A stretch of 64,000 nt of DNA from Citrus sinensis. Lineage: Eukaryota > Streptophyta > Magnoliopsida > Sapindales > Rutaceae. How positions within the stretch are numbered: the stretch's first letter is position 1; every line of letters begins with the position of its first letter. The stretch lies in the NCBI RefSeq assembly GCF_022201045.2, contig NC_068560.1, positions 29,901,501 through 29,965,500 on the forward strand, in the 5' to 3' direction. The position numbers and the translations under genes are program-made. The notes below the pieces were generated by a model. The model was given only the letters and a program-made list of their open reading frames with translations, was not told the origin of the DNA and made no database searches. Shown one piece after another: positions 1-64,000 of the stretch.

Positions 1-314
1 CTTCCCTTAGTGCTTTTGTGGAGCGAAATAAGAGTTACCGCAACTCAATCCTTGCACTCTCAAAAAAAATATCATCAAAAGTAGAGTAAATGCAAGCAAT
101 TGAATGTCTCAATCAAAGACGAGGGAGAGATGTCTTTACTTAGTATGTTGTTGGCGAGTTTCATGGTATAGAAGAGGCTACCTATTCCACCATGTTGCCT
201 GTATCGTTAATAATAAAAAAAGAAAAATCTCAAATTTGAACCAATCAAATTCGAACCTAATTTGTTTGATTATTGTGAGAGGAAGGCAATATTGGCCGAA
301 CCTAATGGCAAATT

Positions 315-429
315 CTTGTAGTGACCACATGCAGGCACGTGTGAATCTTTTCGTGACCTTATTATTATGTTGCTTTCTAATTCTAAACAAGGGAAACGGA
401 GCACGCCGCCTGCATGTGGTCACTACAAG
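315..429. repeat. 22-bp perfect inverted repeat
   Basis: Positions 315-336 and 408-429 are exact reverse complements (first arm CTTGTAGTGACCACATGCAG followed by GC), separated by 71 bases. The pairing does not extend outward or inward, so it is a short stem with a large loop. No target duplication is seen, and it may be a relic transposon end or a chance inversion. Two antiparallel reading frames cover the region but neither resembles a protein. Confidence 0.6.
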
Positions 430-703
430 GCATATTTCTTTATTAACCAAAGTTTTTTCAATTTGTTTGATTACGCAAAGTTTGTTTATTTCTTTTCCTC
501 GTTCTAAAAGAGTAAGATAAGATAACACAAGGCATATTTGAAATTAACACACATAAGCACGTGATATGTATGTATCATCAAATATAGTTTTTTACGTTTT
601 TCTCAAGTTGGCATACATAAAATAGAAACGCATGTGAAATAAATTTCATGAAAGTGACTCAATAGCATACGTATGTAGCAATGACACATTCATTTCTCAC
701 ACA

Positions 704-1382
704 TAGGGATGGCAATGGGGCGAGGTGGGGGTGGGGATGCCTACCCCATTCCCCACCCCATTAAAATTTTTTGCCTTCATTCCCCACCTCATTCCCCAAT
801 AAATTTAATGGGTTGGGAATGGGAAATCCCCACGTGGGGAATGATTCCCCCATCTCCACCCCATTCCCCATTTACTTATTTTTTATAATAGATATAAAAA
901 TATGATTTCAATAAATTAAAAATTTTAAAATAAAATCATCACCAGATTATAAAGTATTTATTTTTTAAAAAAATCTTTAAAAATTTGAAACAATATCTCA
1001 AAATGATATTAAAAGTGAAAAATATTTAAAGAGAGCAGTATCTTAAAAGAGAAAAAAAAATAATAATGTTTTAAAATTAAAAAATATTGTAAGGTTTTCT
1101 TTTATTCATATTCTATTTATATTACATAAAAATTAAAAAAATTATTAATTGACATTATAGTTGATAAAATAAAAATTATTAAATAAGAATTAAAAATATA
1201 TTTATATATAATGAGGATTGGGGTGGGGTGGGGAGTGCAATACCAAACCCCACCCTGTTAACAATTTAGGGATTACTTTTCCCCCATTCCCCACTCCATT
1301 CCCCAAAAATTATTAAAAATTTTTTTCATTTGGAGTGAGGCTCCATGGGGCCCCAAACTCGTGGAGGATTTTGCCATCCCTA
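704..1382. mobile_element. Non-autonomous hAT-type element, 679 bp
   Basis: The element begins TAGGGATGGCAA (704-715) and ends with its exact complement TTGCCATCCCTA (1371-1382). It is flanked by a perfect 8-bp duplication, CTCACACA, at 696-703 and 1383-1390. An 8-bp duplication with a TAGGG-type terminus is diagnostic of the hAT superfamily. The subterminal regions are rich in GGGG/CCCC motifs in opposite orientation and the middle is A/T-rich with no coding capacity, so it would depend on a transposase supplied elsewhere. Confidence 0.88.
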
Positions 1383-1413
1383 CTCACACAAGTCTGTGAA
1401 TATTAGTGTGAAG

Positions 1414-1914
1414 TAGGGTGGGCAAAAAAATCCGGCCGGGCCCAAGAAAAAAAATCCAGGCCAGGTCTAGGGCAACTATTTTTTAAAAATAAATTTATAA
1501 ATTAGAGTAATATAATTAAAATTAAAAGTAATTTAAAAATAAAAAAGAAAACTTAAATTCTTAACTTATAAATTAATGATGATTCAAAAAAGTTAAAATT
1601 ATAATACTAAACTTTTTTTTGTGTTAATTAATTAAAAGAGCGTTTGAATTAGAGAATCCAGTATTTAAAAAAATTAAAATTATGAGCTTCTATTTGATTT
1701 ATTTATTATTTTACTTTAAAATATTTATTTTTTTTAATTTACCTGTAATTATAATAACTTATTAATTATTAATTTTTTTCAAACCTACAACAATTAAAAA
1801 AATTTTAAAAAATAAATAAAGTCCAAATGCAGCCGAAGCCCTCTCGCTAAACGTAAAGTGCGTTTGGGCCTGAACTTAAAAACATCCGACCCAAACCTAC
1901 TGTTTGCCATCCTG
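1414..1914. mobile_element. Decayed hAT-like element (tentative)
   Basis: The left end TAGGGTGGGCAAA and a right end reading TTTGCCATCCT are roughly complementary. Internal matching pieces (GGGCCCAAG near the left, GGGCCTGAAC near the right) fit a degraded hAT-like MITE. No clean 8-bp duplication can be read, so the exact ends and the assignment are uncertain. Confidence 0.35.
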
Positions 1915-2747
1915 AAGTGTATCGATTTCAACTGTCTCTATGAGATCCTATGCATATGCCGGCTAATTAAGGGCGATAATTCATATCTTATACTTGTTCA
2001 AAATTCTCAACTTGAGAAGGTGTCTCATCGAACAAGCGTCAATTGGACAGCAGGATTAGTCGCGGTAGGTGTGGTGCATGCTTTGGACTTTGGACTCTGG
2101 GAGGGTCCAGTTGTTGGGTGTGGGCCAACCTAACACAGCTTGGCTGGGTATAACTTAGTGGATGATTTTATCATTTTCTTTAAATAAACTAGTTGATGAA
2201 TAAGAACTCAAAAAAAAAAAAAAAAGACCACTTTTTTCGTTCAATTTTTTGTTATTGAAATATAATTATATTGATATTGAGAAGGTATTAACCACTAGGT
2301 AAATATTCTTAATAAGATGAAATTGTAAGGTAATATAATATTAATTAATTAATTAGTAAATAATAATAATAATAATAATAATAATATAAAAAAAAAAGGC
2401 AGCGACCACTGCTACTGGTAGTAAGCACAAAAGCAGACGAAAACAAAAGGAGGTTCGGCTAATGGCCTAAAGCAATGCATTTTGCAAAAGGACCCACGGG
2501 AGGACGCACGTAGCGAGTGGGCCATCTCAAATAATCAAACAAAGCGACAAAATCCACGTTTCGCTTCCTCAAGATTCGACGGGAGATCGCCATTTCCTTT
2601 CTTTACCCCCAATGTTTCCCATATATTACCATAAGAAGGACAGATGGCAGGTGTGAAATTGAAACCAAAAAGCAGTGGCGTCTAAGAAGAAGCTCTTTTC
2701 TTAACGCCGCTGCCTTTTGCCAGCCTTTTGTGCGCTTTGTCTTTTGC

Positions 2748-2755
2748 TATATAAT
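2748..2755 (+). promoter_or_regulatory. Probable TATA box of the desaturase gene
   Basis: TATATAAT lies about 210 bases upstream of the ATG at 2963. That leaves room for a 5' leader of roughly 180 bases, much of it pyrimidine-rich, which is common for plant plastid-protein genes. It was chosen by sequence and distance only. Confidence 0.45.
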
Positions 2756-2962
2756 AAACAATCGAAAAGCAAGTAACGCAATTCCCTCTGCATTGCCCTT
2801 TTAGCCTTCTCTTCGTGTTCGGTTTCATTTCTCCCTGTTTTGTCTTGGCCATTTCTTTGACACATACGTACGTAAATTAAACTTTATTTTTTTTTTTTTT
2901 CAAAATATCATCGTCATCTTCTTCGATAAAAACGATATCTTTTGAAATAAACATTTACAGCA

Positions 2963-5706
2963 ATGGCTTTGAAACTGAATCCAACAACATTCAGCTTCCC
3001 GTCGTCATCATCATCAATCCGCAAACACAGATGTTCAAGAGTCTTCATGGCATCCACTCTTCCTCCTGCTATCACCAAGTCAGTATTTTTTTTTCTTTTA
3101 ATTCCTCATTTGCATTTTAATTTGGCATGAACACGATCAAATATTCGTATTGTTATTTTTCTTTATCATTATACTGATCTGGGTTGTTTGTGTTTTATTC
3201 AAAATGTTTTTTTTTCCACTTCGTGGGTATCAGTTATTGGATTACGAACTGTTTCTTGAATGATTTTATTGATCTGGGTTTTAGTATTTACTATTTAGTG
3301 CTATGTGAGCTTGATATTGCTTTAAATCATTCGTGTCTTTTCCCTGAATTGTATTTGTCTTTTTGTGTAAGATCATTGAGATTTTTTAGGGTCGGGTCGA
3401 TTCTATTTTGCTTTTGCATTGGGATTTGATTCTTGCATGTGGCTTCAAATGGACGCCCTGTGTTTCTGCGTCCCTGTTTCTGGATGATGATGGAATTCAT
3501 TTTTCTGCTGTTCTAGCCCGGCATCATTTATTTATTTATTTTTGTATCTTGTTCAATGTTTGCTGAATTTTATATCTCTTGATATTGTAAGGGGTTTTTT
3601 ATATGCCTTGTTGCATGTGGGCCTTTCTGTTTGTCTTTTTTTTATTGTGGGGACTATTTATTTATTTATTTTTCATAGATCAGAGTTAGGTGCAGTTTTG
3701 TGAGTTAACTTATTCTTTTGGAACTTGGTCGTGTTGGTTGACTGGCTTTATATCTATGTATATGTGGGCAAGAATTCAATTAATCTATTGTCAATTACTC
3801 TTTGGTGGGAAATACATGCTTGTTTCAGTGTAGTGCAAATTTTTCATTGGAACTTGCTTGTATTATATGAGGCTCTATCATTGCATAGAGATTCTAATTT
3901 CCTTTCATCTCGTTTGTAGCTATTTCCATCACTCACTCAATTTGAAGAGTAATTTGTGATAACACAAGGTTTTGTTGGCTACTTTAGCAGCTAAGGAAAG
4001 GACTTACGAATTGCTTACCATTTGTCACACTTCTTATTGCCATCATGTGTATTAAGGGAAAAAAAAAATCAGCCCTTTTCCCGTATGATATAGGTGGTAC
4101 ATATGTATTTTAATATAATTGTTTTATTGTATTACAATTTCCTCAACTCTATAGATGGCCAGGGTATTAATATATGGTTGTGAAACTTCCCTGTTTAGCT
4201 TATACCAGTTTTTTTGTATTTGGTTACTAAATCCTTGACTTTGCTGTCAATATGGTAGTAGTTGGTGTTTATATGACGCCTTGGATGTCCATTTTTTTTT
4301 TTTTCAATCATCCCTTATCTATTGCTGCTCAGCCTGTTCCAGAAGACATAAATAATAATAATAATTAAAAAAAATGAAATAATCTGTTTTTTGTTCCCTT
4401 TTGTTTGCACCAATTATTGTTCTATTTCCCTGGGTAAAAGCCTCTTAAACCCCCTCCTAGTGAAATATATTTCTAACTTTCAATTAGAAACTTCATTTAT
4501 GCTTTTTTTGCTGTGTTCTGCTGGTTACAGAGAGGTTGGGAATCTTAAGAAGCCGTATTGCCCTCCAAGGGAGGTACACGTTCAAGTAACTCATTCTATG
4601 CCACAACAAAAGATGGAGATATTCAAATCTTTGGAGGGTTGGGCTGAGGAGAATATCTTGGTGCACCTAAAGCCTGTTGAGAAATGCTGGCAACCCATGG
4701 ATTATCTGCCGGAACCTGAATCGGAAGGATTTTATGAGCAAGTCAAGGAGTTGAGAGAAAGATGCAAGGAAATCCCTGATGACTATTTTGTTGTATTGGT
4801 TGGAGATATGATCACAGAAGAAGCCCTTCCTACTTACCAGACAATGCTGAACACCCTAGACGGGGTTCGAGATGAGACTGGTGCAAGCCTCACTTCTTGG
4901 GCAATTTGGACTAGGGCTTGGACTGCTGAAGAAAACAGGCATGGCGACCTTCTCAATAAGTATCTCTACCTATCTGGACGTGTAGACATGAAGCAAATTG
5001 AGAAGACAATTCAATACCTGATAGGATCAGGAATGGTGAGATTCTCCTTTCCTATTACTAAATTCTATATAAGAGGACAAGCTTCTTCTGTTGTCTATGC
5101 TTTGCACTTGATTTTTCAGTATTTATGAGTTTGTTGTTTTCTTAGGATCCTAAAACAGAAAACAACCCCTACCTTGGTTTCATCTACACTTCATTCCAAG
5201 AGAGGGCAACATTTATCTCCCATGGGAACACAGCCAGACATGCCAAGGAATATGGAGACTTGAAACTTGCACAGATATGTGGCATCATTGCCTCTGATGA
5301 GAAACGCCATGAAACTGCCTACACCAAGATTGTGGAGAAGCTCTTTGAAATTGATCCAGATGGCACTGTCATGGCTTTAGCTGATATGATGAAGAAGAAA
5401 ATATCAATGCCCGCCCATTTAATGTATGATGGCCGGGATGATAACCTATTTGAACACTTCTCAACAGTTGCCCAGCGGCTCGGAGTCTACACTGCAAAGG
5501 ACTATGCTGACATTTTGGAATTTCTGGTGGGTAGATGGAACGTAGAAAAGTTGACGGGTCTTTCGGGAGAGGGCCGTAAAGCTCAAGATTTTGTTTGTGG
5601 TTTGCCTCCAAGAATTAGAAGGTTGGAGGAGAGAGCTCAAGGAAGGGCCAAGCAAGCATCCGCTGTACCGTTCAGCTGGGTGTTCGGCAGAGAAATAATT
5701 GTTTAG
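2963..5706 (+). CDS. SAD: Plastid stearoyl-[acyl-carrier-protein] 9-desaturase
   Basis: Soluble di-iron enzyme of the plastid stroma that introduces the delta-9 double bond into stearoyl-ACP using ferredoxin and O2. Three exons join in frame: 2963-3078, 4531-5035 and 5146-5706 (1182 nt, 393 aa, the usual family length). The first ~30 residues are a Ser/Thr/Arg-rich plastid transit peptide. All six iron ligands of the family are present: E135 in ITEEALP, E173 and H176 in EENRH, E226 in FQERATF, E259 and H262 in DEKRH, a constant +30 offset from the castor enzyme numbering. The 1.45-kb first intron separates the transit peptide from the catalytic domain, as is typical. No lesion is seen. The specificity motif cannot be judged by eye, so a related acyl-ACP desaturase with altered chain preference is possible. 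The neighbour downstream on the opposite strand matches Arabidopsis gene order. Confidence 0.95.
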
Positions 5707-6383
5707 GTGCTGCAAGGGGAAGAAGGGTGCAACAACGACACAAGTCATCATTAAGACACAGTAGTACTATTAGCCAAATAGATGTTTATGTATGGCGTAC
5801 TTAATAATAATGGTGATGTTTTTGTAGATACATAATTTCTGGTTGGTTTCGTGTATCTTCTTTAAGACTTGTTCTGTAATGTTTAATCAGATGTTGAGAA
5901 TGTGTAAGCTTTTAATTCTCCATGATCGTTTTAGATTTTAGCTTTTTAATTAATTCACCAACGCTGACATCATTATTTTCTGCTTTTTGTTTGGACAATG
6001 TTAGTTTGGAAATGGAATCACTTGCTGGAATTATGCTTCCATATTTGTCGAATAACTGGATAATAGTGTATTTTCTCAGCTTTTATCTGGGTGCAAATAG
6101 ATCTGTTTTCTCAGCATGAATTGCAACAAAAATCAGCTAATACTTGAAATAATCTCTCTTAAGCTTCAAGCGAGTTAGTTTGGGACTGAATGATGGAAAT
6201 TGCAAGACTGGAAATCCTGTGCATATAAACAAATCAACTTTTTAATATCCATTATATGTGTATTAAGATCCCAGAGCAGAAATACAACATCGAATCAAAC
6301 CAATGAATGAATGAAACTATAATCGGCCACGGCAAAATGACCAAAATGATCATACTAGCAAAAGACATAATAATGATCTAAAA

Positions 6384-6944
6384 TTAAACTTGGAAAGGCC
6401 ATGGCCAATCCTTCAAATCCTCCTCTTGAGACACCTTGGCGCTCCTCCTCACAGCAGGGGTTCCATTACCACCTTCCACATAGGCATAATACTTCAAGAA
6501 GAATGCAAGTGTTAGCACCACCCACTCCAAGCAAAAAATCAACACGCATAACCCACCAGCCAACTTAAGTATCACCACACCATCCTCCTCTCTAACATAG
6601 GACTTCAACTTCCCGAGGAAGTCACTAGTTCTGGTGAAGACCAGCACAGAAACTGATCCCTGAAATATTGCTGTTAGGACTGTGGCAACCATGTGGGCCC
6701 CGTACCAACGGCTGGAGTCCGATGAGGCCGCTGCACAACCGGAGATGGCACCGGCGATGGTGAGGATGTGGAGGAGGATGAAAAAGAAGCCGCAAACTGA
6801 AGGGAGCAGCCTCAGCGAAAGGGTCAAGAAGATGCAACTGGAGGCTGCACCTAGTAGGATGTAGTTACAATATAGGAACACTTTGTGTGTGTGGTGGTGT
6901 GAACCATTGAGCGACTGAGAGTTGGGGTTGAGAGAAATACCCAT
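6384..6944 (-). CDS. Four-helix plant membrane protein of unknown function
   Basis: Single-exon gene of 186 aa. Four hydrophobic segments are visible at about residues 22-45, 50-72, 86-103 and 124-150, with a polar N-terminus rich in His (residues 16-20) and a charged C-terminal tail of about 30 residues ending WPWPFQV. No catalytic motif or cleavable signal peptide is seen. I associate it with the Arabidopsis pair At5g16250/At3g02640, uncharacterised transmembrane proteins that also sit beside acyl-ACP desaturase genes; this rests on memory of gene order, not a search. It is tail-to-tail with the desaturase gene. The start at 6944 is the first ATG of an intact frame and lies about 100 bases below a TATA-like box. 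Confidence 0.85.
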   Translation of the reverse strand: MGISLNPNSQSLNGSHHHTHKVFLYCNYILLGAASSCIFLTLSLRLLPSVCGFFFILLHILTIAGAISGCAAASSDSSRWYGAHMVATVLTAIFQGSVSVLVFTRTSDFLGKLKSYVREEDGVVILKLAGGLCVLIFCLEWVVLTLAFFLKYYAYVEGGNGTPAVRRSAKVSQEEDLKDWPWPFQV

Positions 6945-7043
6945 TTGATATGATGATGGTTTTAGTAATTGGGAGATTTATATTTCAGAGAGGAATTGAT
7001 TTTCTGTTTTGATTTTGATTGTTCAGGCGATTGGTGCGAAGAG

Positions 7044-7052
7044 ATTATATAG
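7044..7052 (-). promoter_or_regulatory. Probable TATA box of the four-helix protein gene
   Basis: On the minus strand the sequence reads CTATATAAT, about 100 bases upstream of the ATG at 6944. Position and sequence fit a TATA element; there is no other support. Confidence 0.45.
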
Positions 7053-7059
7053 AGTTTAG

Positions 7060-7990
7060 TTTAAGCCTAACGGGCGTATTTGACTGGGAGAGAATATGAC
7101 CGTTGAGGAGGAGAGATGTGAACGGGACCCACCTTAATGAATACAACGGCTACATACCGCTCTTAATATGCATCCGAGCGGACCAAAGCCCCTTGCGTTG
7201 GCTGAATAAAACTAATAAATAAAAAGTCTTTCCAAATAATTCATGAGTGAACACACCAAGTTAACTAGTCAACTAGTTAATGAACATTAATCGCACATCA
7301 ATGGTTCAAATGTACTTTCTTTGACCTAGAGAGATACAACCCGGGATCTTGTGTGCAAATATAAAGACCGTTCAGTTGTGCGTCAATTTATGTAAAAATG
7401 AAGGATCCATTAATCTTACTCCCCGAATAAATTAACAAATTAGATGACCAGGGACGCCGTTTGATTATCTTTCTCAATCTCTTTTCTGTTAAGGAAGATG
7501 AACGATTTATTTTCTCCATGATTCGGTTGAGTCTTGATTCACAGGCTGAGTGTATTCGATTGTTCAGAGAACATGAAAACGACAACAAATAATTGGTCAT
7601 CTCACGAGCCAAAAAAAAAAAAAACATATTCGACTTAGCAGTCATCTTCCAAAGTCCAGCATCTATAACATCCTATTGAAAATGTTGCATATTAACCTGA
7701 GCCCTGTTTGTAAATGCTTAATGCTTCCATTACAGCATCTATTATACAGAATGATTACTCATACAACCAAAAATTGAAATTATGAAACTAAGAAAAACCA
7801 TGCAATATAAAAGGTACAAACCATAAAGATAAACAAGAAAACAATCACTTGTTATATCATGCATGAAAGCTACTCTAATGGGCATTACCAGATAACTAGT
7901 CCCAACAGGTCCAACAGCCATATGCTCAACTGTAATCACAACACTTGTTTAAAATAACAAACGTCAAGAGCTTGTAAGCACCAACCAGAA
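7060..7990. other. Intergenic region between two minus-strand genes
   Basis: Contains the upstream region of the four-helix gene and the 3' flank of the dihydrodipicolinate synthase gene. A/T-rich, with small direct and inverted AACTAGT motifs near 7260-7282. I see no gene or transposon that I can support. Confidence 0.5.
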
Positions 7991-8012
7991 AATGAAAACA
8001 AGAAACAACTAA

Positions 8013-10076
8013 CTAATATCGGTCTACCAAGATGAAGTCGTCGTCATCAAGAACCTGAACATCCTTTTCCCCTACAAAATTCTCCCTCCCAATTTGGTTC
8101 ACCAGATTCACAAATTCTGCCCTCTTTTCCTGAGGAAGAGGTACATATGGTAATCTGAAAACTGGCCTCACAACTCCAAGTTGCGCAAGAGCTGTGTTTA
8201 AGGGAATTGGGTTTGGCTCCTGAAAAAGCCACTCAATAAGTGGGAAGAGCTTTGTATTGAGAGAAGGGTTCTTTCCTCCGAACATAAGTTCTCGCATCAT
8301 CCCTGGAACCAAGTTGCTTGTAACAGATATCACCCCAGTAGCCCCATGGTTCCACCTAGCATCATGGCATTGGTCATCATTCCCACTCCACACCACAATC
8401 CCATTACCTGTGTAATGTTCAACCCGATCATTCCCAACACATTCCTTGACACCAGCCAGGTTCGGACTCTGTGCCATTGTGTGAATCACACGCGGAGGAA
8501 TATCTTGACCAGTTCGTGACGGCACATTGTATATAATGGTGGGGCCCATGGACAACACACTATCAAAGTGAGAAATCAAGCCCTCCAAGGAAGTTTTGCC
8601 ATAGTAAGGATTTATGTGTAGTGCTGCATGCATACCAACTGCAAAACCTTGTTCAGTAGCATGAATTGCTTCCCTGGTGGAGTTGCTTCCAGTATTTCCA
8701 ATTACCTTTACTGAGGCGCCAAAGCAGTTCACTGTGTGACCAATAAGCATTATATGTTCATCCCAGCTCATGAGTTGGCCTTCACCAGTTGTGCCACCAA
8801 CAATCATACCTTCAGCACCATTTACGATCTGCATATTCACTAGGTCATCATAAGCTTCAAGATCAAATCTGCCATCTGGTAGATATGGCGTTTTGATGGC
8901 AGTTATCAATCTAAGTGCCTTTATATCCTCTGCAGATGTCCTACAATCAGAGTAAGATTATGTAAAATCATCATAAGCAGGAACTAACAGAACATACACA
9001 TTTCCAAAAGGCATTAGTTTCAATAGCAACTCATTAGTGGCATCAATTCTTCGCAAGCTAGATGTGCAAAGAAATTAATTTAATTAAAAAATATATATAT
9101 CCAACCAGCATACAGTTCCTGTAGAATAATAAGCAGAGTTAAATTTTATCATGCAAATTAAAAAAAAAAAAATCTAATGCCCCCAGCATAAAAAATAGGA
9201 ACTTCTCTGAGTACTTTAGAAATATACATTATCTGCAAGTTATTTTTACTGCATAGGCATCTCCATATGGGGAATAAGAAATTAAACAATTTTAATTCCA
9301 GACATGGTACCATCACATAGACCAACTACAGATACATATACATGATTGAGAAGGAAAAAAAAAAACAGCGGCAAAGATAAACGCATAAAGTTATATACTA
9401 AAGAGTGAGTTACCGTAGGAAAAATTCTACACATGCAAGCTTCAACTTGGAAACATCCAACACAGCTTACCTGTTTTTAACCTCAAAACTACGCATTGGA
9501 AGATGGTAATTGGGAATTATAGCTGCTTGAGGGGGTCTCCATTTCCGGTTTTTCCTGCATCGCAGCAATAGAAAAAATAACATTCGCAAATTACATTTAA
9601 TGGTTGTAACATGAATGTTGAGTACCTAAAACACAACAAGAAGTGTGAATGTTAAGCACCGATAGCTACAGTTAGAAGAAGCAGGTAGTAAAAGATGAAA
9701 AACAGATGATAAATTTCAAGCTCCTCATACTAATGGGCTTTCCTTTGGGATAACCGGTCCCATATTGCTTGAGAAACCATTGAGGAAAGTTTACTGTATT
9801 GATTCCACTTTCAAAACCTAATCAATAGTTCAACTGGTCTCACATTACATTCAAAGATTTCCCATGTCCATGCTAACAGAATGAAAAATGAAAAATATAA
9901 CCACAAATATACGCGCACACAACCAATCAATAATCAGAAACAAACTCAATATCAACGCAATCAGCTCTAAATCTGCGGTGATAAATTGATAAAGAGACTA
10001 GAAATTACCCGGTGCAAGAGACAGAGACGGGTCCGCAGTTACTGAGGTTCAACTCGCACGCATTCAAGTGAACCAT
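8013..10076 (-). CDS. DHDPS: 4-hydroxy-tetrahydrodipicolinate synthase (DHDPS), plastid
   Basis: First committed enzyme of the lysine branch: condenses pyruvate with aspartate semialdehyde in the plastid, inhibited by lysine in plants. Exons on the minus strand: 10076-10009, 9554-9472, and a last exon ending at 8013. The last exon carries the TIM-barrel, with the GGTTGEG loop, the YNVPSRT tyrosine region, the Schiff-base lysine in AGVKECVGN and the plant C-terminus [11 protein letters not shown]. The first ~35 residues are a short transit peptide. With the family-typical acceptor at 8940 the frame does not join: exon 2 ends one base short of expectation in a run of A. Using the AG eleven bases downstream (exon 3 from 8929) gives an intact 355-aa protein that lacks about four residues before EDIKALR. 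Either an alternative acceptor is used or one A is missing from the run near 9475-9479. All else looks functional. Confidence 0.9.
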
Positions 10077-10381
10077 TTCCTCTTTCCTTTTCTTCTCAGT
10101 TTTAGGCAGTCAAGTCTCCGAAGGCTCGGCCGGTCAGTGCACACACCGCAAGCCCTTTAGTAGAAGAATTTTTGGCTTGGCTGCTTTTAGGCTTTAGGAA
10201 AAGACTTTTGGGATGGCAAAATTACCCGTTAACCTGCAAACTCATTCAAACTTATATCACTATAGATTGAGGGTGGATTTGTTATTTAGAAAAAAATTTA
10301 TTGAGCACCAATGCGGGATCCACCAATTTACGTTTTTTTTTAATTTAATTATTTATATTTTTAATTTTAATCATAGAGATT

Positions 10382-10479
10382 ACATTAAAAATATTTAAAT
10401 CATAAATATATAAAAATTAAAGTTCTTGATACATTAAAAATATTTAAATCATAAATATATAAAAATTAAAGTTCTTGAT
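10382..10479. repeat. Tandem duplication, two perfect 49-bp copies
   Basis: 10382-10430 and 10431-10479 are identical, starting ACATTAAAAATATTTAAATC and ending GTTCTTGAT. The perfect identity in such A/T-rich sequence suggests a recent slippage or unequal-repair event. Confidence 0.9.
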
Positions 10480-11431
10480 TCCTAAACCCTTAATGATATT
10501 TTATTTTAATGTTATTGATTTTGTTCGTTTCACTTTAATGACTTGAACCTAACAATTTTTTTTTTCTAAAGTTGGTTTTTATTTATTTAGTTACTTGTTA
10601 ATAGTAGTTATACAAAATTAACTTATTAATATTGTTAATAATATTTGTATATTGATTAAAGGGTTAATTTCGACCTACCCCTTCGTGAAGTGACAATCTT
10701 TGAATCACCATCCTTATTATTAAAAACATCAAGTAACCCCAAAACTCGATATCTCTCTATTATTTTTTATGGTCAAAAAGATAAAATGATATTTGCAAAT
10801 TTTCCTAACAGTCAATTAACAGAAAAATGTCAAATCTAGATAGACTAATTTTTCTGGGTCTAAATCTTTTTAGGTTTTTTAAAATACACATAAATATTTC
10901 AAATATTTATAGTATGCTCCCTAATACTTTAAAATATTTTTATTTTGTGCCGATATGACTACTTTTTTTAATCGATTAAATTTTACCTTTTCGTATTTTA
11001 TTTTTAAAAAATAAATATAAAAATTAATTAAAAGCTACAAATGAAAACGAATAAAATTTTACATTTTTTTCACATTTTTCGTTATTATCATTATTATTCT
11101 TTTTTCATTTTATAAAGGTATTAAAAGAAAATATAGGTATAAAAAAAAAATCAAAGAACAAAAGAAAAATGCTACTGGAGTTTCATCAAACCACCTTTAT
11201 CGCAACAACCTAAAAATCTTCTAATTCTTTACTTATTCACAAAACTCAAAATATTAATCTTCGAATAAAAACAAATCACACAGATTAGAGGGACGGTAGA
11301 CTCCACTCTTTTGAACCCATTCACACAAACAACCAAACCCAAAATCGAAAGACGCCCACCTTCCATCATCCTAATTCCTATAGCACTATTGTTGATGCAT
11401 CAATTTGAAAAGGATTTTGACAAAGTTCACT

Positions 11432-11569
11432 ATGGCTATTGTTTCTTCATTTCTCTTTCTCCTTCTTTTCCTAACTCTTTTTTCTTCAAAATTCGTCACT
11501 GCTGAAAGTAGCTTTAAAAACCCACTTGCACAAACAAACAATATCGTTAATTCTACCTTCTTTTGTTAA
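11432..11569 (+). CDS. Short ORF with signal peptide inside the MULE (possible captured exon)
   Basis: 45 codons from ATG to TAA. The N-terminus MAIVSSFLFLLLFLTLFSS is a strong secretory signal peptide with a plausible cleavage site after FVTA, followed by ESSFKNP. After about 40 codons the frame runs into A/T-rich sequence and stops, as if the first exon of a secreted-protein gene were followed by its intron (a GTTAAT at 11546 could be the donor). I do not recognise the parent gene. It could equally be a chance hydrophobic frame, and nothing shows it is expressed. Confidence 0.35.
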   Translation: MAIVSSFLFLLLFLTLFSSKFVTAESSFKNPLAQTNNIVNSTFFC

Positions 11570-11903
11570 TTTCAACAAAATTTAATACTCATTGTTATAT
11601 TTTATTTTGCATGTGAATTTCACCCAGTATTTTCAATCTCCTAATAGATGATTGGTTGTTTTGGGTTTTGGATTTTATAGATTCTAATTTTTGGGTTTTG
11701 GATTCTAATATGTAGAAATTAAGTTTTAATTTTGATTTAAAGTGAGATTAGATTTGAATAATGGTTGTATGGTTGTCACACGTACATGAAAGGAAAGAAA
11801 AAAATGAAGAAAAAGACAAAGGAGTAAGGATGAGAAAAAAATAAATAAAAGGAAAAGACGAAGAAGGAATAAGGATGACAAAAAAAGAAAAGTCGAGAAC
11901 TAA

Positions 11904-12490
11904 GGTGACATTTTTTTTTAACTTAATGACTTAAAGTGACTTAACTTAATTAATTAAGTTAATTAGAGATGTTTGTTTTTATAACTTAATGAGACTGTTT
12001 AGATAATTTTGACTTAATAAAATAAGCTAATTTTTTTTGCTTTTTACTTAATGGAGAAATATAAATTAAGTCAATTACTTGCTAATGTAAAAAATATCCC
12101 TGTTTTATAATTTATTTTTCATGTCTACCCCAAAATTCACCCATAGATATTTACCCCACATAAAAATATCTCATTTTTTATTTCTTATATTGTATACGAT
12201 AAAATTTAAAATTCTAAAATAATTATGTATTCACTTGAATATAGTTTTACTTATAAATGTTAAAATATTGTGGTATTTAATATATTATTTATTTGATATT
12301 TAAATTTAATAAAGATACGAATGTAAAAGTACATATTTTCAGCGTTTTAAGTTGAAAAAAACAAATAACTTAATCCTTATTTTCTGAGATTCAGACGAAA
12401 AAACAAACATATTATTCAGATTCAGACATTCAGACTTATTCAGAATTCACACTAATTCAGATCTATTCAGATAAAAAAATAAACGCCACC
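11904..12490. mobile_element. MITE copy 1 (family shared with 62697-63312)
   Basis: 587 bp nearly collinear with 62697-63312 on the same strand. Ends read GGTGACATTTTTTT at the left and AAACGCCACC at the right, roughly complementary, with TAA at the left and CAA at the right flank. A 3-bp TAA-type duplication suggests PIF/Harbinger. The body carries CTTAAT/ATTAAG palindromes near the left and repeated ATTCAGA motifs near the right. It lies inside the Mutator-like element. Confidence 0.75.
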
Positions 12491-14097
12491 CAAGTCATTT
12501 CAATAGCTATTTTTTAATTTCTCCTTCATTGTTTGTGTATTAATATTTTAATAGTTAGCTTTTTCATTTTCCAATGATTAGTCATACATCAATTATTTTT
12601 TTTAGCCTCACAATATTGTTATAAGAATATTCTGTTAAGGTCGGGATACTTTCATACTTTTATAAGTCAACAGTGATTAATAGTTAAAGATAACGAGTTT
12701 TAAGGGATAATTTGGTGTTTTCAATAATAAAAGGGACAATTTAAATATTGTCGCTTTAGGAGAGGAGTAAGCCGATATTAACCCTTAATTAAAGGATAGA
12801 GCAAGGCATTGAATTGCGATGATAATTTGCATACAATAGAAATATTTTATGTTAGATCAATATATTTTAATATTTGTTTTAGTGTTGAAATTTAATTTCT
12901 TATTCACATTCATAATATTTAAAATTGAATACTACGTGCGAATTTTTTAGGCTATAATTATAAATTTATAACTTGAATTATATAATTTAAATTTTTATGT
13001 ATTATTAAAAATTCATTGTAGATTGTCGATGGACTTAGTAATTTGAAGTTTTTGTGGGTGCATGTTTAATAATGGCAAATCCACCCACTGCTATCCCTAA
13101 AAAAGCGAAAACCTGCAAAAAAAAAAAAAAATGACCACACGCAAATTCTTCATATAAAAACAACTATAAAAGATGTCAAAATCTTTATGATTATCCCAAT
13201 TCATTATCAAAAGACCAAATTATCCATACCTTAGTACTTGCACACTTCCTTCAACTTTGGTCTTTCTCTCTCCTTACCCATAGAATTATTATAAATTTTA
13301 ATAAGTATGGGAAATGATAATAGTTCTCAAATTATTATAAATTTCAATTTATTTTTATTTTTGTTCAAAAGATAAGGAAACGGTAAGAGTGCATTGATAA
13401 TTTTTTTTAATCTTTTTAACAAAAGCAAAAGATAAATTGAGATCCGCAAAAATTTAAATAACAGTCTAAAGATTTTCATTTTATAAAGAAAGTAACCGAA
13501 AATTAACCCTTAAAAATCTCAATTCAATATTCATTTATGGAACGACAGAATATATGAATGCTACAAATATGTCGAGACTCAACAGTTGTAAATCCCTAAT
13601 ATTTTTATATATGAATGCCATACAAATTTGGAGTCCTTGATTTTCAAATTTTCAACATTTGGTGGTTCCTCAGAAAAGGTGAGAAATTCCATTGAAAACC
13701 AAAACTTTCAAAATTAAGCCTTATATATATCTAATAACTATCCTTTATAATTTTATTTTATCAGAAAAATCTGCAATGCGATCTTGCCCAAATATCTATT
13801 GCACACAAACACAATTGCTATAATTTCACCATCATACATGTGATTAGCCATACAAAATGGAATTTGAAAAGAGACCCAAAATCATGCCCAGTATGCCAGG
13901 TCCAAGCAAAGAAAAGAACTCAAAGATCACAAGGATTTTAGAATGTACAGAATTTTCGTAGATACCTTTTTAATCATTTCTAAATCTTCAGTACCCTTTT
14001 AATCATTCCTAAATCTTCAAATTAAACTACGTAAGTTCTCAAGACAAAATTGAAATCAGAGATAATACGTCCTGGCATTATTTATTATTAGTCTAGC

Positions 14098-14353
14098 TCA
14101 GTCGGCTTCAAGTTCAGCACCGAACTGCTCCAATCTTGAAGCCTCTGCATCCAGATCCCGGATTGCGGCATGGTTAACTAATCCATCGTCCTCACTGGCA
14201 TGAATCTGTCTCCCGCCAAACCTGAAGAAAAACATTAAAGGTAATTTAACGATTAAACAGTGACAGGCTAATTTCAATCCCCATAGACATCATTCGATTA
14301 ATGTCACTTCAATATTTAATTCTCAGAAGATCTACTTGTTTCTCATTGAATTT

Positions 14354-14384
<31 letters not shown>

Positions 14385-17300
14385 GGGTTTGCACTGCTTT
14401 ATGCACACATAGTACCCCTCTAAAGTCTTCTAGTAGTTAGTAGATGCACACATAGTCCCCTAGTACCATCATATAAGGAGGGACTGGCATTAGTAGAAAG
14501 GTCTCTCTTCTCTATGTACACCATTCCCTGTTTCCTAAAGAAATATGTAAGATTACCCACTTGCCCAGAAAGTTTATGGACTCCAAAAGGAACAAACATA
14601 TCCAGTGTTTAATTTAAAGCAGAAAGGCATCCGTCCAAACTTATTACATCTTGCCATTCCTAAAGCACACACATCAAAATTTAAACAAATAGTACTTTTA
14701 TGCAAAGTCATGAATTCCCAATGGCAATAAGTAACTTTTATTGCAAGACTGTGAATGTTTCTTAATGGGAACTAATTCTTATTCCACCATCAGGACAAGT
14801 ACATAACTGCATAAAGGCATTTGCATTACACAATAATATGATGATAGCTGTATATCTAAATGATAAAAGGGCATGCCATTACAGCTCATTCTCATATAGA
14901 AAACACAAATAGTAGACTTAAAGAATTACCATCGTCCATTCATCAACTCTATGCACTTTTGAGCATCCTTCCTATCCTTAAATCTTACTAAAACAACACC
15001 CTGTGGATGATTCTCGCAAACCTGAAAGCAAAACCAATACAAACCAATAGATGAGTAAATGAGTCTGCAAAGTTATCAGAAGCAGAACCCTCTCAAAAAT
15101 AAAGATATTTTTCACAACCTTCCAAGGACATCAGAGCAAAATCTAAATGGCAGTCCAAATGCCAAAACCATAGCTAGGCAACAGAGAAATTTTGGAAGAT
15201 ACCAAGCATGTGAATACAACAATTTCACCGAGGGGGAAGAAAAGAAAATCCACTTAATTCTTGAAAATAATGAGAGAAATGATTTGAAAATCCTTAGAAT
15301 GATTGAAGGATCAGGAGCAACGTCTTAGTTACACAGGAAGAAGGAAGATGCAACATAAAGGAGAAGAAAGATGAGGAATAAAGAATTACCAAGGAATGTC
15401 GAATAAGAAACTACAGTTTCTAAACTAATTTAGCTCTAAGCCCCATGCCTGGATGAAGAATAACCAAGTCCGGTGAAAATACTAAAGAAGACACAGTTCA
15501 AGAGAGAACAGCAAATGGCCTTAGAAGATTCAACAAGATGAAGTTAGAAAGTAGTCCGCTGAATTAATTTTAGGAAAATAAAGGCCATCCACACATTGAT
15601 GACTCATATTTGACTAAGAATTCAAGAAACATTTCAAAAAATGAGCCATAACAACACCTGAAAGTTGAAAGTACAAGCCAACAACTGAACATCAAATTGT
15701 GAAATTGTTAGTCATATAGCCACTTTATCAAATGACTTGAGGGAGACCCATAAACTCTAAAAGAAAGATAATGAGAATGCAATTTATTTCCACATTTAAT
15801 TTCATTACCTTGACTGAATCCACCGGACCAATCTTTACACATTCCTCTTGAACATCAGCCTCCAACTCTGATCGTAGATTTTCATCAGCCTATCAAGATA
15901 GGAGAATGTCAATCAAGGGTGACATTGGAATATCATCTGAAAGTTTCACTGCTGATATTACATTGCAAACAACCAAATTAAATGAGGAACACGGGTGACG
16001 ACTCTTAAGAGTGACAACATATGCTGGAAAATCAACAGAGAAAAAAGAGAAATCAATTCTTATGTGCCCTCATTACATACTAGTTCATTGACTAATATAA
16101 TTCTACCATATCGGCCTCAACAAGATAATGCAGCCTACCATAAAGTAAGGGATCTAAAAAAATTCAGAAGCTCAAACGAGAAATTCTTAGAAAAGCTATT
16201 CGTCAACAACACTTTTGATTGTTTGGGAAAACATATACCAAAATTGTAACTCAAGTCAAATGATGACTCAGCTAATCCACCAAGACTAGCTGCATGCTCT
16301 CTCTCTCCCTAAATCTTGGAAAACAGAAATAATGTCTATGAACAAGGTTTTCTAATACAGGAGTCTGGGGAAAGAAAAATAGCACACTAGGGAAACATAA
16401 TTACTTCAATTCAGATTCAATAGTAGAGGACATAATTCAGTCTTTGCCACATGATAATTACACAACATACAGAAGTGTAATCCATTAAATACAGTAGAAG
16501 CTCAATAAATTAATAAACTCGGTTAGATAATAGTTTTTTCTGGTCCTGACTTGGTGCCAACATGGTAAATTATTAACTCGATAAAATTAGACGATAATAT
16601 TTTTTTTTAAAAATCCTATTTTCCTATAGGGCCCACTTACTATATAAATAAATCCACATGACATACCATGTGACTTCTTTAAAATATGTTCATAATATTG
16701 TTTGCTATTTTTTAAAGTTGATTTGAAATTAAATCTCATCTCTAACTTTTTTTATAATGCAAAATTCCAGTATGCAAGCGTGAGACAAATTCCATATGTC
16801 ATCTTTAATATAGAAAAACAGAAACTCCACGATGATAATCTAATCACTACCAATCTAAGGCAACTAACTACTATTCAAAAAAACACATAATAAATATTAA
16901 ATCAAGGTAAGTAAATACTATAAACAAGATCATATTTAAGGAATTTCTTCATAAAATAAATAATTTATTAATTAATCAATATACTAATATTTGCTAAATT
17001 AATAGATTTTTCATGGACCCAATACTATTAATTTATCGGTTTTGCTGTATACCCATAAGAGGGAACATGGGTGTAAAAGACTGATGGTTACAAATGATGC
17101 TATGATGCGTCCACGGGAGACCAAACACTCATAGGGTGACCAGCAAACAAAACAGAATGTTCAACACTCACCCTCATCTCAGCAGGAGTGAACATAAAAC
17201 GAAGAATGACAGTAGCAGGAATTGTCAATTTTGCATCATCTCGGCCACCTGTGCCATTTAGAGGGAATGTTTGTTGGCAGTGCACGATACAAAAGCAAAA

Positions 17301-20300
17301 AAATGCAGAAATTTGGGATAAAATAAATTGTCATGAAAAGCTACATGTTTGGCAACACATGTTGAAAAAGCAAGTGAAATCATTATAATAGTAATACTTG
17401 ATATCTTCAAGGTTCCAGACACATGCAATTAAGAGACACAAGCTATCAAACTTTATACCTTACATGCATACAGACGCTGCAGATTCATATGATCAACAAC
17501 TTTAAAATTTTTATTTATTTAAAATAGATCATGCATAAATTATCTAAAGAAAGAAAGATTGTACACAAGGCTGATCATAAAATAGACAATATGTATACCC
17601 TATATGATGGATGAAAACAGGATATACCAACATCTTGAATAGCATATGCTATTTCTATAAACATCTCCATGTAATGTCGAAAGATATACATCTTACATTT
17701 CCAAGTAATTTGAAAAGATTCAACACCTCTAAACTTCAGTCCAAATGATCTACAATGGAGAAAATAGATATAGCAAATAACAATATCTACCATTTCTATC
17801 TAAATAACTAATATTATTCAGACATCAGAACTAAAATAAGCTACTGCATATTGTTGATAGCAAAACACAGTCTAGAATAAACAGGATAGTGATCCAAGTA
17901 AAATTGAAAAACACAACACTATCATGAAATCTAAAATCATCAACGCTAGACAGCAACAAAAGATACAGCATGTCTCAGAAAAAAATTATGACTGCGAGGG
18001 AGGTCTCTAATGAATTTTAGAGGAGCTATGGAATTGCCCTCCCCGCCGCCAACAAAATGAAAATGTAAGATTAGAAACCTACCCCAGCCAAGCATCTTCT
18101 CTTCAACCTTCTTCAGTTTCTTTTTCTTCTTGCTGTCAACTTGTTTAGCTATGAACCTCTCCCCTGCATTTAGCATTACGCAAAATTGTTATTACAACTA
18201 TGAAACCTATCAGTACTCGTGCATTCAAACCAGCACAGAGAGATGTTATGTATTCTTATAAAGAAGCAAACAATGTGTTATATATTCCAAAACATAAGCA
18301 AACCATAATTAATCATCCCTTGCCATAATCCATAAAAGAAAAACCAGACATGAACAAAATTATTGATACCTTTCTGCTCAAACTTAGCTTGTGTGACTGA
18401 CATAGGGATCTTCCCATCGGGGCGAAAAGGAGTACCATCCAAAAGTTGAGTAGCCAGAGCAACTGAGGGTTCCTAGTAGAAACATATATCATATGTAATA
18501 CACATACTTAGATATAAGAACCTGAAAAAGTTATACGACAGAAGGACAGCACACAGGAAAGAAAGTACCTTGAGATATGTAACAAGTGCATCACCCTTCT
18601 TCATTCCTGTCTCTTTATCAACATAGATCTTAATACGAGGTTTCTTGGTTTCAGGATCCTACAAATATGACCACACATACTCAGGACATCCACAGTATAA
18701 AATGCTTAAGATTTAGAAATGAAATAACTAAAATATGGCATAATGTAGACATACAAGGTAGGTCAGGAGTTTAAAACATCTGGTAGCTGTTAGTTGGTTC
18801 AATTGGTAAAACCTGTTAGGATCGGACTGGAGATTTAGGGTTTGAACCTTGCTCACATTGGTGGAGAGGGGGTTTGGTTTGCATTCAAACAACTCTTGGA
18901 GGGAAAAAGAAAAAGAAAAAAGAGTTCAAAACGTCTGAACTCCACATAAAAGAGAATTAAAAGAATAACCAGAATATTTCAGTTCTTGTTCTCTTATGTA
19001 TCAGTTTTTACTATTTTCAGTCTCTTTTGTGAAAGAAACCACCAGCTATGTTGAGTCATATAATCACTGAATCTTTTATACTAGTTAAAAATTTGATCAG
19101 ACAACATAATTCAATTAATACTTTAAACCTAATTCAGCTAATGATGGTAAAAAGTTTGATCTGCAAGACAAGCATAGACACTTTGTCCTTTCATAGATAT
19201 ATGCGCAATAAGTACAAGCCGATTACCACTCAGGCTCCTGAACAAGGCATCATATCAAGAAATTTTTGTGCAAGATGATTATTTCATTTTTGAATATTAA
19301 TATGTGCAAGACAAATTTTGGATAGCTGGCAATCTACCTCTTTGATTATTCCACACTTGGAAAATACCTCCACCATCTGCAATGTAACTCCAAGATTAGT
19401 AATGCAAAAAGAAAAAATTGATACTAAGGATGAGACAGTGACCATCGACTTACTTCCTCAACAGTGACATCATCTGGCAACCCAGTCACATAAACATGTG
19501 TATTGACTTTTAACTCAAACCAAGAATCAGGAGGTTTATTAGCTTCCTGTGAAAAAGCAACAGGCTTAGTACAAAATCATATATGTAAATAACTGTGGCA
19601 TCTCTATTTTGGGAAACAGAAACACATTATAAAGGTCTACAGAACCAATCAGACACTTTTCTATCTTTCGATCTACTCAATAATAAAAGGCTCATACTGG
19701 ACTACTAACCCTAGAACATTGGGAGAGGGCATCATAATCAGAAGAAAAAGAAAATCTTGCAACACAAGACTTATCTTATCTATGGTGCTCCTATAGAGAG
19801 AGACCAATTAGTGAAGCTTCAAAGCAGAAAATAAAGTACACGAAGGTAACAGTTAAGGCTATCCTCATTTCCAATCCTAATTCATAAATATTAGTTAAGG
19901 AATAAAGGGCAAATGGCGAAAACCTTCTTCTCCACTTGCTTGTCCGGCTGTTTTCTCTTGCCATTATGTTTTTCTTCCACCACATTGTCCGCACTATTAA
20001 CTTTTTCCTCTGTGCTATTAAGTTTTTCCTTCCCAACTTCATCATTCGCCAAGTCATCTGTTACATTTACTGTAGGAAAGACTTCTTCTTCTTTCAGGAA
20101 AGTCATCTCTTCTATCCCATATCCATCATTTTGGCTCGATGTGTCCTCCTATCACATAAAAGCCAGTCTATTTGATAACTAAAAAAAGAAAAATATGACA
20201 AAACAGTGACAATTTTTAGACAAGGAGCATGAGAACATGTAAAGGGACAGAAACAAGTCGAAAATTATATTTAAAAATCATCAAATCTCAGACAACAACA

Positions 20301-21842
20301 TACTAATAAAGTGACAGAATTCGGAGTAAAGAAGGAATAAGTACGTTAAAAAAAAAAAAAAAAAAAAAAACGACCGAAGAAGAAGATCATGTGTCAGTCC
20401 TTAGAACCTCAACTCATTTAAGATCATGTGTCAGTCCTTAGAACCTCAACTCATTTATCTTTCTAAAATTTGATGGAATTAAAATTAATGAGCTCTAACA
20501 CAAACCAACAGCACAAACCTGAGGAACCCATGCTCTAAGACCCCTATCCCACTTGTACCTCGTACCATCATCATCAGTGAATTCATCCTCCCCCTCTGGA
20601 GATGCTGGAACCCCATCATGATCATCACGGCCCATGTAACCCCCAACACTGTCAGAAGCAGATCCATTTTTCAATCTTTCTGCCTCTATCTCAGCCTCTC
20701 TAACCTCCCTCTGCCATTTCTCAAACTCATCATCAACATGTGAAGGCACTGTGTAAACATCACAGGGTAAACACCATTTCCCCAAAAAAAAAAGTGCTAG
20801 TAAGTTACATTGAATTAAAAGAAAAACAGTACAGTAAAAAAGAAAAGAAACATAGTATTACCTCCCTGCTCAGCACTGGAAAATGATTGACTTTGCATCC
20901 CTGCAGCTTCCTCGATCTGCTCTCTCACCTCCTCAATGCCATCGTTGCAAGGCACTGCGTACAAACATCAAAGTAAAACCCATTCTCATGAACTTGGAAA
21001 TGTTTATCAGAAGAAAGTCATCACAAAGCAGAAACTAGATATAGTTTTTCACCTGCAGTCGAACCACGAGCCACTTGTTGAGAAATTCCTGATAAAAATT
21101 GAGGGATTGAAGATAGAGGCTGCCATTCACTTCTTCCTTGTGACCACACAAGTGTAGTTTCTAAGAGATACCCATTTAAGAAATGCTCTGTCCAGGCGAA
21201 GTAAATAAGCAAAGTAGATGGTTCAATAGCTCATTAGAGGAATTGAACATGTAACAGATGGAACAATAGTCCTGAATGCTTGCTATTGATTCACTACTGG
21301 TAGAACTGAAATGCAAGAAACGAAAAATGTTCACACGTGAATTTGAGGTACAACAAATCAAACAACTTAACGAATATGAAATATCATATTGTCATTTATT
21401 TTTTATTTTGTTTAAACAACAGCTAGCAATAGCACCTATTCAAGACAATCATTCCATTAAGAAAAATAAAAAAATAAAAAACAAGTACAAAGAGGACCAC
21501 TCACCACACAATTCTGAAATTGCATAGGGACCAACATGTTGTTGATTTTCGTCAAGTATATACCACCCTTCTTCACCGGCTGTCTCGTAATTCCCTGCAC
21601 CTTTAAGGAAAAATAATGCAGCATTTCTTCAGCGTTTTGATTAAAAAAATAATTTTTTTATCAATTTCAATGATTCAAACAATTCTCAATTGACATAATA
21701 AACTCAAACTCCTTTATAAGGAAAAAAATTTTCAATAAAAAAGTTTTTTAACAAGTGAAGCTATGAATGTACCGCAGATACGATAAAGTTATTAACACTT
21801 ACCAGAAAGTTGTTGTTGACTATCGACGTCGTCTAACGACAT
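14098..21842 (-). CDS. ELF9: ELF9 / Tat-SF1-like splicing factor with GYF-like, RRM and UHM domains
   Basis: Nuclear RNA-binding protein of the Tat-SF1/CUS2 group; the Arabidopsis relative ELF9 is reported to repress flowering through SOC1 transcript decay. Fifteen exons, minus strand: 21842-21803, 21594-21505, 21187-21053, 20954-20862, 20748-20519, 20145-19924, 19546-19454, 19376-19338, 18658-18569, 18472-18370, 18163-18083, 17248-17172, 15889-15809, 15021-14930, 14221-14098. They sum to 1590 nt, 529 aa, with GT-AG borders. Residues ~22-75 form a GYF-like domain ([16 protein letters not shown]). An acidic middle has DDGTRYKWD near residue 180. RRM1 spans ~280-365 (VYVTGLP). The second RRM at ~410-500 carries RWF after NGxx, the R-x-F signature of a U2AF-homology motif, used to bind tryptophan-containing ligands of splicing factors. 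Introns hold a SINE, an Emigrant-like MITE, a G24 tract and a tandem duplication. The symbol rests on domain order and gene neighbourhood. Confidence 0.9.
14351..14387. repeat. T13-G24 homopolymer tract in ELF9 intron 14
   Basis: Thirteen T (14351-14363) followed by 24 G (14364-14387). The transcript of the minus-strand gene would carry C24-A13. Long pure G runs are rare in plant DNA, slip easily and can fold into quadruplex or i-motif structures. Confidence 0.9.
16492..17047. mobile_element. Emigrant-like (pogo/Tc1-mariner) MITE, 556 bp, in ELF9 intron 12
   Basis: Flanked by TA at 16490-16491 and 17048-17049. The left end reads CAGTAGAAGCTCAATAAATT and the complement of the right end CAGCAAAACCGATAAATTAA. 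This matches the Emigrant family consensus style (CAGTAAAACCTCTATAAATT, TA target). There is no coding capacity. The copy is diverged and A/T-rich inside. Confidence 0.8.
18783..18921 (+). mobile_element. tRNA-derived SINE in ELF9 intron 8
   Basis: 139 bp with an A-box-like TGGTTCAATTGGT (18794 on), a B-box-like GGGTTTGAACC near 18838, and an A-rich tail ending at 18921. It is flanked by a 16-bp target duplication with two mismatches: GAGTTTAAAACATCTG (18767-18782) and GAGTTCAAAACGTCTG (18922-18937). The Pol III boxes, A-rich tail and long duplication together define a SINE. It lies antisense to the host gene. Confidence 0.85.
20347..20457. repeat. Poly-A tract and 37-bp tandem duplication in ELF9 intron 5
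   Basis: A run of about 23 A near 20348-20370 is followed by two identical 37-bp copies at 20384-20420 and 20421-20457, each starting AGATCATGTGTCAGTCCTTA. Both lie wholly within the intron and do not affect coding. Confidence 0.85.
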
Positions 21843-22340
21843 CGTTTCGTTGAACTTCCTTTCCAATTCTCGATTTCCCTCTTCTTCTGCAACACAAGGA
21901 CAAGCGCAAAGTTGCTCGTGCGGTAAATAGAACAACGTGGAAATGTCGAACTCTTGTTTGGACAAATATATTAGTTTATCCGAGAGGGGTAAAAATATGT
22001 CCTTATAGCGGTTGAAATATTTCATGGCCACCCCTAATGTTTTGGTTAATATTAATTTTTCCCCTCACTTGCGAAATTATTTCTTTGACAACGAAGGGTA
22101 TTTTCGCCAAACAATATTATTTTCCGGAATACGTAACAAATCATCTTGAAATGCAAAGTATGGGGGTAACTTGGACCATCGAGTTGAAGCCTGAAGGGTT
22201 AAATAAATGAAAAATGGTTTGAGGTTAGATTTGTGATTTCAATGGACAAACCCTTCCCGCATTAGGGTTTTAGGATTTGGGCAATAACAGAACAGATCTT
22301 CCTTTATACTGTAACTCGAAAGGCAGAGAAGTATAGAGAG
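21843..22340. promoter_or_regulatory. Shared divergent promoter region of ELF9 and the PPR gene
   Basis: 498 bases separate the two ATGs, which point away from each other, so both leaders and both core promoters must fit here or overlap upstream exons. No convincing TATA box is seen on either side, as is common for housekeeping-type genes. The region includes an A/T-rich central part around 22035-22110. Confidence 0.6.
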
Positions 22341-24053
22341 ATGTGGAGATCAATAGCTGCAGGATCCAGGCTGGTAGCTCGGAACTTTGGTGTAGCCACG
22401 GAGAAGGTACAATGCTCTCAAACCCTCAGCCTAAACATATCTCGTTCTTTATCAAAACCCTCTCTTTATCGAAGCTCTAGGTTTCTTTCAGAGTCACCTG
22501 CAGCGAACCCAAAGGATGAGAGCTCATTTTCACCTGAAACGGACTTCTCTTCGCGTAGTTTTGGTGAAAATGAATATGCCCAGATGGATCCTTCTGCCGA
22601 CGCGGTTGAAAGTAATGACAATTTAGGTGAAAATTATGATACCCAGATGGAAAAATTTGATTTCATCTCTGGGGAAGGCAAAGAAGAGGAGGCGTATGAG
22701 ATTGATGGAGACAAGTTAGAGAATGTGTTGTCACTTTTGCAGAGTAGTGTGGATGGATATTTAGAGTCAAGCCTTGATAGTTTTGAGTTGGACTTACATG
22801 AAGATTTTGTACTGAAAGTACTTGAAACCCCTCTCGTTTTGGGTGAGAATTTAGTTTGTTTTTTCAAATGGGTTATGAAGCATCCTGAATATCAGGTTAC
22901 CAGTGGCGTAGTTGATGCACTTTTGAAGGCTATATGTAGCAGTGTTGGGAAAAAAGAAGTGTATGCTCTGTGGGACATAGTTAAGGAGATTGGTGAGAAG
23001 GAGAAAGGTGTGTTGACTGTGGAGATTCTCAATGAGTTGATTGCTTTATTTTCGAAGTTGGGGAAAGGCAAAGCAGCTTTTGAGGTGTTTAATAAGTTTG
23101 GAGATTATGGTTGTGTGGCAAATCAGGAGACATACTATTTTACTATTGAAGCACTTTCTAGGCGCAAAATTTTCGATTGGGCTTGGTCTGTATGTGAGAA
23201 AATGATTGAAACAGGAAGCTTGCCTGATAGTGAGAAGGTTGGTAAGATCATATCTTGGTTTTGTAAAGGAGGTAAGGCAAAGGAAGCTCATGTAGTTTAC
23301 ACCTTGGCGAGGGAGAAAAAAATGTATCCACCTCAGTCTGTTGTCGCTTTCTTGATCAGTTCACTTTGTCAGGAGGATGAAACCGTAAAATTAGCTTTGG
23401 ACATGTTGGATGATTTCTCGGGTGAGGCACGGAAGTATGCAATCAAGCCATTTTCATCTGTTATTCGCAGTCTATGTAGGATGAAAGATGTCCATGGGGC
23501 AAAAACATTGCTTTCTAAGATGATTTCTGAGGGCCCACCCCCTGGAAATGCAGTGTTTAATTCTGTTATAAGTGCCTATTCCAAGGCTGGAGATATGACA
23601 CCAGCAATGGAGATGTTGAAGCTGATGCGAAGTAGAGGATTAAAACCGGATGTTTACACTTACACAGGTCTTATGAGTGGTTATGCAAATGGTGGTCAGA
23701 TGGAGGAGGCTTGTGAAATCCTCAATGAAGCAAAAAAGAATCATTCTAGGCTGAGCCCAGTGACGTACCACACGCTGATACGTGGTTATTGCAAACTTGA
23801 AGAGTTTGATTGTGCTTTGAAGTTGTTGAATGAAATGAAGGATGTAGGGGTCCAACCTAATGTCGATGAGTATAATAAATTGATCCAGTCTCTTTGCCTA
23901 AAGGCCTTAGATTGGAGAACAGCGGAGAAGCTTTTAGAGGATATGAGGCTGAAAGGTTTACATCTGAATGGGATAACCCGGGCTCTTATAAGAGCAGTCA
24001 AGGAGCTGGAAGAGGATGCAATTGAGAATGGAGAGGCATTGGTGGAAGCTTAA
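22341..24053 (+). CDS. Pentatricopeptide-repeat protein, P class, probably mitochondrial
   Basis: Intronless, 570 aa. The N-terminus MWRSIAAGSRLVARNFG is Arg/Ser-rich with no acid residues, typical of a mitochondrial presequence, and is followed by a low-complexity acidic stretch (about residues 50-120). P-type PPR motifs of about 35 residues are clearest between residues ~370 and 560, for example VFNSVISAYSKAGDMTPAME, VYTYTGLMSGYANGGQMEEA and TYHTLIRGYCKLEEFDCALK. No E or DYW editing extension is present, so it is expected to bind and stabilise or process an organellar RNA. The RNA target cannot be inferred reliably by eye. In Arabidopsis a PPR gene (At3g02650) lies next to the At3g02640 membrane-protein gene, so this may be its orthologue. 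It runs divergently from ELF9. Confidence 0.92.
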   Translation: MWRSIAAGSRLVARNFGVATEKVQCSQTLSLNISRSLSKPSLYRSSRFLSESPAANPKDESSFSPETDFSSRSFGENEYAQMDPSADAVESNDNLGENYDTQMEKFDFISGEGKEEEAYEIDGDKLENVLSLLQSSVDGYLESSLDSFELDLHEDFVLKVLETPLVLGENLVCFFKWVMKHPEYQVTSGVVDALLKAICSSVGKKEVYALWDIVKEIGEKEKGVLTVEILNELIALFSKLGKGKAAFEVFNKFGDYGCVANQETYYFTIEALSRRKIFDWAWSVCEKMIETGSLPDSEKVGKIISWFCKGGKAKEAHVVYTLAREKKMYPPQSVVAFLISSLCQEDETVKLALDMLDDFSGEARKYAIKPFSSVIRSLCRMKDVHGAKTLLSKMISEGPPPGNAVFNSVISAYSKAGDMTPAMEMLKLMRSRGLKPDVYTYTGLMSGYANGGQMEEACEILNEAKKNHSRLSPVTYHTLIRGYCKLEEFDCALKLLNEMKDVGVQPNVDEYNKLIQSLCLKALDWRTAEKLLEDMRLKGLHLNGITRALIRAVKELEEDAIENGEALVEA

Positions 24054-24059
24054 ATTTTA

Positions 24060-26160
24060 GGAAAAGCAATGTAACAGTCAGATGAGCATGTCATGCTTGT
24101 AACCTTTTGTCCCCTTCTTTCAAGATAATACTTTAATCTCTCGCTCTTCAGCTTCCTGCCGGGAGTTCACCAGCGATGGATGTTACAAAATTCACTTTTT
24201 GAGAAAAAAGAGATAAGTTCTTGTTCTACGGTTTCCGCTTGGTAATAAAATCAGCTTAATTTTGCTTGTTTTAGATTTTATAAGCAGATCAGTCTTTATT
24301 TGGCCATTTCAGTGATTGCTGTTGGTTCTTTAATTTTTATCAAAATTGTTCAGATCATGTTTGGTTAGTGGAAAGGCATTGGAAAAACCAGGGTCAAGCT
24401 GGGAATTATATCTCATTTTTTCGTTAAACCATGAAATCATGCAGTTTCAGTGGGAAATGTGAGTAAATTTCACAGTGGAGAAAAGATTGATGGATACCTG
24501 CAGATTAGTATTATTTGGGAGCGAAACTTTGTTTTTCTTTGTATATTTTGACAAGAAAGTTTGTTTTGCGTGTGGTTTATTTTTTTGTTTCTTTGTAACT
24601 GGAACTTGTATTAGATCCTTCATTCAGTTGATCTAAGTTTTAGCCCATAATTTAGTTGGGTTTTCTGGAGACATAATTACTTCTTCAACCAGCAGCATTG
24701 GTTTGTGTTCAGTATTTCTACAGTTACTCGTTCATAGTAACACCTGTTTTAAGGCTTTTCCTTCTCATTTAAGTAATCTTTATTAGAAATCAGGATTTTT
24801 TTACAATGCTGTATGATCTTTTTGCAGTATTGATGATGAGGTTGTTCTAAATTCTTGGATTTGAATATTTTAATCTGTCCCATTAGTTATAATTAAATGG
24901 ATAAATAATTAGTTAATTAATAAGCAATAGGTAACCTTTAAAATTAAGTTGATGAATTCAAATCAAACAGAGATACTTAACAAGTTAACACGAAAAGATA
25001 GAGGTTGTGATCCATTATGACTTTTTTTCTTCTTTTAAATTATGAGTAATTTTTTTAACCAATTTGCTAACTAGTACAATGTGTCTAAAGAGTTAATGTC
25101 TTTTTATTTATACAAATATTTTACACCGTTGATCAAAATCTAAAGGTGTACATTTATAATATTATTAATGCCGTGGAAAAAAAAAATGAATAACTGCATC
25201 ATAGAGCGACCTTAGATATTATTGTCAATTATCTTTGTTAACATATGCCTAGCAAGTTTAACTGTTTTATTTGTTTTCAACTCTAGCAAACTGCATTGCA
25301 AATTAGGCATTTATGTTAAATTATCCTGTGTCTACAAGTCTGAAATTAACTTCAATTTGATCATTTTCGTTTGTCACAAGTTACTTATAAAAAAGTTTTG
25401 TCTCATCCATTAGTGGGTTGCTGAGAAGACTAAAGAAAAGATAATAACCCTAGGATAGATGATGAATTAAAGCGGGTGAACTTTTTTATTGTTGTGATCA
25501 GAGTATAATGTGTTAGGTTATTGTGGAGGAAAAGATTGACTGATGAAAAACATGAAGGTAGATGAAGGAGAGTAAAACATATGATGTTATACTTGCTTGC
25601 CGAAATCTATTTCTATTGATTAATTTTTTACTTTCAACTCTCTTCTTCCTCAACCACAGTGGATGGGATTAAACACTCCCTCTTGCTTTTCCTTTTTCTC
25701 GAATCTCTCGGGCTTGAATATATTGAGATCTACCCACAATTAACAAACAGCTGTCAACTTTATAATTTGATTTGTTCCTTGCAATGTAGAAGATGGGTTA
25801 AGTAATGTAAAATTTCATTTAATTCCCGATTTTATACTCTGCTTTGGTTCCTTTGTTTGAGATCACAGCTCTTGTTGGATCGTCTAGCAAATAATAGAAA
25901 TCTCACATATCCGGATCCAGTAGTTGGGTATGCATAATTTTGCAGTTGGCAATGACTGGTGAAATCAAACCGATATTAAGAAACTACCGCAAAACCACAA
26001 AACAGGATTATCAAATCTAAAATTTGGTCACGCAATGCCATGGCATGAAGTGATCTACAGTCTCTAGAGTACTGCTCTACAAATTCCAGTAAATTTTACA
26101 ACCTTTATTGAAAGTCACCTGCAAGGTCCCCTGCAAACCCCGAGAATTTCCAGCGGCAAG
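24060..26160. other. Intergenic region between PPR and P450 genes
   Basis: The first ~250 bases are probably 3' UTR of the PPR gene. The remainder is A/T-rich with no recognisable gene, transposon end or long repeat. The open frame at 25222-25413 has no family resemblance. Confidence 0.5.
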
Positions 26161-26166
26161 TTTACC

Positions 26167-28266
26167 CTAACTGGATCTGTTCAGCATTCCAATCATATCT
26201 TGCCGCGGACTGCACATAGCCACCAAAGGCACGGTCTTAGATAGAGATAGTCCATAACTTGCAGTCATGTCCACCTCCGGCCCTATCTTTTCCCACTCGA
26301 AGCACTGTATGAGCGAACCCAAAGCAAAAGAAATTGTACGGATAGCCATGGCTGCACCTGGGCAAGCTCTCCTCCCCATGCCAAATGGAATATGTTTGAA
26401 TCCCTCTCTTTCACTATGAATCCCTTCAAATCTTTCAGGTTTGAACTTGTTAGGCTCCTCCCACACCTTGGAATCCCTATGCATTGCCCAGGCATTCACC
26501 ATTATCGTCGTGCCTTGTGGTATGTGATATCCACCCACTATGCAGTTCTCAGAAGAGAAATGTGGCAACAGAAGTGGTGCCGGAGGATATAATCGCAGCG
26601 TCTCTTTTATGACACAGCAAAGGTATGGAAGGTTGACAAGATCCTCGTCATTTAACATGCGCCCATTTGCAACGTTGCAGTCAATTTCTGCTCTCACCTT
26701 CTGCAGTACATCTGGATTATTCAATAGGAGTGACATTGCCCATTCCAGAACAACTGCTGTCGTTTCTACTCCTGCTATAAACATTAGCTGAAAAATAGGT
26801 TGCTCAAAGTTAGAATCAAAGCCTCAGTACCGATGTCTTCGACATTCTGCACTGAGAGTACTTAATTGTATCACCTAAAAGAACATAAATAACAGAACGG
26901 TCCACGTTACATTACATTACATTACAGAACAAGAAAAACAGAGTAACTCCAAAGAGCTCACCAATGCAGCCAAAACGAGAGAGGCCTAAAACGTATATTA
27001 CACCAGAACTTAAAACTTGTATGATGAAATGAACAAATCTATCGCAAGAATGTATGATATTTGAACTCTAGTCGATCTAAAGTGGCTAGAAAGTCAACCC
27101 TTTCGTGTATTCAAATCAAGACTAAACTAACAAAGAGCGATCGCGTTGTCTTTTGCATTTATCACCATTATAAACTTGGAAATGAATAGCAATTATTGGA
27201 GGTTAACTCCCACCGAAAATGTAAAACCTATACGCTATCTTACTACGAACACCTTGGATGTTGAATTTGTCGGTAGTGATCAAATTCACCACTCATTGTA
27301 AAACACAAATAAATAGATGAATGAAAGAGTAATGGTGCTCACCACAATGACGCTTTTAAGAACATCATCGGAGTAAAATTCGGGCTCTGATTCTTGGAGA
27401 GACAAGAGAGTTTCAATCAATGACTTGTTCCTCACACTAGCAGTTTCGAAGGAAGAACTTGTTTTCTTCAACCGGATGCGAATATCATCTATCAAATTCT
27501 GCATAAATTCGTCCCGCATCTTTTGTACCCTTACATAAATCTTCTCAATGCCCTTGCTATAACCAATTAACCTCAAGATTGGAAAAAGATCACATATATT
27601 CGTTATCATGCTAGGGAAAAATATCTCCTTAAATTCCAGCAGGAATTTCTTCGCAACCTCCATGTTTGCTGCACCTGCAACCTCCTCAGTACCACGCTTT
27701 CCAGCAACAATTCTCATCATGAAATTAGTAGACAGAATAGAAAACAATGGTTTCAGCTCAACTTTTTGGTTACCGCTTGCTGTATGTGTAAACAATTGAT
27801 GAAGCAGACAATGAACTTCATCTTGAAGAATTGGAAAAGACTTTTTGAGGTTGTTGGATGAGAAGATTTCAATAACAGTGAAGCGACGAAGGGTTCTCCA
27901 GATATGACCATAATCTGCCCACGCATAGGCAGTGTAGTTGTAAGTGAAATAATCACCGCCCAATGACTTAGGCCGGTTTGCGAATATTATGTCGTTCTTG
28001 GTGAAGCAATCTTCAGCGGCAGATGCTGAAGATACAACAAGGACAGGCCTGGCGCCAAGTCGGAGATACATGATCGGACCATACTTTGACGAAAGACTCC
28101 CCAGCGCTTGGTAGAATGGCACAGGCTTCTTCATAAGATAAAGGTGGCCAATGATTGGAAGAGCAAATGGACTGGGTGGTAAGTTTTGCTGCCTGGTGAA
28201 TCCAAGTTTGATTATCAGGACTATGGAGAGTAGGAAAGCAATAAGGTAACAGTACAAGTTTTCCAT
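26167..28266 (-). CDS. Cytochrome P450, CYP81-type
   Basis: ER-anchored haem monooxygenase. Two exons, 28266-27343 and 26787-26167 (514 aa), with a phase-0 intron of 555 bp immediately before the I-helix, the conserved intron position of the family. N-terminal anchor at residues ~5-22, hinge NLPPSPFALPIIGHL, C-helix WRTLRR, I-helix AGVETT (~313-318), KETLR (ExxR, 369-373), FKPERF (423-428) and the haem loop PFGMGRRACPG with Cys450. A start nine bases upstream (28275) is also possible. CYP81 members hydroxylate isoflavonoids, lignans, glucosinolate indoles or xenobiotics, so the substrate cannot be assigned. It points away from the second CYP81 31 kb further on. The I-helix reads ETT where the second copy reads DTS. 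Confidence 0.93.
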
Positions 28267-28815
28267 CGCAAACATGAAATTGAGTTCACAAATACTTGCA
28301 GTCTTGCGGACATACCCTAATATTCTCGGCTGGATTAAACTCAATCGAGTGTGGGGTTGACTGACTTGGGATTCAAATTTTGACTAAATTAAAGTGCGAA
28401 CTATAACGAAAGTGATGTGTTTGTCTGTACTCTTAGTGGAGCAGGCACGCCCAAAAGGACCATGCCATCTGTTCGTTGACTAACATTTAAGCGAATGCCA
28501 AGTAGTAATAATTTGACAGGATTTTTCCTCCCGTATAAATTAAATTAAGGTGGGTCAGGGTATGAGGTGTTCCCTTTAAGTTGCAGCTGTCGTAAAGTAA
28601 AATATATACATGTGGAGTAGAAATTAGAAAAAAAAAATTTGTTAAGTTATTAAAACTCAACAACATGTGTTATCAAATATTTTAATAATTGGGTTTTGGC
28701 AGCCTAAGTATTTCACCATACTCATAAACGGTCTCTAAAAGTATGAGATGTGCATGCTTGCTGTAGCATCTGACCAACGGCCATTGTTGTTCATTGCAAA
28801 ACCATTTCAGCAGGC

Positions 28816-30495
28816 TGTTGGAGAAAAATCAAATTTTAAATTTTTATAAAAACTTTTAGGATCGCTCTCATACAATATATAAGAATTTGTAATTTAGAAG
28901 TCATATCTTGAAAATCCTATTTGGTTTTTTCTGCTGAAGTGATTTAGGCTCTCAGATCACGATCTATCAACATCACTCCTGTTAGATCACGATTTGTCAT
29001 TACCACTCCTTTTACATCACGATCAGCCACCAAATAATCTTTCAAGCTATGACTCAGGTTTGATCTGTACTTAACGTGTACACGCCTTTATTACCACTAA
29101 AACAACTAGTACGAGACAATTTTTCTCTTAAAATTAGATAGAAAAATATTTTTTTCTGATTTGACTTCTACCTTTTTTCAAGAGAAAATAAGTATTTTTA
29201 TATGGATCCCTCTAAGTTACATGCATGTACCTTACAACCCTCTCACATGAATAGTGAGTGGACCCACATCATTCACTATTCATGTGAGAGGGTTGTAAGG
29301 TACATGCATGTAACTTAGCATTAGCCTTTTTATATTCCTATTTAGTGAAAACCCTTGACTCTATTTTTATATTATTTAATTCTATTAAATCAAGTTTGAT
29401 TTAAATTAAAAATAATAAACCAAAAGTAACTATTTATTTCTTGTCATAGGAGCCCATTTTGTAAAATAACACAATACCCCTTAGACACAAGTACATTACA
29501 CGAAATTTCCCACTAAATAATATATTTAAGCTTTTAACTCAAATAGCTATTTATCTTATTTATTAATCTAGTAGTGGCGTAGTCTATTAAATAAGCTAAC
29601 CCGGAGATCATTTAGGAACATACAATAGTGGCTATAATAATTAGGTCTGTAATTAAACTAACTCAATTATTTAATTCCAAATCTACTCTACTAAAAGATT
29701 AAAACCGACCTCCATAATTGTATGCTTAAATAATAATTCGTTCCAAGCTACATCGATTTTTTTACTGCATAATCTTTTGTACCACATCGTTAATTAAATT
29801 AATATATTAACTGTCCAATCGATTTAATTACATCTTATTCATTAATACTTACTGATTTTCTCTAATGATCATTTTCAACATACTAAATATGTTGACACGC
29901 TCTGATCAGAGAATTTTATGATCAAGTGCCGAAAACCCATCAAGAGATGTTTTGTACAAATTCTATATTGTTAATCTATAACTCCAATACTCATAATTGC
30001 ACCCACCAAGATACCGGGTAATCTTGACCATAAGTGTTTATTGTGCCCATTGGTAACTCAAATGAAATAACAATTACAATCATAAAATCATAATTAATTC
30101 AAGATTAAGATTACAGTAAAATTAATGTTTATGAGATTTAATAAGTCTGACAATCATTTTAAGGTTAATTAAATCTCATATGTGATCCAGCTCATTGTAG
30201 TCAAACTACATTAGTAAATTTATATATGATTAAGACAAATTATTCAATGAATTTACTACAGTCTAAATATAAATAGAGTGACTAACTCTATTTATCAACT
30301 GCGAACTAAATTTATTTAATCATAAGATAACTTGTATTTATGTCTTATGTGAATCCATATAATGATCATATAAATACATATAATATGATTAAACAGACCT
30401 TATTCAATATATATTTATGTAATTAAAAATATCTCAAATATTTTATTAATCAGAAAATAAATTAATATGCTTTAAAAGAACATATAATCCCAACA
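28816..30495. mobile_element. Probable solo LTR, 1680 bp
   Basis: Begins TGTTGGAG and ends CCCAACA, so it has the TG...CA ends with a 6-bp TGTTGG/CCAACA inversion seen in many plant LTRs. Flanks CAGGC (28811-28815) and CATGC (30496-30500) match at four of five positions, consistent with an old 5-bp duplication. No primer-binding site, polypurine tract or coding region follows, so it would be a solo LTR left after LTR-LTR recombination. Short imperfect repeats with AGATCACGAT lie near 28952-29030. A snapback element lies inside at 29212-29318. Confidence 0.55.
29212..29318. mobile_element. Perfect 46-bp snapback (foldback MITE)
   Basis: Arms 29212-29257 and 29273-29318 are exact reverse complements over 46 bases, beginning CTAAGTTACATGCATGTACC, with a 15-base loop at 29258-29272. 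The transcript of either strand would fold into a long perfect hairpin. A TA dinucleotide near each outer edge allows a Stowaway-like TA target site, but the true ends are not certain. Confidence 0.85.
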
Positions 30496-30499
30496 CATG

Positions 30500-31850
30500 C
30501 ATGGTTTGAGACTTTTGAGTCAGCATCTACAGACCCCCAACCAGATAAGTTTAGCGTTGTAACATTAATGATCGTATGATATTGGTGTTGAAATATTTAA
30601 GAAGTAATGAGTTTCATTCATCGTCAGAAATCTTTTAACGGCAATCGTTATTGATTTGATTTGCCTATGCTGAAGCACTACACAATACATGAATCCAGAA
30701 CAAGTTATTTTGTCTTTCAAAACTCTCGTAATATGTCTTAGCTATTAATTTCAACAAATTCAGACTTGAGAGCATGGAAGGTGGAGGCAAAAATATGCAC
30801 CTATTGCCAGCATTATTAGTTATTTACAACAATTGCCATGACAAAGTAACAACTACATTGCTATTTCTTGAGGGGGCAATAAATGCCTGGGTACCTGCAC
30901 ATTCTTGGAGCGTTTTTTTGCCATTTTTTTCTTTATTAGTCGACTTTTGGGGTCATAAGGCTTTTAAAATTGGACAGGGACAGGAGGACGGAAAGTAATG
31001 ATTAGGCCCATTACCATATGAATAAGAATCTCACGTGGTTCTTTCTGTGGGCTTCGCCAGCGATCTAATCGATGTCCGTACTCGTGTCAACAGTCAAAAA
31101 TAAAGCCGAGAATTTGCTTCTCGATGCAGACTAGACCGTGCCTGCTGCCTGCCTATGCTATCTGTAGTCTGCACATATATATGCCTCTCTCATCCTTCAT
31201 TCATTCGGATTCGGCTTTAATCTTGTTCTCTTTTCTTTGGTCAGATTTTATTCATTTGAATAGATTTTTATTTATTCCCTGGGTTTTCTTTTTTGAACGG
31301 AATACGTTACACTTTATAGTACAGGTCTAGAGTTTTATAAACAGTCCATAATTCTACAATTAATCTCCACTTTGCTTTTAGAAGAAGGAACGCGATAACC
31401 TCTGGATAAGTTGTAAAAAGCAAAAGTTGAGTAACAAAGCTGTAGAAAGACCAATGTCGTGGAAAAAAAACAACCACCCAGCACATAACATCAACATAAC
31501 AAACGAACACAAATAATATTTAATAAGATAAAGGCCAAATTTTCCTTATCACTTAAGTCTTAATATATATGATAAAATTATGTATTCAAAGATTTACATA
31601 TGTAGACTGTAGGGCATAGAAAGTAGTACAAAAAAACGCGGATTGAAAGTCCTAAAAGGACCCCAAAATTTTGAAAAGAAAGATGCAGATTCACCCCAGA
31701 GTCGTCACAGACCCCACTATCATTGACAAAATCACAAAATGCACAAACCAGTATGGCAAAAAGCAATAATAATAGGTAGCTTCCTATGAACTTTTTGAAG
31801 CTCAATTAATGGCTTCTTTTCAACGTTTAACGGAACCGAGGAGCTTAGCT
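30500..31850. other. Intergenic region before the CLE gene
   Basis: No gene supported. Open frames at 30774-30998, 31124-31330, 31307-31510 and 31578-31805 overlap or oppose each other and resemble nothing known. The last part (31810-31858) is the probable CLE 3' UTR. Confidence 0.5.
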
Positions 31851-31858
31851 GAAAAAAC

Positions 31859-32113
31859 TCAACGGTTGTGAAGTGGGTCTGAAGCATTCGGAACTCTCCT
31901 CTTGCTTGAAAAGTACCTCAAACTTTGCTTCTGCTGCTGATTCTGCTGTTGTTTCTCTTGCACATTTGGCGGCAAATGACTGTTATTCGTACCAAAAACC
32001 ACCTTCACCTTTTCTTCCTTCTGATCTCCTGAGACTAACAGCAATGAGAGAAAAACCAATGCAATTGTCTTCTGAAGCAACCCCCCGTGCAAAAACTGTA
32101 AACGCCTTTGCAT
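31859..32113 (-). CDS. CLE-family signalling peptide precursor with unusual ligand motif
   Basis: 84-aa precursor. Residues ~12-29 form a hydrophobic secretory signal (TIALVFLSLLLVSG), followed by a variable, Gln-rich spacer and a C-terminal CLE dodecapeptide, RRVPNASDPLHN, with a single Arg before the stop codon. CLE peptides are secreted, proline-hydroxylated and perceived by LRR receptor kinases in meristem, vascular or root signalling. Position 4 Pro, 8-9 Asp-Pro and 11-12 His-Asn are conserved. Position 6, almost always Gly, is Ala, and position 7, usually a hydroxylated and arabinosylated Pro, is Ser; a Ser at 7 is also known in CLE45. Single exon, start at the first ATG of the frame. 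Which CLE subgroup it belongs to is not clear by eye. Confidence 0.85.
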   Translation of the reverse strand: MQRRLQFLHGGLLQKTIALVFLSLLLVSGDQKEEKVKVVFGTNNSHLPPNVQEKQQQNQQQKQSLRYFSSKRRVPNASDPLHNR

Positions 32114-32119
32114 CTTGTG

Positions 32120-35010
32120 AATGATTTTGAGTCTTTTTATTTATCTTTTGAGAGAGATCAGAGGAGTTTATTGATGAAATGCATACTGGGGGACCAGCAG
32201 CAGCTTGAGAGCGGAGAGGAGGGTGGGAGTTGGATAAGAAAGGGCTTGCATTCAAAAGCTAAATGGCTTTAATTTTTGTTTTGGAATGCAAGGCAAGAAA
32301 AAGAAAAAAAGAGAAGAAGAAGAAGAAAAAGGCAAATGGAGAGTTATTGAGTACACCCTGCAAACAAGGGACACAACTTACAATGCAACTTTTTCTTGCT
32401 ATTCAGCTTTTTATTCTCTCTTTCAGTCCCTAAAATAAGGGTCACTCCGAGTTCAATTTTGTGGTATAAAAATAGACTATACTATAAAGATATTGGCTCT
32501 TGTGCTTTTTTCTTTTTTCTTCTTTACTTTTCTTCTGTCTGGGCATAGTTTGTCTGCATTTGCTTTGGAAAGTAGTCCAAGTTTCTCTTTATGGCTACTA
32601 GCAGAAAAGAAAAGAAAAGAAAAGGAAAATAATCATATATAAAAACAGTTCATAACCAAGAAAGAGTAAAAATGGCTCTTGAGTATCCGAGCCCTTTAGT
32701 CATTAGTCATGCTATTTTTCCAAAAACTTTTCTTCTTCATGCAAAAGCTTACCACAATTCACAATTCACAGCCAAAGGCAAAGAAACCTGTAAAAGGTTC
32801 TAACCAATGTATTTCTTTTCCTGAACAAAACAATATCTTTAAAGCGAATTGAGTGGTCAAATCATGCGCAACAGGACCGATGGTTCTCTCCTCTACTCAA
32901 GAACTAATACAATACAAGAATACCTGCTGTTATGTTATGTGACCAGGCCGTGACTATCGGTTTCTTTTTCTTGAGTTGCCTTGGCACTTAAGCTGAAGTT
33001 CGACAAAAAGGTTAATTACATGTAAATATAGAATTAGATATACCTAAATAGCAATTAACATGTTAGTTTCCATGTCCATGCTTCACTTGTATTGATCATT
33101 CATTTCTCTGTAGAGGCCAAAAGCAAAATCAGAATGAATGCCAAAAGTAAAACATAGCATGTAAAGAAGCAATTGTATCTTGAAGCTGAACCAGGCTCTA
33201 CATCTTTGAATTACTACTTACTTACCCCACCAAAATTAAAAAAACATGGACTCATTATGCGCATGAACCTCTGACCCTGACTATGACCCTCTCTAAATGG
33301 ACAACATTAGTTAGACCTTCCAGAAAACAATATTTAATAAGTATTCAGATCATGCTATTTGAATGGACAATGATGACATGGCACGAGCACAACTGCTTTG
33401 CCATTGGTACCAACTCATCAGACTTGAGGACATAGTGAGTGCTCAGAAAATGATGTTTGGTCAGAACAGTCAATGACATTCATGAAATTTTAAAGACTCA
33501 CAAGTTGGTTTTCTGGTGGTGCCCCGCCATCTCCTGTCCAAAAGACAAAACTTGGCCCATATTAAAGTTGAATGTTTCTTCAAATGTTGGATCTGCTAAT
33601 TCCAGCTTCTAAAGAGAAAGCCCACGTTATCAGCCGACCTCTTTTTCCATTTCTATCTGAGTGCTGAGAAAATGATGTTTGGTCGCAACAGTCAATGACA
33701 AATATGAAATTTTCAAACGCTCACAAGTTGGTTTTTTCTTCTTAAAAATGGCAGCGGCATTAGCTGCCACGACTGATTTTCCTGAAGCAGTTAATTCCTC
33801 CGTAATAGATTCTGTGATTTTATAGCAAGCAGCAATGGCAATCGAAATTCAAAGGTTGAAATGCACAAGTAAAGATCCTTTTAAATCCTTCATAGTTCAA
33901 AGTCGATTTCAAGAATTAAGCCCTCATTCCAGAAAGAAGGGCCGAGAAGCCTGTATCACAACAGTATCGTCGTGCGGTTGTATCACTAGCATCAAACCAT
34001 AAGTTTGTGGAGATGACCAAAGGAGCAGAACAGATAGTCATGATTATTAAATGTGCAATTTAAGATGACATTTTACTTCAGCAAGTATAAGCTCCCATTA
34101 CATCAATGATCTTGCAAAAATGAATCCTGCCCTAGAAGATTCTTGGTTGGGATGTTGAACTAGAAGTTGGTGAAAAACATTTGATACCAAAACTCAGCTG
34201 TTAGGTTAACAAGATTTGGACATGAGCAACCTTAAGTCAGAGAAAAGTGCAACTGCCAGGATCATGAGTAGGTCAAGGCTATTGCTTATAACAAACTCAA
34301 CAATCTTCTATACATCTATGGCAACATCCCTGAATAATAAAAGTTCAATGGTACATGATTTTTCAGTCAAATTAAACATCCGACTCAAACCTTACAAATT
34401 GATCACTTCAAACAATGCACCATCCCAGCAGAAGAACATTCTCAAATCCATCATACAACTTATTGATATCCGAGAGAGGTAGAAACAAACTTACTAAGCC
34501 TAGCTCAAGCTCAAAAGAGTGAATAAAATGGTGCATATTGCAAGAGAAACTACAATTCAATCTCATTAGCTGGCTAAAAGTGTTTATAAGATGCTTCTTC
34601 ATGGAGTTGATTTATACACATGAGAATTTACATCATTCAACTTATGAACTAAAGAAACACATACTAAGACTAATAAGTCTAGCCATCAGCATGGCCCCCC
34701 AGCATTTCTCAAAAAATTAGAAATCCCCTTCTCTAGCAGAGAATGATCTTCCAATGTCACTATTAGTAGCTGCTTGCATTACCAGTGCCATTCATACAAT
34801 TCAAAAGTCTCCAATCACCAGAGTGCTAGCAATGACAAGAGTCACTCCCCCCAGCATTTCACCACAAGCAATCAAATTCAAAGATCTCTTCCACCAATAG
34901 AGATCGGTGATATGCTCACTAAAAAATCAATCTTCTGAGTTAGAATACTAGTTAGCAACTTTTAAATCAGACCTCTTTTGCCAATGATAGCTCAAATAAC
35001 AAATTCCAGT
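32120..35010. other. Intergenic region between CLE and cyclin genes
   Basis: Upstream region of CLE (32114-33000, pyrimidine- and purine-rich runs) and 3' flank of the cyclin gene. The only structure I see is a local duplication at 33437-33735 (separate entry). Open frames at 34216-34482 and 34538-34720 are not convincing. Confidence 0.5.
33437..33735. repeat. Dispersed direct repeat, two ~77-bp copies
   Basis: 33437-33512 and 33659-33735 share GAGTGCT.AGAAAATGATGT and the surrounding ~77 bases, ending CACAAGTTGGTTTT, at roughly 85 percent identity by eye, about 220 bases apart. No gene or transposon is recognised in either copy. Confidence 0.7.
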
Positions 35011-35016
35011 CCAACT

Positions 35017-36752
35017 TCAATCTTTGATATCTTCAAAGTAACAACTAGGTATCTCTGGAGAAGAAGGGGTGGTTGCCACACATTTGAACTGTTTCCAACA
35101 AGTAATAAAACAAATAAGATTAACATTTTAGCTACACATCATAACATTAAATAAACTTGACACTTAACCAATACACTACCTTATGTTGCTTGTATTTTTC
35201 TCTTACAGCTTGCAAATTCCCTCCTCTTCTACTCAAATAGAGGTCATGTAGGATAAGAACACAGCCTTCTATTTCAGATGGTTTGTATCCAGAGTATTGT
35301 TGCAAGCTAGCAGTCTGCAAATACAAATGCCTAGCTAAATAATTGCACTTCAGGAATAAAAAAACTCCATCAACTGTAAATAGAAATCAGCTTACCCAGG
35401 GATGCTTTGATGGTTGGGTAATGAATCTTGCCAGGAATATAACAGATGCAGCAACTGAAGAGGGCAAAAATTTCACACAAGCATAATCTAATAGACTCAG
35501 TTCTGCAAGATAGTATCCAAGGAACTCTAGTTGCAAATTGGAAGCCTGTGAAAACCACACAAAAAATAATAATAATAAGTAATCAAGAAGAAACTCGCTC
35601 ATGCCTTTAGCAGCAGATCTACAAAAGACAAAAAGGGTGGAGATTTCACTTACATTGTAATCCTCTTGTGCAACCCTGGTGAATCGCCTGCACATCAACA
35701 CAGTAAAAGGAAAATAACAATCAGCGTTCAGCACAATGGACCACTAAACGTTTTTCTAATTATAAGCAACAACTAAAAGAAGAATCTTCACCTCAAAAAT
35801 GTCTTGACAGTGGGACTTCCCAATTCAAACTTCAAGGACTTGAGTATATCGGCCTCCATTTTCACCACCTCGTCTTTGGTGTAGGTATTATCCGTAATGT
35901 AGCAAAAATCCTCCACATTTGGAGGGCTAATTTCCTCATACTTTCTACTTGATACAAAACAACAAAAGTGACATCATAAGCAACCAGAAAATTGGCAATC
36001 AAACATAAAAGAAAAAGGGCTTACGAAGAAAAAAAAAATAGAGAGAGAGTTAATGGCCGCTTACGAGGCAATGAGCATTGAAGAAACCCCAAGCAATTGA
36101 AGCTTCTGGCGATTGAGAACATTCAAAGAAAGGAACCTATCAATATACGAAATGGTGAGATAGAGGGTATCTGAAACAAGCTTGTATTCCTCCGCAACCT
36201 CCACCAACCAGTCAACCAATACCCCTCTCATGTTTGCACTCACATCCTTCTGAACCTTCTCTACGTAATCAGGCAAAGGCCTTCTCTTTGGATCCACCTA
36301 CATTATCAGAGAAATTAAACTTGTTAACAAAACATGAAAAAACGGAAGCAAAGGAAATTAAACCCAAAATATGATCTAAAGCTTCAGTTTTTTTTTCTTT
36401 TTTTATGTACCTCCATGGAATGAAGATACTGGTAAATGTCGGTGACGTAGGCTCCACAGATCTGAGGGTCATCGGATCTGGCATCAATGTCAATATCAGC
36501 ATCCTCGGTTGCCTTGGTCTTGGCCTTGGCCTTGGTCTTTTCCGTTAGCAAAGCCTTCTTCGCTTTGGCCTTGGCTTTACGCGGCTCAGCCTTGAGACTC
36601 GGATTCACCGAGACGACGACGTTTGTGTTGGTGGGCAACTCCCCCAAGACCACCCGCTTCTTTTTGGCTGGCTGCTCCGAGGCACTTCCAGAGGCCGCCC
36701 TCTTCTTGGCCGCTGCCCGTGTGACCCTAACAAAGTTCTCTTGATCCGCCAT
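35017..36752 (-). CDS. CYCA3: A3-type cyclin
   Basis: Regulatory subunit of cyclin-dependent kinase, nuclear; A3 cyclins act around G1/S and S phase. Seven exons: 36752-36411, 36297-36065, 35944-35792, 35687-35654, 35545-35396, 35314-35180, 35088-35017, total 1119 nt, 372 aa. A basic, Ala/Lys-rich N-terminus contains the destruction box RVVLGELPT at residues 33-41, the signal for APC-mediated proteolysis. The cyclin box starts with [18 protein letters not shown] (from ~137) and includes LIASKYEEI; the C-terminal cyclin fold contains [24 protein letters not shown] motif at 36922-36930 resembles an E2F site and would fit S-phase control, though it deviates by one base. The start is the ATG reading MADQENF; an upstream in-frame TTG was discounted. 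Confidence 0.93.
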
Positions 36753-37395
36753 TACCAAACTAATGCTTCACTCAATTTGGGACTCAAGAGAGGAGGAGAG
36801 AGGGATTTTGGAATTGTGTGAGAGCAAAGGAAGGAAGGAGAAATAAGTAGAGTTGTAAAATAGAAGGGAGAGGGAGAGGGAGAGGGAGAGAGCGCCATCG
36901 TTTTGGTTTTTCAAAATATCATTTGGGCGCTCGCTTCCCTCTCTCTCTTCGCACTTGAATCTTTTTGATTTTCAGTTTTTGTCCTCTTAAATTTTTATTT
37001 TTTTTTTGAAATAGAAAATCAAAAATTTTGGGGGCTAAAAACATTTTTAAGCCAGAGCGCGGTGGGATTGGCGGGATTTTGTTTTGTTTTTTTTCAATTT
37101 CATGCCGTGTCGACACGTAAGCCAAATATCTATGCAGATAAATAACATTATATAAATTACGTAAAGATGAGTGGAAAATTAATGGTTGATCTCATGAATG
37201 TTTATGTGAAACCCATTTATATTTATTAATTAACCGTTAAGTGATCGTCTCGACTCTCGAGATATGAAGTCAGTGAATCCTTTTAACAGGCCTTGCCGTC
37301 TTGAAAATATATAAAATTGATACACTATTACAGGACAGGACTGTAAAATAATTATGCGTTCTACTTTTCTAATATTCTATGATAATAAAATAAAA

Positions 37396-37535
37396 TTTTT
37401 TTTAATACTGATTAATCATTAGATTATTATATTACACAGATATTTATAACAATTACTTATTGTAGCAGAGATATTACACTGATATTTACAGTCAGATATA
37501 CATAATTAGGACTTATATTATTATAATAAATTTTA
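37396..37535 (-). mobile_element. Truncated SINE copy (3' end only)
   Basis: Starts with a T run (the A tail on the minus strand) and matches the tail half of the complete SINE at 38730-39074: ATTACACAGATATTTATAAC and CACTGATATTTA.AGTCAGAT can be aligned between the two. The tRNA-like head with A and B boxes is missing, as expected for a 5'-truncated insertion or a decayed copy. Confidence 0.55.
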
Positions 37536-38034
37536 TAAAATACATGTTTAAATAAATAACTTCTCATAAAAAAAAATATCCATACTCTACTTATATTTTA
37601 TAAAAAAAAAAAATTTTTAAATATAAAAAATATTTAGCCCTCACAATGTTTGTGAGGGCAGCAGCCAAGGCCGAAGTGGCTGATAATAAAATAATTGAAC
37701 TACTAGATTAGGAGAAACTCTAGAGTCGTCCACGTAATGAATTAAACAATTCGAAAACGAGGGACGGTGATTGGCCGAGAGGGAGTTTTAGAAATAGTAG
37801 CGCCATTTCTCTTGTTTTCAGAACATTTTTATTTTTACCCGCTTTTGAAGTTCTGGAGGGGTTTCCTCCTTTTGACTAATTTTTTTTGTTTTCCAAAAAT
37901 TTCAAATTCTGGGACAGCGAGTGGCCTTGGCCTAAAAGGCTCTGGCTCGTGTTAAATTTTTTAAAAACTATAATCATAGCCCGCAGCTAGCCTGCTGCCC
38001 TTTTGTGTAATTTCTGTTGATGGTATGTATTTTA

Positions 38035-38394
38035 GAGCCTGTTTGGTATGGCTTATTTAAGAGGCATAAGTGCTTATTTAATCGTATAAGCACTTTTTAA
38101 AATTTTTTATGGTGTTTGGTTATTTTTTTAGTAGAATTTTTTTAGCTTAAATAAGCTAATTTACCTCTACTAGGAAAAGCTCAAAATTTGAGCTTTTGGG
38201 AGTAGAGGTTATAAAACTTTTCTAAATATATATAATATAAAAAATATCACATAGTTTAATGGTTCAAAAGTGCTTTTTTTATTGACAACCAAACACCCAA
38301 TGACTTTTTGTCCAAAAACTCTATTGGTATAAGCTCTACTGCTATAAGCTCTACTGTTATAAGCTCTATTTAATAAGCTGTACCAAACGGAGCC
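38035..38394. mobile_element. Tourist-like (PIF/Harbinger) MITE, 360 bp
   Basis: The left end GAGCCTGTTTGGTATGGCTT pairs with the complement of the right end GGCTCCGTTTGGTACAGCTT. A TTA duplication flanks it at 38032-38034 and 38395-38397. The 3-bp TTA target and GTTTGGTA-type terminus are typical of Tourist elements. The interior contains repeated TATAAGCTCTACTG motifs near the right end. It is non-coding. Confidence 0.82.
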
Positions 38395-38729
38395 TTAATC
38401 ATTTTGCATTTATGCTAATCCATCGTAGCCGTCCGTTGTTGTCAAAAGCTTGCGCATTACTTGGTAGTCACTTCGACTGTTTGAGCCTCCACTTCTGTAA
38501 AATAATAAGATTACTGAATCTCATATCGAATATTCATTTTTTTCACGTAAAATAAAAATAGTCCAGTGTTTAGTAAATAACTTTTTTTTAAATTAGTTTT
38601 TAAAATTTTTGAGGATAGATTTAGCAATAAGTTAAAAGGTAGATTTGTCAATTACGGGAGTAAGGGTGGACATCTCGATCGAGTTTACCTAATTCAGTTT
38701 AGTTTCGCTCTTAAAACTTTGAATAACTT

Positions 38730-39074
38730 TTTTTTTTAATTGATTAAGCATCAGATTATTGTATTACACAGAGATATATATAACTGCTATGACAGCATGT
38801 CATTACACTGATATTTATAATCAGATATATATACATGAGACTTACATTATTACATTTTTAGTCTATGAAACACATGCCCAACCAAATACCCCTCACGGTG
38901 GAGGGATGTCTCTGCTCCATTCGCATTTCGCAAAAGAGAAAGACGTTGTAAGTAGTCTCCACACAATTATATTTAATTGAGGGAGGTTGAGTATGTGGGG
39001 ACTCGAACCATTGCCCTCATAGTCATGCTTAACTTTAAGGGCAATAGTTTATGAGCTACAAGCCCAAGTCGCAA
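38730..39074 (-). mobile_element. tRNA-derived SINE, 345 bp
   Basis: Read on the minus strand the head carries an A-box TAGCTCATAAAC and a perfect B-box GGTTCGAGTCC, then a ~230-base body and an A tail (the T run at 38730-38738). The flanking duplication is 13 bp with one mismatch: CTTTGAATAACTT (38717-38729) and CTTAGAATAACTT (39075-39087). A truncated relative is at 37396. Confidence 0.87.
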
Positions 39075-39902
39075 CTTAGAATAACTTAAAAATTAAAACT
39101 CAGGTTGAAATTTAATTCAGATTAAGACAGAATCAAATTGATATTAACACGATCGATTTATAAGTTTAAATTAAAAGAAGTTGATAAAATATCTCTAACC
39201 TTAACTCACAAACTATAATCTCTACATTATCGTATTCTCATCACTGCACTTCATCATTATCTTTATTTTTCATAACAATCAAACAATAATTAATGCAAGA
39301 TCCCAGATTGAGTAAAACACAAATTCACAATCATGATTCACAAGCCCAGAGTGCCAAACAACCAAACTGACACACACAAGACCCAAGAGCAAACCATGTC
39401 GAATTCCAACTGTATAGCACTGGCATTGTGCACCACCCAAACCAGTTCTCATCGGCATCACAAGCCGCTGCACTTTGTCACTAGATTCACCACCTGTCAT
39501 AAGCAGCGTATGCCTATCGTCCATCACGCTTCGTATCTGTTGCGCTGCAAGTTGTCTTCGTCGCTGACTTCCGTTGGTCGTTGTCGCCTTTCTCCAGCCG
39601 ATGGTAAACTTACTTTTGGTTTTATTTGTATGTTCATTAAGTGTATGATAGATGATAGGCAATGAATAGATTTCTTGGTTCATTTCTTTCAAACTGATGA
39701 AATTTGAGTTTTATGTTGATTTTGTTGTATCAATTGACTCAATTTTGTTATAAAAAAACCCAGAAATTTTCAAAAAACCTTCCTAATTTGCATGCATTTA
39801 AATAATAAAAAAAATGTATAATTAAGAATGGGTATGGGTAGGGTTGGGTTAGATTTACTGGGGCGCAACAACCGAAACTTTTGAGTAACTCAAACCTACT
39901 AA

Positions 39903-40749
39903 GGTTGTGTTTACTTGCTGGAGTGAGAGTGAGGAGTGTGGATTCCTCCCACTCCAGCGTTTACTTGCTTAAAATGGCCACGGATTGAGAATCTCACTCC
40001 GTGGGCCCCACTCATTTTTGGAGTGGGGAGTGGGAGTGGGAATCCACTCCCACCTCTCCCCTTTTTACCCTTTCATTTAATTTAATTTAATTTAATATTT
40101 TATAATTAATAAAATAAAATAAATAATATTTATTTGAATAATAATATTATATTTAACTAAATAATAATTTACATTGATTCTAAGTTAAAATTATTTTAAA
40201 ATAATACTATTACATTAATAGAGAATTAATAAATATAATATTATTATATTTATTTTAAAAATAATAGTACTATATTTATTTAATAATAATAATAATAATA
40301 AATAGTTTATTCTAAGAAAATATTAATTTTGTACTAAATAATATTATTTTATTATTTTATATAGTAATAAATTTAATATAATTATATTAAATAAAATAAA
40401 ATAAGGTTTCATTTTATATTAAAATTAATAATTTATTGTTCATAATTAAGAATATTAATAATTATAATAAATTTATAAATATAATAAAATAAATATTATT
40501 CATTAAATATATTTTTTATTAGTTTTGTAATTAAAAACTATAATTCTTTAAATAAGGATAAAATTGTAATTTGAAACTATTTACTTCCAATCCAAGACAA
40601 AGTAAACACATAAATTGGATTCTGATCTCTATTTCATGCTTCCATTATAGTGTAAGTAAACAACCTACTCACACTCTCATTCCACACTCCTAATCCAAGG
40701 ATTCCCACTCCTCAGGATTCCCACTCCAATTCAAAAAGTAAACGCAGCA
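39903..40749. mobile_element. Harbinger-like element A, 847 bp
   Basis: The left end GGTTGTGTTTACTT pairs with the complement of the right end TGCTGCGTTTACTT, flanked by perfect TAA at 39900-39902 and 40750-40752. Subterminal regions are dense in GGAGTGGGA/TCCCACTCC motifs, and the centre is about 500 bases of nearly pure A/T. It is homologous to 61587-62383 in the opposite orientation. No coding capacity. Confidence 0.83.
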
Positions 40750-41968
40750 TAAATATAATAAAAGTCAGATTGGATTAGATTGAGTATGGTTTAAGGGTTC
40801 AAAAATAAGGAAAACAAGTGATCATCAGTTATGGGTTTTCTTAAGGAGGAGGTCAGACTCAGACATATATATGCAAAACTCAAGTTGGATCTCAAATTCT
40901 CAATAAATGTCTGGTGAAAAGATAAAAATAGCATTAATAGCCGGTCAGCAACATGGAAGTTATGACTAAGTATTGATACGAGTAAGGAAGAAAACATATT
41001 CTTGTCTTCATATATACGGTAATAAACACCAATTTCAGCCAAGACCTAAGACAGTCCACTTCAGCTTCGCGTAGCTAGGCGTTGATATTTTTTTTTAAAA
41101 AAAAAAGAAAGGAGAAAAAAATTGGCAAGATTAAATTTATGAAAAATTACAATCATTTGTATGAAATTTGTTCTTTAAGGGAACGTTTTCTTTCTAGTAA
41201 ATAGGAATTAATTCTTCCTAATGATTATCCATATTAGAAAATAATATTTATTTCTCTTAGGAGTGCAGATCCTCTCATGATTTGATTATTATCTGATTTA
41301 AGTTCAGATCCCCTTGTGATCTAATCACTGTTTGATCTTTTGAAGATCCATTGATATGTGATATTACCAAAAAAAGTGAAACATGCAAAGCCATGAAAAG
41401 TAAAAATAAAACATGGAGTATGAGCACGAAGCACATAAAGTAAAATATTTAATTAAAGAGCATAAAACATGAAAAGTCAAATAATTAATTAAAATAGAGT
41501 ATGCGCTTACAAGATAAAGAGACAGTGAACAAAAAAAATCTAAAAGCTTCAAAAACTAACTTTGAGAAGGAGATATATGTAGACGCCAAATCAAACTTTA
41601 ATCAAGTGGTGGAAGCATATCAGAATAAGAAGATATCAAGAACTTAAAATACCGAAAATTTGTGTTATAAATAAAAAGCCCTTGAAGGCATAGAGAAAAC
41701 ACAGCCAAATAGATAAAAGAAAAAAAATTCATTGTAATTCTTATTAAATAGTGAAGATTGTTGTTTTGACATCTCATTGCCATAGGTCAAATACTGAACC
41801 ACGTAAATTATCTATGTTTTATTTTTCGTATCACCCATTTATTTAATTTTTTAGTTGGCCGAAAACAAGTGTCAACATATGATATTATGAAATTGAATGG
41901 CCAGGAGAAGCCACGAACAAAATTGTACAAAACATTATCGCGTAGTCCACCCTTCTGAAGGCAGCCAC

Positions 41969-42220
41969 TAGGAGTGGGCAAATAACCCAACCCGACCCAA
42001 TAGTTCGGATCAAATTCAGATGAAGGTTCTAACCCAATTGGGTTTGACCCAATCCGATCTGAAAAAATCAAAGCCAAAATAAGCATAAATCTCCGATCCA
42101 ATCAGATTCGATCCGAATATGTTCGAGTTGAGTTCGGGTTATATTTTTCCCAACCTGATTAACCTAAAATCCGATTGGGTTGATTCGAACCCGATCCAAA
42201 CCCGAATTTGCCCAGCCCTA
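41969..42220. mobile_element. Small hAT-type MITE, 252 bp
   Basis: The left end TAGGAGTGGGCAAAT pairs with the complement of the right end TAGGGCTGGGCAAAT. Flanks GCAGCCAC (41961-41968) and GTAGTCAT (42221-42228) are an 8-bp pair that differs only by three C-to-T changes. The interior repeats AACCCGA.CC-type motifs in both orientations, so it can fold on itself. Confidence 0.75.
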
Positions 42221-42288
42221 GTAGTCATCTCTAATTTTAGTGATGTATTGAATAAATATATAATCCATCCGAGGTATGGCCGCATTTA

Positions 42289-42330
42289 TCTCTCTCTCTC
42301 TCTCTCTCTCTCCCTCTCTCTCCCTCTCTG
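42289..42330. repeat. (CT)n microsatellite
   Basis: About 20 CT dinucleotides with a few CC interruptions immediately after the small hAT element. Simple repeat of no apparent function. Confidence 0.85.
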
Positions 42331-43504
42331 TGTATCCTTTTGGCATGCCCCAATAACAATTTAAGATCTTCAAGATGATTTTTCATGAATGTATCCAACA
42401 TTAATTATAATAATCCTGCACAGTGAACCCAGAGAATTAAGCTAATTTATTAACGTAGCCGTGCCTCAAAATTGTATAGCCAAAAACTTATTAAATAGTA
42501 CTGCCTCTGGTGGTTAGCAATTAACATCATTTTTAACTTTTATGCAATATCAATACCTCTTTCATGTTAATATATTGGCTTAAATCTTTTTAGCCAGCAA
42601 AATGAGAATAGCCAAAGCCAATAAAATAAAAGTAGCCAAATAAGCTTCATTTTGAAGACTAAAAAGAAGAGATAAACAAGTCGGATGTTCCCAAGTCCTA
42701 GTATTATTAACTATATATTTAGTTTATCCAACTTTATCCCAAAGGGTGCATGGGGTAAGATTTCCTTTCTCCACGCAATAGATTAATTGGTGGGCCGCAA
42801 AACCCATTTTGGGTTTGCTCTGATAGTTCCATATAATTGATGGACTCAGCTTAATTATGCGTTCCGAAAATTGGAATTTTATCTTTCTCAGAGTGCATTG
42901 ACGAATATAATTAATTTACTATAAGCGAGCAAGTACTAGTAGCAAAAAACTTTATATAGCCGACCTTATTATAAAGTAAAAGCAAGTTAAAAAGGGAAAA
43001 AAAAGCTAATTACAAATAAATTATAAAAGAAAAGTTAAACAATTTCCGTAAGTTTATAGGATTTTTGCTGCTGATCTGGTTCTTTTGCTGTAGTAGTAGT
43101 AGGTAGGCTTCGGATCCAATTCAAGGTATCAGCATCGATTCTAGTACAAGCAGCTGTATGAGACTTATTTGGAGATGGGAGACGGCAAAAGTTACAGAAA
43201 GAATTAAAATGAAAAGGCATCGTTCAGTTCATTTTATCTCTTATTAAGGTCAGATCATGAAAGGTTCTGAACTGCTGAACGATGCCGTATGGCTGCTGGG
43301 TTGACGTTAGGGTCACTGATTGGGAGAGGCGGTGAGGGTGAATGAGGAGCCAGTCGATATGACTCACATGCATGGCTGGACTTTCCCACGTCCACCTGTA
43401 TATACGGTCAAGTTACTTTCACAAATTAAAAGAGCCTATAATCTGATATAATTAGGTGTAATTATTGCCTCAATGCAAAATCTATGATATTACCAATTGG
43501 AAAA

Positions 43505-44277
43505 TGCTAGTTGCCCCGGGTCAAACCACTAAAGTTATACAAAACGACACCACTTTGATTTTTTTTTTTTTTTTTGCTTCTCCATAAAATGTTGTTGTTT
43601 GACCCAGGCAAAAGCAAACGTCTTCCTCTCCTCTTTGTTTCACAGGGAACGACATAACCCACGTCTTCCTCTCCTCTTCGTTTCACCAACGAATGACATA
43701 ACTCAAAACACAATTTCATACAAACATGACAACAAAAATGAGACAGATCAAGTTCTCCAATAAAAATTCAGACCTCGAAAAATTCAATAAAATTTGAAGT
43801 TTCGAAAACAAAATGCTTCCAAAAGAAGATAGTACCTTAGCTTGTGCAAAGCCACGTATAATCGAAACTGAAATTCGTAAATGCTGAAACTTAATCTTAT
43901 GTCAGAAAAATTTCATAGCTGCTGTTAATGCCGAAACTCATCTTTCAGGGACAATGTCGAGACTCATCCTTGTTCAAGCTTTTGCTTTTGCCTTGTCTGA
44001 GCCAAATCCTATCAACTCCGAGGACGATAAAAGCTTAAGGATTCTGCATTTCGCTCGGGTGTGGTGAAACAAAGAGGAAGAGAAAAGCAGCTGCGTTTTT
44101 CTGAGTTGATAAAACTAGAGGGGACCGGGAAAAAGAAATAAAAGCAGTTGTTTTTTTGCATTTTTCTGCTTTTACCTAGGTGAAACGGTAATGTTTATGG
44201 AGAAGCAAAAAGAAAAAAAAAAATCAAACGGCATCGTTTTGGTTTAGCTTTCGGGATTTGACTCGGGGTAAATAGTA
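43505..44277. mobile_element. Inverted-repeat element with ~110-bp terminal repeats
   Basis: The left 110 bases (from TGCTAGTTGCCCCGGGTCAA) match the complement of the right end (TACTATTTACCCCGAGTCAA) through a poly-T block and GCTTCTCCATAAA to CCTAGGTAAAAGC-like sequence. Inside, GTCTTCCTCTCCTCTT.GTTT occurs twice in tandem (43619-43690) and once inverted near 44070-44090. Long terminal repeats suggest a Mutator-like MITE, but no 9-bp duplication is evident, so the superfamily is open. Confidence 0.6.
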
Positions 44278-45248
44278 GGACTCCAACCAACTTATGATTA
44301 TTAAAAAGTTCTTGATGACAAGTTTCATGGGCTATGCACTATACTTTGGTATTGTTGCATTTGCACTGAACTTATTTTTCGACCCAGTGATTAATGTGAA
44401 ATAAATAATTGATAATGAAGGAAAAAATTTATTGCCTAATCTACTAATCAAATAAATCCAAACTCCTTCAAGGATTTATCCCCTAATTTTTACCTCGTGA
44501 ATTGAAGAACTGTTGTAATGGGTTATTTAATTAATGTTTGTTATTAATTGATTTTTTTAGCTCTACATAGTTCGCTGCAAAACTAATTTGAACCGAATTT
44601 CATAGCAAAAGAATTTTCAGAGATATAAAACGATTTGAGTGATTCTTTTTTTTTTTTTCGGTTTTGGACTAAAGGTTACCCAAATCTCTCTAATGTTCTG
44701 ATACCTTCATCAAGATTGATGACATTACAATACTTTTATCAAAGTATACATCTCCCACGAGTTTGCTAAAGTTTTATTTTTCGTGGTTAAACTCCATTAT
44801 AGATTTTTATATGAATCCATTTTCCATAGGACCCTTTTGACTCTTCCAGCTATTGTGTGATTATTGCCTCGATGCCCTCGATGTTTACCATGGGATGGAC
44901 CTTATTGCGTATCTTCACTTTCAATGTGTGAGCCTGAAAAATCTCATCAACTTAAAGTTTACAGCATATATAACAACAATCCTCAACAAAACACCAATAT
45001 AAAATACTATACAATAAACAGCAAATTTCGGATTCATAATTTGGTAGAAGACATAAAAATGTACCCATACTCGTTGATTCTAACTTATAACAAGCATAAC
45101 AGTGCTTTAAATAATAATCAACAATCATTAACCAAGATGTTTCGCTACTTTAAATTTTCAAAACTCAAAAGGAAACGAGCAGTTCGTAAATTTTTTAACG
45201 CGATAAAGAAATATTTATTTGATTTTATTTAACTGAAAAGTTAGAGAG

Positions 45249-48112
45249 CTAAATAAAATGCCACGTTGGATGTTGATCATTGGGTGTACTCAAGATGGTT
45301 GATGGTGTGAATTGAGACAAATACAGGTCAAGGAGATCCCGTCCTCTTGTTTGACCGGCGGGAGTGGGGCAATTGCCTGCAAATGCATACGATCATAACA
45401 ATTGATCTTAATTTTTCACATAAAAAAATCCAAGTCATAATTAGACTTCCAATCATTACTTAGTATAAAATGAATAATTATCACTTGTTTGTACATGGGA
45501 GTGCATGCATATGGTTAAACTACCATGAGTGGGATAGCCAGAATGAAAGACATTACAAGAATCAATCTGAGCTTTGTATAGTTGCTACGACTCAGAACAT
45601 TTGGTAAGGTACAGGTGGGTGAATGTAATAAGCCACTTCTTTCATATTCATCATTGATTGCTCTTGTTTTGTATGGATGTGCATGCATATTATTAAACTA
45701 CCGTGAGTTTGAATCACAGGGCTGAAGGATACTCCAAGAACTAATCTAAAAGTTGATTGCTATATTTGATATTTCACTTGGAACAATTGGTAAAATATGC
45801 GAAAGTAATAAAGTGGTGAAAAATGAATGGTAATAAGCCACATGCAATCTCAATTAATAAGTTATATATAAGGATAAGATTCTATAAATTGTCGAAGTTA
45901 GGATAAGTAAATAATTAAAGAATCTTCCGACATGATAATTACTGTTATCTCATTAATACTCAACAACCTCCAACGATCTTATCAATTTCACCTTTTCACG
46001 ACCCTGTCAATCACACCTTTTCAGAGTATTACTTTCAGTCAAAACACCAATCAAATGCGAACAACAAAAACTATATCTATACTTTTATGAGATATACCCA
46101 CGATCTTTCCCTAAATGCTTCAACAACCCAATTCACTTTCATTATTTACTTGGATGAAGGCATAAGAATCTAGCTCTCACTGAATGTGTGTGCGCGTATT
46201 AAACAGTTGTCTCTGAATTTATATGAAGCCATTTCCATTACATTCATTAGTGATTGCTCCTGTTTAGGTACAAATGTATATATATATATATATATATTTG
46301 TGTGTGTGTGTGTGTGTGTGTGATAAACCAGATTAACGGAGACTATAAGAAATAATTAATACCTGAGGGATAAAAGTCAGTCCATGGGGAAAAGTTGACG
46401 TCAATTACTTGTCCAAATTGAGGACGTTGCATATCATTATTGTCGTCCTCTAAACCATCTCTTCGGCTTATTTGACCATCAATATTCATATTGTGTCCCC
46501 GGAACATATTTAAAGGTGGCACCAATATTTCTGTTGCCTCTTGAGGCTCATCTCTGCAAAGCGGAATTGAAATTAATTGCATAAAAAGGCAGTGAAGCAT
46601 TGTAATAGTATGTTTTTAAACCAATTCCAGAAGAAAAGAATATATATATATATATAAGAATGAAGCACCTAAGGGGAAGGAGGCCATTTGAATCCAAAAT
46701 GTTAAGATTATGAACTTGTGAGTCTCTATGTGGAAGCCATTCCAAGATATTGTTTGGACTTTCTGTAACAAATCCGTTCATATGATCTGACGTTTCGGCT
46801 GGAGGAAGGTGTGCCTAGTTGCATTGGCAGCAACTAACTTCATGTTATGTTACCATTATTATGAAAGCATACATCATTTCAGATACATACCTGCGAAGTA
46901 GCTGGCGTGCTAGACGAATTACAATTTTCCTCCAAAAGATGCTGCTACAAATTTCATAAGCTCCAATCACATATATATTTATGTTCTCCAGCCAAAATAT
47001 AATTCAAACGAGGAGTTATATATTTATATCTTAAATCTTAATCGCACCTTGCGTATGCGAACTTGTTTCAAAGTTTCCTCCAGGATTTGCTCCCGGTGCT
47101 TGATCTCGTACAATGTTGTCATTTCAGACGGATCTTCCTCAAATATCCTGGAAATTTTTATGCATATTAAGGTTAGGATTTCTAAATTGAAACTGTGCAA
47201 AGATTAGGGAATATATATACCTGAGACGTTTCTCCATGTTCTGTATTTGGGATTTACACTTGACGATTTCTTGTTGAACTTCCTGAATTTTGGATGAAGT
47301 GGGTTTCATCATAATAACTAAACAGCCGCAGATAAACGATTACAGATAGCTGGATGGAACTAGATTTTCATTCTTAAAATACCTCAAGGTGAGAATCAGT
47401 ATTCGTAGTTGGGTTGCTTTGCATAAAGAAAAAGGAAGGTTAGAAAGTGGAGGCAGAAATAAAAGTTGCATCAAGAGGAGGGGCAGAATCCGAACCTCGT
47501 TGCTTGATAAGTTTGGTTGGCCTCACTTCTTAACTTGCCGAGAGCCCTTTGTAGAAACTGCAAATAAAGTGCAATTACTGGATCATCATCTCGTACAAAT
47601 TCATACGGCAGGCTTTAAATTAGATCAGACACTGACAAGGTTCCTGGCTTACCTCTTGATTACGCAGTCTTCAAGACAGAGATGCATGTATAGCACCAAA
47701 TCAAGGAGAAGAACATGCATCAGAACAAATTAACTGAATAAATTGAAACCAGATATATGTGAGATACCCCAAGTACTTACCGTCCTCGCTCATGTTCGGG
47801 AAGATTGACATACCTTGCCAGAATCTCCTCCATGCTTTTTAACAATTAATACACCAAAAAGAAGCTATTTTAGGTTAGTTAAAAAAAAATTATATTTCTG
47901 AAATGATGAAGTGGGTGTCGAGCTCACCTTTTGTTTCCAGAGAAGAGGCTGACTCTTCCAGAAGGGGAGAACATGATGAGAGCCACATCAACATCACAGA
48001 GGACAGAAAGTTCATAAGCTTTCTTGACAAGCCCATTTCTCCTTTTTGAGAAAGTGACCTGCCTATTTGTTGTGTTCTCAATCCTCTTGATCTGCACCTT
48101 CACTCTTCCCAT
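45249..48112 (-). CDS. MIKC*-type MADS-box transcription factor (AGL66/AGL104-like)
   Basis: Nuclear DNA-binding factor. The MIKC* S-clade (AGL66, AGL67, AGL104) acts as heterodimers with AGL30/65/94 to control pollen maturation. Eleven exons: 48112-47928, 47834-47781, 47668-47653, 47557-47496, 47416-47383, 47282-47221, 47147-47048, 46944-46891, 46814-46669, 46553-46363, 45376-45249; total 1032 nt, 343 aa. Residues 1-60 are a complete MADS domain ([40 protein letters not shown]). The I and K-like regions ([25 protein letters not shown], then [16 protein letters not shown]) span ~62-190 and are split over many small exons, the hallmark of MIKC*. A 16-nt third exon is the smallest in the gene. 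The C-terminal domain is low-complexity. A start upstream of MGRVK was discounted. Intron 10 carries a long TA/TG microsatellite. Confidence 0.92.
45485..45842. repeat. Imperfect ~180-bp repeat, two tandem copies inside MADS intron 10
   Basis: Units from ~45485 and ~45661 share GTGCATGCATAT..TTAAACTACC and a downstream AATTGGTAA-like block, ending near AATAAGCCAC. Further copies occur near 46230 and at 51540-51600/53390. The copy at 51540 was the target of the LTR retrotransposon. Identity is only moderate. Confidence 0.6.
46271..46322. repeat. Compound (TA)n(GT)n microsatellite in MADS intron 10
   Basis: About 11 TA followed by about 11 GT dinucleotides, ending 40 bases from the donor side of exon 10. 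The purine-pyrimidine alternation can adopt Z-DNA or slip. Confidence 0.85.
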
Positions 48113-50810
48113 ATCTCTTTCTTGTTTTAGCAAAATCTATGGTCTATACGCTTGAATTAATTTCAATTTTCAAGATGACACAATAGCTAGTGAGGAAAAG
48201 GTACACAAATAAATCTTGAACTCTCCGCATATATACGCGCTCAAACACACACACACACACACAAGAGATTATATTTAGTGAGAAAATAAGGGAGCAAAGA
48301 AGGAAGAAAAACGTGATGTACTCTTGTCACCATCAGGCGAATTAAAGAAGATGACATGAGAGAGAAAGCGGTGTATGGCGGAATCTGGGTTACCAGGAGC
48401 GGCGTTGAATGTATAAACATAAGTGTCAAAATATATAAATAGAGAGAGAGAGATGAGATGATTCGTGAATGTTTTTCTTTTCTTTGCTTTATTAGCATTT
48501 ATTTCTCCTTTATACTATTAGAGTCGATTAGGCACACTATATTATCATCACATTAGGACTTGCGTAATCTCGTATATCCTCAAATTGGGAAGTTGAATCA
48601 ACAGCGGCACTAATACTTCATGACTTATCTTGAACTCTTCAACCAATTTGTGAAAAATTTCGAGTATATTTTTAATTCCTTTCATTCGATTCTTAATTTC
48701 ATGTGAACTCTGTAACTAATCATGCATGCAACCAAATGCTTGTTTCTAGAAAGATCTTTTAGTCAAAATATCAGTAAGTTATTCTACTTAAACATGAGTG
48801 GAGCTGAACTGGAAAGAGTTTGAATGTTGTCAAATTAAATATCAGTAATGATATACTTAAAATACATGGAGCAGGTTTCAAATGCCTAAATTAATAAAAA
48901 TACATTTTAATATAGTCAAAATATCTGTAAGGTCATTTTATCTTAAACAGAGTAGGATTGAGATGTTAAAATTACTAAAATAGTGTAGATCATAACTTTT
49001 TAGATTATTGAAAAGACATAAATATCTCTATTTTAAAATATAATAGGATTGAAGTACCAAAATTATTGAGAAGACATTTTAGTATAGTTAAAATATTAAT
49101 TAATAACCTTACTTTTACCTTAAACAAAGTAGGTAAATTGAGAAAGTCTAACCTGTCTAAACTATTGAAAGATTTAAATATCTCAATCATTATATTTAAA
49201 AGTCTCAAATAAGGAAATGCTTGTGAAAATCAAAGGTATATATACAATAAGCCAAGAAACCAACAGAATCACGATTTATTAAGCACAGAGAGAATGTATG
49301 TCGCAGCTAATCCCAAAAAAGGATTATCACATTTGCATTTGCATCCTCAAAATGAACATAGATAATTAGATTTCAAATAGGTAATACCAAAAATCGATGC
49401 CAAATTCGAAATCTCACAAAAGGGTAGGTGTTGAATCTTGAACCAGTTGTATATACATACATAATGGAGCGATTCATGCATAGCACGGATCCTAGAGGAG
49501 TGAAGAGACACAGATAAGAAGTTGAGAACAAGAACAAGCAAATAAGTTGTCTTTTTCAATTTGTTGTGTTCGAGGTTAACAAGAGATGCGGCTGGGAGTG
49601 GAGTGGGTCGGTCCCAGAAAGCACGTGGGTTTTGTACTTTCAGTTATGTCTTCCTCGATTGACTACCCCACCGACCTCTGAAGTTAAAGCTACAAATCGC
49701 AACGTGTCATTAACTTCTCGTTTCCTTCGAACTCGAACCCATCGATTCTGCATGCTCTCACTCCCCCAAGGACAGCAAACACAAAGGGCTCCACCAGCTT
49801 CACTGAGGTTCTTGTTTCGCTCGTAATCTTGTGCTCTCTTCTCTTATCGGTTTTGTTGCTTGTGCTGTTATGCAACTAATTATGCATTTTACCAGAGTTC
49901 CACATATATCAGGAGATTCAAGATATGCATAATCCTTCTTCCATGAGATTCCCAGAGCAGAGAGCTAAGAAACATGTACTAAACCTTGAAATCCCATTTT
50001 CCTTTTATTCCATTTTCCAATTCATTATTTACTGAAGTGATCTGAAGCGGAGTAAAAGAAACTCACTTGTCTTGCTATTGTTATTTGGGCTCGTGTAAAG
50101 CTGGGTCTAACGAGAAGCTTTTGTATCGGCTGGGTACCGTTTTGTTACAAATATATTATGCTAAAAATGATAATAGTAATAAATACTCGATCGGATATTT
50201 AAAAGGCCAAGAAGAAGATCAACGTGAATGAAAGATGTGAAAACAATTGGTGTATTACGTTTAGCGACGGAGGTTTTAAAATGAGTAAGGAACTCTGGAT
50301 AGTGTGTAACAAACTTACACGCACCTAAATGGATCCAATAATAGGTTGCCACCTCATGAAGACTGTATAAGCATAAATGAATTGGATTTTCTTTCTCCTT
50401 CCACCACCCCTTGTTGTTTTATAATAATACCATCCCATTTAGTAAATTAATTAATTAATTAATTTGTAATTCTGTCTTAATTTCATTTTCCCCGTAATTA
50501 TTATCTTTAATGTTCTGTAGTCTGATTGCCTGAAATTTCGCTCCATTTCCTCTCACTTTCCTTTTTCCTTTCCAGTCATTTCTTATCCTCTTTCCCCCCT
50601 TTTTTTTTCCTATTATGTGCAAACATTACTGCTGCTATTCTTCTCAAATAATAATAATAATAATAAAAGAAAAAGACAAACAAGACGGTCAATTGTTTTC
50701 CTTGTTTTATTTTGATAACAAGGATTACTACGGAATTGTGTAAATTATTATTTTTATTGCACATAAACCAATAAGGGAAATGGAATTATCATAACTCATG
50801 ATTAATGTTT
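48113..50810. other. Intergenic region upstream of the MADS gene
   Basis: Contains an (AC)9 microsatellite at about 48245-48262 within 150 bases of the MADS start, then A/T-rich sequence. A more GC-rich patch at 49560-49840 with open frames on both strands and a CACGTG motif near 49622 is not recognised; it may be a gene or promoter fragment. Confidence 0.5.
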
Positions 50811-50811
50811 T

Positions 50812-51415
50812 ATTTGGTATTGAGATATTATACCTTTTTTCTATTGAGAAAGAATTGTAACTGTGAAATAAAAATTATTATTGTGTAGTAAGTATGACCT
50901 TATATAATAATTGTAATAAAAACATTAAAGATGCTACTAGGGATGACAATTTTTCCCAATGGGATGAGATTGAGACATATTTTTGTTCCATAAAAAAATT
51001 TAGGGACGGGATTAGAACATTTTTTTTATCCCAATTACATATGCGGGACGGGAGTGGGATTGACAAATTTCGTCCCATCCCGTCTCATTATCGATTAAGA
51101 ATAGAAAATTTTTCAATTGGGATGGAATCCCGCAGGATCCCATCTCTTTTGGGACGGGATTGAGACATATTTTTATCCCAAAAAAAATATAGGGACGGGA
51201 TTGAGACGTTTTTTGATCTCATTTGCATATACGGGATGGAACTGGGATTGGTAAATCCCATCCCATCCCGTCCTATTGCCAACCCTAGATGTTACAGGTT
51301 TTTCATTATAATAGTAGTTGATTAAATCAACTTAACTCCTAAAATACAATAATTAATGTTTACAAAATATTTTAATACTATAATTTTTAAAATAACGACC
51401 AAAACTCAATATCGA
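50812..51415. mobile_element. Degenerate MITE split by a nested hAT insertion
   Basis: The outer parts 50812-50937 and 51288-51415 align with the MITE at 53723-53988 (shared GTAACT.TGAAATAAAA, AAAACATTAAAGAT and TTTTTCATTATA stretches). Its ends, TTTGGTATTGAGAT and CTCAATATCGAA, are decayed versions of the other copy's termini. The insertion at 50938-51287 separates the halves. Confidence 0.7.
50938..51287. mobile_element. hAT-type MITE, 350 bp, nested
   Basis: The left end TAGGGATGACAAT pairs with the complement of the right end TAGGGTTGGCAAT. An 8-bp duplication GATGCTAC (50930-50937) / GATGTTAC (51288-51295) has one mismatch. The interior repeats GGGACGGGATTGAGACATAT-like units in both orientations. 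It is related in its ends to the hAT element at 704-1382. Confidence 0.85.
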
Positions 51416-51605
51416 ACTCCAAAATTAAAAAATGTATGGCAACTGGCTGGGCCAAGATTGAAATTTTACGGCCCATAATAATTCTTCTTTCTTGTCCTTG
51501 ATGGTTTGATATCCGAAACTTGTCCCTAAAAATGAAACCGCTTCTTTCATATTCATCATTGATGGCTCTTGACAGTAGGAATCTGCATGCATATGACTGA
51601 ACTAC

Positions 51606-53384
51606 TGATGAAGAGCAAGAAATTGAAGAAATCCTAATTATATTTAAATGTATAATATTTAGGAATATTTTAATTAATTTGTATTCTAGTTTAATTTGGT
51701 TTCTTATTTAGAGTCTTATTGTTTAGGTATTGCTTATTTGGGTAATATTCCTAATTTAGGCATAAGTCTTATTAAAATAGGTTTTCTAATCATATTACGA
51801 TAAGTCTTATTTAGTATAAATAAGTGTCTTTTGTAGCTTTTACAAGCAGAGAATTTTGAGTTCAATAATATTTCAATTTTCAAATCTCTTTGTGAGTATT
51901 TGAATAGTTAATTCTCAGTATTCTGAATCAACGAGTCTTAACCCCTAAGTTCGCGGTATTCTTTTGAATCAACGTGAATTTAGTTGTTCTTTTATTCCGG
52001 TATTCTCTAGAATCAACGGAATATTTTGAACATTAAACTTCCGCTGCATCAGCTTGGTATCAGAGCCAAAACCTGGTATTACTCATCTAATCCCATCTAC
52101 CACCAAACGTTTCCTTTCTCCTTTTTGTTTTTTTCCATTTAGTTAAAAAAAAAAAAAAACCCAAACAACACCAAAAAAGCATAGGAAAAAAAAAGAAAAA
52201 AATTATATCATGATATCACAACATCGACGTGAAGATTTCATCTTGAGAGATGTTTTAGTTAAGATGTTGAGGATTTTGCGTTCAATTTCTCAAGATTTAG
52301 AGAAAATTCGAGATAGAAAATCTTTACACATAAAGCATGCATATGGATTTGATGACGTTGTTCACGATGATGGTTGTTATGAAGATAATGAGGAAAATAG
52401 TAACTTTGTTCCTTTCGATAATATTATTCCTTCCGAGGAGAATATTAATTGGCCATTCATGTCTACAACAAATCCTCAACACAAAGACATTGATTTGGAT
52501 CAATCTCCGAAATTTGATGAGTATCTTGATATTGTGGGACGAAAAGAGGTAATTGTTCATCAATCTTTTGATATTGTGGAGGAGAGAGAGATAGTTATTG
52601 ATACAATCTCTTATTGTTCTCTTGATTTGCCGAAAGAAGACAAAAAGAGTTGTGATATTTTTCAACAGTTAGTGGATTATAAGAAAAAATCGTTTTTCCT
52701 TAACTATGTTGAAGTTCGACACGAACAATATGAGAAGACATTATTGGAGAAGTTGTTGATAGAAGAATTTATTTTACGCCATTGGAGTGATTGGATGGAC
52801 GTTATTACAAAAGTTGGAAAATTTAAAGTTCGTCGTCTATGTCAAAGCTCTGTTTTAAAAATTAATCCTTATGCACATGAAGATGTTCTTGAAGATTACA
52901 ATATACAAGATTCGAGGACGAATTTTCTCCAACCTGGCGGGAATGATGCAGAGCAAGAAATTGAAGAAATCCTAATTATATTTAAATGTATAATATTTAG
53001 GAATATTTTAATTAATTTGTATTCTAGTTTAATTTGGTTTCCTATTTAGAGTCTTATTGTTTAGGTATTGCTTATTTGGGTAATATTCCTAATTTAGGCA
53101 TAAGTCTTATTAAAATAGGTTTTCTAATCATATTAGGATAAGTCTTATTTAGTATAAATAAGTGTCTTTTGTAGCTTTTACAAGTAGAGAATTTTGAGTT
53201 CAATAATATTTCAATTTTCAAATCTCTTTGTGAGTATTTGAATAGTTAATTCTCGGTATTCTGAATCAACGTAACCCCTAAGTTCGCGGTATTCTTTTGA
53301 ATCAACGTGAATTTAGTTGTTCTTTTATTCCGGTATTCTCTAGAATCAACGGAATATTTTGAACATTTAACTTCCGCTGCATCA
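51606..53384 (+). mobile_element. Small complete LTR retrotransposon, 1779 bp
   Basis: 5' LTR 51606-52051 (446 bp) and 3' LTR 52944-53384 (441 bp) start TGATG and end GCATCA. They differ by about six substitutions and one short indel, so the insertion is recent. The 5-bp duplication ACTAC is perfect at 51601-51605 and 53385-53389. A primer-binding site TGGTATCAGAGC, complementary to the 3' end of initiator tRNA-Met, is at 52055-52066. The LTR carries TATAAATA near 51815. There is no gag, protease, reverse transcriptase or integrase domain, so it is non-autonomous. One long ORF fills the interior (next entry). Confidence 0.92.
52210..53049 (+). CDS. ORF inside the small LTR retrotransposon
   Basis: 279 codons without interruption, running from the interior into the first ~105 bases of the 3' LTR. 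It is charged and acidic (many D/E/K), with no signal peptide or membrane segment. No catalytic motif is seen. The stretch DSRTNFLQPGGNDA just before the LTR matches the usual C-terminal tail of plant Ty3/gypsy polyproteins (DSRTN-F-x-x-GGND), so the ORF may be the far 3' end of a polyprotein fused to unrelated sequence. The start at 52210 is the first ATG after the primer-binding site, preceded by an A-rich leader. Confidence 0.6.
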   Translation: MISQHRREDFILRDVLVKMLRILRSISQDLEKIRDRKSLHIKHAYGFDDVVHDDGCYEDNEENSNFVPFDNIIPSEENINWPFMSTTNPQHKDIDLDQSPKFDEYLDIVGRKEVIVHQSFDIVEEREIVIDTISYCSLDLPKEDKKSCDIFQQLVDYKKKSFFLNYVEVRHEQYEKTLLEKLLIEEFILRHWSDWMDVITKVGKFKVRRLCQSSVLKINPYAHEDVLEDYNIQDSRTNFLQPGGNDAEQEIEEILIIFKCIIFRNILINLYSSLIWFPI

Positions 53385-53389
53385 ACTAC

Positions 53390-54900
53390 CGTGAGTTGAA
53401 AATAACAAGATAATGAAGCAATAGAGCATGAGTTGTTGCAGGCATTGAAGCAATTTTTGGTGACGTAAAAATGCCATGATTTCTCAACCTCATTGCTATA
53501 CCTTGTAACAATACATGCTCTATTGCTTAGCCAACAATTTAATAAGGTTTGAATTGTACTAATGCCAAAAATTGATGCAAAATTTCGAAATCTTAAGAGT
53601 TATTGAAGCTTTTCTATTTTCATGCACTGATACATGCATATATCTTGAGGATTATGAGGACTTGGATAATTAGAATAATTTAAAGAATTATAAAATGAAA
53701 GAAGATGTAATCACCGATAGATGGTGCGTTTGGGATTGAGGTGCTGCAACTTTTAAGCTGTTGTGGAAAAAAAAACTGTAACTATGAAATAAAAGTTAAT
53801 AATATGTAATAAATATAAATTTAAAATAATAATTTTAACAAAATTATTAAAGATATAATAGATTTTTCATTATACAAGTGAAAAATCATATTAATATATC
53901 TTCCAAACTACAGCAGTTAGTGTTTACCAAATATTTTAGTGCTGTATCTTTTAAGTTACAGCTACCCAACCTCAATCCCAAACGCACCCAGAATCACAAC
54001 TAACTAATTTAATAAATGGGGTAGAAGCAGTATACAACAAGTGGGTTGGATTTAAACACCGCCTTAAATTATGATGGGCCGTAAGGCCCTTCGTGATGGG
54101 CTTTAAATCCATGACAATGAAAGAATAAGAGTGGAGCTCCCGGCACCCATCAACAACTCTAAATGAAGCTCCCACTTCTACTTGTGTAGCTCTACCTTTT
54201 ATTTGAAATTTTGAAAAGGACAAAAATACTTCTAATTAAATTACACATAATTTCTTTTTTTTTCCTTAAAAATAATGACAGACATGAAAAGAAATATCAA
54301 AACCTAAATTAAGATAATAGATCTTTAATTAAATTCTATTATCATCTAGAAGAAATTAATTTACACAGTAAATTTACTTTTTTTCGTAATAAAACTCTTA
54401 TCGTTATATAATATATTTCATTATTGTTTTAATTTATTTTGAATTTATTAGAAAAATTTTAGTTTTATCATTTTAGGATTTAACTATAAAAGGATTCATG
54501 ATTTGTAAGTATAAAGACATAATTAAATTCAAATTTGTCCTCCTTATAGAAATTTCTCCAACAATGAAATTATAATTACAAAAACTAAGGTTTCATGAGG
54601 ATATTAACGTGGGTGTCAATAGCATCACTCAAAACCTTACATTCAAATAAACCTAGGAAGAAACTTATTATACCTAACGGTCAGAAAAAAAAAAAAAAAA
54701 AAAAAGAAAGTTTGTCATTCAATCCCCCGCCACCATTCTCAGCAGAGCTACTGGTTGAGTTGAAGCTACTGATAGTACTATGTTTGGCCACACACATGCT
54801 TTAGTAAACCTACTAGTCCTCTCTTCCAATTTCAAATCTTCACCGCAAATTTAGTAATATGTTGCTGCCTCTCTCTCTGGCTCTCCTACTCCCTAGTTAC
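53390..54900. other. Intergenic region upstream of the RING gene
   Basis: Contains the right half of the disrupted repeat, a 266-bp MITE at 53723-53988 and A/T-rich sequence. The leader and promoter of the RING gene must lie in roughly 54600-54909; no clear TATA box seen. Confidence 0.5.
53723..53988. mobile_element. MITE, 266 bp, with perfect 19-bp terminal inverted repeats
   Basis: GGTGCGTTTGGGATTGAGG at 53723-53741 is exactly complementary to CCTCAATCCCAAACGCACC at 53970-53988. Further subterminal matching (AACTTTTAAGCTGT / ACAGCTGTAACTTAAAAG-like) supports one element. No target duplication is obvious, so superfamily is open. An older copy is at 50812-51415. Confidence 0.8.
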
Positions 54901-54909
54901 CTAGTAGAC

Positions 54910-56895
54910 ATGTTCAGGCCAGTCGTCTTATCTCCTCCCACTGGGCATCCTCAGCGGTGGCATAAAACTTGGGCTCGCCTGCTTGCTCCTCTTACCATAT
55001 GGATATGTGGCATGTAATTTTGCATCTTCTGTTGCAATTCCTCTTGATGAAGTCATCACCATTCAATCTAACTTTTTTTTTTTTTTTTTCCTTTTTTCCA
55101 AAATTTGCATGTTGCAGTTTCGGTAAGTCTGCGATACGGGTACTATGGAGATTGCCGCATGGTGCTTGGACCAGGGTCGTCAAGACTGATGAAGGCAAGT
55201 TCTTTGTTCGTTCGCCAAGTCGAAGTCAGGTCTGGTAGCGAAAAAGGGTTTCTGCTTTATGGGTTCTCTGAGAAGCCTCAGTTAACTCATGAAACTAATT
55301 GGACTGTCTCGAACTTTTTGATGGTTGGATCTTATAGTCGCAAGGTGGCATTTCAATTTCGTCCTTTGAATTAAATTCAGCTACACTACTTCAGCACCTT
55401 AGCTTTCTATAGTTAAAAATGATTAAATTAATCTTTCAGGGAATTTCTTTGTGGTTGAACAACGGCTCTGCTATCCGTATGAGATGGGAAACTCGGGGCA
55501 GCAAATTAAATGAAACCCAATTGGTCATAATTAAAGGTTAGTACGGTTTATTAAAGTTCTTTGTGGGCTAAACTTGTATCATTTGTGATTTCATTGTGTG
55601 ACAAAATGTACGCATGTGTCTACTTGCTCTAGGAGAACGAGAATTTCAGACATTACTGCCAAAATTTACAAGTTCCTCTGATCCCCCAGCTCTGACCGAT
55701 CCCATCGACGGTATGATTTTTGTTTCTCTTGTCTCCTCTTTTCAAATGAATAAAAAATCGAAAATAGGACGCGCCAGATAGGGGTCGAACCTATGACCTT
55801 CTGCTTAGGAAACAGACGCTCTATCCACTGAGCTACAGGCGCTCTGTTGAAAACCTTGCATACTTAAGAGATTATATCTGATTTAATCTCAGTATACTTA
55901 ATTTTTTATTTTTCAGGTAAAAATGCAGAATACGATGTTGAGGAAGACGACATGTACTATTTTGGTGTCACAAACAAGAATCCTCGAAGCATAACAATGA
56001 CAATGAATGTAAATGTCACATCGAAAATATATGATCTGACAAAAGCGAAGAACATGTGCTCATCGTCAAACGGATCTTGCCGGCTCAAACTCTTGTTTCC
56101 CAATAGTCAATATGTCATACTTACAACACCCAGCAATGTAAGCGGCCCTCATTCTTTTCCCACCTTTGTACCGTGCTCAACAAGTTAACCAATTCCCTGA
56201 GGGCTGAGACTTGAATCGGCCTCAATCAATAGTAATTTATTCAATTGCAGGGAGATCTAGATGGCTGGCACGTTGAGGTATCATTTGCGGCTCGTTTGAT
56301 AATTTACATTGCAATTTTAGGTACGATATCATTCATAAAACTCATTTGATGATTCTTCTTTTTACAACATCTTTTCACACCCACTCTCATTAACCGGATT
56401 TTAATTCGTGCTGTCTTTAGGATTTATCACCTTGATTATCTTTCTGGTATCAAAATACCTTGGAGCCTGTGATGGTAATAGTGACAACACAGATAGCACA
56501 GCAGCTAGAGAAGTAACTGAGACTGACCCTCTAGTCCACGAGAAGCCAGTTCAATTCACCTATGGAACAACCAATAATGACGAAGACGATGATGCAGGAT
56601 TTTCTAGTACCTCTTCAGATGATCTCTATGACGCAAAATTATGTGTAATTTGTTACGACGATCAACGAAACTGCTTCTTCGTTCCATGTGGCCATTGTGC
56701 AACATGTTATGACTGTGGTCAGAGGTATACGTTAAAAATCGACCTTAATGTTTATTCTCATGAGACATAGTAAATCTGTGTTAGCGACTTTATTGATGAA
56801 TTGTTTTAATTTGCAGGATTATGAAGGATGATAGCAAGGTGTGTCCAATATGTCGTACGCTTATTCATAAGGTTAGAAGATTGTTTACCCCTTAG
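54910..56895 (+). CDS. Membrane-anchored RING E3 ubiquitin ligase, APD family
   Basis: Related to Arabidopsis ABERRANT POLLEN DEVELOPMENT 1-4 (At2g38185 group), endomembrane E3 ligases needed for pollen mitosis. Exons: 54910-55006 (or to 55009), 55118-55344, 55440-55536, 55633-55710, 55917-56137, 56251-56320, 56421-56724, 56817-56895; 390 or 391 aa. Residues ~27-40 are a first hydrophobic segment, followed by a lumenal domain (RYGYYGDCRMVLGP, then GVTNKNPRSITMTMNVNV). A second TM at ~253-276 (LIIYIAILGFITLIIFLVSK) precedes an acidic cytosolic linker. The C-terminal RING (~338-385) has CVIC, PCGHCATC and CPIC ligands in C3HC4 order. The first intron has no good GT donor in the right phase: either a weak GTGGCA or a GC donor. 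Intron 4 carries an antisense tRNA. Start chosen as the only ATG in frame; exon 1 is less certain than the rest. Confidence 0.88.
55770..55842 (-). tRNA. tRNA-Arg (anticodon CCU)
   Basis: 73-nt cloverleaf. Acceptor GCGCCTG pairs with CTGGCGC apart from one T-T mismatch, discriminator G. D-arm GCTCAGTGGATAGAGC, anticodon loop TTCCTAA (CCU), T-arm GGTTCGACCCC. Two downstream T runs in the minus sense (four T at 55764-55761 and six T at 55757-55752) serve as Pol III terminators, and a CAACA just upstream fits the plant CAA initiation motif. It decodes AGG. It lies inside intron 4 of the RING gene on the opposite strand. Confidence 0.96.
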
Positions 56896-58082
56896 AGGTA
56901 AACTGAGGTAGGAAAACTTGTGTGATTACATAAGAGAAAGATATTTTATGTGTATAGGGAGTAATAGATCTTGCTTTCTCGGTTAGGATAAGTGAGTGCT
57001 TTAATTGTTTGCACTTCGAATCCATGGCTTAGCTTCTTAATGTGCTGCAAGATATTTGCTCCTCGGATTAAGCTACAAGGTCATGGAAGCATGAACACAT
57101 AAGGCTGAATTTCTTGTTAGCACGAGCAAAAATACAATTCCTTAGAAGTCTGTTTATGCCGAAAATGGCTGAATCACGTTGCCTGTTAATGACTTATCTT
57201 TCTTATCAAATTGTACTCGGAGAGAATAATATTAACCATGAACATGAAAACGAACCTTACTTCTTCTAATCCCCTGATTTGTTCTGTTAACTCCAAGTAT
57301 TTACCTTAAGGTAAGTAATTTCTCTTTGTTCATTTGGGAAGTAATATGGAATTTAGGTTAAGAGTAATTGTATATAAAGTGAAAAGGATGTGATTGATTA
57401 GAGTTGAAAGTTTTTGGGTAATTGAGAAATATTGGTTAAAGGGAGGAAGCATGAAGTTTATTGCTAAAGAGCTTCAGATGTTTTCATTACTTATACAACG
57501 GTCCACAACATACATTTATTGGCATTTTGACCTACATTATTGCCACCGTGCTAACTTTAGAGGTATGAGAAATTCTAGAAGTAAATTATAACATGTATGT
57601 ATTTATTTTGAAAAATTATCATGTAAGTAATAGTTAAATTTAATTTAATTACATATGTTATATATGTATTATTTAGTTGTATTATTTATGATGTATTCTA
57701 AAATTCTTCTAGAGACATAGGTTTGCGTCTTGTCTTTACGTTGACACTAATGTTGTCTCTCCCAATTATATAATTGAATAGAGATAAATATTTTTCAATA
57801 AATATAAGTGGAGTTGTTATATCCCTATAATATTAGTAGATTAAATATATGCTAATATGAGAATAAAAATTTATGTTATTTGGATACCGTAATCGAACTT
57901 ATAATATGAATTTTTATTATTTTAAAAAAGTACACCTACATTCCCAAAATTTAGAGTTGGCGGCCACTGGATCTGTAAGTTACGTGATCCGTAACTTAAC
58001 CAACTCTAACAAGGAGCTTGTTCAAGTTTTCAACGCCTTTGGAAAGAAGAAACTTTGGTGACAGGACGATAATTTCACTTTC

Positions 58083-58295
58083 TTTTTTTTTTACCACGAG
58101 GTATTTTAGGAAGGGCCACAATTGTAGGAGATACTTTTAGCCCGTACTACAATTCAGTTTAGAAGTTCCTGCTCGAATCGAGAGGTACAGTTTCTCTCAA
58201 TAAATATGATTTTCCTGCGACTCGAACTGAGGAGTAAACCCAATCAAGCCACTTAAATGGGACTCTATTACTAATAGAGTCAACACTTTGTTGGT
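58083..58295 (-). mobile_element. SINE, 213 bp
   Basis: On the minus strand a head with a B-box-like AGTTCGAGTC runs into a body and an A tail (T run at 58083-58092 on the plus strand). Flanked by ATAATTTCACTTTC (58069-58082) and ATAATTTCACTTTTC (58296-58310), a 14-bp duplication with one indel. The A-box is not clear; the family differs from that at 38730. Confidence 0.75.
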
Positions 58296-59220
58296 ATAAT
58301 TTCACTTTTCTAACAAGCGAACAAGCACTTTTAAGTAGAAATTACTATAATTATCCAAAATTGAATACTATATTAGAGAAATAAATTTCGGAACCAATCA
58401 CTTAACGAGCAAATAATATAAAATTTGTGAAATTTGAAATAATATCAAAGAGAAAAAGATTGTTCGAATTAAAATTTGTAAAATGAAATAAAAATTAAAT
58501 AATTAAAAAAACGGACGTCGTTGTCAGCCTGTAAAGATATTTTAATATATAATTCATTTTTTTCTCACAGATGGATATGTATTAAGATATTTTAATAGAT
58601 AATTCATTTCTTATGGATGGATATGTATTAACATATTTTAATAGATAATTCTTTAGTTTCTAGAAAATTGTATTAATTTAGTTTAGAATAAGTCAATTTA
58701 CAAAAAAGTCCCTCCCTAGTTGTAAAAACTACATAGGTTATAATTACTCATTTTTAAGAGAGAAATAAACCCAATAATTACAGCAGATTCAATATTCATT
58801 ATCTATCAAAGGTTATAAAATTATAATTATATTAAAATTCATTTACGATAAAGTATAAATTTCAGTCATATATAAAATAATAAATAATAAATAATTATTA
58901 TTTATTAATTATTATTTTATTTTATATGTAGTTGAGATTCGTGTTCCACCGTTCCTAGACTCCAAACTCGGGTTACAAAAGCTCAGTTAAGGGGCAACAT
59001 ATAATACAAATTTTAATGGTCCCTACATGACGTGTCCTCGTGCCTAGGGGCTGCCAATATTATTGCATAGTCCAATTTTCTCCGGTCTCAGGCACGGAGT
59101 AGGTACTAAGATTTGTCAGCATATCAGTGTTTGATTTTGATGGACTTAAAAGAGGAAAAATCAAAAGAGTATTCTTTCTCAAAAGATTCCATTGGCTATG
59201 GCAGGTAAACCAAAATGTGC

Positions 59221-59239
59221 TCTCTCTCTCTCTCTCTCA
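59221..59239. repeat. (CT)n tract in the P450 leader
   Basis: Nine or ten CT dinucleotides about 110 bases before the ATG at 59347. CT-rich tracts are common in plant 5' leaders and core promoters. Confidence 0.7.
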
Positions 59240-59346
59240 CCCCATTCTAATACCACCATTCTTATTCTCCTCCTTGTTCAGACTTCATACTGCTGATAGA
59301 ATCATCAAATCGCAACTAGCGTCGTGAAAAAAAAGAAAAAAAATCC

Positions 59347-60968
59347 ATGGATTCCTTATTCTACTACTGCTTTCTTATCCTTTTCTCCTCATATTTCCTA
59401 ACAAAATATTTCCTCCAAGTTAACAGAAATCTCCCACCAAGTCCTGGGGTTTCACTACCCATAATAGGCCATCTCTACTTGTTCAAGAAACCCCTTCATC
59501 GAACCCTGGCTAAACTATCAAATCAATATGGTCCGATTCTATTTACTAGGTTCGGTTCTCGCCCTGTCGTCCTTGTATCTTCCCCTTCTGCTGCAGAGGA
59601 ATGCTTCACCAAAAATGACATCATATTCGCCAACCGCCCTCGCCTGCTTGCAGGAAAACATCTTGGTTACAACTACACCACCCTCGTTTGGGCCCCTTAT
59701 GGTGACCATTGGCGCAACTTGCGCCGCATAGCTTCTCTTGAACTCTTGTCATCTAATCGACTGCAGATGTTTCATGGCATCCGCGTTGACGAGGTCAAGC
59801 TACTGTCTCAAAGGCTCTTTCGAGGATCAAAGAGCGGTGAGTACCGGATTTTTGATATGAAGTCTATGTTTTTTGAGCTAACTCTAAATGTGGTGATGCG
59901 GATGATTGCTGGGAAGCGTTATTATGGAGAGAACGTGTCAGGATCGGAGGATGCCAGAAGATTTAAAGCAATTGTTACTGAGACTTTCCAGTTGAGTGGT
60001 GCTACTAATGTTGTAGATCTTTTGCCATTTGTGAAGTGGGTTGGATTGAGCAAGACTGAAAAGAGGCTAATGATACTGCATGGGAAACGAGATAAGTTCA
60101 TGCAGGATTTGATTGAAGAACGTAGAAGACTGAGGTGTGATTCTGCTTCTGAACAGAGGAGTAGAACTATGATTGATGTGCTACTATCACTGCAAGAGAC
60201 TGAGCCTGAATATTATACAGATCATATAATCAGAGGGATGATGCAAGTAATCTGCTGATTTGACTTGAAAATTTTAATTAATTAAACTTGTAATTAATTT
60301 CTCAATGAATAATTTTTTGAAGCATTATTGCCTGATTCTGTTTCCAGGTCCTGCTAGGAGCAGGGTCAGACACTTCGGCTGCAACTATGGAATGGGCACT
60401 GTCAAGTTTGCTAAACAATCCAGAGATCCTTGTACAAGCTCAATCAGAAATTGACACAAACGTAGGGCAAAGCCGGCTAATTGAGGAATCTGATCTTACC
60501 GCACTTCCATATCTCCACGGCGTCATCAAAGAGACACTCAGGATGTACCCTGCAGCTCCACTACTAGTTCCTCATGAATCGTCCGAGGAGTGCACTATAG
60601 GAGGTTTCAAAGTTCCACGTGGCACAATGTTGTTGGTGAACTCGTGGGCCATACAAAATGATCCTAGAATATGGGAAGAGCCCTCAAAATTCAAGCCAGA
60701 GAGGTTCCGGGAAATGGCAGGGAAAAGTGATAAGTATATGCTTTTGCCATTTGGGACAGGGAGGAGAGTGTGTCCTGGAGAAGGCTTGGCGATGAGGTTG
60801 GTTGGGTTGGCATTAGGTTCATTGATTCAGTGCTTTGAGTGGGTGAGAACAGGTGGTGAGTTGGTGGACATGAGCGAAGGCACTGGGCTTACCATGCCTA
60901 GAGCTCAACCTTTGCTAGCAATGTGTAGGCCAAGACCCGCGATGGTGACCCTCCTTTCTCAACTTTGA
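59347..60968 (+). CDS. Cytochrome P450, CYP81-type
   Basis: ER-anchored haem monooxygenase. Exons 59347-60246 and 60348-60968 (506 aa), with a 101-bp phase-0 intron at the same place as in the copy at 26-28 kb; the second exons of the two genes are equal in length (621 nt). N-terminal anchor at ~5-24, hinge NLPPSPGVSLPIIGHL, WRNLRR C-helix, I-helix GAGSDTS (304-310), KETLR (361-365), FKPERF (415-420) and haem loop PFGTGRRVCPG with Cys442. Intact. The two P450s are clearly diverged, so they are not a recent tandem copy. Substrate unknown. Start chosen as the ATG in ATCCATGGAT, directly before the hydrophobic anchor. Confidence 0.95.
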
Positions 60969-61586
60969 ATACTCTTGTTTCTTGTGGTGTAATTGTGTTG
61001 ACTTTCTTAGTTTTAGCAATCGAACTGTCAAATGACATATCGGCAATTCTGCATTCCCCACGTAAGTTGTTCAATTCCATCGTTTCTTAATTTATATTAG
61101 TTTCTTTTCGATTAAGAGGACATTTTAGAAGGCAATTTTTTTTTTCCATATTATATAGTTTTTTTTAGTGAAAACATTTTGAAGATGTCAGTCAAATAAA
61201 AAAAATATTCATTTTAATACATTAAAGAATGAAGACGGTATCTTTTTATATTTTTATTGATGATAATGCCCTTCTAGAAAATGATTATACACACACACAT
61301 ACTATTTTTCCGGTCCTCTTCATCGCCTTAAGATGTCTCGGGCGGAAAAACCCAATTCGATTATAATTATGATATTATTCTCTGACCTAAACTATGAATA
61401 ATCTGCATACATACGTGCCATCTCCTTAAGATGTTCTAATACAAAATGGATTCAGTGAGGTCTCTTTATAAAAAGACCACCCTGCTCGGTATGTAAAATC
61501 CTGAGACCGAAGCATATAAAAAAAGAGAAACTTTTTTCTCTTTAAGTTGTTATCTCGGCAACTCTTCATTATGACTTAAGCATTGA

Positions 61587-62383
61587 TGCTGCGTTTACTT
61601 TTTGGATTGGAGTGGGAATCCTTGGATTATGAGTGTGGAGTGGGAGTGAGAGTAATGTGTTTACTTAGACTAAATAAAAGTATGGATTGTCAATTAGAAT
61701 CCTAATTATTTGTTTACTTTGTCTTGGATTGAGAATAAATTATTTTAAATTAAAATTTTATCCTTATGTACAGAATTATAATTTGTAATTAAAAAATTAA
61801 TAAAAAATATATTTAGAAAATAAAATAAATATTTTATTATATTTATAAATTAATAATAATTACTAATATTCTTAATTATGTAAATCATAATTTTTTATTA
61901 ATTTTAATTTAAATTATGTGAATAAAAATTATTAATAATAGCAACACAAATGAAATATTATTATTGATAATATAGTACAAAATTAATATTTTTTTAGAAT
62001 AAAATATTTATTATTATTAAATAAATAATTAATATTTATTAAAATTAATGTTTAATATTATTAATTTAAATATAATATTTATTTTTATTTTATTAAATTT
62101 AATAAAATAAATATGATATAATTATTATTTTTAATAAATATGATATTATTTATTTTATTAAATATTATTTATTTATTTATTTTTATAAGGATAAAATGGG
62201 AAGAGGGGGGAGTGGATTCCCACTCCCACCTCTCCCCATGGGAGTGGGAATCCCACTCTCCACTCCAAAATTGGGTGGGACCCACGGATTCCCACTCCCA
62301 CTCTCCCATTTTTTAAGGTAAGTAAACACTGTAGTGGGAGGAATCCACACTCCACACTCCCACTCCAGAAAATAAACACTACC
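61587..62383. mobile_element. Harbinger-like element B, 797 bp
   Basis: The left end TGCTGCGTTTACTT pairs with the complement of the right end GGTAGTGTTTATTT; flanks are TGA (61584-61586) and TTA (62384-62386), one mismatch. Subterminal GGAGTGGGAATCC motifs and the A/T-rich core match element A at 39903-40749, but in reverse orientation. Confidence 0.8.
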
Positions 62384-62696
62384 TTAATGTATTCACTGGT
62401 AACAACGTTGGGGGCCTTACGATGTCGGTAACAACACTAGTGCCCTTACGATTTTCTCGTTTTATCGGCAAGGACGTTAAATCCAAAACTTGAGATTTCT
62501 TTGGACCAGTGGCCTCATTGAATCCCAACCTTTTTATTGCCTGATCACTTTAATCCCGACCTTCTTATTCCCCATTCATTTCAAGGTACAAATTATTGGT
62601 GTCTAAAAGTATATATGGTTGATTAAAAAATCATCAAAGTTACTTTTTGGTTTCTGGATCGTAATTTGTAAGGAACATTTTAAAAAGGCCGCAACA

Positions 62697-63312
62697 GGGT
62701 TTGTTTTTTAATTTAATGACTTAAAGTGACTTAACTTAATTAATTAAGTTAATTAGAGGTATTTGTTTTTATAACTTAATGAAACTTTTTAGATAATTTT
62801 GACTTAATAAAATAAGCTATTTTTTTTTACTTTTTACTTAATAGAGAAATATGAATTAAGTCAATTACTTGCTAATGTAAAAAATATTCATGTTTTATAA
62901 TTTATTTTTCATGTCTATCTCAAAACTCACCCATAGATATTTACCCCGTATAAAAATATCCATGTTTTTTCTTTCTTATATTATATACAATAAAATTTAA
63001 AATTTATGGTATTTTATATATTAAAATTCTAAAATAATTATGTATTCACTTGAATATAGTTTTACTTATAAATGTTAAAATATTGTGGTATTTAATATAT
63101 TATTTATTTGACATTCAAATTTAATAAGGATACAAATGTAAAAGTACATATTTTCAGATTTTTAAGTTGAAAAAAACAAACAACTTAATACTTATTTTCC
63201 GAGATTCAGATGAAAAAATAAACATATTATTCAGATTCAGACATTCATACCTATTCAGAATTCAGACTAATTCAGGTCTATTCATATTTCAAACAAAAAA
63301 ACAAATGCCACC
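62697..63312. mobile_element. MITE copy 2 (family shared with 11904-12490)
   Basis: 616 bp, collinear with the copy at 11904-12490. The left end GGGTTTGTTTTTTAA pairs with the complement of the right end GGTGGCATTTGTTTTTTTG. The right flank is TAA. It includes about 25 extra bases around 63003-63025 absent from the first copy. Confidence 0.75.
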
Positions 63313-64000
63313 TAAGTTATAGATTCTGTAACTAATTAACCGTTAATATGATTAGTTGGATTAAAAGTTAGAAGTTGGATGGTTGTTCATTAATTTAAAT
63401 AAAAAGAAAAGTGTTGGGTCTACTAACTAGAAAGGTTTTTCAGCAACTAATTATAATTAAAATTACTTATAAGAGCTTACTATATTTAGATAGATATTCC
63501 AACTAACATGGTGTTAAAAAATTATAGAGAAGTTAATTTTGCTGCAGATTATATGACGAACCTCGCTTTTTCTATCCCTCTTAGTTTTATTGTGTACCCT
63601 ACACCTCCTTTGGGGGGTAGGTCATTTTTACTTCATGACTCATACGGGATCTCGTATCTCCGCTCAGTTGTCCTTTAGCTCTTTTTAGAGCCCCAATTTA
63701 TCAAAAAATATATATATATAACTATATGAAACAAGTAACAATATTTACTAATATGATTTTGGCCTGTACTTAATAACAGAGTTTCACATAATAATTTCAC
63801 TCTAGAATCCCTAGAGTACAATTAGAATCCATAGAGTACAATTGAACCTTTAGACATGCTATAAAGAGAGAGAGAGAAAAAGAAGAATTTCTCATTTCAA
63901 CTTTGCTAATGCTTTCTTCCTATATTTCAAAATAGAGAAATCATAGAGTACCTCAAGAATAAAAATTCAAATTTTAGATTAAAAGTTAAAAAGAATTGCT

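Follow-up and report, generated by a model that had tools for sequence, protein, structure and literature searches.

A Citrus CLE gene whose ligand lacks both Gly6 and Pro7 resembles CLE genes of poplar and tomato

The stretch of Citrus sinensis DNA analyzed here (the window, 64,000 nucleotides) encodes a CLE precursor whose dodecapeptide carries Ala6 and Ser7, the two positions regarded as the kink sensed by CLE receptors and typically occupied by Gly6 and Pro7. The precursor layout is intact, no second copy was found, and the motif is common with a poplar gene and, except for position 6, with a tomato gene. We judge it fairly likely that this is a functional CLE gene of an R-[RK]-V-P-N-[A/E]-S-D-P-L-H-N subgroup, occurring in poplar and tomato and encoding an agonist. 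The subgroup is already present in published poplar and tomato lists and, at the sequence level, has the look of a CLE family branch that is conserved yet has escaped study, not of a one-off oddity.

Precursor and locus

The gene lies on the minus strand, for which an earlier note on this DNA had given no strand (Table 1). The open frame around it spans 31862-32140 (minus strand), so that an in-frame stop lies closely upstream of the coding sequence, which has a single ATG (Met), 84 codons and a TGA stop; the C-terminal end reads ...SSKRRVPNASDPLHNR-stop and the full translation is MQRRLQFLHGGLLQKTIALVFLSLLLVSGDQKEEKVKVVFGTNNSHLPPNVQEKQQQNQQQKQSLRYFSSKRRVPNASDPLHNR. From a hydrophobic N terminus the precursor passes through a polar, Gln/Lys-rich middle, where a 12-base repeat occupies 31929-31956 in the variable region, to KRRVPNASDPLHN-R-stop. 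Among the 12-residue stretches sampled, hydropathy was highest at residues 17-28 (Kyte-Doolittle mean 2.91). The short length, an N-terminal secretion signal as judged by hydropathy alone and a C-terminal motif of 12-13 residues preceded by basic residues are those of a CLE precursor, and the family's Arg/His1, Pro4, Asp/Asn8, Pro9, His11 and Asn/His12 are all present (here Arg1, Asp8 and Asn12). Of the typical residues, Gly6 is replaced by Ala6, and Pro7, hydroxylated and often arabinosylated in CLE peptides, by Ser7.

Table 1. Features of the Citrus CLE locus, in window positions.
Feature	Position	Strand	Basis
CLE precursor coding sequence	31859..32113	-	one frame, 84 aa + TGA; single DNA match genome-wide
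Signal-peptide-like N terminus, residues 1-29	32027..32113	-	hydropathy peak; cleavage site (after Gly29) placed by eye
Gln/Lys-rich variable region (residues 30-71), C-terminal end YFSSK	31901..32026	-	
CLE dodecapeptide RRVPNASDPLHN, residues 72-83, then Arg84 + stop	31865..31900	-	translation, pattern match, alignment
Ligand codons Ala6 + Ser7	31880..31885	-	translation, pattern match
AAAG/CTTT-rich upstream 900 bases	32114..33013	-	word counts; suggestive only

The earlier note had read the dodecapeptide exactly, with Ala and Ser in place of Gly6 and Pro7; its list of retained residues (Pro4, Asp8-Pro9, His11 and Asn12) agrees with the translation, to which Arg1 can be added, and its recognition of a CLE precursor is borne out by the C-terminal motif and the precursor layout. 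Since Pfam returned no family for the 84-residue precursor at E up to 10, the CLE assignment rests on these two features. The pattern V-P-xxx-[DN]-P-x-H-[NH] has a single match in the window and was absent from all 100 dinucleotide shuffles, and this control together with the complete precursor layout rules out a chance open reading frame. No Rfam family reached the gathering score across 28000-38000.

Two cytochrome P450 genes, each seen as two exon-sized open frames, flank the CLE gene on opposite strands (26170-28383, minus; 59320-60965, plus). Elsewhere in the window lie a partial stearoyl-ACP desaturase open frame (5146-5703, plus; best PDB match 1afr, E 3.9e-109), open frames for a dihydrodipicolinate synthase (8016-8957, minus), a PPR protein (22266-24050, plus) and a C3HC4-type RING finger (56405-56767, plus), and a tRNA-Arg with anticodon CCT (55770-55842, minus).

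Standing within the Citrus genome

DNA and protein searches covered the 299.7 Mb genome in 11 contigs. The genome-wide DNA search found no second copy, its one match being the gene itself, while the protein search (E up to 10) pointed to five places: the gene itself, two CLE25-like genes on C6 (E 0.03) and C4 (E 1.1), where the match covers the motif, and matches outside the motif on C7 (E 0.73, residues 9-61, two stops) and C8 (E 5.8, residues 2-62). A recent duplicate is argued against by the absence of a second DNA copy and by the CLE25-like nature of both motif-covering matches.

A genome scan with P-x-x-x-[DN]-P-x-H-[NH] gave 86 matches, compared with 29 for the reversed pattern; the scan reaches genes with Pro4, and those without it (e.g., CLE45 types) lie outside. 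The frame at each match was inspected, and 14 of the 86 were counted as clear precursors, having a Met, a hydrophobic N terminus and a CLE motif. Three of these 14 are without Gly6 (the present gene and two Cys6 genes) and three without Pro7 (the present gene, the Ser7 gene L019 and the Ala7 gene L061); within this Pro4-limited scan, the present gene alone has lost both. L052 (C5:38937058; KRDAPTTSNPLHN) also lacks Gly6 and Pro7 and was left uncounted, being a 50-codon frame with no Met and no Val3. Six further loci (L016, L017, L042, L051, L073, L090) were likewise set aside, having CLE-like motifs without a Met followed by a hydrophobic stretch, as was the repeat gene L043; the other matches did not have the look of a CLE motif in a precursor. 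The two Cys6 precursors are L022 (C2:25794287; RRVPSCPDPLHN) and L048 (C5:28449244; REVPSCPDPLHN). L043 (C5:8151231-8151401 and flanks) consists of tandem 48-base repeats that encode a 16-residue unit similar to QQDSITPGGPNPIHN some eight times over, and resembles a multi-CLE-domain gene without Arg1, with an in-frame stop between the sixth and seventh copies. That the present gene is the CLV3/CLE40 orthologue is thought unlikely, as CLV3-type motifs, judged at motif level only, sit elsewhere (L017, REVPTGPDPLHH, identical to PtCLE1; L073, RVVPSGPDPLHH).

In a tree of the 14 Citrus precursors the gene joined the CLE25-like and Cys6 genes weakly (support 40/64), on a branch of 2.56. An alignment to the two CLE25-like precursors shows Y-x-S-K-R-R-V-P-N-x-x-D-P-x-H-N-R in common, at overall identities of 37 and 32%.

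Counterparts in poplar and tomato

The dodecapeptide was compared with 50 poplar motifs (PMC4776436, Table 1), 52 tomato motifs (PMC9670457, Table 1) and 16 Arabidopsis peptides given in the available part of PMC5538625. PtCLE9 (RKVPNASDPLHN) and SlCLE27 (RRVPNESDPLHN) are each identical to the Citrus ligand at 11 of 12 positions; next, at 9 of 12, come the CLE25-type, Cys6-type and SlCLE32 motifs, the CLE25 type leading by BLOSUM62. Both Gly6 and Pro7 are missing from one poplar motif of 50 (PtCLE9), one tomato motif of 52 (SlCLE27) and none of the 16 Arabidopsis peptides checked, and the Ala6/Ser7 peptide is therefore not a one-off; by these list and scan counts, the double loss marks one gene each in poplar, tomato and, as far as the Pro4-limited scan reaches, Citrus. 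No other Arabidopsis CLE is known to carry both changes. Taken singly, a residue other than Gly6 occurs in 4/50 poplar, 6/52 tomato and 0/16 Arabidopsis peptides, and one other than Pro7 in 4/50, 7/52 and 3/16, respectively; since members without Gly6 exist in the poplar and tomato lists, Gly6 is not a strict CLE criterion.

The Citrus peptide has the V-P-N-x-S-D-P-L-H-N of the subgroup with neither Gly6 nor Pro7, Ser7 being common to the rosid and asterid members and position 6 being Ala or Glu. PtCLE9 (Potri.002G121800, Populus trichocarpa) resembles it in Ala6-Ser7, in the Lys before Arg1 and in length (79 vs. 84 aa), and differs in Lys2 where the Citrus peptide has Arg2, the likeness being judged on the ligand and not on the full precursor. 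Tomato SlCLE27, compared on the ligand alone, has the same Ser7 and Glu6 instead of Ala6. Of the conservation that the earlier note had proposed to look for in related species, Ser7 thus holds in both plants, whereas Ala6 holds in poplar and gives way to Glu6 in tomato. On the 12-13 residues available for comparison, PtCLE9, SlCLE27 and the Citrus gene may be orthologues.

Among better known peptides, the CLE25 type (AtCLE25, RKVPNGPDPIHN; two Citrus copies, RRVPNGPDPIHN) shares R-x-V-P-N-x-x-D-P-x-H-N-R and an upstream Y-x-S-K with the Citrus gene, but has Gly6, Pro7 and Ile10, and in the two Citrus copies the frame continues beyond HNR, whereas the Ala6-Ser7 gene stops after Arg84. The Cys6 type (RRVPSCPDPLHN in PtCLE22/30 and SlCLE28), which we take to be the AtCLE27 type, is also without Gly6, ends in D-P-L-H-N and has 9 of 12 residues as in Citrus, but differs in Cys6 and in retaining Pro7. 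CLE33 and CLE45, ligands of BAM3, have Ser7 and hence no sugar site at residue 7, as in the Citrus peptide, and CLE45 also has its Asp8; unlike it, both are without Pro4, and CLE45 retains Gly6. The absence of proline at positions 4 and 7 that characterizes these BAM3 ligands in the available text of PMC10244433 is not found in the Citrus peptide, which has Pro4. Ser7 is further recorded in CLE20, CLE40 and CLE45 (PMC5538625) and in CLE33 (PMC10244433), and a legume survey, in which one group is poorly conserved at residue six, has position 7 occupied by Ser or Ala in 10 genes of soybean and 5 of bean (PMC4526924).

The poplar survey places PtCLE9 in Group II with CLE25- and CLE45-like motifs (PMC4776436); it is not to be confused with PtrCLE9 of another study, a distinct peptide with the sequence of AtCLE9 (PMC11900962). 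The tomato survey lists seven orthologues of the phloem genes AtCLE25/26/45 and, in the part available, names SlCLE27 solely in its table (PMC9670457). Among open-licence full texts, as far as their available parts go, PNASDPLHN or SDPLHN was found only in the poplar and tomato surveys, as table rows and with no discussion seen. The available text of a pennycress survey contains no SDP motif (PMC10436580); since it prints gene names only, this is no proof that the subgroup is absent from Brassicaceae.

Expected activity and alternative readings

The best reading of these data is an agonist akin to CLE25/26/33/45 that would be free of sugar at residue 7. The precursor would be secreted and cleaved before Arg1, and Arg84 trimmed, to release an agonist of 12 residues, possibly with Hyp4. 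CLV3 bears an arabinose chain on Hyp7. The earlier note had held that a peptide of this type might signal with no sugar attached, which is sound for residue 7: Ser7 cannot carry such a chain, and no sugar is expected there.

Exchanges made in other CLEs indicate what the two replacements may do, within what the available sections of the respective papers report. For residue 7, CLE26 P7A was hyperactive (PMC4526925) and CLE26 P7S still active and not BAM3-dependent; BAM3 dependence of CLE26 required replacing both Pro4 and Pro7, and CLE33 lost its need for BAM3 once either proline was introduced (PMC10244433). Going by these swaps, which keep residue 6 of the parent peptides, Ser7 with Pro4 would give an active, CORYNE-dependent peptide, and since Pro4 is kept the Citrus peptide is probably not restricted to BAM3. 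Other CLV1/BAM-class receptors would then bind it, perception presumably requiring them together with CLV2-CRN. The hydroxyl of Hyp7 is not recognized in the TDR-TDIF crystal structure (PMC4979064). For residue 6, the evidence is divided: one study saw no activity of CLE26 G6A at 10 uM (PMC4526925), whereas 6-Ala/6-Thr versions of CLE26 and CLE27 were active at 10 uM in another, those of CLE26 being weaker at 10 nM, and CLE1/4 and CLE7 needed Gly6 (PMC4526918). As G6A also inactivated TDIF (PMC4979064), Ala6 may weaken the Citrus peptide, which should be active unless Ala6 spoils its activity.

Expression would be likeliest in vascular tissue or phloem, a guess that follows from the CLE25/26/33/45 relatives being phloem genes. 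Counted together, AAAG (the DOF site core) and CTTT occur 35 times in the 900 bases upstream of the gene, vs. 13.0 on average across the window (sd 4.8; 631 overlapping blocks, two of which reach 35), and dinucleotide shuffles of the region gave a mean of 25 and a maximum of 34 (n = 300). The corresponding counts were 19 and 24 at the two CLE25-like genes and 9, 11, 15 and 16 at four other CLE genes, and 119 blocks of CLE loci, own locus included, had a mean of 13.9 and a maximum of 33. Because the excess stems partly from A/G-rich tracts, including an AGAAA array at 32603-32628, it is only a hint of DOF-type phloem regulation; DOF factors induce phloem CLE genes in Arabidopsis, as described in the available text of PMC10244433.

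A special case of the agonist would be a dedicated ligand whose Ala/Glu6-Ser7 sets its specificity for a receptor that Brassicaceae lack, BAM4 being the most plausible one. BAM4 is described, in the part of the source available, as the sister of BAM3 in angiosperms, missing from Brassicaceae and with no known ligand (PMC10244433), and each of the 16 Arabidopsis peptides checked has at least one of the two residues; co-absence from one plant family is a weak argument, and we regard this reading as unlikely. Very unlikely in our estimation is the wider proposal that a rosid/asterid subgroup missing from Brassicaceae, and for that reason unseen by Arabidopsis work, signals via a receptor independent of the Gly6-Pro7 kink, BAM4 being the candidate.

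The earlier note had instead raised a natural peptide that might compete with other CLE ligands. Such an antagonist or decoy would occupy CLE receptors without forming the Gly6-Hyp7 kink, in competition with ligands of the CLE25/26 type. In the TDR-TDIF structure the peptide is kinked at Gly6-Hyp7 and the kink is recognized by a pocket that is conserved across CLE receptors, G6A being reported to abrogate other CLE peptides besides TDIF (PMC4979064), and Gly6 substitutions in CLV3 led to clv3-like plants (PMC4526918). Yet synthetic Gly6 (or Cys6) variants of CLV3, CLE40, CLE1/4, CLE7, CLE26, CLE27 and CLE45 were no clear antagonists, although the authors allow for weak effects (PMC4526918), a synthetic Cys6 peptide (SKRKVPSCPDPLHN) significantly altered Medicago root length at 10 uM (PMC2254619), and the change that gave a possible CLE26 antagonist was D8A (PMC4526925), while Asp8 is kept in Citrus; these statements are again those of the available parts of the papers. 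Since 6-Ala/6-Thr peptides are not clear antagonists and Ser7 is known in several CLEs (CLE20/33/40/45), an antagonist role finds little support and is quite unlikely, and the poplar and tomato counterparts speak against a singular one.

A degenerating CLE25 or CLE27 paralogue under relaxed constraint would suit the long branch in the within-genome tree and the lack of a Pfam match, but is highly improbable given that the open frame, processing site and other key residues are intact and that poplar has the identical Ala-Ser pair and tomato the Ser7.

Significance

If a rosid and an asterid have both retained a CLE ligand with neither Gly6 nor Pro7, then not every receptor would depend on the kink. 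As a natural experiment, the subgroup lends itself readily to finding the receptor pocket, perhaps that of BAM4, which accepts a CLE ligand without these two residues.
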